Assembly: GCA_964019135.1 (NCBI GenBank)
Contig: OZ025256.1
Span: 15,693,911-15,757,910, forward strand
DNA from: Arenicola marina
Lineage: Eukaryota; Annelida; Polychaeta; Arenicolidae
Reading direction: 5' to 3'
Length of the DNA: 64,000 nucleotides
Of this stretch, positions 1-64,000 are shown in pieces. Both the position numbers and the translations under genes were made by a program. Under the pieces are notes generated by a model. It had not been told where the DNA came from. It made no database searches and worked only from the letters and a program-made list of their open reading frames with translations. Numbering within the stretch: position 1 is the stretch's first letter; each line of letters starts with the position of its first letter.

Positions 1-365
1 AGGTGTCCGAAATGAGCGCTTTGCCGTTTTGCGGGGAAAGGAATGAATCGGAGGCCACGTATGTGCGCACCCGGGACATTGCAAGGAAAATTCGTTCTCG
101 CAGTCACTTGGCTGCGGCCCATTGTGAGACCAGGTCTAGGGCCCCAGAGGGGCTTTTTCGACACGGCGACACGGCGATTTTTAAAATCGACAACGCGACA
201 TTGGGGTTGTTATAGAATCGACATGCGACATAAGACTTAGCGACACGGCGACATGGAACTTTTCTTAAAATCGACACGCGACATGGACCTTTTCTTAAAA
301 TCGACACGCGACATGGACCTTTTCTTAAAATCGACACGCGACATGGCTACCCCCCCTCAGGGACC
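1..365. repeat. Degenerate short tandem repeat at left edge
   Basis: From about 155 to 345 the motif CGACACGCGACATGG recurs about eight times. The last three copies form a near-perfect 30-bp repeat with TTTTCTTAAAAT. The first 150 bases show nothing recognisable. Confidence 0.75.
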
Positions 366-379
366 CTAGGTCTGGGATA

Positions 380-585
380 AACCCATCTCGCACTCACCAG
401 CTCATTGTGGTGGTGCCCGTGATCAAGGAATCACACTGAATACAATTTTAGCACTTTCCTCATTCAGAAAATCCATCTCTTTGGTGAATATTTTTTTCTA
501 TTTTGAACCCGATAATTGCTTAACAAATGTTGCGCTTACCGCCAAGTAAATCGGCGGAACCTAAGGGTATGTTAATAATACGGTA
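380..585 (+). mobile_element. Degraded copy of the 45109-45350 inverted-repeat element
   Basis: Its interior aligns in order with the element at 45109-45350: the blocks CTCACCAGCTC, GTGGTGGTG, TTTTAGCACTTT, TTCAGAAAATCCA, CCCGATAAT and CAAATGTT all recur in both. The right end is decayed and the left terminal repeat is not recognisable. Confidence 0.65.
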
Positions 586-640
586 ACCCACAATCTTTTG
601 ACCTGTAGCTCTTTTTATCAACTGAGCTAGACAGCCACCC
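575..640 (-). mobile_element. tRNA-derived SINE head fragment
   Basis: The minus strand shows a box A-like TAGCTCAGTTGATAAAAAG followed by CAAAAGATTGTGGGTTACC. It is too short and interrupted to be a functional tRNA gene. Confidence 0.45.
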
Positions 641-932
641 ACCCCGACCCCCTTACCCCCGAAACTCCTTATCCTACCCACCCGTGCAGTCACTTCTCAC
701 TAAATGCGCAGCGGACTGGTATATCGGTCAGTTCACCATAACAATGAGGTCCGATCGATAATACAGATCGCTGAAATATGTCAATATCATCGATTTATTT
801 CATGCGCTAATAAATATATACAAGTGTACATCTTGTGCACACAGACACGGACAACATGTGTGTGTGGGATGTCTTCGCGGTTTCCCGGCCCTTCATTAAT
901 CAATAACATACAATTGTGCGTCCCCAGAAACA

Positions 933-1875
933 GGCGCAGTCCAGGTGTTTATTCGTCACCAGAAACAGGCAATACGCAGTCCAGGTGTTTATTCGTCACC
1001 AGAAACAGGCAATACGCAGTCCAGGTGTTTATTCGTCACCAGAAACAGGCAATACGCAGTCCAGGTGTTTATTCGTCACCAGAAACAGGCAATACGCAGT
1101 CCAGGTGTTTATTCGTCACCAGAAACAGGCAATACGCAGTCCAGGTGTTTATTCGTCACCAGAAACAGGCAATACGCAGTCCAGGTGTTTATTCGTCACC
1201 AGAAACAGGCAATACGCAGTCCAGGTGTTTATTCGTCACCAGAAACAGGCAATACGCAGTCCAGGTGTTTATTCGTCACCAGAAACAGGCAATACGCAGT
1301 CTAGGTGTTTATTCGTCACCAGAAACAGGCAATACGCAGTCCAGGTGTTTATTCGTCACCAGAAACAGGCAATACGCAGTCCAGGTGTTTATTCGTCACC
1401 AGAAACAGGCAATACGCAGTCCAGGTGTTTATTCGTCACCAGAAACAGGCAATACGCAGTCCAGGTGTTTATTCGTCACCAGAAACAGGCAATACGCAGT
1501 CCAGGTGTTTATTCGTCACCAGAAACAGGCAATACGCAGTCCAGGTGTTTATTCGTCACCAGAAACAGGCAATACGCAGTCCAGGTGTTTATTCGTCACC
1601 AGAAACAGGCAATACGCAGTCCAGGTGTTTATTCGTCACCAGAAACAGGCAATACGCAGTCCAGGTGTTTATTCGTCACCAGAAACAGGCAATACGCAGT
1701 CCAGGTGTTTATTCGTCACCAGAAACAGGCAATACGCAGTCCAGGTGTTTATTCGTCACCAGAAACAGGCAATACGCAGTCCAGGTGTTTATTCGTCACC
1801 AGAAACAGGCAATACGCAGTCCAGGTGTTTATTCGTCACCAGAAACAGGCAATACGCAGTCCAGGTGTTTATTCG
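933..1875. repeat. 40-bp minisatellite, about 24 copies
   Basis: The unit contains CCAGGTGTTTATTCGTCACC. Units begin every 40 bases from 941 to 1861, with only one substitution seen (a T at 1302). Since 40 is not a multiple of three and the unit has no stops, three overlapping plus-strand open frames appear; these are artefacts. Confidence 0.97.
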
Positions 1876-2088
1876 CTTGCTACATCAGTGGTCTGATAAC
1901 ATGACAAACGGTCAGCACACTCAGACACAGCTGCTTCACAGGCGATGTGCCTTAACGACATCACAGGATGTTACAGAGAATATCATGTTCCAGACAAGGT
2001 AAAGCATTCATCGATAGGGTCGCAGGAAGTAGCCCACATATTCAGATTCAGATTCACTATCATTTATTCCCCACATAAAGGAGAGTGG

Positions 2089-2340
2089 TATATTCAGGAC
2101 GCTTTAACCACTTTTGGTCATATCGCGTCAATGGGAGCAGGGAGGGAGAGTGAAGGCATGTCCCCGGGGGTAGTAACCCCCTACTCTTTACGAAGAAAGA
2201 CATGTGATCTTTATCCTGCGACCACACAGACATGGCCATAGCGGGGCGCGAACCACCGATTTTCACGTGCCGTTAGGCTCTCAGGTGGCCAGAGCGCTCA
2301 ACGCGAGTGCTCTAACCCACTGAGCTATCGGGGCGGCCCT
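2089..2340 (-). mobile_element. tRNA-derived SINE, family 1, copy 1
   Basis: On the minus strand: tRNA-like head with box A (TAGCTCAGTGGGTTAGAGC) and box B (GGTTCG-type), then a body with GGGGGTTAC, CCCCGGGG, GACGCGATATGACC and GGTTAAAGCGTCCTGAATA. The same body recurs at 4644, 18471, 33995, 39481 and 41153. Confidence 0.85.
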
Positions 2341-2524
2341 GGATCAATGGTAGACAGCCGCTCGGTGAGGTATATCTTACTCTCCGGAGACACGGGATAA
2401 CATGGTCGCCGCAACGAGGGCACGACTACAGGCATTGGCAGAGAGGGACGCGAACCCACGAATGGCTGGCCTGGCAGAGATCATTCCACGACGCTGCTAA
2501 CCATCTTGCGGTATGCAGGGGCTC

Positions 2525-2605
2525 TCCGATGGGGCTCCAACCCGCAACCTGTTGGCTAGCAGTGGCGTACGCTGCCACCACTCGACCACGGCGGCTCCGC
2601 GCGGA
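2525..2605 (-). mobile_element. tRNA-Ser/Leu-like SINE head
   Basis: The minus strand reads GCCGTGGTCGAGTGGTGGC then GGTTGCGGGTTGGAGCCCC, resembling boxes A and B of a class II tRNA. A second B-box-like motif lies near 2450. No fold closes as a full tRNA by eye. Confidence 0.45.
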
Positions 2606-2866
2606 GATTACTAAAGCACGGAAGGACGACCAGCAAAACGCCCCGGAGAAACGTCAAGCCTATATCACTGACACACCAGTGCGGCGATGCATCATGGGAC
2701 ACTTCCTGCAATCCCGATCTTTTTGTTTTTAGTATGCATTAAATGGATCTAGGGGTGAAAAATAACTGACACGCTTTGAATTAATCTTGAATTGACGCAT
2801 ATCACCAGACGTCAAATCAAATCAAAATTGTTCCCTACGCCAATCACTCTGTTTTCAATATCGCGG

Positions 2867-3043
2867 GTCACGTGACTGTCAGCGCCCAGGTTCCCCCAGC
2901 GTCGGGTCTCAGTCAAGTGCAGTCACGTGATCATAAGCGGTTCAAGGAGGCACGGGGTGTTCAGTCACGTGACGGGCGCGCTGATCACGGGGTGTTCAGT
3001 CACGTGACGGGCGTGGTGGTCACGGGGGGTTTGGTCACGTGAC
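2867..3043. promoter_or_regulatory. Cluster of five CACGTG palindromes
   Basis: GTCACGTGAC occurs at 2867, 2964, 2999 and 3034, and GTCACGTGAT at 2922. The last three are spaced 35 bp apart in a short tandem duplication. The ten-base palindrome matches the consensus for USF/MITF/TFEB (CLEAR element). The cluster lies in the OXR1 intron after the 3643-3805 exon. Binding is inferred only from motif match. Confidence 0.6.
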
Positions 3044-3642
3044 GTGGGAAGCGGGGGGGGGGGAAGGATTACGGGGTGAGACGGGTGGTTTGGCGTTTTC
3101 GGCCACCTTTGTACACATACTCGTTAAACCGGGCCGAAGAACCCCTGGCGCAACGAGATGAAAAGAGGACATCCATCCGAGGCAGGTGGCGTTTAAACCA
3201 ACAAAACAAAACAGGGCTTTTATAGTGGCTAACATTATCTCTGATGTATTACTCGAAAATATCCCAATTACCCCCCAAAACTTCACAGGGAAAGGATCGG
3301 TATGAAGCCGCTCGTTACGGGTGAAGCATGAGATAGACACCGGCACACAAGGAGTGCATATAGCTATAAATTCTTGCATTATTACAACAACGTTGAATTA
3401 CATGTCTGTGCATGTAGGGGCCTACCAATGGTACGCAAAATACGTTATAACTTGCTTAAGCCTGGTTTAAAGATGAATACAGTAAGAGCCGTACACGTAC
3501 AAACCAACCAGCGAAATACCTTTTTTTTTTAATCCCAAACCTCGTAATTCAAGTTTCTCAAATACAAAAGTGTGATACAAAAATCTCAAATATAATCAAT
3601 ATAACGCGAGAACAAGCAACAAAAATCGGGAAATATACTGAC

Positions 3643-3805
3643 TTGTCACGAGGGATGGAGAACCAGTACTCCGGTTTCCGCTTGTTCTTCATGTAGGACT
3701 CGATGGGACATGTCTTGGAGATCCTCTTGTTTCTGGGGATACCGATCCGGAGACACAGGTACAGCGGGGGATCATCGTAGCGGGTCGCCGGCCGCGGCAC
3801 CAATT
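3643..3805 (-). CDS. OXR1: OXR1 exon: conserved block before TLDc
   Basis: Acceptor GTGATCCAG before 3805, donor GTGACAA|GTCAGTATA after 3643. It encodes ELVPRPATRYDDPPLYLCLR, then IGIPRNKRISKTCPIESYM and KPEYWFSIPRDK. This matches human OXR1 FLCLRVGKPMRKTF and HEYWFAVPQER, and NCOA7 QPEYWFAVPRER. The next exon, towards the TLDc domain, lies beyond position 1; I found no further OXR1 exon in 1-3642. Confidence 0.92.
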
Positions 3806-6800
3806 CTGGATCACAGAGGGAGGAAATATTACACGTACATACATCACACCCTGCAGTTTCTGCCCCAATTATCGCCTACAATATACATCACACCCTGTGG
3901 CAGTATCCAAACACGGCAGCTTTCTCCTCCAATAATCGCCCTCAGTATACGTCATACCCGACGCTACAGCTTCTGTCCGAATTATCGCCTTCTGTATACG
4001 TCACATACTGTGGGAGTATCTCGACGCTGCAGCTTCTGCCCCATTATCGCCTTCTGTATACGTCACACACTGTGGGAGTATCTCGACGCTGCAGCTTTTG
4101 CCCCAAATATCGCCCACAGTATACGTCACACCCTTTTGCAGAATCCAAACGCTGCTGCTCCCCCAATTATCGCCCGCATTACAACCACACAAAGCATACA
4201 GAAAATTTCACAAAATTGTAGGGTCTAGCCCAGATTTTTAAGGTTTTCGTCGTGAAAACAACACCAACAAGTATAAATAAGCCCATAAATGGAATCATGC
4301 AACACACACAGACAGCTAAGCTTGAAAGCATTGACTCACACATTCACGGAATGTTTTAGCGATAGTAGTAAGTAACTTCATCCAACGTACACAATTTTAC
4401 CTATTGGCTCAGTCTTACATATAAGGAATGTAAAACCACAGGAGTATTTAGCAAGACTATTAGGGTACACTGAGGTAAGCGCATACAACACACACGCCGT
4501 CAGACACATACCGTGATTCTTAAACACTGAACAGTAACTACTGGGGCATGTAACGAGGGATACTCGAGAGATAGATTCAGAGACAGACTGGGTAATTCAG
4601 CGATTTCAAACCACACGCGGAAAAGCGAGTTGATTGTACGTTTTAACCAATTCTGGTCATATCGCGCCATGTCCCCGGGGTAACCCCCTACTCTTTGCGA
4701 AGAAGGACATGGGATCTTTATCCTGCGACCACACAGATATGGTCACAGCAGGGCTCGAGCCACCGATCCACGTGCCGTTAGACTCGTTAGGTGGCCAGAG
4801 CGCTCAATGCGAGCGTTCTAACGCACTGAGCTATCAGGGCGATCCTTGCACAAACGGAATTAAAATTGATGGAGATTATTGTGAAACTGTGCCAATCTGC
4901 TTGACTGTTACATGCTGTGTGCGTGTGGGAGCCACCCTGCGGCCTATAAGGTAGCGCGGAGAGAGACGCTGTCTGCACACACGGCGCCGATAGCTGCGCT
5001 ACTCCTACTCCTGGTAGACGGTAGACACCCAATATTTGCCCAAGGACAGACGGGAGTCGCCAGCATGAACATGACGTGTCAAGGAACTCTAATCACGTGT
5101 TTTACAGGGGCGTATCTAAGCGGGGGGGGGGGGGCTAGGGGGGTAGGGGGGTTGACCATACACTGTAAAAGTCGGGTTCTCCGAGCGCAACAGAGAGCAA
5201 CCCCCGCCCCCCCCCCCCCTTGCAAATTCCTAGATATGCCCCTGTTGTATATCAGACCGGATATGACAGGAAGAATAAGTCTCGATTGTACAACAGCACC
5301 ATTAGATATCACAAAGATAGATTGAACAACGTTATCGCAAGATATCATAATGATAGAGCGTACAACATTATCACAAGATATCATAATGATATCACAAGGA
5401 TATATTGTACAACATAACAACAAGACATCACAAAGATAGATTTACAACACCATCACAAGATATCACAAAGATAGATTTACAACACCATCACAAGATATCA
5501 TAATGATATCACACAGATAGAGTGTACATTGCCACATGCTATATCCGATATCACAGATAGAGTGTACATTGCCTTATGCTATATCAGATATCGCAGAGAC
5601 CCATGACACAACATTACAAAAGGAGATCAAAACATATCAGAAAGACGACACATTACCAGATCAGTGGCCCAACATTACCACATGACATCGAATAAATCAC
5701 AAACATTCACTCAAAATCATACGAATATCATTCCAAACTGAGCGGCACGAACCACATTAAAGCGAGCCCTTCATACTAACCCAGTTCTGAAAATAAAATA
5801 CGAAAGATCGCATTACATGAGGGCAAAAAAGTTTAATAAATGATATTTTTGTAGCAGTAGTTTTTTTCAGGTTGTCACCAATCACGTGATAGCCAACGGG
5901 TTTGATGATATCACCGCTACAGAACGCAAAGAGCGCCGCATCTGGCCATCAAGGCTAAGAGTCATCCCACAGTTGTAAACCTAAACTTAAAATATACCTC
6001 TTTCCAATAATTTTTTGGGAAAACAAAAGCCGGAGGCAAATAAGGACAGCCAGCGCAAAGACGCAATTCAGTGCAAGTTTTAAGCTGTCACTACCGCACT
6101 ATACAAGAATTCACACAAACAAATTGCGCCAAAACATTCCCGCTCGGACGTATCAAAAGTAAAGTCTAGAATTTGGTTGAAAGCAAGATATGAGGACGAA
6201 AAACCTATCAAAGATGTCTAAGGCTGAAAAAGCATGAAGCATGAAATACCTTCAAAAAGATTAAAATTCAAGCAGGCAAGTTAAAATTAAAATGTTTGAG
6301 TCAACAACAAAAATTGTTTAACTTGTCAACTTTAATAACAGAGGTTGGAGAAACTGCGCCAAAATGGTGAAAAATATCCCCACAAAGAGCATTCACAAAG
6401 TGAGGACCAAGTGCCAGACAGATGCAACCCTTACCATCGAGGGACTGGAAGAGCTCGGGTTTATCGTTCAACTTAACGATGTTTTCCACCTCCACCTCCA
6501 TATCGTGCAGCGTCTTACTCTTTCTGTCGTTCCCAGAATGCACTTCCGACCCTGAAAGACGCGTTGATGGACTGGCCGCTGTGGGGTCCCTGTGACGAAA
6601 CACCACAGCCTCGTTCTGGGCATTGGCGTTGGCGGCAACGTCCCCAGTAGTGACGTCATCCTGAGGGCCCACGTGCCCGCGGCCGAAGAGACCGCTGGAG
6701 AAATCCACAAAGCTGCTGAAGTTAGGCGAACCGGGGAACGAGCCACTGATAGAGTCAGCGATCGAGCCTCCGATGGAGGTCACGGAGCCGAGCGTCCGGC

Positions 6801-9140
6801 TGAGGAGACCCGGATGTTGATGTTGCTGTGGCGACGAAGACGGCTGCGGGGATCCGGACCCGGCCGACCCGGCCCTGTCGTGGGGGGATCCCGGCGGCAC
6901 CTGCTGCGTGGGGCTCGGGGTGGGGCTCAGGCGGTGGAGGCCCTCGCCGTGGCCCGCCCCCGCCGTCCCTGTCCCACCCGGAGAACCAGCGTCGTTCTCA
7001 GACAGCAAATCCTCGTATTGAAAGTACGCGATGTTTCCGATTTGCATGCGCGGGGTGACTGAGGAGGCTCCAGGGGGTCTGTCCGCGGGGCTGGAATCCT
7101 GCGTCGGCGCCCCGTCCCCCATCTCACACACCGTGTTGCTATTGGCATCCGCTCCGCCCCCCGCCGGCCGCCCGGCGCGCCCCCCACCGCCATTGGCGTT
7201 GCTGTCGCTGACGGCCGCCGAGGCATTGTCCGGGAAACTGTCAGTGCGGCCGGCCTTGGCGGACCCCGAGGAGGAGCAAGATGAGGCGGAAGTGACGACA
7301 TCGGGTCCGGAATCCAATCCCATTTTGTCTTTTTTGTCGTCGCATGAGGCATGAGTTCTGAGATCTGCAGGTTTTCCCGACGAAGGGGGACTCGCACCAT
7401 TGTCAAGTGTGCCGACGAGGGACGCCGACCTACCAGTGGCGCCCTCTGTCGGAGGAACGCCCGAGGATCGCCCGGGAGGAGGCGCTTGTAGCTTGGGCAG
7501 CGGGCTTTCATCGACAGCGACCCCTACCGGCTGAGAGTGATATGTCTCCCGCTCCGCCTTGTGACCTTCATCTTCACTCGAATCGCTCTCGGTTTCATCA
7601 CCAATAGCAACCAGCGGCTTGCGTTCGCCGGCGACGCCTTCCTTCTCCGTGACCTCTGACCTCATCCTGGCCAACTCGGATAACTTCAAGGGTGACGTAG
7701 TTCCGGTGGGCGAGAGGCTCAACCCCAGAGCACCGCACGAACAGACGCTGTCGCTGCGCGTCATACGGGTACCCTTCCGCTCCGGGATGGCCTTCCCGAC
7801 TTCCCCGACAGCCTCCTCGGCGACTTCCGGTGGACTCTCGATTCCTTTCGTGTACATCGGGCAGGTGGCGGAGTGGTATATCTCAGGCTTTGGCTGGTCA
7901 GCGTTATTACTGCAAACACCCAAAGCAGAAAGCCATGGGGGACAAACCATAATAATTAATTGATGACAGTAACCGATCTGCATGTACTGTCCACTTCATA
8001 ACATACAATAAAGACACATGAATATTTACAAATTTGGACAGACATTGCGCACAAAATAATAGGGAGAATTTAATACAGTGACCTTGACCTAATGTTAATT
8101 ACATATATTGACCTTGACGTGATTTCAACTGAATAATGCAGTCCTTGACGTCATTTCAATTGAATAATGCGCTGACCTTGACGTCATTTCACTTGCATAA
8201 TGCGCTGACCTTGACGTCATTTCAATTGCATAATGCACTGACCTTGACGTCATTTCAATGGCATAATGCACTGACCTTGACGTCATTTCAATGGCATAAT
8301 GCACTGACCTTGACGTCAATACAACTGCATAATGAACTGACCGTGACCTCATTTCAATTGCATAATGCACTGACCTTGACGTCATTTCAATGGCATAATG
8401 CACTGACCTTGACGTCATTTCAATGGCATAATGCACTGACCTTGACGTCAATACAACTGCATAATGAACTGACCGTGACCTCATTTCAATTGCATAATGA
8501 ACTGACCGTGACCTCATTTAAATTGCATAATGCACTGACCTTATCTAAACCAAAGCCCCTTTTCTTTATCTCCCGAGCTCCGCTTACCTGATGAATTATC
8601 GTCTAACCTTTACCATTCATTTGACGGTGACATAAACCCAGACCCACACCCGGCATGGCGACCCCTGGCTGACCTTGACTTCTTGCGGTTCATGGCTGCG
8701 ATGTCGTGGTACATGGCGGCCGAGATGACGGTGTCCATGGGAGCGATCATTCCGTACTCGTCGGCGCCCCGGTCCATCACCAGCGGGTCGGACACGTTGG
8801 GGTCAAACATAATGGCGTTGGGGGTCACCAGGAGCACCCCTTTCACCACTCCCTGGACGCACACACACACAGAACGATATGAAACAGGAACGGTCGTGTT
8901 GAGCAAGTGAAGGTTAAATTAGGTCGCTGGCGACCAACTAGGCGGATCTACGGTCATTGCGACTGACTTACGAGAAATGCGACATACGATAATTGCGACT
9001 TACGACAATTACGACTTACCAAAATTACGAAATGCGGCAATTATGACTCGGAAGAATCTCACGAGATTTACGGATTTTAACGAAACCGTCACTTTTTACA
9101 TTAGAAGACCTAGCATCAGGCTATAAGGGGTATCCTCCAG

Positions 9141-9197
<57 letters not shown>

Positions 9198-12100
9198 AAT
9201 ACATTATGTATAAAATTTTTCACATTGTAACTGCTTTCCCGAAAAAAGTTACAATGTACCTTTACAATGTAACATGATGCACAAATATAGATCTACAGAT
9301 ATACTGCACACTGACCTCTCCATCTGTGATATGTTTCACGCTGACTTTACAATGTACCTTTACAATGTAACATGGTGCACAAATAAAGATCTACAGATAT
9401 ACTGCACACTGACCTCTCCATCTGTGATATGTTTGACGCTGACTTTACAATGTACCTTTACAATGTAACATGATGCACAAATAAAGATCTGCAGATATAT
9501 TGCACACTGACCTCTCCATCTGTGATATGTTTGACGCTGACTTTACAATGTACCTTTACAATGTGACATGATGCACAAATAAAGATCTGCAGATATACTG
9601 CACACTGACCTCTCCATCTGTGATATGTTTCACGCTGACTTTACAATGTACCTTTACAATGTGACATGATGCACAAATAAAGATCTACAGATATACTGCA
9701 CACTGACCTCTCCATCTGTGATATGTTTGACGCTGACTTTGATGAAGCGTTCGAAGCACTCGTCGTCCAGTCGCTTGACCTCCTCCTCCCCCAGCGGCCT
9801 CGGCGGCGGCGTCTCCGGCTCGCCGCTCAGTCGGAGGCGCTCGGCAATCCCCGGCCCTTTCCGCTCAGCAAGCTTCACCAGCGGGATCTCCTACAATGCG
9901 GAATGGCCACGCGCGATGTGAAAATCATCGAAATTGTTGTGCATATCGAGTGAGTTGTGCGTGTGTGCGTGCGTGGGATGAGGATGACGGGGGGGGGTGG
10001 GGGGGGATCCTAGATATATATCCCAATACCTAGAATGGATACAAATATTCTGAAGAGCAGTCGTTTTCCTTCGTACCAGAAAGTGGCGCTCCATACCAGG
10101 GTCTTATGGTTGGCACTCCGCGGGACTTGATCCAGGTTACCATACATTGATACAGGTAGATCCAGGACATTCTCCCCGGTGAATTCATAATGACTTCATC
10201 TGAAGCATTAGGCTACTGGACGAATATGAACCACAATAGCACGAATAGTCAATTTTCAATGTTACTAATTTTGTTAACTATAATGTGAAGAAGCGCGAAA
10301 AGGCAATGCCGCATTTACATCTGTGCTATTGTGCTTATTGATACTGAAAGAATAACTAACTTGACCTTATGTTTTGAAGGGAGTATTTAATGGATTATTA
10401 TAATAAAATCCAAATTTCTTGTCGCAATGAAGCATCGTGGTCGTCGTAATTCTTATTTAAGAGCGGGTGCATCAGAGTAAATGAAACGGTGCTGTTGCCA
10501 TGGATACGTCATGGAGTGCAAAGACATCAGAGCATGCGGTCGCACTGAAAAATGCATAACTTAAAACTGGAATTTTCTTATATTGTGTAACATAACTTAA
10601 ACTTAAGACAATCATTTTGTACAACACATTTTGATTTTTTTTCTCTTAAGTGCGAGCTTCTGATCTCCAAAATGTTTTTCTCCAAACATATCAGAATATG
10701 AACACAAGAAAATTCCTGTTTTTCACTCAGAGCATTTTCATCATTTTTTTTTAGATAGGCCAAGTATTTCGATGGGAGCAGCAAGGATGGTCTACAAACA
10801 GAATCCGGATACTACCAGTATATATATATAACCTACATAATGACTACTCGAGTACGCATTGGTAACAGCAAATCAGCTATATTACAAACCCATAAGAACA
10901 ACATCGCCTTATCAGTTAGGTTTATAGTACCTAAACAACTTCAAGACTACCTCTTGTAAAGTATGTCAAATGATAAAATATAACACCTTCCAGCAGCTGT
11001 GTGTGGGCTCGCAACCCCAAGTGAGGTATGGAGCGCCGTTTACACCACAAATAGTTAATTACATAATATCCCTGACTAGCACCTCAGTTGGCGTCAGGAT
11101 AAACTCATACATACATCATGTGTAATATTAAGTTACATTGCAAAAATGAAGGATTATTTTTCAAATATCCTGTAAGGTTACTTCGTAAAACTTTAAAGAT
11201 GGCGGCTTCGAACACTATAGAGGGCGCTGCTATTTGCGCGCCACGTGCATATCACGCAAATCCTGGTCAAATCCTCGTTCATCTCGTCCGTTAATACAAA
11301 GACACGACTGCATGGCCAGTTGACTCAAATACGTTTGATAATTTATCAGAAAACATAATTTTTTCGTTGGTAATCACTCCTGGCAAACCAACTGAAGGTC
11401 ACACTGTGGGGTGTTGAAGGCCAAATCCCCATTGTCTCAGGCGGCGACAACCCAGGGTAATTGCGCACTTATCTACAGGACAACGAGTTACTTTACAACG
11501 TCTGTGTGCGGTATTGCCTTACAAAAGTGATTCGTCCAATATAGAACTGCAAAATTTGACTTAAAGGACACGTATCCATCTGGCCTTTACAAAGCGTACC
11601 AGAAACGTAAGTATGTGTAGAATGTTCGCTTTGTCGGGACGGACACAAAAGTCAAAGTAAGAGGAAATGTTACTGAAAAACCTAAACGCATGTGGTAACA
11701 GCGTCTGTCCATACGGTCATGCAAACAATGACAGATAGGGTGGGTGCGCTAGGGCGACGGGCTGGGAGAGGGGGGGGGCAGTGTGCGGGGCGGAGTGGGG
11801 CGGAGCGGGGCGGAGCGGGGCGGTCTGGATGAACGGGGGGGAGGGGGCGGGGGACGGGAGAAAGGAACTATGGTGTCCACAAAAGGAGTATTTGGGAATC
11901 CGCAAGCATTTTCTCAAGGCCACGTTGTTTGTTAGTAGACAGATATATCATAAATTCCAAACTGGAGTTTGGAATTATAATATAATAACTCCACGGAATT
12001 ATAATGAAATCCACGAAATGCTTCACAGAAAGTCTCTTCGTTATGGATGTAAGTACTTCATTTAATTCAGCAAACTAAGTTGTTCGATAAAAAACGGATT

Positions 12101-15100
12101 TAGCTGTTGATGAGGCTCGTCTACGTTACATACTGACACTGTAGTTAAGAAGGCACGGGTTTGGTTGGTGGGATGGGAGGAACGGGGGGGGCAGGGGTTA
12201 ATGTGGGGGGGGGATAAAGTGGGGGGGGGGGATAAAGTGGGGGGGGGGGGCGGGGGTTAATGTGGGTTTTTTTGGGAGTGGGGGGATTGGTTCAAATGCT
12301 GCCTGAAACACTAAGACGGGCTTACGTGTAGCCAGGTACCCTACCTTGCCGAACAAAAACAACTTCTTGAGGGTTTGGAATTCCTGAATGAAAAAGTGAA
12401 GAGAGAATATTTGTTAATGGCAAACACTGAGTGTGAAACCGAAGGATCCCTGAGAGAGACCAGTTACCATGGTTACCGCTTCGGCCATTCACAAGCTGAA
12501 AACACGCGTTGTGCATGTGGTTGGTCCCAACACTTACGAAACACCACCTTATATGGTGTAACCGTGAAGACCAACGCTCGAGCAAGGGTCGTCGTAGAAA
12601 GAGCATTCAACCGGTAGAAGTTTTTGCCCTGCTCACATAGACTAAGACTGGTCGCCCGACGTCAGAGCTCGCCCACGCCACCGAGTTCTTCAACTTTCCC
12701 ACCGAGCTTTCATAGTTTTAAAAATCGGCCGAGCTCGGCCGAGCCGATCGGCCGACCTCCGCCGACCTAAGGAAATTGGCCGAGCTCGGCCTGGTTTTAA
12801 TGTCAGCATTAAAACTGGAAAGGCCTCGGCCGAGCACCTGAAATGAGCCACCGAGCAGCAATGCTCGGCCGAGGTCGGCCGAGGTCACGGCCGATTTGAG
12901 GCCGATTTGGGGCCAATTTCCCCCTTTTCAGCTCGGCCGAGGCGTCGGTGGGTCTATGTGAGCAGGGCATTTGCAGATGGCAAGCAGGGAAATTTGTACT
13001 CGTACCATAATTAAAAGAGCATTTGTCAACGCCGGATAGCTTGGGAGTCGCTGTGGAAGTCCGTAAACCAATATATACATGTGAATAATTTAATTATTAG
13101 ATTGGATACACCAACCAACCACAATCTCACCCGCAGGATGGCAAGAAAAGAAATTATCCACTTATTCATACCAAGTGTGCTGAAATTTATGGTTCATTTG
13201 TCAAAAGAAATTATCCGGCTTACCATTTATCAAGTACATTTCACAATTAACTAGGCATCATAATATACTGCATAGTATACCAGATTGAATAAAGAGATTT
13301 TGACGAGAAATTTGTCCGGCAAATTATTCAAGGTGGCGGACCATTCATGGTCAAGCAGTTCGGGCCCAGTCCCTGCTTTTGTCCAAAGAGTTTTGAAATG
13401 ATGCAGGACACACCGCACATGAGAAATGAATCCGCGACCCTCAGCAACACAGGCAAGTCATGCAGCGACACCTGGCGAGGAAAACCCCACCACCAAATCG
13501 GCCCCACCAGAAGAGTGAGGGAGGGAGGGTGATAGGGGTGGAGGGGGTGGTAACGCAGGTACGCGATCATGACAAATCTTCCTAATAAGACCTACCTTGA
13601 TGACGCAGTACACACGAAAGTCACACTTTCCAATGTTTCTCTGGTAAAATATGGCCGCATGGATAACTTCAACGGATATATATGTAATATTTATGAGTGG
13701 AAGAATCCCGAGCAATGTAATGAGGCACTCACGAAGGTGGATTTGGAGTCGGTCTTGGTGGGCGTGTCGCTCTTGGCCTCGGCGTCTGTCGTCTGCTCCC
13801 CGCTGCCCTTCCTCGCGGGTGGCGGGAAAGCGGGTTCCGGCGTCTCATGGGAGGGGGAGGTGACGGGGGTGGAGGGACTGCTGGCCACATACTCCTCGTC
13901 CGGCACGTACACAACCTGCAGGGGGTGGGTGGTGGTGGTGGTGGTGGAGGGGGGGGGGGGTGTCAGGGTCAGGGGTGAGAAGGGGATGCAAAGAGACGGC
14001 ATGAGAAAAAGGTGTTATAATAGAGATGACATACCGGGAAAACACGAGAATGGTGTAAATGTGATTGATGGCATACGTACGATTGGTATGCTGAAACCTG
14101 GCGGATGGACTCTGTTACTAAGGGGTAAGATATGCCTGACAAAAAACTATGCAAAAAACAAAGCTAACAATTTGTGCTTATCGACTGGTTGTAAGTTAAT
14201 AATGAAATAAGAAATAATTTTAAACACGGGCAGCAGATATTGTAAGCTTGAGTCAGTAAGGTTTCTCTGTATAATAACGTTCCCATGTGGCAGTTTGCAA
14301 GTTAGTAATCTGACTGTGACTGTCTCGTTCTGTTGTATGTATATCAGAGTGCAATCAACAATCAACAGCAAATGAACCTTTGAATGTTCCCAAATTTAGC
14401 AATTATCTTCGACTCTTCAACGGAAAATGTGCCATCCTATGCAGGCAGAATGGTGAAGCACACACGCCACCATGCGGCAGAGTGAAGCACACACGCCACC
14501 ATGCGGTAGAGTGAAGCACACAAGCCAACGTGCGGCAGAGTGGTGAAGCACACACGCCACCATGCGGCACAGTGGTGAAGCACACACGCCACCATGCCGC
14601 ACAGTGGGGACACACACACACGCCACCATGCGGCAGAGTGGTGAAGCACATACGCCACCTGGAGGACTGTGAGTATACCACGTGCACGTAGTCCCCGACT
14701 CGCCCCGTGACCTTTGCGGTGTGACCAGACAGAAAGTCCCGTGACGGCGGGAGGGGAGGGGGGTCGGGTGTGTGGGTTGGGGGGGGGGGGGGTCGTGTGG
14801 GGAAAGGTGAGGTCATAATAAGGACTCCATCATCCCCCCTCGTTACACGGTATGTATCGGAATATAAGCCACTGACGCTCGGACTTTCTAAATTCTATTT
14901 TAATTAATAGGACGTTGGCGGCAGTGGGCGTGGCCGAAACAATACTCACGGCGGCATCAGCGATCAACTTGATCATACAGTCGTAATTTACGTTGGAGAG
15001 GTGTGAAATGTTTGTGTATTAGGCCGCGCTTGGGCACATGAAGCTACGAAACCTCCTGGACAATGGGGTTGGGTGATACTTGCCCCAGACGTAGGTCTCA

Positions 15101-16830
15101 GGATTCTTACCCACGACCTGTTTATCTGCACCGCAGCCTGACGTGACCCAGACTGACGTGACCCTGACTGGCGTGACTGGCTGACGTGACGGGCTGACGT
15201 GACCCTGACTGGCGTGACTTGCTGACGTGACCCAGACTGACGTGACCCTGACTGACGTGACCCTGACTGACGTAACCCAGACTGACGTGATCCTGACTGA
15301 CGTGACCCTGACTGGCGTCACTGGCTGACGTGACTGGCTGACGTCACTCTGACTGACGTGACCCTGACTGGCGTCACCCTGACTGGCGTCACCCTGACTG
15401 GCGTCACCCTGACTAACGTCACCCTGACTAACGTCACCATGACTGACGTGACGTCACCATGACTGACGTGACGTCACCATGACTGACGTGACGTCACCAT
15501 GACTGACGTGACGTCACCATGACTGACGTGACGACACCATGACTGACGTGACGTCACCATGACTGACGTGACGTCACCATGACTGACGTCACCCTGATTG
15601 ACGCGACGTCACCCTGATTGACGCGACGTCACCCTGACTGACGGGACGTCACCCTGACTGACCTGGCCCGGGAAGACCATGGTGGACATCATCCTGTTGA
15701 GTTTCTTCAGCTCCGAGGTCGTCGTGTCGAACTGTGCGGCAATACTGGCCAGGGTGTCCGTACCACACACCTGCAAGATGCAACACCACACACGCGTTAG
15801 GAATGTAAAACAGCATACAACATTAACATATCCATAATACATACAAATAAATGAATACGTAAAAAACAAACAAAAACTAAAAAATTAAAAGTTGGGTGTT
15901 TTGGGGGAAATGATGATTAAACTGCGCACCTGAAAGGCTACATATTCTAATCTTCGTACGCGAAAACATGCCTATGGCATTACTCCTGAGAGATGGGGTG
16001 TTATTTCAAGCACAAATATCCGATCCTATCCTCGCGTGACAGAGAGACCTGTGCCGAGATAAAGCCATCTCGCTTAGGAACCCATGCCAAAAGCATCCTC
16101 ACATATCCAACGCACTTGTTCAGGGTGCTGACTGGCGAGATGACCATTTACCCGTGGTCACTGCTGAAGACGACCTCACCTCACTGCTGGGGCTGCAGGA
16201 CCCAATAAGGGCACAGGCGTTCTATGCACGATCCCACAAGAGGGGATGGGCACGTGTAGTACGTGAGGGAATGGCCCACCGCGACGGGCTCTGCTTTGAG
16301 AAACTGGACTTAAAACGCCAATCTATGCGCCCAGCGAGTACAAACAAAGACCTATCGACAGGTCACCGATGCGACCACTGCGGTAAGCCCTGTCAGTCAC
16401 TCACACATAGGTTTATTCAGTCATAAGCGCACATGCCGCGACGCAAACCGTATTACTTAGACCAAAAACAAAGTTGCAAATCCATCGCCTTTCGCAGACG
16501 GCCGGACGGACGCCAACCTATTTTCCGTTCTATAGATGTAATATCCTAAACACAGCTACAACAAACGCTCAACACAAGCAGCCTGAGCGAGTGAGGAGAC
16601 CACGGTATGTGTGTTTAACACAGCGAGGTCACTAAATGGGCCTCGAGACAGCGCGACACAACGTTCGATTGCCCCCCGATTGCATGTGATCTGGCATAAT
16701 ACAACAGGGCGGAGTTTTATTTCAGCCGTGCAGATGCGCAGTTGTAGGTAGGCGATCGACTGGAAAACCAGCAAATGGCGAAGGTCAACGGTGAATCGAA
16801 ACCTCACTGCCATCATTGAAGACCGCGCAC

Positions 16831-16876
<46 letters not shown>

Positions 16877-19800
16877 GATGCAGCAGTCACTTTAAATCGA
16901 TAGTTGTTAATGGTCTGGTGGTTAACCACCCCCCCCCCCCCTTCCTATCAGATCACACCTTCCCCGGGGCACCTGAATGGTCTGGCGGCGAACAGCCCCC
17001 ACCCTACCCCTCACACACCACACTCCCCCGGGTTACCCGAAAGATGAGTTGGCTACACCCCCGCCCCCCCCCCCACCCCCTCCACACACACACACACACG
17101 CAGACAGTCGTGGATTCGCGCTCCATTTTGACATATTTGGCCTATGTTGTCCAGACTCATTTTGATACGATAATGGCGGTCAGGCCTATGGTATACGGTA
17201 TAGGGTGGACGGCACGTTGCCATGGTCACCGCATCTTCCCAGCATACGATGAGGGTCCGTAAGTTCGAAACTGCGGGGGCCAAATATTTCGCCCCGCTCC
17301 AAGCTAATGTCCTATTCTAGAGCGAAATATTTTGCCCCTGGCGTTTCGAACTTACGGGTCCTGCACACGCTACAGTAGAGCACCCACTGGTCCATGGGCA
17401 CTGATGTGTTGGTGTGTTAGGCAGCCACTGGTGTGACCATGAACGACTAGGCTGGGCCAAGAAACATCCCGGATACAATGACAAGACATGGCGTTGGTTG
17501 GAGCGTGCCTCAGTATGTATGTACCAGGGTGCGAACCCACGACCTGTAGATCTGCAGTTCAGCCTGCTTACCAACTGAGCCATCGAGACTCCCCGCCGCT
17601 GCAGGTGGGAGATCACATGGGTCCATTATGACGGGGAGATGTGCCCAACGACAGTTATTGCAAAGTTACTAACGTTAACACATCTGATGTAACTAAAAAT
17701 ATACCCCAAATAGTAAAAGGCCGCTCATACAGCGAATTATTGTCACTGATAAATCATATTTTGGAAATCAAAGATATTGTCAGGTCCGTATGGCGTAAAC
17801 ACGAATATAAGGATGTGCAACTAACCTTCTTGTGTACTACGTCATCAAAACTCGTTAATAACGCATATATTTTGTCTATAATACAACACAAGCACTTTCA
17901 GACCACGCGTGCAGTACATGTAAAAAAAAACATGATCATTGTAAACGAAGGTTACATCTGGTTATCGCAAAACCACGAACTTGTGATTATGTATATTTCG
18001 TTTACACTGATAGCACTGACGCCAATAGGAAAATATTTGGGTTTTAGTTTTAGGCCACTGTTTAGCCCGGGGAAGGGATCCAGCGTCCATTTTTTCAAAA
18101 TTCGCTGTGTCCACTGTCGATTTTTTGAAAAACTATCGCAGTCAGATTTTCGAGAAACAACTGTAGAACTGCGTCGCTCACCAATTTGAATTTTTTGCTG
18201 TCGGAATTTAGACACCAATGTCGGGTGTCGTTTTTTTTCAGAAAACGGTCATGTCGCGTGTCGCCATTTACCCCATCCGGACCTGTTGAGCACTTGAAAG
18301 GCTACACTTGTCTAAGGAACCTCCACGAACAAAGGACTGGGCTTGAATGCTACATGCCTCAGATGCAGGCTGTAGGCCGCGAACTCATCACCTGTTGTTC
18401 TGCCAGTTAGTTCGCTTGCCCAATGAGCTAGGGCGACTCCCATCACTGCCAAGACGGCTGGTCAGTTAGTCAGGACGCTTTACCCACTTTGGGTCATATC
18501 GCGTCAATGGGAGAAGGAAGGGAGAGTGGAGCCATGTGCCCGGGGGTAACCCCCTACTCTTTGCGAAGAAAACATGGTATCTTTATCCTGCGACCACACA
18601 GAAGTGCATCGCCAAGACGGGAAGAGACAGCCACATGCAGCCACATACAGCCACAACCAACCACATACAGCCACAGACAGCCACATACATCCACACACAG
18701 CCACAGGCAGCCACATACAGCCACATACAGCCACATACAGCCACAGACAGCCACATACAGCCACATACATCCACACACAGCCACAGGCAGCCACATACAG
18801 CCACACACAGCCACATACAGCCACAGACAGCCACAGACAGCCACATACAGCCACATACATCCACACACAGCCACAGGCAGCCACACACAGCCACAGACAG
18901 CCAGACAGCCACAGACAGTCACATACTGCCACAGACAGCCACAGTCAGCTCCCGTGCAGCCAGTCGGTTGACGGGTCCAGGATAAAAACAACATGGCAGC
19001 CCTGTAACTCGACACTACGGCCATCATCACAGCCATTTCTCTCCTACCCAAACCCGTGGGGTCCCATACAAAGTAGAGGCACAAAAGTCTCAAGTCATTC
19101 GTAAAAACTATATTCGGTCATCGACCTGTCCGTTCTGCACCCCCCCCCCGCCCCACCGCCCCTCACACCCAGGACCCACACACCCCACCCCATAACCCCA
19201 ACCATGGCGGTCATTCCCATTCCCCATACCACGTGGTACTATCCGCCCCTAATTCACTTACGCATCAAAGACGACAACCATAAATATGCGCTAAGAGGCT
19301 CGCGGGGGCCGGGCACCAGCCACCCACTGAACGTAGACGGGGGCCGGGCACCAGCCACTCACTGAACGCAGGTCGGCTCCAGGGCACCAGCCACCCACTG
19401 AACGTAGGCGGGGTCCGGGCACCAGTCACCCACTGAACGTAGGCGGGGTCTGAGCACCAGCCACCCACTGAACGTAGGCGGGGTCTGGGCACCAGCCACC
19501 CACTGAACGTAGGCGGGGGCCGGGCACCAGCCACCCTCTGAACGTAGGCGGGGCCCGGGCACCAGCCACCCACTGAACGTAAGCGGGGGCCGGGCACCAG
19601 CCACCCTTTGAACGTAGGCGGGGCCCGGGCACCAGCCACCCACTGAACGTAAGCGGGGTCTGGGCACCAGCCACCCTCTGAACGCAGGTCGGGTCCGGGC
19701 ACCAGCCACCCATTGAACGTATGCGGGGGCCGGGCACCAGCCATCCACTGAACGCAGGCGGTGTCTGGGCACCAGCCATCCACTGAACGTAGGCGGTGTC

Positions 19801-22800
19801 TGGGCACCAGCCACCCACTGAACGTAGGCGGGGTCTGGGCACCAGCCACCCACTGAACGCAGGTCGGGTCCGGGCACCAGCCACCCACTGAACGTAGGCG
19901 GGGTCCGGGCACCAGCCACCCACTGAACGCAGGCGGTGTCTGGGCACCAGCCATTCACTGAACGCAGGCGGTGTCTGGGCACCAGCCATTCACTGAACGT
20001 AGGCGGTGTCTGGGCACCAGCCATCCACTGAACGTAGGCGGTGTCTGGGCACCAGCCACCCACTGAACGTAGGCGGGGTCTGGGCACCAGCCACCCACTG
20101 AACGCAGGTCGGGTCCGGGCACCAGCCACCCACTGAACGTAGGCGGGGTCCGGGCACCAGCCACCCACTGAACGCAGGCGGTGTCTGGGCACCAGCCATT
20201 CACTGAACGCAGGCGGTGTCTGGGCACCAGCCATTCACTGAACGTAGGCGGTGTCTGGGCACCAGCCATCCACTGAACGTAGGCGGTGTCTGGGCACCAG
20301 CCACCCACTGAACGTAGGCGGGATCTGGGCACCAGCCACCCACTGAACGTAGGCGGGGTCCGGGCACCAGCCACCGACTGAACGTAGGCGGGGTCCGGGC
20401 ACCAGCCACCGACTGAACGTAGGCGGGGTCCGGGCACCAGCCACCCACTGAACGTAGGCGGGGTACGGGCACCAGCCACCCACTGAACGCAGGTCAGCTC
20501 CAGGGCACCAGCCACCCACTGAACGTAGGCGGGGCCCGGGCACCAGCCACCCAGGGAAAGCTTTTTAACCTATGTAGGTCATTTGGTGCCAATAAGTAAG
20601 ATTAAGGTAGAGGGGAGCCACGTCTTCGCGAGTGGCAGAGGTGGGGTTCGAACCACGCACCAGCAGCGTGGTCTGGCCCAGCAGAGCACATTCGGCAATA
20701 GCCTAACACGCGGCTCACCATCGACCACAGGGTTAGGTCTCCAAGAAATGACGAGCTACTGTCTTCGAAATGGATTCGAAAGAGTGAGTTATTGCTCCCG
20801 AAATGGCGAGTTATTGCTCCCGAAATGGCGAGCTATTGCTCCCGAAATGGCGAGCTATTGCTCCCGAAACGGCGAGTTATCGCTCCCGAAATGGCGACTT
20901 AATGTCTTCGAGACGATTACGTATTGCATGAAGAGGACCAGTGGCTTTCCTCAGGCGACAAAGGCCAGACTGACGCAACACAATACATCATGTGCCCTTG
21001 TACAGCCTTCACATTTCACACAGGAACCTTCAACACTCACTGACGTCCCTCCCCAACTCAACCCCCAGCCCTCACCATGCAAGCGGGGCCGGGGCCACCC
21101 CATCTCAACCCCCAGCCTCACCATGGCCGCGGGGCCGGGGCCACCCCATCTCAACCCCCCAGCCTCACCATGGCCGCGGGGCCGGGGCCACCCCATCTCA
21201 ACCCCCAGCCTCACAATGTACGCGGTGCCGGGGCCGCCCCATCTCAACCCCCCAGCCTCACCATGGCCGCGGGGCCGGGGCCACCCCATTTCAACCCCCA
21301 GCCTCACAATGTACGCGGGGCCGGGGCCGCCCCATCTCAACCCCCCAGCCTCACCATGGCCGCGGGGCCGGGGCCACCCCATCTCAACCCCCCAGCCTCA
21401 CCATGGCCGCGGGGCCACCCCATCTCAACCCCCCAGCCTCACCATGGCCGCGGGGCCGGGGCCACCCCATCTCAACCCCCAGCCTCACCATGGCCGCGGG
21501 GCCGGGGCCACCCCATCTCAACCCCCCACCCTCACCATGGCCGCGGGGCCACCCCATCTCAACCCCCCAGCCTCACCATGGCCGCGAGGCCGGGGCCGCC
21601 CCATCTCAACCCCCCAGCCTCACCATGGCCGCGGGGCTACCCCATCCCAAGCCCTCAGCCTCACCATGGCCGCGGGGCCACCCCATCCCAACCCCCCAGC
21701 CTCACCATGGCCGCGGGGCCGGGGCCGCCCCATCTCAACCCCCCAGCCTCACCATGGCCGCGGGGCCGGGGCCACCCCATCTCAACCCCCCAGCCTCACC
21801 ATGGCCGCGGGGCCACTCCATGTCAACCCCCCAGCCTCACCATGGCCGCGGGGCCACTCCATCCCAACCCTCCAACCTCACCATGGCCGCGGGGCCGGGG
21901 GCACCCCATCTCAACCCCCCCGCCTCACCATGGCCGCGGGGCAGGGGCCGCCTCATCTCAACCCCCCAGCCTCACCATGGCCGCGGGACCGGGGCCACCC
22001 CATCGCAACCCCCCAGCCTCACCATGGCCGCGGGGCCACCCCATCTCAACCCCCCAGCCTCACCATGGCCGCGGGGCCACCCCATCTCAACCCCCCAGCC
22101 TCACCATGGCCGCGGGGCCGGGGCCGCCTCATCTCAACCCCCCAGCCTCACCATGGCCGCGGGGCCGGGGCCACCCCATCTCAACTCCCCAGCCTCATCA
22201 TGGCCGCGGGGCCACCCCATCTCAATCCCCCAGCTTCACCATGGCCGCGGGGCCACCCCATCTCAACCCCCCAGCCTCACCATGGCCACGGGGCCGCCCC
22301 ATCTCAACCCCCCAGCCTCACCATGGCCGCAGGGCCGGGGCCACCCCATCTCAACCCCCCAGCCTCACCATGGCCGCAGGGCCGGGGCCACCCCATCTCA
22401 ACCCCCCAGCCTCACCATGGCCGCGGGGCCGCTCCATCCCAACCCCCCACCCTCACCATGGCCGCGGGGCCGGGGCCACCCCATCTCAACCCCCCAGCCT
22501 CACCATGGCCGCGGGGCCACGCCATCTCAACCCCCCAGCCTCACCATGGCCGCGGGGCCGGAGCCACCCCATCTCAACCCCCCAGCCTCACCATGGCCGC
22601 GGGGCCGGGGCCACCCCATCTCAACCCCCCACCCTCACCATGGCCGCGGGGCCGAGGCCGCCCCATCTCAACCCCCCAGCCTCACCATGGCCGCGGGGCC
22701 ACCCCATCTCAACCCCCCAGCCTCACCATGGCCGCGGGGCCGGGGCCACCCCATCTCAACCCCCCAGCCTCACCATGGCCGCGGGGCCGGGGCCACCCCA

Positions 22801-25800
22801 TCTCAACCCCCCACCCTCACCATGGCCGCGGGGCCGAGGCCGCCCCATCTCAACCCCCCAGCCTCAACATGGCCGCGGGGCCACCCCATCCCAACCCCCC
22901 AGCCTCACCATGGCCGCGGGGCCGGGGCCACCCCATCTCAACCCCCCCCCCCCCTCACCATGGCCGCGGGGCCGAGGCCGCCCCATCTCAACCCCCCACC
23001 CTCACCATGGCCGCGGGGCCGAGGCTGCCCCATCTCAACCCCCCAGCCTCACCATGGCCGCGGGGCCACCCCATCTCAACCCCCCAGCCTCACCATGGCC
23101 GCGGGGCCGCCCCATCTCAACCCCCCAGCCTCACCATGGCCGCGGGGCCGAGGCCACCCCATCTCAACCCCCCGCCCTCACAATGTACGCGGGGCCGGGG
23201 CCGCCCCATCTCAACCCCCCAGCTCCACCATGGCCGCGGGGCCACCCCATCTCAACCCCCCAGCCCTCACCATGGCCGCGGGGCCGGGGCCACCCCATCT
23301 CAACCCCCCAGCCTCACCATGGCCGCGGGGCCGGGGCCGCCCCATCTTAACCCCCGAGCCGCACCATGGCCGCGGGGCCGGGGCCGCGTGGACCCTGCTC
23401 CAGGGTGAGTGCCGTGTCGCCAAGTAGGGTGGCAACGGGGCAGGTGGCAACGGGAGGGTGGCTGCTGGGGGATGGAGGCGGGGCGGGGAAGGGGAAGGGA
23501 GCGGCGGAGGGAGAAGGGGAGGGGGGCTGTTGGGGGATGGAAATGGGGGCAGGGGCGGGGGCGGGTGGGGGGCCGATTGAGGACCCCCGTGGCAGGCAAT
23601 CACTCGTGATGAACCACCGTGCTCCAGCTTCCTTTCATGACCCTTAAAGAGGCACTCGGCCTGACAATCTTTACCAACCTCAGCCCTAACTCAAGGTGCC
23701 CGGCACCCGGCTCCGCTCCATCCCAATCGCTCCCGTCCTGGCCCCGAAACCTATAAATTAACCCTCCTTCCCGTGCCCCGTGCCCCCTTGCCCCCCCCCC
23801 CCCCCACCCTCCTCCGCCTCCCTTACCCTCCACCACCAGAGAACTCTCTACCCACAGTCTTTGTCCTCGCTACATCTGCAGCCCTTCGTGCCCGCAAGGC
23901 AATATGGATTTTTCAATTTATTACAGCAAAGCTCTTTGGCAGGTATTGGGGAAGCGGTTGTATGGGGTTTGGGAAGAGGGTATGGGTGTATGGGGTTGGA
24001 GAAGAGGGTATAGCTGTAGGGTTTGGGGAAGAGGGTATGGCTGTAGGGGTTGGGGGAAGAGGGTATGGCTGTGGGGGTTGGGGGATGTTGGGGGGAGAGG
24101 GTATGGCTGTAGGGGTTGCGGGAAGAGGATATGGCTGTAGGGTTTGGGGAAGAGGATATGGCTGTGGGAGTTGGGGGAAGAGGGTATGGCTGTGGGGGTT
24201 GGGGGAAGAGGATATGGCTGTAGGGTTTGGGGAAGAGGGTATGGCTGTGGGGGTTGGGGGAAGAGGGTATGGCTGTAGGGTTTGGGGAAGAGGATATGGC
24301 TGTAGAGGTTGGGGAAGAGGGTATGGCTGTGGGGGTTGGGGAAGAGGGTATGGCTGTAGGGTTTGGGGAAGAGGATATGGCTGTAGAGGTTGGGGAAGAG
24401 GGTATGGCTGTGGGGGTTGGGGGAAGAGGGTATGGCTGTAGGGTTTGGGGGAAGAGGATATGTTTGTGGGGGTTGGGGAAGAGGGTATGGCTGTGGGGGT
24501 TGGGGGAAGAGGGTATGGCTGTAGGGTTTGGGGAAGAGGATATGGCTATAGAGGTTGGGGAAGAGGGTATGGCTGTGGGGGTTGGGGAAGAGGGTATGGC
24601 TGTAAGGTTTGGGGAAGAGGATATGGCTGTAGAGGTTGGGGAAGAGGGTATGGCTGTGGGGGTTGGGGGAAGAGGGTATGGCTGTAGGGTTTGGGGAAGA
24701 GGATATGGCTGTAGAGGTTGGGGAAGAGGGTATGGCTGTGGGGGTTGGGGGGAAGAGGGTATCGCTGTGGGGGTTGGGGGAAGAGGGTATGGCTGTAGGG
24801 TTTGGGGAAGAGGATATGGCTGTAGAGGTTGGGGAAGAGGGTATGGCTGTGGGGGTTGGGGAAGAGGGTATGGCTGTAGGGTTTGGGGAAGAGGATATGG
24901 CTGTAGAGGTTGGGGAAGAGGGTATGGCTGTGGGGGTTGGGGGAAGAGGGTATGGCTGTAGGGTTTGGGGGAAGAGGATATGGTTGTGGGGGTTGGGGAA
25001 GAGGGTATGGCTGTGGGGGTTGGGGGAAGAGGGTATGGCTGTAGGGTTTGGGGAAGAGGATATAGCTGTAGAGGTTGGGGAAGAGGGTATGGCTGTGGGG
25101 GTTGGGGGGAAGAGGGTATGGCTGTGGGGGTTGGGGGAAGAGGGTATGGCTGTGGGGTTTGGGGAAGAGGATACAGCTGTAGAGGTTGGGGAAGAGGGTA
25201 TGGCTGTGGGGGTTGGGGGAAGAGGATATGGCTGTGGGGGTTGGGGAAGAGGGTATGGCTGTGGGGGTTGGGGGAAGAGGATATGGCTGTAGAGGTTGGG
25301 GAAGGGGGTATGGCTGTGGGGGTTGGGGGAAGAGGATATGGCTGTAGAGGTTGGGGAAGAGGGTATGGCTGTAGGGTTTGGGGAAGAGGATATGGCTGTA
25401 GAGGTTGGGGAAGAGGGTATGGCTGTGGGGGTTGGGGGGAAGAGGGTATGGCTGTGGGGTCTGGGGAAGAGGATATGGCTGTAGAGGTTGGGGAAGAGGG
25501 TATGGCTGTGGGAGTTGGGGGAAGAGGATATGGCTGTAGAGGTTGGGGAAGAGGGTATGGCTGTGGGAGTTGGGGGAAGAGGATATGGCTGTGGGGGTTG
25601 GGGAAGAGGGTATGGCTGTAGGGTTTGGGGAAGAGGATATGGCTGTAGAGGTTGGGGAAGAGGGTATGGCTGTGGGGGTTGGGGGGAAAAGGGTATGGCT
25701 GTGGGGTTTGGGGAAGAGGATATGGCTGTAGAGGTTGGGGAAGAGGGTATGGCTGTGGGAGTTGGGGGAAGAGGATATGGCTGTGGGGGTTGGGGAAGAG

Positions 25801-28800
25801 GGTATGGCTGTGGGGGTTGGGGGAAGAGGATATGGCTGTAGAGGTTGGGGAAGAGGGTATGGCTGTAGGGTTTGGGGAAGAGGATATGGCTGTAGAGGTT
25901 GGGGAAGAGGGTATGGCTGTGGGGGTTGGGGGGAAGAGGGTATGGCTGTGGGGTTTGGGGAAGAGGATATGGCTGTAGAGGTTGGGGAAGAGGGTATGGC
26001 TGTGGGAGTTGGGGGAAGAGGATATGGCTGTGGGGGTTGGGGAAGAGGGTATGGCTGTGGGGGTTGGGGGAAGAGGATATGGCTGTAGAGGTTGGGGAAG
26101 GGGGTATGGGTGTGGGGGTTGGGGGAAGAGGGTATGGCTGTGGGGGTTGGGGGAAGAGGATATGGCTGTGGGGGTTGGGGAAGAGGGTATGGCTGTGGGG
26201 GTTGGGGGAAGAGGATATGGCTGTAGAGGTTGGGGAAGGGGGTATGGGTGTGGGGGTTGGGGGAAGAGGGTATGGTTGTGGGGGTTGGGGGCAGTGGGTA
26301 CACCAGACCCTGAATGGCATCATACTACCTCTCCACCCGTCCATACACCCACTTCTCCACCTACCCATACACCCACCTCTCCACCCACCCCTACAGTCAC
26401 TCCACCGCCATACAATCATGAGGGTATCACATCACAATTTCTACTCAATCGTCATCTCACAATCGCTAACCATATCTACCCTATGGCCCCAATTCAATCC
26501 CCCATTCATCCCACCAAGCACCCCCCCCCCCCATTCAGGGTCCGGCGAAAATAAAAACGTATCAAGACTCGTCATCTGTGAGCCGTGACAGCCACCGCCC
26601 ATCCTATTATTACAGCCAGCCGCCACGGAGGGTGGGGGGGTAAGGAGGGTGAGCAGACCCCAAACCCCCCCCCCCAACTTCCCTCCCCTGAGGCACGTCA
26701 GCCAGATAAGTCACGACCTCAAAATCCCAAAATCCCCAAACCAGGGAATGTTGCATCCGTTACAACGCACGTTGACGAGGCGAGACGAACAGAAATCAAT
26801 TAACCCGACAATTATTACGGCCCTGAATAAAACTGGTAGCAATATCGTCGGCAGAACCCTTCAGCACCCGTGCCCTTTTCTTTTCCCCCTTAACACCCTT
26901 TACAAAATAAACCCCTCCGCCTTTCCCACCCACCCCGTGACGCTGCCACTTCTAGGCTCGGATAAACCTCCCCCTACCCTCTCCCCCAGCTTCCCCCCAC
27001 ATCTGGCCGCCGCTCGACCCGTCACAACCGTCTCAGCGCCTTGTATTATCGCCTATCGTTCCCCGGACGTTTGATTGACTTGATCCCACAGAGCGGTTTA
27101 TGTCGGCGGGGAAGAGGCGCGGAATGGGAAGAGGTGGAGGAGGAGGGAGGGGGGGAGAGGTGGAGGAGGAGGGGGAGAGGTGGAGGAGGAGGGGGAGAGG
27201 TGGAGGAGGGGAGGGGTGAAGGAGGAGGGGGTGGGGGGTGAGGGGAAGGAGGTGGGGGGGCTGGTGAACTGAACCATGACAACTACCGAGTATATATATG
27301 GTACAAACGAGGGTGATATGGCGATGTGTGGCACTGGTGAGAGCGTAATACTGTCCTCGGGGGGGGGGGGGGGGTTAACACCCCCCCCCCCATCCCCAAG
27401 GCAAACAACGACACGGGCACGGAATGACGATGTTATGGAATTAACGACTCTCAGTTGGTCGTCTCAGCCGAATGTCATTGGATAGACGATCCTGGGTGGG
27501 AACACCGAACCCGCTACCCATTCAGTCACGGTGACAGCACATCAACAGCATGTCAACAGGTTTTCATGATGTGTGATGAACGAATGGATTGGTGGTTTAG
27601 ACCACCGCTGTGCACACAAGGGTTCAACATCGCTAAAACCCGGTGAGAATTGAGATGACATCGCGTCACAATCGACTATTAATAAGGCTATCGAGTGCGG
27701 CATAACAATTAATTAACCCGAGCCCCAAGATGCCAGTGACGATAGCAGCGACCATACCTCATCCCCAACCAACCGCCCTACGAATGCCCTGGATGGCTGG
27801 ATTGGAGCTTCAGGATGCCACGTGTGTGCACACACGAGTTCAAACGGGCCCAGGGTAAACCAGGGATCATTAGATGAACCCTAAGGGCGTGCTCGATTTA
27901 CCTGAAACCGACGGGAAACCGAAACCGTTTTTGAAACGTCGCACCTAGAACAACGGGAATTGAGAAAGTCGCACCTAGAACTACGTGAATTGAGAAAGTC
28001 GCACCTAGAACTACGTGAATTGAGAAAGTCGCACCTAGAACAACGTGAATTCAGAAAGTCGCACCTAGAACTACGTGAATTGAGAAAGTCGCACCTAGAA
28101 CTACGTGAATTGAGAAAGTCGCACCTAGAACTACGTGAATTGAGAAAGTCGCACCTAGAACTACGTGAATTGAGGAAGTCGCACCTAGAACTACGTGAAT
28201 TGAGAAAGTCGCACCTAGAACTACGTGAATTGAGAAAGTCGCACCTAGAACTACGTGAATTGAGAAAGTCGCACCTAGAACTACGTGAATTGAGAAAGTC
28301 GCACCTAGAACTACGTGAATTGAGAAAGTCGCACCTAGAACTACGTGAATTGAGAAAGTCGCACCTAAAACTACGTGAATTGAGAAAGTCGCACCTAAAA
28401 CTACGTGAATTGAGAAAGTCGCACCTAGAACAACGTGAATTGAGAAAGTCGCACCTAGAACTACGTGAATTGAGAAAGTCGCACCTAGAACTACGTGAAT
28501 TGAGAAAGTCGCACCTAGAACTACGTGAATTGAGAAAGTCGCACCTAGAACTACGTGAATTGAGAAAGTCGCACCTAGAACTACGTGAATTGAGAAAGTC
28601 GCACCTAGAACTACGTGAATTGAGAAAGTCGCACCTAGAACTACGTGAATTGAGAAAGTCGCACCTAGAACTACGTGAATTGAGAAGTCGCACCTAGAAC
28701 AACGTGAATTGAGAAGTCGCACCTAGAACTACGTGAATTGAGAAAGTCGCACCTAGAACTACGTGAATTGAGAAAGTCGCACCTAAAACTACGTGAATTG

Positions 28801-31800
28801 AGAAAGTCGCACCTAGAACTACGTGAATTCAGAAAGTCGCACCTAGAACTACGTGAATTGAGAAAGTCGCACCTAGAACAACGTGAATTGAGAAAGTCGC
28901 ACCTAGAACAACGTGAATTGAGAAAGTCGCACCTAGAACTACGTGAATTCAGAAAGTCGCACCTAGAACTACGTGAATTCAGAAAGTCGCACCTAGAACT
29001 ACGTCAATTCAGAAAGTCGCACCTAGAACTACGTGAATTCAGAAAGTCGCACCTAGAACTACGTAAATTCAGAAAGTCGCACCTAGAACTACGTGAATTG
29101 AGAAAGTCGCACCTAGAACTACGTGAATTGAGAAAGTCGCACCTAGAACTACGTGAATTGAGAAAATCGCGCCTAAAACTACGTGAATTGAGAAAGCCGC
29201 CCCTAGAACAACGTGAATTGAGAAAGTCGCACCTAAAACTACGTGAATTGAGAAAGTCGCACCTAAAACTAGGTGAATTGAGAAAGCCGCGCCTAGAACT
29301 ACATAAATCGAGAAAGTCGCACCTAGAACTACGTGAATTCAGAAAGTCGCACCTAAAACTAGGTGAATTGGGAAAGTCGCGCCTAGAACTACGTGAATTG
29401 AGAAAGCCGCCCCTAGAACAACGTGAATTCAGAAAGTCGCACCTAAAACTACGTGAATTGAGAAAGTCGCACCTAAAACTAGGTGAATTGAGAAAGTCGC
29501 ACCTAGAACTACGTGAATTGAGAAAGTCGCACCTAGAACTACGTGAATTGAGAAAGTCGCACCTAGAACTACGTGAATTGAGAAGTCGCACCTAGAACTA
29601 CGTGAATTGAGAAAGTCGCACCTAGAACTACGTGAATTGAGAAAGTCGCACCCAGAACTACGTGAATTCAGAAAGCCGCCCCTAGACCGACGTGAATTGA
29701 GAAAGTCGCACCTAGAACTACGTGAATTGAGAAGTCGCACCTAGAACTACGTAAATTCAGAAAATCGCACCTAGAACTACGTAAATTCAGAAAGTCGCAC
29801 CTAGAACTAGTCGCACCTAGAACTACGTGAATTGAGAAAGCCGCCCCTAGAAAAACGTGAATTGAGAAAGTCGCACCTAAAACTACGTGAATTCAGAAAG
29901 TCGCGCCTAGAACTACGTGAATTGAAAAAGTCGCACCTAGAACTGCGTGAATTGAGAAAGTCGCACCTAGAACTACGTGAATTGAGAAAGCCGCCCCTAG
30001 AACAACGTGAATTAAGAAAGTCGCACCTAAAACTACGTGAATTGAGAAAGTCGCGCCTAGAACTACGTGAATTGAGAAAGTCGCACCTAAAACTACGTGA
30101 ATTGAGAAAGTCGCGCCTAGAACTACGTGAATTGAGAAAGTCGCACCTAAAACTACGTGAATTGAGAAAGTCGCGCCTAGAACTACGTGAATTGAGAAAG
30201 TCGCACCTAGAACTACGTGAATTGAGAAAGTCGCGCCTAGAACTACGTGAATTGAGAAAAGTCGCACCTAGAACTACGTGAATTGAGAAAGTCGCACCTA
30301 AAACTACGTGAATTGAGAAAGTCGCACCTAAAACTAGGTGAATTGAGAAAGTCGCGCCTAGAACTACGTGAATTGAGAAAGTCGCACCTAAAACTACGTG
30401 AATTGAGAAAGTCGCACCTAAAACTAGGTGAATTGAGAAAGTCGCGCCTAGAACTACGTGAATTGAGAAAGTCGCACCTAGAACTACGTGAATTGAGAAA
30501 GTCGCACCTAGAACTACGTGAATTGAGAAAGTCGCACCTAGAACTACGTGAATTGAGAAAGTCGCCCCTAGAACAACGTGAATTGAGAAAGTCGCACCTC
30601 AAACTACGTGAATTGAGAAAGTCGCACCAAGAACAACGTAAATTGAGAAAGTCGCGCCTAGAACTACGTGAATTGAGAAAGTCGCACCTAGAACTACGTG
30701 AAGTGAGATTGTCGCACCTAGAACTACGTGAATTGAGAAAGTCGCACCTAGAACTACGTGAATTGAGAGAGTCGCACCTAGAACTACGTGAATTGAGAAA
30801 GTCGCACCTAGAACTACGTGAATTGAGAAAGTCGCACCTAAAACTATGTGAATTGAGAAAGTCGCGCCTAGAACTACGTGAATTGAGAAAGTCGCACCTA
30901 GAACTACGTGAATTCAGAAAGTCGCACCTAGAACTACGTGAATTGAGAAAGTCGCACCTAGAACTACGTGAATTGAGAAAGTCGCCCCTAGAAAACGTGA
31001 ATTCAGAATCTCGCCCCTAGAACAACGTGAATTAAGAAAGTCGCACCTAGAACTACGTGAATTGAGAAAGTCGCACCTAGAACTACGTGAATTCAGAAAG
31101 TCGCACCTAGAACTACGTGAATTCAGAAAGTCGCACCTAGAACTACGTGAATTCAGAAAGTCGCACCTAGAACTACGTGAATTCAGAAAGTCGCACCTAG
31201 AACTACGTGAATTCAGAAAGTCGCACCTAGAACTACGTGAATTGAGAAAGTCGCGCCTAGAACTACGTGAATTAAGAAAGCCGCCTCTAGAACAACGTGA
31301 ATTGAGAAAGTCGCACCTAAAACTACGTGAATTGAGAAAGTCGCACCTAAAACTAGGTGAATTGAGAAAGTCGCGCCTAGAACTACGTGGATTGAGAAAG
31401 TCGCACCTAGAACTACGTGAATTGAGAAAGTCGCACCTAAAACTAGGTGAATTGAGAAAGTCGCGCCTAGAACTACGTGAATTGAGAAAGCCGCCCCTAG
31501 AACAACGTAAATTGAGCAAGTCGCACCTAAAACTACGTGAATTGAGAAAGTCGCACCTAGAACTACGTGAATTGAGAAAGTCGCACCTAGAACTACGTGA
31601 ATTGAGAAAGTCGCCCCTAGAACTACGTGAATTCAGAAAGTCGCGCCTAGAACTACGTGAATTGAGAAAGCCACCCCCAAACAACGTGAATTGAGAAAGT
31701 CGCACCTAAAACTACGTGAATTGAGAAAGTCGCACCTAAAACTAGGTGAATTGAGAAAGTCGCGCCTAGAACTACGTGAATTGAGAAAGTCGCACCTAGA

Positions 31801-34800
31801 ACTACGTGCATTCAGAAAGTCGCACCTAGAACTACGTGAATTGAGAAAGTCGCCCCTAGAAAACGTGAATTCAGAAAGTCGCCCCTAGAACAACGTGAAT
31901 TGAGAAAGTCGCACCAAGAACAACGTAAATTGAGAAAGTCGCGCCTAGAACTACGTGAATTGAGAAAGTCGCACCTAGAACTACGTGAAGTGAGATTGTC
32001 GCACCTAGAACTACGTGAATTAAGAAAGTCGCACCTAGAACTACGTAAATTGAGAGAGTCGCACCTAGAACTACGTGAATTGAGAAAGTCGCACCTAGAA
32101 CTACGTGAATTGAGAAAGTCGCACCTAAAACTACGTGAATTGAGAAAGTCGCGCCTAGAACTACGTGAATTGAGAAAGTCGCACCTAGAACTACGTGAAT
32201 TGAGAAAGTCGCACCTAGAACTACGTGAATTCAGAAAGTCGCACCTAGAACTACGTGAATTGAGAAAGTCGCCCCTAGAAAACGTGAATTCAGAATCTCG
32301 CCCCTAGAACAACGTGAATTGAGAAAGTCGCACTTAAAACTACGTGAATTGAGAAAGTCGCACCAAGAACAACGTAAATTGAGAAAGTCGCGCCTAGAAC
32401 TACGTGAATTGAGAAAGTCGCCCCTAGAAAACGTGAATTCAGAATCTCGCCCCTAGAACAACGTGAATTGAGAAAGTCGCACCTAAAACTACGTGAATTG
32501 AGAAAGTCGCACCAAGAACAACGTAAATTGAGAAAGTCGCGCCTAGAACTACGTGAATTGAGAAAGTCGCACCTAGAAAACGTGAATTCAGAATCTCGCC
32601 CCTAGAACAACGTGAATTGAGAAAGTCGCACCTAAAACTACGTGAATTGAGAAAGTCGCACCAAGAACAACGTAAATTGAGAAAGTCGCACCAAGAACAA
32701 CGTGAATTGAGAAAGTCGCACCTAAAACTACGTGAATTGAGAAAGTCGCACCTAGAACTACGTGAATTGAGAAAGTCGCACCTAAAACTACGTGAATTGA
32801 GAAAGTCGCGCCTAGAACTACGTGAATTGAGAAAGTCGCACCTAGAACAACGTGAATTGAGAAAGTCGCACCTAGAACTACGTGAATTGAGAAAGTCGCA
32901 CCTAGAACAACGTGAATTGAGAAAGTCGCACCTAGAACAACGTGAATTGAGAAAGTCGCACCTAGAACAACGTGAATTGAAAAAGTCGCACCTAGAACTA
33001 GACCCTCGTGATCGAACAGAATCATATCACTTGTCGACCTGGATCCGCGCCTGTTTAAGGTCTTTGTACGCTACCTAAGTACTACGCAGTGATGTCCGTG
33101 ATTCGGGATAACAAGTGTAATTATCTTCGTAAACCGAAAACAATTTAATATTATTTGGAGACACCCCCCCCCCCCCCCACACCACCACCATCATTGCGCG
33201 CCCCCCACCCCCATCTCCATCACTCCCAACCACTGGCGGGACTACGGAATAAACACCACCGTACCACGTGCCTGACCACTCAGCATCACCCTAACCACTC
33301 ACATTACCACACTAAACACTCATGTATCGCCCAGCCTCACCCCAGCGAGATGTAGCCTCCCCTGTCCCTCACCGTGCTCCCCCTAACAACCCCCCCTCCC
33401 CCCCCCCCCACCTCCCAGCAGGCACCTTTTCCTTCTCACCGGTCAAGAGCCCTTGCCTTTTCCTCGACACCACAAATATGACCCTTAGCGTCCACCCCGC
33501 AACCCAGTCATCTGCTTAATTCACACAGGCGCCCCCAGACGGTTGTCAACAGAACCGCTCACCCCCCACCCCCCTTCCCTCCCTCCCTGTCCACTTTCCC
33601 GACACCGAAAGTAAGCAAGCCACAAGAGCTCGCAATTTCCGACCGACGTATTTGCTCAAAAATGATACAGTTACGTCGTTGTTTTCATCGTTCCGCGGCA
33701 ATTATCTCCATATCATAATAATACAAATACAATTATTCCCAGCGAGATTTCGTTTCATGATGAAAAAATGAACGAGCCTATAGGGCTTCCGGTAACGTCA
33801 CGTGACTCGGAAGGATCCTTGGCCTTTGGAAGATTTCCACTGGGGGTCACGTGGCGGTGTCCCAGGCTCATCTGGGTCGTTCTTCCATGTAAGAGCGAAC
33901 CATTAGTTTAGCATAGCTCACGTATTACTCACGGCCGCCATTTACTACAATAATCCATTTCGTGGGTTCTAACATGGAAGATGGTTGGTTTGTTATTCAG
34001 GACGCTTTAACCACGTTTGGTCATATCGCGTCAATGGGAGAAGGAAGGGAGAGTGGAGCCATGTCCCCGGGGGTAACCCCCTACTCTTTACGAAGAAAGA
34101 CATGGGATCTTTATCCTGCGACCACACACATGACCACAGCGGGGATCGAAGCACCGATCCACGTGCCGTTAGCCTCTCACCCAAAGTGGCCAGAGCGAGC
34201 GCGCTAACCCACTGAGCTATCGTGGCGGCCCCTGACGCGGCTGGAACCAAATAGAAACTTAAAGCCCGTACCAGTCTACCGTACATACCTCGTACATGAT
34301 GGTGCCCTTGGGCTGGGCTCCTCTCTGCGAGCGCCGCTTGCCTTCCCTCTTCCGCTTGTCCAGGCCGCCATCTTGGCCTGAAAAGGTACAGGCAGAATGG
34401 CGTAAGATTATAACAACACAGACTGAAACACGCGGATGAGACCACAGAACAATGAAGACTAAATAACCGAAGGAGACAATTACAGAACGACAAATGGCGA
34501 CATCTGAGACAGGTCACATAAAAACTGTATTCAAATTTTGCCACCTCTATAGAACTATTGGAGTTAACTAGTCATTTTTTCAGAATCATGAGACAATCAG
34601 TTAGTGGTCATCAAAGGGTTACATTGTTCTATACTTTCCAGGCACCAGCCCTAATCAAGACTGTCTAAGGAGGCAAGGAGTTTAACAACGTTAAGGTAAC
34701 TCTAGAAAAGGCATTAGCGGAGATAACGTGGTTCACCGAAAATTCCATGAAAGCGAACCCAAGTAATTACCAGGGAATCGTGTTTGAAAAGAGAAACGAA

Positions 34801-37800
34801 TTCAGCACAGATCGTTTTCGATTTCTGGAACTGAACTGGCAGCACAACAGGAAGGAACATTACTAGGTATTCAACTGGACGCTAGGTTAACTTTCGGCAA
34901 CCATATATCAAGTTTATGAAAAAAGCAGAAAAAAAGTCTCAATGTTTTAGCTAGAGTTTCTAAATCCACGGATGTCGATAGCAAACTTACGTTATTTCAT
35001 TCTTTAATCCTTTCACATTTTAATTATTGTCCCGTTGTATGGCATTTTTGTGATATGAAAAATATGCGTAAGATTGAAAAGATACAGGAGCGGGCATTGA
35101 GGTATGTGTTTAATGACATTAGATCAGAATACGCAGAGATGAGGAAGAGAGCGGGTACACCATTGTTATATGTTGAACGATTGCGCGGCATAGCAGTAGA
35201 AGTTTACAAGAGTATCAACAAGATTGGGCCCAGTTATCTTCCTGACATGTATTACGTAAAAGAAAGCAATTACATTTTAAAAAATGGGCCAAATATATGT
35301 ATGCCACGCGTTCAGACGACAGCGATGTCATTTTATCATTGTCGGTCAATAGCACGAGTGCTAATGTTTATTGTTGATTTTTACATACCGACGTTAAATG
35401 AAACTTTATATTATCTTATCTTATCTTATCTTATCTAGTTAATACCTTTCCTTCTATCTTCGCACTTTGCCCCGACCCCCAGGCTTGTCACAGACAAGCG
35501 CAATGAATGCCGGGAACAGGCGCAATGAATGCCGGGAACAGGCGCAAAACATGCCGGGAAGGGCTGTGAAAACATGGCTGCCACCCGTCAGGCGACCTCC
35601 ATTTACAAGTTGTCTAGGATTACTTTCCCGGAACTAATTAACTCCCTCTGCGATGACGCACGCTCTGTCCGGCGTCGACAGAGGTTAGATGAAAGCACTG
35701 AAACTGAAAGGTCCGCCTTTAACGTGGAGAGAAGGGTGTAGGGACGGGAGAACAGGGTATACCAGGGGAGAATTAGGCGCATTCATTCAGCCATTGTATC
35801 CTCTCTGCCTTCATTATGGAGCATAGATGAAACAGAAGATATCCCCTTGTAGGCAAAATTACCTGTTTGGTAATCTCCAAATTAGAAGTTAAAGAATCAT
35901 CATTTTGAGGAGGCTTTTCCTGTGCACTTTGCGCACGTCTATTGATTGTTTCAAGGAAAGTGGAGAGTAAACATGCTCCACGGTGTAAGGAGGATAGGAG
36001 ACAAGTCCCGGATTTGAAGCCCCAGTGGACCACGTGGTCTAGGCACGAGGTTTAGCCACGTGGTCGAAGTACGCCGGGCAGACGCCACATTATAGCTAAA
36101 TAAAGCGACTGCATCGCCCTTCTATTACTAGCAGCGCGATACAAGATGGCTGCCGCCGGTTAGCGAGCCCCTATTGCCTTCTCACACTCTTCTTCTCCTT
36201 TTGCCACGACCCAGGGGAACATGTCTTCACCCGTGACCCCACGTTGGTCAGTGGATTAACCAAGACGCCTCGTTAATGGACGTCGACATAACTAATATAT
36301 TTGAAAACAAAATGTATGAACATAAAGTTTTTTTCCCACATGGCATTCTATTGGGGAAACATTTAGCGTCGAAAGTAGATCAACCGTTGAATTTATTTAC
36401 TTTTTTGTATGCATGTTATGATTGAAGATGTTTGTATGTACAATGAGCCATATTTCCAACAACATCAGTCTATGAAGTCTACTAATTTTATAGTTTATTT
36501 TACAAAAATCTACGGACATTTTCCAAGGCAATTTCCAACACAAAGGCCTTCGAATTAGTATGGTAGCCATGCATTCATGTGCATCATGGCTAACAATGAC
36601 AGAGCAGTGCCAGGTCACCTTCTACCCTCCACCCGTCAGAGTGGAATATGGTGTCCTGGTACGCTGGACAAGAGTACCCCCCCCCCCTCCCTCCTCCCCT
36701 CACCCCCACCCCCACCCCTGCTGCGGCAGCAAAATGAATAATCATGAAAACAAAGTGATTTTTTTTACAGCTTGTACAGGTGTACATCTGAACGGTGCGG
36801 GATGCTTAAGTACAAACAAAATATCATAGGGTAGATTACCCCTACCCCGACCCTTCACCCCCCTAACCATACCCCCAGGGCGCCCTGACCCCTCTCCTCC
36901 ACCCCTACTCCCCACCCCCGAGCCTCTCCACCCCTAGTCCCAGGACCCTCCCTCCTCCGCACCCGTACCCCCGGGCGCCCTCACCCCTTTCCTTCACCCG
37001 CCGATCCCCTCCACCATTACCCCCTACCCCCGAGCTTCCTTACCCCTACCCCCGAGCCCTGTTACCCCTACCCCCAGGACTCAACCACCTCCACACCCGC
37101 ATCCCCGAGCCCCCCATGCCCACCCCTTAGCGCCCCTCCCCCACTCCCTAGCGCACCACCCTCAACCCCTAGCGCACCACCCCCACCCCCTAGCGCCATC
37201 CCCATCCTCACCCACCATCTAGCGCCATCCCCATCCTCACCCACCCTCTAGCGCGCCATCCCCGTCCTCACCCCTTAGCGCCCACCCCCCACCCCGTAGC
37301 GCCACCACCCCCACCCCCATGTTGCCAGCGGCGGGCAGCAGGCCGGATCAGTATGGGCGGCGAGTCCTCAGACCACGTTACCCTTTGGCCTATAAGAGCC
37401 AGACCAAAAAGAGGGCTTCAGTGCGTGTTTGGAATACATGGGGCGGACTATCGGCGGCGAGAAGTACCCCATCCCCCCCCCCCACTCCCTAACACACACT
37501 GACAGCCCCCCCTCCCCCGCCTCCCCTCATACACAGTCCGGCCCACGCCAAGCCACTGGCGAACACAAACAGCAGGCTAATGAAAGGCAAGGAGAAAAGG
37601 GAGAAAGGGTAACAAGAAATCAAGAGAGTAAGGTAGCAATGGAAATCAAAAGACCAAGAAAAGAGCAAAAGGAAATGAAATATCCTGGAATGAAATGACG
37701 TGAAATGAATGGTTTTTTTAGGCCGTTTTATTGCACACAACGGCTAAACCGGGCAAGTAACCTCCCGGGACAATGAGTGATGAATGGATGAAACATGCCC

Positions 37801-40800
37801 CAAGTTAGGTGCCCAGGTTCGGAATCGAACCTAGAACTTGCTGATTTGCGATCTAGTGCATTAACCACTACGCCAGGGAGGCCCCCTAAGATATTGGTGC
37901 TTTATGTCACGATTGAGCCGTTGGTTAGCCACCGGCTCGGGTCGTTCTTCCATGGTAACCCGTACTCTTGTTTAAATATAGCTCACGCATCACTCACGCC
38001 TAACGATTATTATACCGAACGTTTTCAAGCAGGCTGACACGGAAGATGGTCCACGCACCTGCATGAAATCGCAAATCCGCATTGTAACCATTTTTGTCCT
38101 GATGGAGATTCACTCGCACCCCTTCCCTCTGACCGCCCTCCCCCCCCCCCGGCTATGTCTGGGGCCGTGTCATCCTTTCGTCCCATTGTCCATTGCTGCC
38201 CACAACATTGGCCTTAAACACGACCCATTGATCCATCTCTTGTAATGACGTCACGGCTTATCCAGGGGTTGGGGTTGAAACGAGAGTGAATGAGGAGAGG
38301 CGGTCGAGCCATTGTAACGCGAGGATCAAGCAAGTTGAGGGGAGGAGAGGGGGGGGGGGGGTCTGGAGTGGGGGGGTGGGTTTTGCTCCCCCCCCCCTCC
38401 CTCCTCATCCCCCCTCCCACCCGGCTGCGAAGGTTGGCCAGCTTAGCAGCTCTCAAAGGTTAAGCTCGACAACTGGCTGAAACAAGGTGATGTGACATGG
38501 CACTCCCTCACCCCATGACCCTCACGTCACCATGGGCTCAGTGTGACCACCCACCCACCCCCCCCCTACTCCATGACCCTCACGTCACCATGGCATCAGA
38601 GCGGCTCACGACAGAAGGTGGCCGGCCAGTGTATCCCCAGTATATATATATGTGAAAAGGTCGTGGTGGGAAAATAAATTATGCCTCTCCATAATCTCGT
38701 TCTGTATCTCGCTCTCGCTCTCTTGGCGAGACTTGGCCACACTTCACTGAGGCTGTGAAGGGGGCAGGATATATTTTGTCATCTCCCTCACCACCCGTCT
38801 CTGCTACTCCTTCTCTGCTTAGTTTCTCTCTCCATTTTAAATATATGTCTATATCCCTGTCTCTCTTCTTTTTCTCCATTCTTCTTGTATCATTCTATCT
38901 CCTACCTTTGTCTTGCACGTAGGAGGAAGAGTAAGATAACATAAGATAAAGTTTTATTTAACGTCGGTATACAAGTCAACAATAAAGCTTGGCACAAGTG
39001 CTATTGACCGACAAAAAGTAGGGACAAGTAGGGATGCATACGAAAAATTAATGATAATATCTCATCCGTGTTTAGGTATAAACAATACATACTTACCCAA
39101 CTATCAAGACCATAATTTCATCCAAGACAAAGTCACCCACCAATACTCATTAGGAGGTAAACATGGAGGGTTCCGACGGTCATGGAAAGTCCTCATGGAA
39201 AATTGGGGGTAAATATTTGTGGACAAATCCTGGGATGCTGTTTTACTCCTGCCGTTTTCACAATAATTATTCATATGTCTTGGGTTTAGTGTCCCGATTC
39301 TGACTGGCATCCCACTTTCTTTCGTTAGTTTCCCTCATGTATGTGTAGTAGCATTAAACAGTCAACGGTCAGACGGGTGCGGCGTTCCTCCATTAACGGG
39401 TAACAACTTGGTGTCCATGCTGCACTAAATTCTGTTTTTAATATGCAATCGCTTCACTGTCGGCAGTTTAGTTTCAATGCACGCCCGGCCACCTGAGAGC
39501 CTAACGGCAAGTGGATCGATGGTTCGAGTCCCGCTGTGGCCATGTCTGTGTGGTCGCAGGATAAAGATCCCATGTCCTTCTGCGCAAAGAGTAGGGGGTT
39601 ACCCCCGGGGACATGGCTCGGCGCTTCCCTTCCTGCCACCATTGACGCGATATGACCAAACGAGATTAAAGCGTTCTGAATATACAACCAACCAGTCAAT
39701 ACACGCTCGGCTTCAGATTCATGCTTCAATTTGACATGTACACTCAACTGCTTGCCCGTATCAGTGTAGTATTCTAATATGTAGTCATTAGTTACAAATA
39801 GTGTTTCCCATATGGCCATGTTATATTTAGTTAAGCNNNNNNNNNNNNNNNNNNNNNNNNNNNNNNNNNNNNNNNNNNNNNNNNNNNNNNNNNNNNNNNN
39901 NNNNNNNNNNNNNNNNNNNNNNNNNNNNNNNNNNNNNNNNNNNNNNNNNNNNNNNNNNNNNNNNNNNNNNNNNNNNNNNNNNNNNNNNNNNNNNNNNNNN
40001 NNNNNNNNNNNNNNNNNNNNNNNNNNNNNNNNNNNNTGCAATGAATACAGTTTTCCCATCAATGCATAAGGTATGGCTAAGCCTTTTATGTAGGACTTTA
40101 TGTACGTAAAATCGGCCATTGGAGGTTCGAGTTCCGGAGCACGATCGACCGCCCGCGTATAATTTGTTGCGGGGCACCATCCACTAAATAAATAACCCTA
40201 ATTAAGAAATAGTAGCACACTCTATATAATGTAAGATACTAATAAATAAAGGATACTTATTATGCATCGATAATTACGGCATATCGCACGTATTTCAGAC
40301 GAATCGTCGTCCGAAGTTTAATATTATGATGCGGGACTACTCTCGCTGAGGCGGTTCATCGCGGTTGGTCGTGCTCCGCAACTCAACCCACCCTCCTCAA
40401 GATATGTTTTTTTTTTCGATTTCCCCTATGAATACTGCTTATACAACATTTTAAGAGTTATTAATTTTATTTATTTTATTCAAATATCATTGCGTTCTTT
40501 TCAGAGATTCCCCTAAAAGGGATGCCATCGAGCATGGTCACTTCTAACAAAAACCTATATATATACACCAAAGCTGGTGGAACATGCATATAACAAGCGC
40601 AAGCGAATCAAATGCCACCGTGCGCACTTGATTGCCCCAATACAACAGCGCTATGAGCCATCGTCCATATTTGAAACTACGAAATGTAGTCGTGAGTCCT
40701 ACGTGAGCTGTGCCGAAACAATGGTTCGCACTAACAAATGGGGAAGAACGAGTTAGTTCCACCCAGCTGTGTACTAAACTCATCAATTTCGCGGGTCCCA

Positions 40801-43800
40801 TACATTTGACGGGTAGAGCAACCGCCGCTTGGGATGCATATATTTGGATTTTATCTGACTTTGGTTGGTTGAAGTAGGGTGCTTTAACCTCTGTGGGTCC
40901 TATCGCGGTAGCTTTATCTTTCATAAACACAGATATTTGCATGGGCGGGATTCGAACCAAGCACTGGCCGCTTGGACTGGTCTGCGCAGAGCATGAGACG
41001 GAACGGACGGAACCACCGGAACGCGCCCACGGGGTAACCCCCCTCCCCCCGGGGGGTGCCTCCCTCCCCCCCGAGGTGACCCCCCACCTCTAATATTGCA
41101 GAAATACCTTGTACACATGAAAATTAGACTGAATACGATTGGTCGGTTTTATATTCAGGACGCTTTAACCACTTCTAGACATATCGCGTCAATGGGAGAA
41201 GGAAGGTAGAGTGAGCCATGTCCCTGCGCGTAACCCCCTACTCTGCGAAGAAATACCTGAGATCTTTATCCTGCGACCACACAGACATGGGCCACAGTAG
41301 GGCTCGAACCACCGATCCTCGTGCCGTTAGGCTCTCAGGTGGCCAGAGCACTCAATGCGAGCGCTCTAGCCCATTGAGCTATCGAGCTCCGCCCCCCCCC
41401 CCCACCCCCTCCCGTGACTTGGAGAACACATGTATATTTGAAATGGACTAAGAAGTTGATATGTGGCACAGCAGGTGTCACGCAGTGCCGTTGTTATCTG
41501 CTCGAGACCAGTGGTCAACCAGACGCCAGCCGGTGCCCAGAACCCAGACAACAATAAGGCGAAGAGCTCAAGGTCACTGACCTGTGACGAGCGTCTTCGT
41601 GAATTCAGTACGCCAAGGCCTTGCGGGACGTCCCGCTCACTACTGACCGACCAGATAACGACTGCTGACCACGCCCACCCATCCCTTGTCCCGTCAATCA
41701 CACAAACTGCACTCAGGTTTTCAAATCTCAAAACGCGCCCATTTCTGGCTCTTATCTATGTAACAGGACCGTATATTGTCCAGACAATATTTGATACGTG
41801 CTTTTTTAGACTTCTTAGAAGTAGGAACGTGCCAAAATGTGCCCCCTTTCGGGAAGAACGCTATCTGGGGCGGCGTGGACCCCACTCCCCCAGTCACAAG
41901 TCTTCAATATCACATGTATTAATTTTCGATTTATTGACTACCGAGTTATTTAAATTTTAAAGAAGCAGTATGGCACGATATAGCCTTATAGGCTAAAGTG
42001 CCGTTAAGCCCCTAATCAAATCAAATCAAATCCCAGTCACAGTTTTCAGTGCCTCGCCCCCTCCCCCCCCCCCCCGTTCGCAAGTTTGGACCCCCGCCCC
42101 TCCGCCACCCCCCCCCCCACCCCCACGCCTTTTCAACTTCCTGGATCCGCCCCTGGACCGTTGCGGACTGGAGGAGAGATGACGATAGTGTCGTGGGAGT
42201 TTTACGACAGGTCGGATTATACGCCCCTGAAGGAGATTGAAGCGTCCGACTTTAGCAGCAGACACGACGTGCAAAATTTGTGAACGTTTCAAAGCAATCT
42301 GACTTCAGAAATTCTGCAAAATCTGCTGAACATCAAAGTAATTTAGGTGACGGCAGGGGAGGGGAGGCGGTGAGGGAGGGGAGAGGGGGCGGTGTTGGGG
42401 CTGACGATAACACTGGGAAGCAAATCCAACGTCAAGGTACGTGAACCAGAGATTATATGAATGCACTATACGATCTCCGCGTGCACTGAGGATCCCGGCT
42501 TAGGTCTCGAGGCTATAATCACCATCACATGACATAAGCCCTCACACTGGCCACGCTTTTCAAGAGGGCCCCATATGTACTTTGGCCTAGTCCACTTAGT
42601 ACGTTCACCCACTTTGTTGAGGTCAATAGCCCTCGTGATAGATAGAGTCCACAGTGCGGAGCTTATGTCTGGGGCACTGTGACCATATCGCTTATCAGCA
42701 TTTGGCCAGGTGGGAAACTCTGGCCCCATTGCGACAGCGCCGCCAGGCGTCGAACGGTGAAACGGTCTGACATAATTATATACAGGTGCGCGCAAACGCC
42801 GAGATGATGGGTTAAATGACAACATTGGTTCTCAATGTGAGTTTCGATATAAGTCTTAGCTCAAGGCTTACTTACGCGTTAAATTGACTATAATGTCACT
42901 CATTTCGAGCACACCGAGCAGTGGAACAACCGGTCTGTAGAGGTGAGTGGTGTGATGACCTTCTGGTTGTATAGAACGTTTTCAAGGCCGAGTGTGTTCT
43001 TTAATTCCGTTATTTCTATAATTAAAGTGTTGGTGCCACGATTTTGAGCTCAAAGTTAAAAGTTTGCTGCGGCGGGACAGGACGCCACCCGCTCGGCCAC
43101 GGGGGCGGCCCTGATGTCTGGCGACTCGGCCACGGGGGGCCGCCCTGATGGCTGGCCACTCGGCCACGGGGGGCCGCCCTGATGTCTGGCCACTCGGCCA
43201 CGGGGGGCGGCCCTGATGGCTGGCCACTCGCCACGAGGGGCCGCCCTGAAGGCTGGCCACTCGGCCACGGGGGGGCCGCCCTGAAGGCTGGCCACTCGGC
43301 CACGGGGGGCCGCCTGATGGCTGGCCACTCGGCCACGAGGGGCCGCCCTGATGGCTGGCCACTCGGCCACGAGGGGCCGCCCTAAAGGCTGGCCACTCGG
43401 CCACGGGGGGGCCCGCCCTGAAGGCTGGCCACTCGGCCACGGGGGGGCCGCCCTGATGGCTGGCCACTCGGCCACGAGGGGCGGCCCTGATGGCTAGCAG
43501 CCGAGGCGGCGGCCAGTACCTCATCAGCCCAAGGCTCTAACAGTCTCTTGATTGTCTTAAAGGAGGATTGCTCTGCGAGGAGCTACACCTCACAGAGGGG
43601 CCCAGCGGGCCGACCGCAGGGGTCGGAAGAGCGTGCTGGGGTCGAGGCTGCGGATGGCGGGGGGGGGGACAAAGCTGCGGGGGGGGGGGGTCGCAGGGAG
43701 GGATCGAGAGGCGCAGGGGAGGCTACTAGCGTAGGGGGGAGGGGGTAGATAGACAGCAGGGCAGGTCATGGACTAAGAGGAGGAGTGGTTGGGAGCCAGC

Positions 43801-46800
43801 GAGGGAATGGGGGTGAGGTAGAGGGTAGCTACGACGAGAATTGATACAGCTTCGGTGAGGGGCGGAGAGGATAGGAGGGCAGGAGAAGATGGCGGTTGTG
43901 CCCCCCCCCCCTCCCTATCCACACCCCACCCCACCCCCTCTCCACCCCCCGCCGTTTGTCGCCGCGGCGAGGCCTGAGAGCCTCTGATACCGGGCCAATG
44001 GTGCCAATTGAATTTGAGCCGCGGCCATTAAAAGGACGAGCTGGTTCCGTGCTGCGCCTGGCTGGTCCCCGGGGTTCGGGCTGGCCACTTCCGGCGGAGA
44101 GAGCCACAGCCATTAGCGGCATACGTCAGGGGTTAGACGTCAGAGGGTAGAGGGTTGGGGTTATACGTCAGGCAGACGTCAAGTGGTAGACGTTACGGGG
44201 GTAGACGTCAAGGGGTAGACGCTACGGGGTAGACGTCAAGGGGTAGACGTCACGGGGTAGACGTCAAGGAGTAGACAGCAGGTAGTTGCCAGGGGTTAGA
44301 CGTCAAGGGGTAGACGTCCAGGGGTAGACGTCAAGGGGTAGACGTCACGGGGAGAAGACATCAGGGTTAAAGATCAAGACCTTGAAGTCTGAAGTCAGAA
44401 CATTCAACCCAAGCATTGGCGTTGAAGCCCTTTGTCTGGTCGGTCAACCCAAGCATTGGCGTTGAAGCCCTTTGTCTGGTCGGTCACCCAAGCATTGACG
44501 TTGAAGCCCTTTGTCTGGTCGGTCAACCCAAGCAATTGACGTTGAAACCCTTTGTCTGGTCGGTCAACCCAAGCGTTGGCGTTGAAGCCCTTTGTCTAGT
44601 CGGTCAAGCCAAGCATTGGCGTTGAAGCCCTTTGTCTGGTCGGTCAACCCAAGCATTGACGTTGAAGCCTTTGTCCGGTCAGTCAACCCAAGCATTGACG
44701 TTGAAGCCCTTTGTCTGGTCGGTCAACCCAAGCATTGACGTTGAAGCCCTTTGTCTGGTCGGTCAACCCAAGCATTGACGTTGAAACCCTTTGTCTGGTC
44801 GGTCAACCCAAGCGTTGGCGTTGAAGCCCTTTGTCTAGTCGGTCAAGCCAAGCATTGGCGTTGAAGCCCTTTGTCTGGTCGGTCAACCCAAGCATTGACG
44901 TTGAAGCCTTTGTCCGGTCAGTCAACCCAAGCATTGGCGTTGAAGCCCTTTGTCTGGCCGGTCAACTCAAGCATTGACTTTGTAGCCCATGAAAAAGTTA
45001 TGACAGGAAGGCAAGGCACCAGTTACATGGGGTTCGAACCCACGACCTGTTGATAAACAGTCGAATGCCTCTATAGTGACTGAGAATGCAGCCTGACTGA
45101 ATGGCCCAGGGGCCGTATTCATAATCCCCTCGTAAGTTACGCACGAAGGGTTCATTTTCATCTTAGCCTCACCAGCTCGTTGTGGTGGTGCTCATGATCA
45201 AGAAATCGTCTTTATTGTAATTTTAGCACTTTTTTAATTCAGAAAATCCACTCTCTCGGTGACTATGTATTTTGTACCCGATAATCGCTCGACAAATGTT
45301 CCACTTAGCGCTAGTGGCGTATCCTAAGTGGCGATTATGAATACGGCCCCAGGAAATGGATTATTATAGTACATACTACGTGTGAGTCATACGTGAGCTT
45401 TGTTGAAACAATGGGTTATTTACTGCTAGCGCCACGCCGTCAATCCGGGAAGACACGCTTGGGGATCGCTTGCTTGCCGCCAACTCCCAATGCTGCCAAC
45501 CAACCAACCAGGCTGTCAATGCCGTCCTCGTCCTTCCTGACAGCCGCAACGTGAGCGGCCAGATACGAGGCGGGTCTACGCTATGTCCTTTTGCCTAAAT
45601 TCTAAGACGGACCATGTAGAGCCACTTTCTGCTGAGCTGAGAAGACAGCTAAGCTTAGAAAACAGCTAAGCTGAGAAAACAGCTAAGCTGAGAAAACAGC
45701 TGGGCTGAGAGAACAGCTGGGATGAGAAAACAGCTGGGCTGAGAAAACAGCTGGGATGAGAAAACAGCTGAGCTGAGAAGACGGCTGGGCTGAGAAGGCA
45801 GCTGAGAAGGCAGATGGGCTGAGAAGACAGCTGAGCTGAGCGGACATCTGAGCTGAGAAGACAGCTGAGCTCAGAAGACAGCTGAGCTGAGAAGACAGCT
45901 GAGCTGAGAAGACAGCTGAGCTGAGAAGACAGCTGAGCTGAGAAGACAGCTGAGCTGAGAAGACAGCTGAGCTGAGAAGACAGCTGAGCTTAGAAGACAG
46001 CTGAGCTTAGAAGACAGCTGAGCTGAGAAAACAGCTGAGCTGATAAGACACCTGAGCTGAGCAGACAGCTGAGCTGAGAAGGCAGCTGTGCTGAGAAAAC
46101 AGCTGAGCTGAGAACCCATGTATACCAAAAAATGTAAAATGCCAGTGGTGACGCAGACGTAATGAGTCATTACGAAGATTTAGGGCGGTTGGATGGAGGT
46201 GCGGAGGAGTGGGGGGGGGGGGGGTGAAGTAATGATAATACCAGCGGGAACTAATTTTCAAGAAACTGAGATGGAGGTAATGATTTTGCTGAGCAGTTAG
46301 GTGGGGAAAATGTCTTGTCATGTCAAGCGTCTGATAAAGAAGTTGCGTCAAGCGTTGATTGGGGAAAAAGAAATGGAGAGATAATGATGACGATGGTATA
46401 TTGAAATACGATATCAGGTTTAGAAAATTGTGTGGGCAGCAGGAAAGCTCACCATGTGGGCCTGCGTCACATTCGGCAACCACCAGGAAGGGATAAATCC
46501 TAAGGTGGCTCACTAAATCCCGTAACTGCCAAAAACAATATTAAACTTTTACTATCATCGTTTACACAACAGGATCCATTTTCCGCACGGACCGAGAAGA
46601 AAACCGACAAATCGAATTAGTGCACAGTGTGGGAGCGGGACAGAGAAGAACTGGCAGACACCGAATTATTGTCAAACATTAATTGGTTTGAAGCTTTAAG
46701 GTTTAACCCCTGAAGATCACAATAACAGCGCAACAAAAGGATAACGAGGTTTCCCTTGAACTATCACGTACTTAATGTTATGCCTGAATGCCTTAATTAT

Positions 46801-49800
46801 GGAATCTCTATTACATTGTGATGCAAGCAACTGTTATGTATATATGTATGTATGAGCAATTGATTCAAGTTCAGCAAGAGGAATTCACATAGGCAGTATG
46901 CCTGTTTACAATTGCCAATAAAATATGTTTAAACTAACAAAGGGAAGGGCCAAGGTAGACAGGGGTTACTCTTGGCGAAGGAAGACAGCCAAGGTAGACA
47001 GGGTTACTCTTGGCGAAGGAAGACAGCCAAGGTAGACAGGGGTTACTCTTGGCGAAGGAAGACAGCCAAGGTAGACAGGGGTTACTCTTGGCGAAGGAAG
47101 ACAGCCAAGGTAGACAGGGGTTACTCTTGGCGAAGGAAGACAGCCAAGGTAGACAGGGGTTACTCTTGGCGAAGGAAGACAGCCAAGGTAGACAGGGTTA
47201 CTCTTGGCGAAGGAAGACAGCCAAGGTAGACAGGGTTACTCTTGGCGAAGGAAGACAGCCAAGGTAGACAGGGGTTACTCTTGGCGAAGGAAGACAGCCA
47301 AGGTAGACAGGGGTTACTCTTGGCGAAGGAAGACAGCCAAGGTAGACAGGGGTTACTCTTGGCGAAGGAAGACAGCCAAGGTAGACAGGGGTTACTCTTT
47401 GCGAAGGAAGACAGCCAAGGTAGACAGGGGTTACTCTTGGCGAAGGAAGACAGCCAAGGTAGACAGGGGTTACTCTTGGCGAAGGAAGACAGCCAAGGTA
47501 GACAGGGGTTACTCTTTGCGAAGGAAGACAGCCAAGGTAGACAGGGTTACTCTTGGCGAAGGAAGACAGCCAAGGTAGACAGGGGTTACTCTTTGCGAAG
47601 GAAGACAGCCAAGGTAGACAGGGTTATTCTTGGCGAAGGAAGACAGCCAAGGTAGACAGGGGTTACTCTTGGCGAAGGAAGACAGCCAAGGTAAACAGGG
47701 GTTACTCTTGGCGAAGGAAGACAGCCAAGGTAGACAGGGGTTACTCTTGGCGAAGGAAGACAGCCAAGGTAGACAGGGGTTACTCTTGGCGAAGGAAGAC
47801 AGCCAAGGTAGACAGGGTTACTCTTGGCGAAGGAAGACAGCCAAGGTAGACAGGGGTTACTCTTGGCGAAGGAAGACAGCCAAGGTAGACAGGGGTTACT
47901 CTTGGCGAAGGAAGACAGCCAAGGTAGACAGGTTACTCTTGGCGAAGGAAGACAGCCAAGGTAGACAGGGGTTACTCTTGGCGAAGGAAGACAGCCAAGG
48001 TAGACAGGGTTACTCTTGGCGAAGGAAGACAGCCAAGGTAGACAGGGGTTACTCTTGGCGAAGGAAGACAGCCAAGGTAGACAGGGGTTACTCTTGGCGA
48101 AGGAAGACAGCCAAGGTAGACAGGTTACTCTTGGCGAAGGAAGACAGCCAAGGTAGACAGGGGTTACTCTTGGCGAAGGAAGACAGCCAAGGTAGACAGG
48201 GTTACTCTTGGCGAAGGAAGACAGCCAAGGTAGACAGGGGTTACTCTTGGCGAAGGAAGACAGCCAAGGTAGACAGGGGTTACTCTTGGCGAAGGAAGAC
48301 AGCCAAGGTAGACAGGGGTTACTCTTGGCGAAGGAAGACAGCCAAGGTAGACAGGGTTACTCTTGGCGAAGGAAGACAGCCAAGGTAGACAGGGGTTACT
48401 CTTGGCGAAGGAAGACAGCCAAGGTAGACAGGGGTTACTCTTGGCGAAGGAAGACAGCCAAGGTAGACAGGTTACTCTTGGCGAAGGAAGACAGCCAAGG
48501 TAGACAGGGGTTACTCTTGGCGAAGGAAGACAGCCAAGGTAGACAGGGGTTACTCTTGGCGAAGGAAGACAGCCAAGGTAGACAGGGGTTACTCTTGGCG
48601 AAGGAAGACAGCCAAGGTAGACAGGCTACTCTTGGCGAAGGAAGACAGCCAAGGTAGACAGGTTACTCTTGGCGAAGGAAGACAGCCGAGCTGCATCCTG
48701 CGTGGGTGGTTTGCCTAATATTACAGTAGTACATGAATTGTCTACAGGTGCTCCCCCCCCCCCCTCCCTGATGTCTACAGTGGTACACCGTCCACAGTGG
48801 TACACCGTCCACAGTGGTACACCGTCCACAGTGGTACACTGTCTACAGTGGTACACTGTCCACAGTGGTACACCGTCTACAGTGGTACACTGTCCACAGT
48901 GGTACACCGTCTACAGTGGTACACCGTCTACAGTGGTACACTGTCCATAGTGGTACACTGTCTACAGTGTTACATTGTCTACAGTGTTACATTGTCTACA
49001 GTGGTACACTGTTCACAGTGGTACACTATCTACAGTACATTGTCCACAGTGGTACACTGTCTAGTGGTACACTGTCTACAGTGGTACACTGTCTAGTGGT
49101 ACACTGTCGACAGTGGTACATTGTCTACAGTGTTACATTGTCTACAGTGTTACATTGTCTATAGTGGTACACTGTTCACAGTGGTACACTGTCCACAGTG
49201 TTACACTGTCCACAGTGTTACACTGTCCACAGTGTTACACTGTCCACAGTGGTGCACTGTCCACAGTGGTACACTGTCCACAGTGGTACACTGTCCACAG
49301 TGGTACACTGTCTAGTGGTACACTGTCTAGTGGTACTGTCTACAGTGGTACACTGTCTACAGTGGTACACTGTCTAGTGGTACACTGTCTACAGTGGTAC
49401 ATTGTCTACAGTGTTACTTTGTCTACAGTGGTACACTGTTCACAGTGGTACACAATCTGCAGTACACTGTCCACAGTGTTACTTTGTCTACAGTGGTACA
49501 CTGTTCACAGTGGTACACAATCTGCAGTACACTGTCCACAGTGGTACACTGTCCACAGTGGTACACTGTCCACGGTGGTACACTGTCCACAGTGATACAA
49601 TGTCTACAGTGGTACACTGTCCACAGTGATACAATGTCTACAGTGGTACACTGTCCACAGTGGTACACTGTCCACAGTGGTACACTGTCCACAGTGGTAC
49701 ACTGTCCACAGTGGTACACTGTCTACAGTGGTACACTATCCACAGTGGTACACTGTCCACAGTGGTACACTGTCCACAGTGGTACACTGTCCACAGTGGT

Positions 49801-52800
49801 ACACTGTCCACAGTGGTACACTGTCTACAGGAGGCCACCCCTTAATGCCGGGAACTCGTTACGGCCACAAACGAATAGAGACGTCTATCGACCCGCGAAC
49901 CCTAAAACAACGGATCTGCGTAGGCTGCCGGAAGACGCCTATGGTCGTGCCTGGGATTCTAAATAATAGCCCTCAAGCCCACTCTCTGTGACGTCATACC
50001 TCAGGTGCCTCCCAGGATGACGTCACGCCTCAGGTGCCTCCCAGGATGACGTCACGCCTCAGGTGCGTCCCAGGATGACGTCACGCCTCAGATACCTCCC
50101 GGGCACCCCATTGCCTTCGATTCACTCCGCTAGGGCCCCATTATATCTCTGTTGTCGCCTACGTCCTGAATGCATTTTCACACTCGCTCGCCAGGGCGGC
50201 GCTGCGCAGATTGATAGGAAAAATGCGGCGCGCATTTCTAGAAATTAGTGCTGGGACCCAGCCTAAGCCTAATAACGCATGACATCAGGTGATGAAAAGA
50301 AGGAGTTCTGTCACAATTATAACTTTTTCGAAAGGGTACAAGATGTGTTTTGCTGTATTAAATACGCAAAGCTCGTTATTTTTATGTTTGATTGTTGAAA
50401 ACTATAATGTTGCAGAAAATTACAGCTGATTTGACCGTTTTTCAAGAACGCCTCAGGTGCCTCCCAGGATGACGTCACGCCTCAGGTGCCTTCCAGGATG
50501 ACGTCACGCGTGTACTGTGTACGTTGGATCTATTGTTTTAATCTGGTGCCCCCCCCCCCTCCGCCCCGCACCACCACATCCCAGTGTCGCATATTATTCA
50601 TATAATTGTGTGCCTCAGCCTGGTGTATGCAAAAGTGGCCTCAAACAGTGACCCAACGGGGCATTCACGGCTTGCAGATTGACTTTCAAGCTGTACGCAT
50701 TCCAAATGTTAGTGTCAACAACGGCATGCGTTCTACTTGTTAGTGTCAACAACTGTAGTATTGCACTTGTTTGTCAACAAAGTACGCATGTTGTACACGT
50801 GTGAAACTGGGGCAAGTTTCATCCAACCCCATGGCAGTGTCCCGGGAGGTTTCGTGGTCCACGTTAGCCTCTCATAAACAATGAACAAACAGCGGGCTTA
50901 CAATATCACCATTGCATTCCATTTCATCTTCTATGTACGCCACTTCCGCCGACTCGACGCTCGCCATATTCTCCACAATCACTACGCGTGAGGGGAAAAC
51001 GATGAACGCTTCACCAAAGTCTGTCGTCTTACCCTCCATTACACTGAGCCTCGTCCTTGGCAAAAAATTCGGCGGCGGCTGCTCCTCCCCCTTCCCCGCC
51101 CCCCCCCCCCCACCCCTTCCCAAGCCCCGCCCCCCATTTCGCTCTCTCCGTTATGCCATTCGAGCTGACGAGGTGACTGGCAGGGCGAAGGGTAAATCCT
51201 AGGTTAATTGGAAGTTTCGATTTTCGACGCAAATCTCTCCCGCCCAACGGGGGTTATTTTTACGGGTTCCAGTCTGCGGCGGTTGGTTGGCCAAAGGCCG
51301 CACGCAACATCACCCGGAAGGAAGTTAACAGAAGTCTCCTCACGCACAATGCCGGCGTCAGGCAGGTGCCGAAAACAAGTCACACTACCAATACCGCAGT
51401 TAGCAGAGTGATGTCGCAAAAATGTTCACAGCGCCAGAGCTACGGCAGATGGAAGTCGAAAACAGGGAATATTTGCCCCTGACAGTGACGGTAGCATGGC
51501 GTAGTGATTGCCCCAACGTTAACAAACAGACGTACTAGGGCATCTTTCTGCGAATCCCATATCATTTTCCGTGAAGACGTCTTGGCCTAGTTTAACAATA
51601 GTTTAAAATTAAATTAAATGTCCAGACACCTACCAAGGGTTTGGAATATACACCGCATTAGCTATCACCAGCATATACAGATGTTAAAATATAGGCTAAA
51701 ATATACGCCGCATTTGCTTCACCACCGGTAAGATATGTCCAAATATATGCCGCATTTGATATACCACGGGTAAGAGATGCTCAAATACACCCCTGTAGAC
51801 AATCGCCAAAAGACAATGGCATCTTCTTACGTACTCCCATTTTTAGCACAAAAAATATGCCGCATGGCCATTCAGCTTTATAAAAACCACACCACAGCTG
51901 CTACACCACCGGTAACAGATCCCAGGGATCATGGCGCACTAGCTACACCAACTCACAACATATTCGCCATACCACAGTATCCATATGGTAACGGAGAAAA
52001 GACATTACTTGCTATGCGATATGCAGTCGGTAGGTCAGCGTGGCGCATCTGCTGGAAAATCGTTAACAGACGGTCTATATGTCAGACACTATACCACCCC
52101 TTTCCCACAAAATTTACATGTATATAGCACAAACCTCAGTCACGCTTTCAATTGCACTAGGCCAACATTTATAAATATACTGAAAACAGAGAATACTTTT
52201 AAGCTAGCAGAACTGGGAAACTTCATCTACCGAGCAACAAATCTACATATTCGGTTTTCACAAAGCTGTCCTCATAATTAAGTTAATTGTTTTAATATCA
52301 TAATCTGTATATATGTTGTAGTATGGGCCGAAGGCCAGCAGTACGGAATAAGCCTTTACCTAACCTTGCCTCAGTTCACCCCTTGGTTTAAACATATTTA
52401 TTTAACGAGGATACCCCGAATAGCATAGGCTAGGAACATGGGGCTTCCTCAAAAAATGAAAAGCAATATGTTACAATGTAAAACAAAATATGCAATAGTA
52501 CAATGGTACAATGGCGAGGCAAGTTTGGTCACATATAACACAGTTCACCCCTTATAAACGCAGGGCACGTCTCTGTATTGCAGTTAGCAGATATCATAAA
52601 ACACAGCGTCATAACACTTTTAAAAGAAGAAGGGTTGCCTCCTCGACCCTTCCCATTGTCGCCATATCAAGCAGCTTGGTATATAGGTTAAAGTGTCCTT
52701 CTTACACCAACAACAACAGCTCTAAAACCGGTCTCTCTTTATAGCGAAAAGACAGTATCTTGCACACGTTTTCCACATGTGGTGGATTGAGCTCTCCATA

Positions 52801-54988
52801 ACAGTTGATGGATGTCCACAAATCAGCCCTTACATGACTGCTCACATGTTATACTCTGTTCCAATTGACAGATGGTGCATTCCATCCTAACCCCGGCCCT
52901 GTTCACAAATAGATGAATTGAGCTCTTGATTCACCCATGTACAAAGATGTTAGACTATGCTCTGCACCACTGGACAGTTCTGCTTCAGGGCTATCGTCCA
53001 CAGAATGATGAGGGATTTGGCTCTTCACTATAGGTCACAATTCAGCGCAGAATTCAGCTTCACACAAACGATCATAGAGGTTGGATTCATATCTAAGCCG
53101 CTTCACAGATGCTGGAATTCAGCTCGAGCTTTACCAATATTCAGTTATATTCAGGTATTCAGATGGGGGATTCAGCTTGACAACACTGTTAACAGATGGG
53201 GGATTCAGCTTGACAACACTGTTAACAGATGGAGGATTCAGCCCCACAACACTGTTTACAGATGGGGGATTCAGCTTGACAACACTGTTAACAGATGGGG
53301 GATTCAGCTTGACAACACTGTTAACAGATGGAGGATTCAGCCCCACAACACTGTTAACAGATGGGGGATTCAGCTTGACAACACTGTTAACAGATGGGGG
53401 ATTCAGCTTGACAACACTGTTAACAGATGGGGGATTCAGCTTGACAACACTGTTAACAGATGGGGGATTCAGCCCCACAACACTGTTAACAGATGGGGAT
53501 TCAGCTTGACAACACTGTTAACAGATGGGGATTCAGCTTGACAACACTGTTAACAGATGGGGGATTCAGCTTGACAACACTGTTAACAGATGGAGGATTC
53601 AGCCCCACAACACTGTTAACAGATGGGGGATTCAGCTTGACAACACTGTTAACAGATGGGGGATTCAGCTTGACAACACTGTTAACAGATGGGGATTCAG
53701 CTTGACAACACTGTTAACAGATGGGGGATTCAACCCGACAACACTGTTTACAGATGGGGGATTCAGCTTGACAACACTGTTAACAGATGGGGGATTCAGC
53801 TTGACAACACTGTTAACAGATGGGGGATTCAGCCCCACAACACTGTTAACAGATGGGGATTCAGCTTGACAACACTGTTAACAGATGGGGGATTCAACCC
53901 GACAACACTGTTAACAGATGGGGGATTCAGCCTGACAACACTGTTAACAGATGGGGGATTCAGCTCGACAACACTGTTAACAGATGGGGGATTCAGCCCG
54001 ACAACACTGTTAACAGATGGGGGATTCAACCAAACAACACTGTTTACAGATGGGGGATTCAGCTTGACAACACTGTTAACAGATGGGGGATTCAGCTTGA
54101 CAACACTGTTAACAGATGGGGACTCAGCCCAACAACACTGTTAACAGATGGGGGATTCAACCTGACAACACTGTTAACAGATGGGGGATTCAACCTGACA
54201 ACACTGTTTACAGATGGGGGATTCAGCTTGACAACACTGTTAACAGATGGGGGATTCAGCTTGACAACACTGTTAACAGATGGGGGATTCAGCTTGACAA
54301 CACTGTTAACAGATGGGGGATTCAGCCTGACAACACTGTTAACAGATGGGGGATTCAACCTGACAACACTGTTAACAGATGGGGGATTCAACCTGACAAC
54401 ACTGTTTACAGATGGGGGATTCAGCTTGACAACACTGTTAACAGATGGGGGATTCAGCTTGACAACACTGTTAACAGATGGGGGATTCAGCTTGACAACA
54501 CTGTTAACAGATGGGGGATTCAGCTTGACAACACTGTTAACAGATGGGGGATTCAGCCTGACAACACTGTTAACAGATGGGGTATTCAACCCGACAACAC
54601 TGTTTAGAGATGGGGGATTCAGCCCGACAACTGTTTAGAGATTAGGGAATTCAGCTTGACAACACAGTTGACTGATGGGGGATTCAGCACCACACCGCTT
54701 TTCAGAGACAATGAATCATGTTGCCTGCTTTAGGCCACTGTTCACATAACTGGGGAGTTCTATGTTTTCCTATCCCCATCTTTCCAAAATGTTGGCTACA
54801 CCCAGCATTTTCAACTACATATCTATCAATCAGCATTCATTAAAACATCAACTACTGGTAAATACAATCAAAACAAGTTTGTTGTCACATAAAACTAGAT
54901 AGGATGAAGAGTAAACTTACTTGAAGGAGCCAATACCAAGTCTTTCCTTAGCCTTCTCCTTGAAGGACCTTCTAAGTTCTGCAGTCAT
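3643..54988 (-). CDS. OXR1: OXR1/NCOA7-like TLDc protein, spliced, 3' part missing
   Basis: Multi-exon gene read right to left. Exons I could define, with matching phases: 54921-54988 (start ATG at 54988), 34289-34377, 15663-15770, 13733-13915, 9708-9890, 8674-8852, 6435-7909, 3643-3805. From the LysM-preceding exon onwards every junction has AG/GT borders and compatible phase. Domain order is basic linker, LysM, linker, GRAM/PH-like, long disordered region, then the block just before TLDc, which is the architecture of long OXR1/NCOA7 isoforms (Drosophila mustard, C. elegans LMD-3). Family knowledge: these proteins protect against oxidative damage, and TLDc proteins bind the V-ATPase. The TLDc exons lie left of position 1. 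The phase between the first coding exon (ends +2) and the 34289 exon (needs +1) does not match, so at least one exon is missing from my model. It may be the 50902-51055 candidate, an exon in the 200-N gap, or one I did not recognise. Invertebrates usually have one gene for both vertebrate paralogues. Confidence 0.9.
3835..4190. repeat. Degenerate tandem repeat, about 6 copies of 55-60 bp
   Basis: TATACGTCACACACTGTGG-type segments alternate with GCTGCAGCTTCTGCCCC and ATTATCGCC. It lies just upstream, in OXR1 sense, of the acceptor of the 3643-3805 exon. Confidence 0.75.
4644..4845 (-). mobile_element. tRNA-derived SINE, family 1, copy 2
   Basis: Same body and tRNA-like head as the 2089-2340 copy, with a small internal deletion after the region reading GGTCATATCGCG on the plus strand. 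Box A is slightly changed (GATAGCTCAGTGCGTTAGA). Confidence 0.8.
5105..5243. mobile_element. Short inverted-repeat (MITE-like) element
   Basis: The left end CAGGGGCGTATCTA is matched by the right end TAGATATGCCCCTG. The interior carries a run of about 14 Gs near the left end and about 12 Cs near the right, so it can fold as a long hairpin. Confidence 0.6.
5250..5640. repeat. Degenerate ATATCACA-rich tandem repeat
   Basis: GATATCACAAAGATAGA, TTACAACACCATCACAA and GATATCATAATGATA recur irregularly. It is AT-rich, unlike most arrays here. Confidence 0.7.
5640..6434. other. OXR1 intron sequence, no feature recognised
   Basis: AT-rich unique-looking sequence up to the donor of the large exon. 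An ATCACGTGAT palindrome occurs near 5882. Confidence 0.6.
6435..7909 (-). CDS. OXR1: OXR1 large exon: disordered central region
   Basis: 1475-base exon, acceptor GGTGTTTGCAG, donor CTCGATG|GTAAGGG. The single starting base completes an AGT codon with the previous exon, and the one leftover base completes GAA with the next. The protein is about 491 residues, starting NNADQPKPEIYHSATCPMY. It is rich in S, G, P, D and E and has a hydrophobic-spaced patch (GSVTSIGGSIADSISGSFPG) near residue 370. It ends with an acidic helix-like stretch before the conserved block (VEVENIVKLNDKPELFQSLD). The long uninterrupted frame and exact phase at both ends support it. The sequence between GRAM and TLDc is poorly conserved across the family, so no function is assigned to the middle. 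Confidence 0.9.
8076..8545. repeat. 33-bp minisatellite with TGACCTTGACGTCA core
   Basis: About 14 units of 33 bp in the intron after the 8674 exon. TTGACGTCA occurs nine times, eight of them within TGACCTTGACGTCA. A four-unit (132-bp) higher-order repeat is visible, marked by the TGACCGTGACCTCA variant. Read in OXR1 sense, most units contain TCAAGGTCAGT, a good splice-donor sequence similar to the true donor TCAAG|GTCAGC. Confidence 0.95.
8674..8852 (-). CDS. OXR1: OXR1 exon: core of GRAM/PH-like domain
   Basis: Acceptor GCGTCCAG, donor TCAAG|GTCAGCC. The exon encodes 59 codons plus two bases: GVVKGVLLVTPNAIMFDPNV, then SDPLVMDRGADEYGM and DTVISAAMYHDI. This is nearly collinear with human GTVSGVLLVTPNNIMFDP, DPLVQENGCEEYGIM and EVMSAAMYKEI. 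It is the best-conserved OXR1 segment in the window. Confidence 0.95.
8955..9050. repeat. Short ATTGCGACTTACGA repeat
   Basis: About six degenerate copies of a 14-16 bp motif (ATTGCGACTTACGA, AATTACGACTTACC). Confidence 0.65.
9140..9200. repeat. (TA)n microsatellite
   Basis: About 25 TA dinucleotides followed by GTATATAAATA. Confidence 0.95.
9251..9741. repeat. 98-bp tandem array spanning an OXR1 splice donor
   Basis: Five units of 98 bp, with CACACTGACCTCTCCATC starting near 9307, 9405, 9503, 9601 and 9699. The rightmost unit contains the true end of the 9708-9890 exon and its donor. The other four carry the same 33 coding bases and GAGAG|GTCAGTGTG. Units differ by only a few bases. Confidence 0.95.
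9708..9890 (-). CDS. OXR1: OXR1 exon: start of GRAM/PH-like domain
   Basis: 61 codons in phase 0, acceptor CCGCATTGTAG, donor GGAGAG|GTCAGTGTG. It begins EIPLVKLAERKGPG and ends FIKVSVKHITDGE, which lines up with human FLKINCKYITSGKG at the start of the OXR1 GRAM-like domain. The last 33 exon bases plus the donor are part of a five-copy 98-bp tandem array extending into the intron, so four decoy copies of the exon end follow the true one. Confidence 0.9.
9891..12622. other. OXR1 intron, mostly unique, two G-rich tracts
   Basis: No coding exon or named repeat was recognised. Polypurine G-rich stretches lie at about 9988-10008, 11770-11860 (GCGGGGCGGAGCGGGG repeats) and 12170-12270 (GATAAAGTGGGGG repeats). 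A (TA)n run occurs near 10820. Confidence 0.6.
12623..12969. mobile_element. Palindrome-rich MITE-like element
   Basis: Perfect terminal inverted repeats: TGCCCTGCTCACATAGAC at the left and its reverse complement at the right end. The interior is built from CGGCCGAG and CTCGGCCGA motifs, with a central TTTTAATG...CATTAAAA dyad, so the whole 345 bases can fold on themselves. No coding capacity. Confidence 0.8.
13733..13915 (-). CDS. OXR1: OXR1 exon: YVPD linker after LysM
   Basis: 61 codons in phase 0, acceptor CCCCCTGCAG, donor TTC|GTGAGTGCC. It starts VVYVPDEEYVASSPSTPV, matching the OXR1 segment VLYVPDPEYVSSVESSPS right after LysM. The rest is Pro/Ser/Thr-rich and probably disordered. The acceptor's pyrimidine tract is an expanded CCACCACCC microsatellite. 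Confidence 0.9.
14440..14665. repeat. About 32-bp minisatellite, 7 copies
   Basis: The unit contains GTGAAGCACACACGCCACC and ATGCGGCAGAGT, with small length changes between units. It lies in the intron after the LysM exon. Confidence 0.9.
15085..15140 (-). mobile_element. tRNA-SINE fragment (B-box side)
   Basis: The minus strand contains GCAGATAAACAGGTCGTGGG, as in the copies at 17370 and 44980. Only a small piece remains next to the array. Confidence 0.4.
15130..15662. repeat. TGACTGACGTGACC minisatellite abutting LysM-exon donor
   Basis: A 15-bp unit (TGACTGACGTGACCC) at the left gives way to about eight 20-bp units (GACTGACGTGACGTCACCAT) at 15441-15600, then longer units up to 15662. Six units contain a full TGACGTCA. 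In OXR1 sense the intron starts GTCAGTCAGGGTGACGTC, and that same sequence is the repeat unit, so the array starts at intron base 1. Confidence 0.95.
15663..15770 (-). CDS. OXR1: OXR1 LysM-domain exon
   Basis: 36 codons between acceptor CATCTTGCAG and donor GGCCAG|GTCAGTCAGG. The protein contains GTDTLASIAAQFDTTTSELK then KLNRM and VFPGQ. This is the LysM core seen in OXR1 (DSLNSIALKFDTTPNEL, QLNKLF, V-x-GQ). In intracellular animal proteins LysM is thought to be an interaction module rather than a chitin binder. The intron begins with a minisatellite whose units repeat the donor sequence itself. Confidence 0.92.
16040..16440 (+). pseudogene. Possible LINE ORF2 C-terminal remnant with C2H2-like finger
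   Basis: A plus-strand frame at 16154-16426 encodes SHKRGWARVVREGMAHRD then HRCDHCGKPCQSLTHRF. The CxxCGKxC...H arrangement near a C-terminus is common in LINE ORF2 tails, and just after the frame stops the sequence goes on to another H/C-rich stretch. Upstream bases look coding in another frame. It could equally be a fragment of another transposon protein. Confidence 0.35.
16838..16882. repeat. (TA)n(GA)n microsatellite
   Basis: ATATATATAT followed by about 20 GA units with a few AAA interruptions. C-rich homopolymers follow at 16928-16942 and 17058-17085. Confidence 0.9.
17254..17361. mobile_element. Imperfect palindrome (hairpin or MITE-like), 108 bp
   Basis: The left arm, GTAAGTTCGAAAC then GGGGGCCAAATATTTCGC, is matched by the right arm, GCGAAATATTTTGCCCC then GTTTCGAACTTAC. 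A loop of about 25 bases separates the arms. Confidence 0.75.
17370..17610 (-). mobile_element. tRNA-derived SINE, family 2
   Basis: The minus strand has box A TGGCTCAGTTGGTAAGCAGG, then TACAGGTCGTGGGTTCGCACC (box B), then a body running to about 17370. Related head fragments occur at 15085 and 44980. Confidence 0.65.
17640..18300. other. AT-rich intron sequence, no feature recognised
   Basis: A plus-strand open frame (17641-18189) has no recognisable domain and AT-rich composition; I regard it as chance. The minus-strand frame covering 17952-18218 is also unsupported. Confidence 0.5.
18365..18445 (-). mobile_element. tRNA-derived SINE head fragment
   Basis: The minus strand reads GCCCTAGCTCATTGGGCAAG (box A-like) and GATGAGTTCGCGGC (box B-like). 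It lies directly before a family 1 body. Confidence 0.45.
18471..18606 (-). mobile_element. tRNA-derived SINE, family 1, copy 3 (head lost)
   Basis: The body matches the other family 1 copies, from the 3' end up to the region reading CCTGCGACCACACAGA on the plus strand. The tRNA-like head is missing, and a 10-bp tandem array starts soon after. Confidence 0.8.
18620..18947. repeat. 10-bp minisatellite (CCACATACAG)n
   Basis: About 33 units of CCACA(T/G/C)ACAG with a higher-order order of variants (TACAT, GGCAG). All six frames look open over parts of it; the long Cys/Trp- and His/Thr-rich frames are artefacts. Confidence 0.95.
19303..20553. repeat. 35-bp minisatellite, about 36 copies
   Basis: The unit contains CACTGAACGTAGGCGGGG and GGGCACCAGCCACC. 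A block of seven units (245 bp) is duplicated in tandem: the marker AACGCAGGTCGGGTCCGGG recurs at 19856 and 20101. Several minus-strand open frames across it are not genes. Confidence 0.97.
20635..20672 (-). mobile_element. tRNA-like fragment with box B
   Basis: The minus strand contains GTGGTTCGAACCCC next to TGGTGC. It is only a fragment, between two arrays. Confidence 0.35.
20786..20900. repeat. 22-bp minisatellite, about 5 copies
   Basis: The unit is GAGTTATTGCTCCCGAAATG plus two bases. A diverged flanking copy lies at 20752-20785. Confidence 0.9.
21062..23395. repeat. GC-rich minisatellite with CACCATGGCCGCGG core
   Basis: Over 50 units of about 42 or 48 bp, the longer form having an extra GGGGCCG. 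Each contains CTCACCATGGCCGCGGGGCC and CCCCATCTCAACCCC. All three plus frames stay open for up to 941 codons (Pro/His/Arg-rich), which reflects the repeat, not a gene. In OXR1 sense each unit contains CCATG|GTGAGG, a donor-like site. Confidence 0.97.
23950..26300. repeat. GT/GA-rich minisatellite, about 85 copies of 27-29 bp
   Basis: The unit is GGGGAAGAGGGTATGGCTGT with GGGGTT or AGGGTT spacers. The plus strand is nearly free of C. In OXR1 sense each unit reads CCCCCACAG|CC after a pyrimidine tract, resembling a splice acceptor. The 832-codon minus-strand frame is an artefact of the repeat. Confidence 0.97.
26300..27936. other. Intron with low-complexity tracts, no exon recognised
   Basis: C-rich sequence at 26320-26410, and G/C homopolymers at 26519-26533, 26636-26640 and 27359-27395. 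A pure purine tract lies at 27125-27262 (GAGGTGGAGGAGGAGG repeats). The remainder is unique-looking. Confidence 0.6.
27938..33000. repeat. 30-bp minisatellite, 5.06 kb, about 169 copies
   Basis: The unit is GAATTGAGAAAGTCGCACCT plus AGAACTACGT. Common variants change single bases (CTAAAACT, GCGCCT, GAATTCAG, CAACGTG). Segments are duplicated: rare variants CACCAAGAACAACG and AAGTGAGATTGTCG at about 30625 and 30701 recur at about 31912 and 31988 (offset 1287). Because 30 is a multiple of three, long Arg/Lys/Leu-rich or Arg/Ser/Cys-rich frames stay open on both strands, broken by unit length changes. Confidence 0.98.
33001..33860. other. C-rich intron sequence
   Basis: Low-complexity C-rich stretches (33163-33240, 33390-33412, 33560-33590), then ordinary unique sequence. 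A GTCACGTGAC palindrome occurs at 33797-33806. No exon recognised. Confidence 0.55.
33862..33945 (+). repeat. Dispersed repeat (GGGTCGTTCTTCCATG family), copy 1
   Basis: GGGTCGTTCTTCCATG followed by AGCTCACGTATTACTCACG. Related copies lie at 37925-38005 (plus), 40688-40765 and 45375-45455 (minus). Confidence 0.5.
33995..34230 (-). mobile_element. tRNA-derived SINE, family 1, copy 4
   Basis: Full body and head; box A reads GATAGCTCAGTGGGTTAGCG on the minus strand. It sits in OXR1 sense orientation, about 59 bases past the donor of the 34289-34377 exon. Confidence 0.85.
34289..34377 (-). CDS. OXR1: OXR1 exon: basic linker ending in PKGT motif
   Basis: Acceptor CCTTTTCAG precedes 34377 and donor GAG|GTATGTACGG follows 34289. 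Two bases complete a split codon, then 29 codons: QDGGLDKRKREGKRRSQRG followed by AQPKGTIMYE. This matches the conserved OXR1/NCOA7 segment just before LysM (human: basic KK/RR run, then QKPKGTIEYTV). The exon ends in phase 0, exactly where the LysM exon begins. A SINE copy lies about 59 bp into the following intron. Confidence 0.85.
34660..35440 (+). mobile_element. LINE 3' remnant (CR1/L2-like, Jockey superfamily)
   Basis: Reverse-transcriptase C-terminal features appear in successive frames: LEKALAEITWF, LGIQLDARLTFGNHIS, then KIEKIQERALRYVFNDI, KRAGTPLLYVERLRGIAVEV and YKSINKIGPSYLPDMY at 35055 onward. The frame shifts at least twice and stops interrupt the earlier part, so it is dead. 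It ends in a 3' UTR with TAAATGAAACTTTATA and a (TTATC)n tail, the typical end of such a LINE. It is 5' truncated, and sequence between the VQTT region and the tail is deleted. Confidence 0.85.
35440..36650. other. Intron sequence, no gene supported
   Basis: A three-copy GCGCAATGAATGCCGGGAAC repeat lies at 35500-35560, followed by a 70-codon plus frame (35529-35741) with no known domain. The rest is unique-looking. Confidence 0.5.
36840..37330. repeat. C-rich low-complexity and CCCCTAGCGC repeat
   Basis: Irregular CCCCTACCCCCGAGC and CACCCCCTAGCGC units. A smaller C-rich tract lies at 36678-36720. Confidence 0.75.
37710..37885 (-). mobile_element. tRNA-derived SINE, family 3
   Basis: The minus-strand head has a box A-like TGGCGTAGTGGTTAATGCA and a perfect box B (GGTTCGATTCC), then a body with CCGGGAGG and GTGCAATAAAACGG. 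The anticodon arm does not pair well, which argues for a SINE, not a working tRNA. Confidence 0.65.
37925..38005 (+). repeat. Dispersed repeat (GGGTCGTTCTTCCATG family), copy 2
   Basis: GGGTCGTTCTTCCATGG then ATAGCTCACGCATCACTCACG, as at 33862. Confidence 0.5.
38010..38930. other. Intron sequence with G/C homopolymers
   Basis: Runs of G at 38349-38360 and C at 38389-38402. No exon or named repeat recognised. Confidence 0.5.
38936..39025 (-). mobile_element. LINE 3' UTR fragment, same family as 34660-35440
   Basis: The reverse complement reads TGTCGGTCAATAGCAC, then TTTATTGTTGA, ACCGACGTTAAAT and AAACTTTATCTTAT. It matches the tail of the LINE at 35340-35440 almost base for base. Confidence 0.8.
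39481..39690 (+). mobile_element. tRNA-derived SINE, family 1, copy 5
   Basis: The only plus-strand copy. It begins inside the tRNA-like head (GGCCACCTGAGAGCCTAACG), keeps box B (GGTTCGAGTCCC) and runs to GTTCTGAATA. Box A is lost. Confidence 0.85.
39837..40036. other. Assembly gap (200 N)
   Basis: Exactly 200 unknown bases, a typical fixed-size placeholder, so the real length is unknown. An OXR1 exon could be hidden here. Confidence 1.
40037..40880. other. AT-rich intron sequence
   Basis: Includes a copy of the dispersed GGGTCGTTCTTCC-type repeat in reverse orientation at 40688-40765. Nothing else recognised. Confidence 0.5.
40880..41005 (-). mobile_element. Diverged SINE sharing family 1 tail
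   Basis: The minus-strand head has box B GGTTCGAATCCCGCCC. Its 3' part, CGCGATAGGACCCACAGAGG then TTAAAGCACC, resembles the family 1 ending CGCGATATGACC...GGTTAAAGCGTCC. Confidence 0.5.
41153..41392 (-). mobile_element. tRNA-derived SINE, family 1, copy 6
   Basis: Complete body and head (box A GATAGCTCAATGGGCTAGAG, box B GGTTCGAGCCC), somewhat more diverged. It ends next to a run of 14 Cs. Confidence 0.85.
41960..42035 (+). mobile_element. SINE/LINE 3' tail with (AATC)n
   Basis: TATAGCCTTATAGGCTAAAG, GTGCCGTTAAGCCCC and then AATCAAATCAAATCAAATC. The tetranucleotide-like tail suggests a retroposon end. A similar ending lies near 52320-52380. Confidence 0.5.
42160..43060. other. Intron sequence, no gene supported
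   Basis: A short plus frame near 42179-42283 (EFYDRSDYTPLKEIEASDF) looks protein-like but has no start context or partner exon, and I recognise no homology. A G-rich tract lies at 42352-42400. Confidence 0.4.
43085..43495. repeat. 34-bp minisatellite, about 12 copies
   Basis: The unit contains GGCTGGCCACTCGGCCACG and GGGGCCGCCCTGAT. G runs vary from 4 to 9 between units. Open minus-strand frames across it are artefacts. Confidence 0.95.
44125..44375. repeat. 13-15 bp GTAGACGTCAAGGG minisatellite
   Basis: About 15 units with ACGTC cores and small length variation. Confidence 0.9.
44405..44990. repeat. 40-bp minisatellite, about 14.5 copies
   Basis: The unit contains AACCCAAGCATTGGCGTTGA and CCCTTTGTCTGGTCGGTC. 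A six-unit block of about 240 bp is duplicated: the variant GTTGAAACCC recurs at 44541 and 44781. Confidence 0.95.
44985..45090 (-). mobile_element. tRNA-derived SINE fragment, family 2-like
   Basis: The minus strand has CAACAGGTCGTGGGTTCG with a box B GGTTCGAACCCC and the body TAACTGGTGCCTTGCC. Box A is decayed. Confidence 0.5.
45109..45350. mobile_element. MITE with GGGGCCGTATTCATAATC terminal repeats
   Basis: Perfect 18-bp terminal inverted repeats enclose 206 bases without coding capacity. A degraded relative lies at 380-585. The superfamily is not identifiable without the autonomous partner. Flanks do not show a clear target-site duplication. Confidence 0.85.
45637..46125. repeat. 17-bp AGCTGAGCTGAGAAGAC minisatellite, about 28 copies
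   Basis: Units are most regular from 45850 to 46020 and decay on both sides. Confidence 0.95.
46130..46945. other. Intron sequence, no feature recognised
   Basis: Unique-looking, with a run of 14 Gs near 46211. No exon supported on either strand. Confidence 0.5.
46948..48690. repeat. 37-39 bp minisatellite, about 45 copies
   Basis: The unit contains GGCGAAGGAAGACAGCCAAG and GTAGACAGGGGTTACTCTT. Units are nearly identical; length varies mainly by the G run before TTACTC (four, three or two Gs), which makes the open frames jump between phases. Confidence 0.97.
48775..49832. repeat. 17-bp AGTGGTACACTGTCCAC minisatellite, about 60 copies
   Basis: CAGTG and CACTG flank a three-base GTA, so each unit has a small dyad. 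Variants (GTCTAC, TTACATTG, deletion units) form local higher-order blocks. Many open frames here are artefacts. Confidence 0.97.
49985..50115. repeat. 29-bp repeat with TGACGTCA, about 4 copies
   Basis: The unit contains GATGACGTCACGCCTCAGGT and CCTCCCAG. Two or three more copies lie at 50445-50515, separated by about 330 bp of unrelated sequence. Confidence 0.9.
50445..50515. repeat. Detached copies of the 29-bp TGACGTCA repeat
   Basis: Same unit as 49985-50115 (CCTCAGGTGCC, CCCAGGATGACGTCACGC). The intervening 330 bases may be an insertion into one original array. Confidence 0.85.
50902..51055 (-). CDS. Candidate OXR1 internal or alternative first exon
   Basis: A coding-looking minus-strand stretch includes MEGKTTDFGEAFIVFPSRVV and continues with an acidic tail ending in NGDI. 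It is rich in E, V and A and unlike the surrounding repeats. Read as an internal exon, acceptor TTTTTTGCCAAG|G before 51055 completes an AAG codon with the two bases left by exon 2, so the 5' phase fits. The donor ATATT|GTAAGC after 50902 leaves phase 0. A weaker donor, AATG|GTGATA, a few bases earlier would leave the phase the 34289-34377 exon needs. It could instead be an alternative first exon, with ATG at 51037-51039 or a later in-frame ATG. No homology is recognised. Confidence 0.4.
51056..53150. other. OXR1 intron, mostly unique
   Basis: C-rich tract at 51095-51135. A degenerate TATGCCGCATTTGC repeat lies at 51640-51780. A retroposon-like tail lies at 52318-52380 (GGGCCGAAGGCC, AATAAGCCTTTACCTAACC). 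No exon recognised. Confidence 0.5.
53155..54660. repeat. 33-bp minisatellite, about 45 copies
   Basis: The unit contains CAGCTTGACAACACTGTTAA and CAGATGGGGGATT. Variants (CCCCAC, CCTGAC, TTTACAG) recur in ordered blocks. It begins about 260 bases into the intron after the first OXR1 coding exon. Confidence 0.97.
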
Positions 54989-55027
54989 GTTGCTGCTATT
55001 TTATATCCTTAATATTCAATAAGTCAT
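54921..55027 (-). CDS. OXR1: OXR1 exon 2: 5' UTR end and first coding segment
   Basis: Acceptor TTGTTGTTGCAG precedes 55027 and donor CTTCAA|GTAAGTTTAC follows 54921. The first in-frame ATG that stays open is at 54986-54988. It encodes 22 residues plus two bases, starting MTAELRRSFKEKAKERLGIG: a short basic amphipathic stretch. The upstream exon bases contain a stop in every frame, so the start is well defined. I assign it to OXR1 because it is the first spliced exon on this strand upstream of the recognisable exons and has no other gene partner. There is no direct homology I can name for this leader, and vertebrate OXR1 N-termini vary by isoform. Confidence 0.65.
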
Positions 55028-55299
55028 CTGCAACAACAAAACCAATAATGAATAAGCAGTGGACAACTTTCATATTATATCATAGGAGCATATTGGCTAT
55101 GGTTAAACCTGAAAAAGTGTTTATTGATTTCAAGAGATGAACTGCAGTATTATTTTTTAGCTTGACAGTGTAACAGCTCATTGAACCCGAGACCATGTCT
55201 CAGTATCAGTAGAAGTGTGTAGCGATAGTTGTAAAGAGTCACCTTAATGCGCTATGATTCAGGAACAGAAGCTGTACATGAAGAAAGTTAATGCTTGTA

Positions 55300-56070
55300 G
55301 TGAACTCTCATGTTGAAGGATACATGTGTGATCTCAGTTGGATTCATATGATTTTAGATGGATCATCATGTGATCTTAGATGTGACGTGGGATGGGTCAT
55401 CATGGGATCTGGCATGGATCATGATGTGACCTGGGATGGATCATGATATGACCTGGAATCTATCATTACATGACCTGGGATCGATCATTACATGACCTGG
55501 GATGGAATATCATGTGACCTGAGATAGGTCATCCTGTAACCTGGGATGGGTCATTATGTGACCTTGGATGGGTCATGATGGGACTTGGGAGGGATCATCA
55601 TTTGACCTGGGATAGATCCTGATGTGACCTGGGATGGATCATGATGTGACCTGGGATGGATCATGATGTGACTTGAGATGGTTCATTATGTGACCTGGGG
55701 TGGATTATGCTGTGACCTGGGATGGATTATCCTGTGACCTGGGATAGGTCATTATATGACCTGGGATAGGTCATGATGTGACTTGGGAGGGATCATCATG
55801 TGACCTGGGATAGACAATCATATGACCTGGGATAGATCATTATGTGACCTGGAATAGATCATCATATGATCTGAAGTGGATTACCACATGACTTTGGATG
55901 TACCATTGTGTTATCTTTGATGGATCGTCATATAACCTTTATGAAATATGACATAAGACAGATATTTAGTTGATTTTAGATGGATCATCATGTGACTGCA
56001 TCAATCATTAGGTAATCTTAAATAGATCATCATGTGACCTTAAATGGATTAATTATGACCTCAATTGGAT
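55300..56070. repeat. Degenerate 24-26 bp TGACCTGGGATGGATCAT array
   Basis: About 30 diverged copies of TGATGTGACCTGGGATGGATC, between OXR1 exons 1 and 2. It is older and more diverged than the arrays left of 54.7 kb. Confidence 0.85.
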
Positions 56071-57145
56071 CATTTTATAACATTACATAGAGGAGTTTAA
56101 GGCTTTAGAATTGGATAACCCTGTAAAATGAAATGGTGTTTTAGGTCACTTTTGTGGATACAAGGTCTAAATTTAATGTGCTAACTTCTACAACAGGGAG
56201 GCATCCTGATGAACCTTACATAGGTCATTATATGAATTAGTGGGTGTCAATTGAGCATCAGAAAGTTCAGAGCAGAATGAATGACCTGGTTACAGATAAA
56301 ACTACTAGAAGCAGTTTATATGTTATATATATTTCTAATTCATATAGCACAGCTCAGGCATTGGTAACAAGGCAGAATTTGAAGGCTTGTCAACTATAGA
56401 AATCAAAGGTTGAAGAAGTGATTAAAGGTCCAGCTCTGATTGAATTTTTTCATAAAGATTTGCTATATTTATTATATGCTATAACAAAATCATTTCATTT
56501 ATTTAGTGATATTTAAAATTATATGCTTTTTCAGCTATATAAATATATGTAATCCATTGACTAAATAATTCTATAACTAATTATATGCCTCTACTTCTTT
56601 TAATTTTCAATGTTACAGATATATAAGACTAAAGTATAGCTCATTGAATTATTTAATAACTAATGCATCATTTTTTTACACCTGTCATTGGTAGTATTCT
56701 AAAAGATTTCCATCTTACCCATCCTTAAATACATGTAATTACAGGTATTGATTATTAAGATCTTTATATAGATATATATATAAAGAGTAATTAATCTATA
56801 TCTATTATCTAAAGTATTGTTTGATAGATCTATATAAAAAATATTATTTTATAATAATATAAATATCTTTTCATTTACTAAGGCAGTTAATATCAAACAG
56901 ATCTAAGATGTTTATCAATCTTTAACAAGTCTTCCACACCTCACAGTAATAATAAAGAGTTACAATTGGTTTATACCCCATATACTACTGTTGTATGATC
57001 ATATATTACCCTCCCCTCCCCTTAACATACACCTGTTTTCATCTAAGTCCTAACCATGTTTACTTCTTCATAAAACTGATGAGTCTTATTTAAATATGAT
57101 AAGGTTTCTAAATCAGTTTACTGAAAAATCTGTGTAATCACTTAC
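56070..57145. other. AT-rich first intron of OXR1
   Basis: Unique-looking, strongly AT-rich, with long TATATA stretches at 56750-56870. No feature recognised. Confidence 0.6.
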
Positions 57146-57400
57146 CTGATAAGCAAGCGACATGCAATAACCATCTCTGGCCAAGCCAGCCAAGAGATGT
57201 TTACATAGTGATTGCTAACAGAATGCACCCCTTGGGGCCTCATGAAATGATGAATGACAGTATGTCCTATGACTAGTCTATGTTTGGCAATGTGTGACCA
57301 CTGCTACTGCCGTACTGGCAGTGCCAGTGTCACCGAGCGAGTCAGCGCACTACGAGAGACGCACCTGATTCTCGTTACATTTTCATGATGTTTCCTCTTC
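57146..57400 (-). other. OXR1: OXR1 non-coding exon 1 (5' UTR), upstream end uncertain
   Basis: A strong splice donor, ATCAG|GTAAGTGATT on the minus strand, has its last exon base at 57146. The next downstream acceptor is the one opening the 55027 exon. An upstream ATG at 57174 opens a ten-codon frame that crosses the junction and stops at the start of exon 2. A second ATG in another frame also stops there. The transcription start cannot be placed from sequence; 57400 is an arbitrary bound. Confidence 0.55.
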
Positions 57401-57966
57401 CCCCGCGTAGGAGCGCCACAAGTAATCCACCACTGTCGCAGGCGACAATAACCTTATCACTTCGTCCATTAATTTCGACAGACACTAAAAATTAAGCGTC
57501 AATTCCTCAACAATATCGCTGATGACATATTTCCTTGCACTTCTTTGCGACATTTTGATGAGGAGCGAAAGAGAGGCTGTCCTGTGACATCACAAGGGCG
57601 TATCAAAAAATGTTGCGATTTTGGCACCGCATAAATGCCTTATTTCACCACTACATTTAGCTTCAGTACGCTATCAAGCGCTAACAATACTACTACGCAC
57701 AATAAATACCAGTATATATGGTACAAATCACATGACAAAGAGTAACTTGCATTCAGAATAAAACTTTAGATTCATATTCCATTTCGTTTACACGGCTTCA
57801 GATTGACAGCCGCCACGTGCTTTACCCTGACCTAAGCCGGATGTTTACGTTATGATGCTGGAGACCGCAAGGCTGTTTCAACTTGCACAGGAAGCTTGAC
57901 TTACGATGTTTGTCAGTTTACGTGCGCCTGAATGCTGATCGTAATGGAAACTGTGCATCAACAAAT
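57147..57966. promoter_or_regulatory. Head-to-head OXR1/IQCC promoter region
   Basis: OXR1 (minus) and IQCC (plus) diverge from this interval. The region is not repetitive, unlike most of the window. It includes a CACGTG E-box near 57814, a TGACATCA near 57586, and short upstream reading frames just before the IQCC start (ATGs at 57841 and 57853). The two transcription starts must lie within a few hundred bases of each other. No TATA box is convincing. Confidence 0.55.
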
Positions 57967-60900
57967 ATGTTAGAAGTAGATCTGGATGACCGTCTTGTTG
58001 TAATGTCTGAGGAAAAACTGATACTGCTGCAGGTAGGCCAAAGGAGTACTTTAATTAAAGCTGCTCATGCGGTTACCGGGGCCGGGGGCGGGGGTCCGTT
58101 ACCGGTGGTATCTGATCTTGGCCGCAAGGTGGGGGTAGGGGGGTGTCGGGGGATTAGTGATCTGTTGTAGTGACCAGATGTGTTCAGTGTAATACAAATA
58201 AGTGCTACCTAAAATGTGAGCGTATATATCTGTATACAGTGCCAGTGCCAGTGGTATATACTATAGTCGGCACGGAAACTATTTGCCGCCTCGTTTTCTA
58301 ATTTGACACGAAATGTTTCATTGACTAACCTAAAATCAGTTTATATTTGTCAACTTGAACCAAAGACCCAACAGAATTTGGCGTACTCACAGTCCTGTTG
58401 TCAAAAAAATTCACATGATACCAACATTATGACTTTCACGCAAACGAAGCGGACAAGTTTAGCTATGGCCGTCTTCGTCTGCTATACTTTATGGTAGAGA
58501 CTATGGTGATGTGCTGTTATTAAAGAAGATACACTTTCAAGTAAGTTAAAATCACAAGGGTCTCGTCTAATGGAGCAAATAAATACATAAATCGTGGCTG
58601 CAAATGGTACACAGACAAAAATATTTACGAAAGCGAGGCGGCAGATATTAAACCGAGCCGACTATAGTATAGTAGACAGTTGTTGCTCTGCACAACAGTC
58701 TCATGTCCTCATGTAGAAAATGAGGGTATAAGATTTGTTTTTGTGGGCGACTAAGTGTTGTTAAAGTTGCATGTGGAGCTCTTTCCCGCCAAAACTAAAG
58801 AGGTCAAAATACAAATAAGAATCAGTCCTTGAATCATTAAAGATTTGTTTTGTTTATACTCCACCCATACCAGACTGCCAAATAGTGTCTCTTAGCCTTG
58901 CCCATGATATCAATTTACCACAAATTTTCATTTCAGTGGTAAACGTCATCAGTTTGTGTGCTTCCCGATGCTTTGTTATAAGTAGCAGTGCCGCGACAGA
59001 ATGCTGTGGTGTCGCGGGATAGATACGTTTGCCACACCACAGCCGAAACGGCGAGGTTTATCAGGTTTCTGAATTTATGGAATAGAACAATCAAGTTTTC
59101 TGCAAATTTTGATATAAATTTCGCCTGGGCTTAGTTTTGGCGGGAAAGAACTCGACATGCAACTTTAACCGCACGATCCATCAAACCCTACACTGGGTGG
59201 GCAAGGTGGTGGACAGAACTCAGTTGTCTGCTGCTTCGAAAAATCAACAGACGATATCGTCATAATCACGGAGACTTTAACCAAAATAACAAGATAAGTT
59301 GTAAGATGCATACTTTCAGAAACTGCTGCCATACCCCAAAAAGTTCTCGCCATCAGCACCGCTTCTCGCCACGCGTGTTTGTAAAATGCTGTACAGGATT
59401 TGATAGACCGGACATGTGGCGTTATTTCCCAACAACGTCACATGGGGCTAATACTATAGTAGCTATTCTATTAGGATACATCTTAATATTCAAAATAAAT
59501 CCCACTTCGACTTGCCATAATGCATATCATACCATTCACCTGTGATTTGGTTGCTTAGGACCTCCGTGATATCATTATTATAACATTATCATGTCACTAC
59601 TCTTGTAGTATCTCTGATCCCAGATTCAAACCAGTGACCCTTCACATCCAGGGCGAACACCTAGTGCAATAGACCAAAGGGAACTTCCCATTTGCCCAAG
59701 GCTTTTGGTATCTTTTATCCACCGGGCCTAGGCTGAGATACCAATCTCCACTCTTTCCCAAATCGACTGCGACCTCGCAGTAACGACCACTTGCAACCAG
59801 CTGTCAAACTTGATGCTGGCCATATCCTGTGGCTCTGCATGGTTTCGACAACCCAGGTCCGTTTCCGTCAGCTCCAAATGTATTATTTCTGGTCTCAGGC
59901 CTGGATGGATGCCAAAAGTTCCTTACCCGGCGGGATTCGTACCGGTGACCATTCGCATCCTGGGTGACCACCTAGCACATTAGACCAAAGGGAACTTCCC
60001 ATTTGGCCCCCCCGAGGCTCTTGGTGTCTTTTATCTACAGGGCCTCGGCTGAGATACCACACTCAGACTACTCCGTGTATAGGATGCAGATATAGATTTT
60101 ATCATTTGTTACATGTGTGTTATCTAAAGAGCTTTTTACATTTGCTGGATGTACTGATTAGTCTCTATATGCAATAAATAATGGGATATATTATTAGGTC
60201 ACTTTATTTATCCAAACTGGTATATCTTGTGTAGGAAAGTGTAGCTTTCTTGTACATAAAAGTCAGTCATAAATGCTGTAGAATGACGTGGCTGCCCATA
60301 TTTGCTTTTTTTTTTTTACCTGATTTAATATAACATATATTTTATATAGTCAACATTTACAGTCAGGCTATGTGTCCAAGACATTTTCCCAACAGATACA
60401 GGCAGAAAATTGCTGTATGAGCAGCTTTAATCCTTTTGACTGATACTTGTTTGTTAACCTGTCAAGAAGTGTTGCAGATCACCATTTAAAGGTCCAGAAA
60501 TGTAGAAAAGTAGGGAGGGAGGGGAAACAAAACCAGAAAACAAAATTTGGCCTATTTATTGTATATTTTATTTGCAGTTCATAGACACCAATGCATAACT
60601 TTCAGTGTCTCATCCTATATATCCAGTCTCCACTTTCATCCCTACTGCAATAAATGTCGCATAAATTATAATTTCTTGCTCAAGAGCACTACATTTAAAT
60701 ACTTTCTTTGGTACCAAGCATTTTCATTTTTGTGAAGAAGTCTATGTTTTTCAATATAAGGTATCTACTTTATGCCAAAGTATTTAACTTAGGAACTAGC
60801 TAATATGTAAGTAAAGATAAAGGATGTTCTATTATGTTTCAGTCCATATGGAGAGGAGTGCTGACAAGGAAGAAGTTGAAACAAGTACAAGCTGATTATT

Positions 60901-62767
60901 CAGATATATTAACACAACTTGAAGGTCCAGAAAATAAAATATCTGTGTATTGGCAACCATCCTTACTGGCCTATCCAGTATTTAACAAAAAAAAGATTCT
61001 CCAAGGACACAAAGTCTGTGGTGGTGAAAGGCTTTTAAGCATTCCCAAGCATGCTGACATTCCCAAGCATGCTGACATTCCCAAGCATGCTGACATTCCC
61101 AAGCATGCTGACATTCCCAAGCATGCTGACATTCCCAAGCATGCTGACATTCCCAAGCATGCTGACATTCCCAAGCATGCTGACATTCCCAAGCATGCTG
61201 ACATTCCCAAGCATGCTGACATTCCCAAGCATGCTGACATTCCCAAGCATGCTGACATTCCCAAGCATGCTGACATTCCCAAGCATGCTGACATTCCCAA
61301 GCATGCTGACATTCCCAAGCATGCTGACATTCCCAAGCATGCTGACATTCCCAAGCATGCTGACATTCCCAAGCATGCTGACATTCCCAAGCATGCTGAC
61401 ATTCCCAAGCATGCTGACATTCCCAAGCATGCTGACATTCCCAAGCATGCTGACATTCCCAAGCATGCTGACATTCCCAAGCATGCTGACATTCCCAAGC
61501 ATGCTGACATTCCCAAGCATGCTGACATTCCCAAGCATGCTGACATTCCCAAGCATGCTGACATTCCCAAGCATGCTGACATTCCCAAGCATGCTGACAT
61601 TCCCAAGCATGCTGACATTCCCAAGCATGCTGACATTCCCAAGCATGCTGACATTCCCAAGCATGCTGACATTCCCAAGCATGCTGACATTCCCAAGCAT
61701 GCTGACATTCCCAAGCATGCTGACATTCCCAAGCATGCTGACATTCCCAAGCATGCTGACATTCCCAAGCATGCTGACATTCCCAAGCATGCTGACATTC
61801 CCAAGCATGCCAGTGAAATGGCAGACAGTTTAGGTAATGGCACAGAAGACTCCAAAGATTCATGTGATAAGGAAAACCTAAAGCCAGGCGAGGATAGTGA
61901 AAACACAGCCATTGAAGAGACCAAAAAGCGACCTGAAGACAACTCCTACTGTCAGCGAGAAGTACACCATACCTCTATCTGGGACAGCAACAGCTGTTTG
62001 CCTCATGCAGAAGAAGCAACAGACCAAGGTGAGGAAATCTGCTCTCTCACATGAAATTTCTCTTAATACATTTATATACCGTAAACTACCCCCTTGAAGC
62101 TTTGGCTTATATTGCGAGTTTGCATTCAAAACTTATGGAGATAACCTTGTCAGAACAATTCTGTACTCACTAGACTAGCACAATGGTGAATATGTGATAT
62201 TGATCTACGAAGTTTGACAGGTGATGAAAAGGAGACGGAAAAGAGGTGCGTTCCATAGGCATGCATTACGTCATCAATGGGCCTGTATAAGTCCGTCCAC
62301 ACACACATGCAAGTCGCAGTTATACTCTTTGGCTTTGATACGTCATGTACACATACATATATATTTATGTTAGTTTTAATGGTGACCCGATAACATTTAC
62401 TCCTTATTCCAGAGGTTCCTCGACAAGCGCTTGAAGCAGAAAAAGGTCAAATAGCGATGGAACTCTTGTGGATACAACAGGCAATTGCCAGCAGAAAACA
62501 AGTAAGATCTTGCGTAAAACTTAAGAAGGCTCTTACGTCTTAAAGAAACCTATAGTGTAACATTTCAGGTATATAATACCACCGTGCCAACAGTGATACG
62601 CTGATCTCTGATACGTGATAATGTATCAACCTCCTGGCAGACACTTAAAGAAATAACTTGGTGCCGCTGTATCTCTTGGATTCTTAGACAGCTTTAGGTG
62701 GTATAATTCCTATAGACCGTCATTATTCTATTGACAGTATCTGCGACTCAAGGCCGAGATATCGTAG
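57967..62767 (+). CDS. IQCC: IQCC-like IQ-motif protein with IPKHAD repeats
   Basis: Four coding exons: 57967-58032, 60843-62028, 62413-62501 and 62738-62767 (stop TAG). All borders are AG/GT and phases agree (0, 1, 0), giving 456 residues. The N-terminus, LILLQ|SIWRGVLTRKKLK, is an IQ motif split by intron 1, followed by QADYSDILTQLEG (human IQCC: RAEYEAIVREVEG). The C-terminus, AMELLWIQQAIASRKQYLRL, closely matches human [20 protein letters not shown]. IQ motifs bind calmodulin-type EF-hand proteins; IQCC's own role is little known. Residues 89-346 are 43 six-residue units (42 IPKHAD plus a final IPKHAS). The start is the first ATG in frame; other upstream ATGs open short frames only. AATAAA signals follow at 63046 and 63292. 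Confidence 0.85.
58256..58672. mobile_element. MITE-like element in IQCC intron 1
   Basis: The left end ACTATAGTCGGCACGG...TGCCGCCTCG is matched by the right end CGAGGCGGCA...CCGAGCCGACTATAGT, giving imperfect inverted repeats of about 40 bases. No coding capacity. Confidence 0.75.
58759..59170. mobile_element. Second MITE-like element in IQCC intron 1
   Basis: The left end GTTAAAGTTGCATGTGGAGC...CCCGCCAAAACTAA is matched by the right end TTAGTTTTGGCGGG...GACATGCAACTTTAAC, 37 of 39 bases complementary. It lies 86 bases after the previous element. Confidence 0.85.
59625..59765 (-). mobile_element. tRNA-derived SINE, family 4, copy 1
   Basis: The minus strand has CCCTTTGGTCTATTGCACTA then GGTCACTGGTTTGAATCTGG (box B-like). 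Downstream features include GAGATACCAATCTCC, shared with the next copy. Confidence 0.6.
59930..60070 (-). mobile_element. tRNA-derived SINE, family 4, copy 2
   Basis: It matches copy 1 across GACCAAAGGGAACTTCCCAT and TCTTTTATCTACAGGGCCT (plus strand). Box B reads GGTACGAATCCCGCC on the minus strand. The two copies are in the same orientation about 305 bases apart. Confidence 0.6.
60070..60842. other. IQCC: IQCC intron 1, right part
   Basis: AT-rich unique-looking sequence ending in the acceptor TCTATTATGTTTCAG before 60843. Nothing else recognised. Confidence 0.6.
61041..61814 (+). repeat. IQCC: 18-bp in-frame coding minisatellite in IQCC exon 2
   Basis: 43 units of 18 bp (core ATTCCCAAGCATGCTGAC). 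The first 42 read as identical to each other; only the last differs (GCCAGT for GCTGAC). The unit is a multiple of three, keeps the IQCC frame open and encodes IPKHAD. Other frames on both strands are also free of stops, which creates spurious open frames. Identity this high implies very recent expansion or homogenisation, or an assembly choice of copy number. Confidence 0.97.
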
Positions 62768-64000
62768 AATCTACTCCTCGCTAGGAGTCGCTGGAAGACG
62801 AAGGCGTGAGATCCGGAAGAGAAGTCAGGACTGCAGCCGGCAGCATTGCCGGGTCCCACAAACGATCCTGGTATAGCGAATCCAAGAACGCATTGGAGGA
62901 CAGGACCACATGATTCAGACACCACTACTTTGATACAGGGGACAGGAAATACGGGCCCAAGAAGGAAATGCCTGGATACCAATGTACATAATATGCCGTG
63001 TAAATATATCTGGCATTCATTCTACTGTATTCTGGAATTATGCTCAATAAACAAATTGGAGCGCGCATTTAGCCAATAAGATATCCTATCGTCTGTGGCC
63101 AACTTAAGCCGGCAAGTTAAGGTGTTGGTCATAAAACGTAGTAGAGTTTACAGTATACATTCCATGTAACATAGTGATAACAAAAAGTGCTACTAATAGG
63201 CGGTAATACGTACTTATAATATGTATGCCTAAGCATATTTTCTTTGAAAGGTTAGCTGCCCCTGATCTTATAAATGTGTATTCTTTTACGAAATAAAGTG
63301 TTATTATATATTCTTAAAAAAAATCCCTTCTGTCAGAAAAAAAGAGCCATTTCGAATTGTCCTACATCATGAAATTGTTTAAAGCTCTTTGCCTATTTTA
63401 AGATAGAAGCACGGAACGATAATATTCTTGCCGACCTACTTGTTTGGTCCAAACCCCAACACAGTGTACAATTGTAATTAACTTTATTTTCAATCTTCAT
63501 GAACCTGTCTATAAGCAGTTTAGACAGGTACTCCAGTAAGTCACACGATTAGCCAAATCATAACGACGTAAATGTTAATGTTACTTGCTAGTACTAGAGT
63601 GAAAAATAAAGACCTTATAGATATCAATACAAAATAAGTTAGCAAACTAAGAATAGATGCCGATCATTGTTGATAAAACCGAAGTCTTAATACTGGCGAC
63701 TTGTAATATCAAACGTGCGTTGCCTCGAAATTCACGTACCGAACTAAACTATCACTTAAAATCAACGGTGCATTTACAGGAAATTTGGATGATAATTTAA
63801 AGTTCACATACTTCGTTGCATTTCGGTAAAAACTATTTCAGAAGTACTAGAATCTACACATTACGAAACTAAAACCAAACGGCTACAACACACTGGATAA
63901 AGCGCCAGGGTATTCTCGAACTAATTTGTGCAGTTGTCAGTTCTTCAAATTGTTGATCCTACGTCAAAGCCCAAGAGTCTCAGATATGTTAGCCAACAAC
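62768..64000. other. IQCC 3' UTR and downstream sequence
   Basis: AT-rich. Contains two AATAAA signals and no further gene on either strand that I can support. Confidence 0.6.
63046..63297 (+). terminator. IQCC: IQCC polyadenylation signals
   Basis: AATAAA occurs at 63046-63051 and again at 63292-63297, about 280 and 525 bases after the IQCC stop, in AT-rich sequence. Either could end the transcript. Confidence 0.5.

What the first reader, a model, noticed from the sequence alone, without database searches (positions are those of the whole stretch)
9251..9890. 98-bp array carries five copies of a coding exon end plus its splice donor
Seen: five 98-bp units, each with the codons for KVSVKHITDGE followed by GAG|GTCAGTGTG; only the rightmost belongs to the real GRAM exon. 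Four decoy donors follow in the intron. Using any of them would add multiples of 98 bases and shift the frame. Inference: correct splicing must favour the first donor by exon definition, and copy number could tune OXR1 output. This is the second consecutive case in one gene of an array born at a donor.
Basis: seen in the sequence. Interest (0 to 1): 0.82.

Follow-up and report, generated by a model that had tools for sequence, protein, structure and literature searches.

The report
Repeated splice donors in annelid introns
In this worm (annelid) genome the end of a gene segment, together with the signal that tells the cell where to cut the RNA, has been copied head-to-tail five times, and the same arrangement turns up in several other genes examined; such copied signals are known from lancelets, where they are reported to be harmless, but they offer a natural test of how cells choose between identical cut signals.

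Summary
On the minus strand a 98-bp unit is repeated five times (9249-9740). Each unit holds the last 33 nt of a GRAM-region exon of an OXR1-like gene, then 65 nt of intron beginning with the donor (GAG|GTCAGT). The outermost copy belongs to exon 9708-9890; four identical decoy donors follow in the 855-nt intron. Any decoy would bring in the same in-frame TAA 51 nt past the true donor, so the frame-shift argument is moot.

It is not peculiar to this gene. The genome looks annelid by mitochondrial gene order. Of 77 other exons examined, 9 (in 7 of 32 other loci) carry arrays that include part of the exon plus its splice site: 8 donor and 2 acceptor edges. One myosin intron holds at least 50 copies, 46 with the identical donor.

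This matches the 'mirage' minisatellites of amphioxus, reported not to disturb splicing. Best reading: a by-product of minisatellite expansion across a splice site, with the decoys skipped. My searches listed no annelid report of such arrays, though an earthworm paper mentions untranscribed exon duplications. Splicing, polymorphism and dosage effects could not be tested.

The parts
9708..9890 (-). coding exon of the OXR1-like gene (GRAM region), 183 nt, ends with KVSVKHITDGE; its last 33 nt are the exon part of repeat copy 1
   Evidence: open frame, AG acceptor and GT donor in phase with the next exon
9643..9740 (-). repeat unit 1 (33 nt exon + 65 nt intron), true donor with first intron base 9707
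9545..9642 (-). repeat unit 2, decoy donor (first intron-like base 9609)
9447..9544 (-). repeat unit 3, decoy donor (9511)
9349..9446 (-). repeat unit 4, decoy donor (9413)
9251..9348 (-). repeat unit 5, decoy donor (9315)
9249..9250 (-). two-base partial unit at the distal end of the array
8853..9707 (-). intron, 855 nt; the five GAGGTCAGT sites and one other site (9019) are the ones that score at least 3.0 on a recalled donor matrix
8674..8852 (-). next coding exon (GVVKGVLLVTPN...), 179 nt, donor AAG|GTCAGC
8109..8542 (-). 33-bp array (13.2 copies) 131 bp past that donor; unit shares 13 of 14 nt with the donor junction
15663..15770 (-). LysM exon of the same gene, donor CAG|GTCAGT
15138..15662 (-). 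15- and 20-bp arrays that begin at the first intron base after the LysM exon

Best explanation
This is a 'mirage' minisatellite. A tandem duplication straddled an exon-intron junction and then expanded to five 98-bp copies (inferred from the anatomy). Because the extra copies lie on the intron side, the outermost copy stays joined to the rest of the exon, so the coding sequence and its donor are unchanged and the intron merely grows. The four intronic copies carry perfect donors but are normally skipped (inferred): the first-transcribed, exon-joined donor is used, and a transcript spliced at a decoy would meet the TAA 51 nt past the true donor and be non-productive. The process is not specific to OXR1 but recurs in this minisatellite-rich annelid genome. 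Shown: the array, identical donors, the stop, exon-edge arrays in other genes, and lack of strong protein constraint on decoy copies. Inferred: the duplication history, skipping of decoys and near-neutrality.
For: Five copies with identical donors. In-frame TAA before the first decoy. In other genes, exon-end-plus-donor arrays at kinesin C14:6742300 (30 copies), C14:6743157 (3, one with a lost GT), C20:13012801 (at least 34), C10:22888960 (3), and myosin C7:32814139 (9 by a loose match), C7:32813243 (11), C12:10144302 (at least 50), C12:34187954 (2); acceptor-side arrays at C17:1217539 and C10:22888960. 19-24% of the examined bases lie in near duplicates, a minisatellite-rich background. Distinct variants in decoy exon parts of six arrays are 19 non-synonymous (one a stop) and 12 synonymous. 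Amphioxus mirages have the same anatomy; for Adh, troponin C and globins regular mRNA is reported (PMC3087553 and PMC3902484, passages).
Against: No RNA evidence for this species. Donor-edge onsets were more frequent than random placement gives (6 of 73 edges against a mean of 2.02, P 0.0125), which purely random array birth does not predict. The synonymous share of decoy variants (12 of 31) is above the 19-30% expected per array, so weak constraint or exchange with the real exon is not excluded.
Confidence: 0.82

Rival explanations
1. The array is a regulatory device: a share of transcripts uses decoy donors, meets the stop codon and is degraded, so copy number tunes OXR1 output.
For: The five donors are identical over at least 16 nt and each decoy leads to the same premature stop. 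Recalled, not read: classical minigene work in which the intron-proximal of two equal donors often wins, which would favour decoys.
Against: The same arrangement is seen in unrelated motor-protein genes with 2 to at least 50 copies, which looks like an indiscriminate process. Amphioxus RT-PCR is reported to suggest regular splicing.
Confidence: 0.08
2. Arrays are born preferentially at donors by a mechanism tied to transcription or splicing, rather than at random.
For: Onsets in the last 60 nt of exons: 6 of 73 donor edges against a mean of 2.02 in 2000 random placements, P 0.0125. A cruder count gave 12 donor-side onsets in that zone (2.7 per kb) against 0.0-1.1 per kb in bins deeper in the intron. 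Some arrays start exactly at intron +1.
Against: No excess inside exons on the acceptor side (2 of 74 against 2.41). Repeat coverage does not peak at the edge: 8% in the last 30 exon nt, 17% in the first 30 intron nt, 21-24% from 60 nt on. Small sample; in the count one gene (C7) gives two of the six; exon edges predicted by a simple recalled matrix.
Confidence: 0.25
3. The units are real alternative exons or exon extensions that add protein sequence.
For: Each unit preserves the KVSVKHITDGE codons; in C14:6743157 the 60-nt unit is a multiple of three and the frame is open past the first decoys.
Against: The 98-nt unit is not a multiple of three and holds an in-frame TAA; by inspection no pyrimidine-rich acceptor precedes the units; decoy copies elsewhere carry non-synonymous changes and a stop.
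Confidence: 0.03
4. Assembly artefact.
For: Raw reads not available.
Against: Copies differ by private variants; the contig is 43 Mb long; the pattern recurs with different units in other genes.
Confidence: 0.02

Closest known systems
'Mirage' minisatellites of amphioxus (Adh3, globins BflGb6 and BflGb9, troponin C, PGBD5)
   Same: Tandem minisatellite-like copies of an intron-exon boundary, with exon sequence and in many copies the splice signal, on the donor or the acceptor side; mRNA reported regular (PMC3087553, PMC3902484; passages seen)
   Different: Here in an annelid, with copy numbers up to at least 50 against 3 and 6 units in the two BflGb6 haplotypes; polymorphism and splicing not tested here
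Internal tandem repeats at exon-intron boundaries in human segmental-duplication genes (PMC2812944; abstract and passages seen)
   Same: Minisatellite-sized repeats at exon-intron boundaries that change gene structure
   Different: There tied to recent paralogs and to new introns or alternative transcripts; here in conserved single genes, with no new intron shown
Intron gain by tandem duplication (potato RdRp case PMC4974935, start of abstract in a listing only; Rogers model as cited in PMC3087553)
   Same: Tandem duplication supplies ready-made splice sites
   Different: Here the intron already exists; the duplicates enlarge it
Earthworm metallothionein genes (PMC12783039; passages seen)
   Same: Annelid intronic minisatellites; a clone with duplications of the fourth exon that are not represented in the transcript; donor consensus GTYAGK fits the GTCAGT donors here
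   Different: In the passages seen the intron repeats are not described as holding an exon end or splice site, and the exon-4 duplications are not described as a minisatellite

Membership tests
mirage minisatellite | tandem repeats of minisatellite size in which the unit spans an exon-intron boundary | tested here: met
   33 nt exon + 65 nt intron per 98-bp unit
mirage minisatellite | splice signal kept in many copies | tested here: met
   GAGGTCAGT in 5 of 5 copies
mirage minisatellite | one authentic exon edge, the other copies intronic | tested here: met
   only unit 1 is continuous with exon 9708-9890; by genomic reading, no RNA
mirage minisatellite | regular splicing not disturbed | not testable with these tools
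   no RNA data held
mirage minisatellite | length polymorphism or somatic instability | not testable with these tools
   one place in one assembly
OXR1/NCOA7 family gene | LysM domain and TLD domain in order on one strand | tested here: met
   LysM PF01476 E 1.9e-8; TLD PF07534 exons at C9:15683001-15685593, minus strand, downstream; that they are one transcript is inferred
OXR1/NCOA7 family gene | GRAM-like region between them | tested here: inconclusive
   no Pfam hit above cut-off for the two joined exons; the name rests on recalled similarity to OXR1/NCOA7

The most novel reading that the evidence does not exclude
5' splice sites are hotspots for minisatellite birth in this annelid lineage, so that about a tenth of exons carry runs of their own splice site, and copy-number change at these runs sets the rate of unproductive splicing gene by gene.
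Probability: 0.1. Interest if true: 0.85.

Novelty: new member of a known kind. Interest (0 to 1): 0.55.

Why it matters
In the papers I saw, mirages are described gene by gene in lancelets. Finding them in an annelid, at 9 of 77 sampled exons and with up to at least 50 copies in one intron, suggests that splice-site minisatellites may be a general outcome of minisatellite-rich genomes. They give natural series of identical donors with nearly identical exonic context that differ mainly in position. That makes the old question of how the spliceosome picks one of several equal 5' splice sites, and the idea that introns arise from such duplications, directly testable with long-read RNA.

Tried and rejected
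Lamprey origin was my first guess from repeat content and recalled OXR1 similarity. I dropped it because of the few very large contigs (16 contigs numbered up to C20 were seen with lengths, 33-77 Mb) and the mitochondrial order Ser-ND2-COX1-Asn-COX2-Asp-...-Tyr-Gly. That this order is the annelid one is recalled knowledge.

The BLAST-based census listed 9 of 84 exons but missed the donor-side copies at C10:22888960; a window-by-window comparison replaced it (11 of 84 including the OXR1 exon). On reading, C13:39079656 was dropped because its array ends before the acceptor. C4:41885060, listed but not, was dropped because its array starts next to the donor without exon sequence. Seven rows of one duplicated TLD gene group on C7 were collapsed to two.

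Left out of the census: 2 of 14 TLD rows that have internal stops (one of them, L013, did show an edge array); kinesin and myosin rows for which I held no sequence (39 of 133 kinesin and 31 of 77 myosin rows were examined); and the kinase hits, because many cover most of the domain in one open frame and so show no nearby splice site, or lie on small contigs. Of 30 kinase loci, 16 were in the first look only, where one gave only a 17-base match.

Weak lead: exon parts of decoys look more conserved than intron parts in three of five arrays, but alignment noise in G runs may explain much of it in two of them, and distinct-variant counts show no strong constraint.

Paper searches for competing identical donors gave nothing usable; statements on classical minigene results are recalled. 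PMC6823432 was looked at (passages) and is about something else.

Full report
What is there. On the minus strand, a 98-bp unit is repeated five times at 9249-9740. Read on the gene's strand, each unit is 33 nt of exon end (AAAGTCAGCGT...GGAGAG, codons KVSVKHITDGE) followed by 65 nt of intron that begins with GTCAGT. The five units differ at 6 of 98 columns, with 2-4 differences in any pair. The five donor regions are identical over at least 16 bases; chance expectation for such matches in the window is 0.02. Only the outermost copy is continuous with exon 9708-9890, which is 183 nt, open throughout and correctly bounded. The next exon starts at 8852, making an 855-nt intron. In this intron the five GAGGTCAGT sites and one other site are the ones that score 3.0 or more on a recalled donor matrix. 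The 640-bp stretch matched once in the assembly.

Which gene and organism. A LysM exon lies upstream (PF01476, E 1.9e-8) and TLD-domain exons lie downstream on the same strand of the same contig, as in OXR1/NCOA7. The GRAM naming of the two exons rests on recalled similarity; Pfam gave no hit above cut-off. The genome has 867 Mb in 762 contigs; 16 contigs numbered up to C20 were seen with lengths of 33-77 Mb. The reading frames of its mitochondrial contig fit ATA as Met and AGA as Ser, and it carries Ser-ND2-COX1-Asn-COX2-Asp-...-Tyr-Gly, which I recognise, from recall, as the annelid order.

What a decoy would do. Reading on past the true donor gives 17 codons and then TAA, 51 nt into the intron and before the first decoy at +98. 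Splicing at any of the four decoys therefore gives the same truncated frame. That 98 is not a multiple of three adds nothing.

Is it special to this gene. I used exon hits for the TLD, kinesin and myosin families in the same genome. They were taken by family score, plus other hits that fell inside the fetched stretches, and not by repeats. Flanks were held for 84 exons (12 of 14 TLD rows, 39 of 133 kinesin, 31 of 77 myosin, and the two GRAM exons; 5 further kinesin rows lacked flank), in 33 position clusters. A window comparison (30 nt, at least 26 matching, offset up to 1500) flagged 11 of 84 exons, one being the OXR1 exon. I dropped one whose array stops short of the acceptor (C13:39079656) and collapsed duplicate TLD rows. 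That leaves 9 of 77 other exons (three of the 77 are OXR1's own TLD exons, none positive), in 7 of the 32 other clusters, with 8 donor edges and 2 acceptor edges. The two acceptor cases are weaker: at C10:22888960 the exon part is only about 8 nt by reading, and at C17:1217539 the nearest decoy has lost its AG.

Copy numbers of exon end plus donor range from 2 to at least 50. Myosin C12:10144302 shows 50 copies of a 62-bp unit in the stretch held, 46 with the identical donor. Kinesin C20:13012801 shows 34 copies, 31 with the identical donor (matches of at least 80%). Of the nine donor arrays with OXR1, the 60-bp unit is a multiple of three; 98, 92, 62, 58 and 32 are not; three vary in length.

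Are arrays born at donors. In a random-placement test an array began inside the last 60 nt of the exon and ran into the intron at 6 of 73 donor edges, against a mean of 2.02 in 2000 placements (P 0.0125). On the acceptor side it was 2 of 74 against 2.41. The test missed two donor cases, one for zone width and one, I think, for a mispredicted donor. A cruder onset count (not collapsed by gene copy) also showed more onsets near edges: 12 in the last 60 exon nt on the donor side, 11 in the last 60 intron nt on the acceptor side. Against this, repeat coverage does not peak at the edge but rises from 8% in the last 30 exon nt to 21-24% in the intron on the donor side. It is suggestive, not conclusive. 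At the least, donor edges are not depleted of arrays.

Are decoy copies under coding constraint. In six arrays, the distinct variants in decoy exon parts were 12 synonymous and 19 non-synonymous, one of them a stop; the neutral synonymous share is 19-30% per array. This does not support translation of the decoys, though the mild synonymous excess leaves room for exchange with the real exon.

The 33-bp array at 8109-8542 is 131 bp past the donor of exon 8674-8852. Its unit shares 13 of 14 nt with that donor junction; 1 of 590 random 60-mers scored as high, in a single post hoc test. It may derive from the junction but does not span it. The LysM exon gives a clearer companion: its array begins at the first intron base.

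What is known. Minisatellite-like tandem copies of intron-exon boundaries were named mirages in amphioxus. Passages of PMC3087553 describe donor- and acceptor-side cases in globin genes, haplotypes with 3 and 6 units, earlier Adh3 cases with 10-72 bp units, and RT-PCR suggesting regular splicing. A passage of PMC3902484 adds PGBD5 and cites Adh and troponin C as not generating aberrant mRNAs. In human segmental duplications, tandem repeats at exon-intron boundaries can create introns (PMC2812944, abstract and passages). An earthworm paper reports intronic minisatellites, exon-4 duplications that are not represented in the transcript, and a donor consensus GTYAGK that fits the GTCAGT here (PMC12783039, passages). 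My nine searches listed no paper that I recognised as reporting splice-site arrays in annelids; several listings were cut (for example 15 of 187 papers), and most subscription journals are not in that library.

Verdict. The array is real and fits a mirage minisatellite, in an annelid OXR1-like gene. It most likely arose by duplication across the junction and is tolerated because the outer copy is used. Its wider interest lies in how often the pattern recurs in this genome and in the long runs of identical donors, which make splice-site choice testable.

Noticed in passing
window 61040-61810 (+), reading frame 60804-62054: An 18-bp repeat, 42.8 copies at 100% matches, lies inside an open reading frame and encodes IPKHAD repeats; the frame (shortened copy scanned) has an IQ-motif hit just under Pfam's cut-off. 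A coding minisatellite.
   Followed up: no
L085 (C7:32812061-32814821), exon hit C7:32814139: In this myosin gene many ~36-bp units hold a C-rich tract with CACAG, a 9-12-nt exon-like piece (TGTCATCATCAG) and a donor GTACGT, so each repeat looks like a tiny exon with its own splice sites.
   Followed up: partly
contigs C232, C330, C390, C443, C465, C497, C504, C536, C609, C652, C684: Small contigs with kinase or kinesin hits interrupted by in-frame TAA/TAG but no TGA, as in ciliates that read these as glutamine; probable contaminant or associate.
   Followed up: no
C3, about 14-57 Mb: Dozens of kinase-like hits, each covering most of the domain in one open frame of roughly 250-380 codons, spread over one chromosome.
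   Followed up: no
C4:367768-384767: Several myosin-head hits to the same two parts of the profile (about 110-154 and 590-640), suggestive of mutually exclusive alternative exons.
   Followed up: no
C7:38442172-38527293: A group of tandem TLD-domain genes; three of them show a 55-bp repeat that starts exactly at the predicted intron's first base.
   Followed up: partly
window 1-64000: Very high minisatellite load: 85 TRF rows, including arrays of 2-5 kb at 21051-23385, 23959-26300 and 27933-33000.
   Followed up: no
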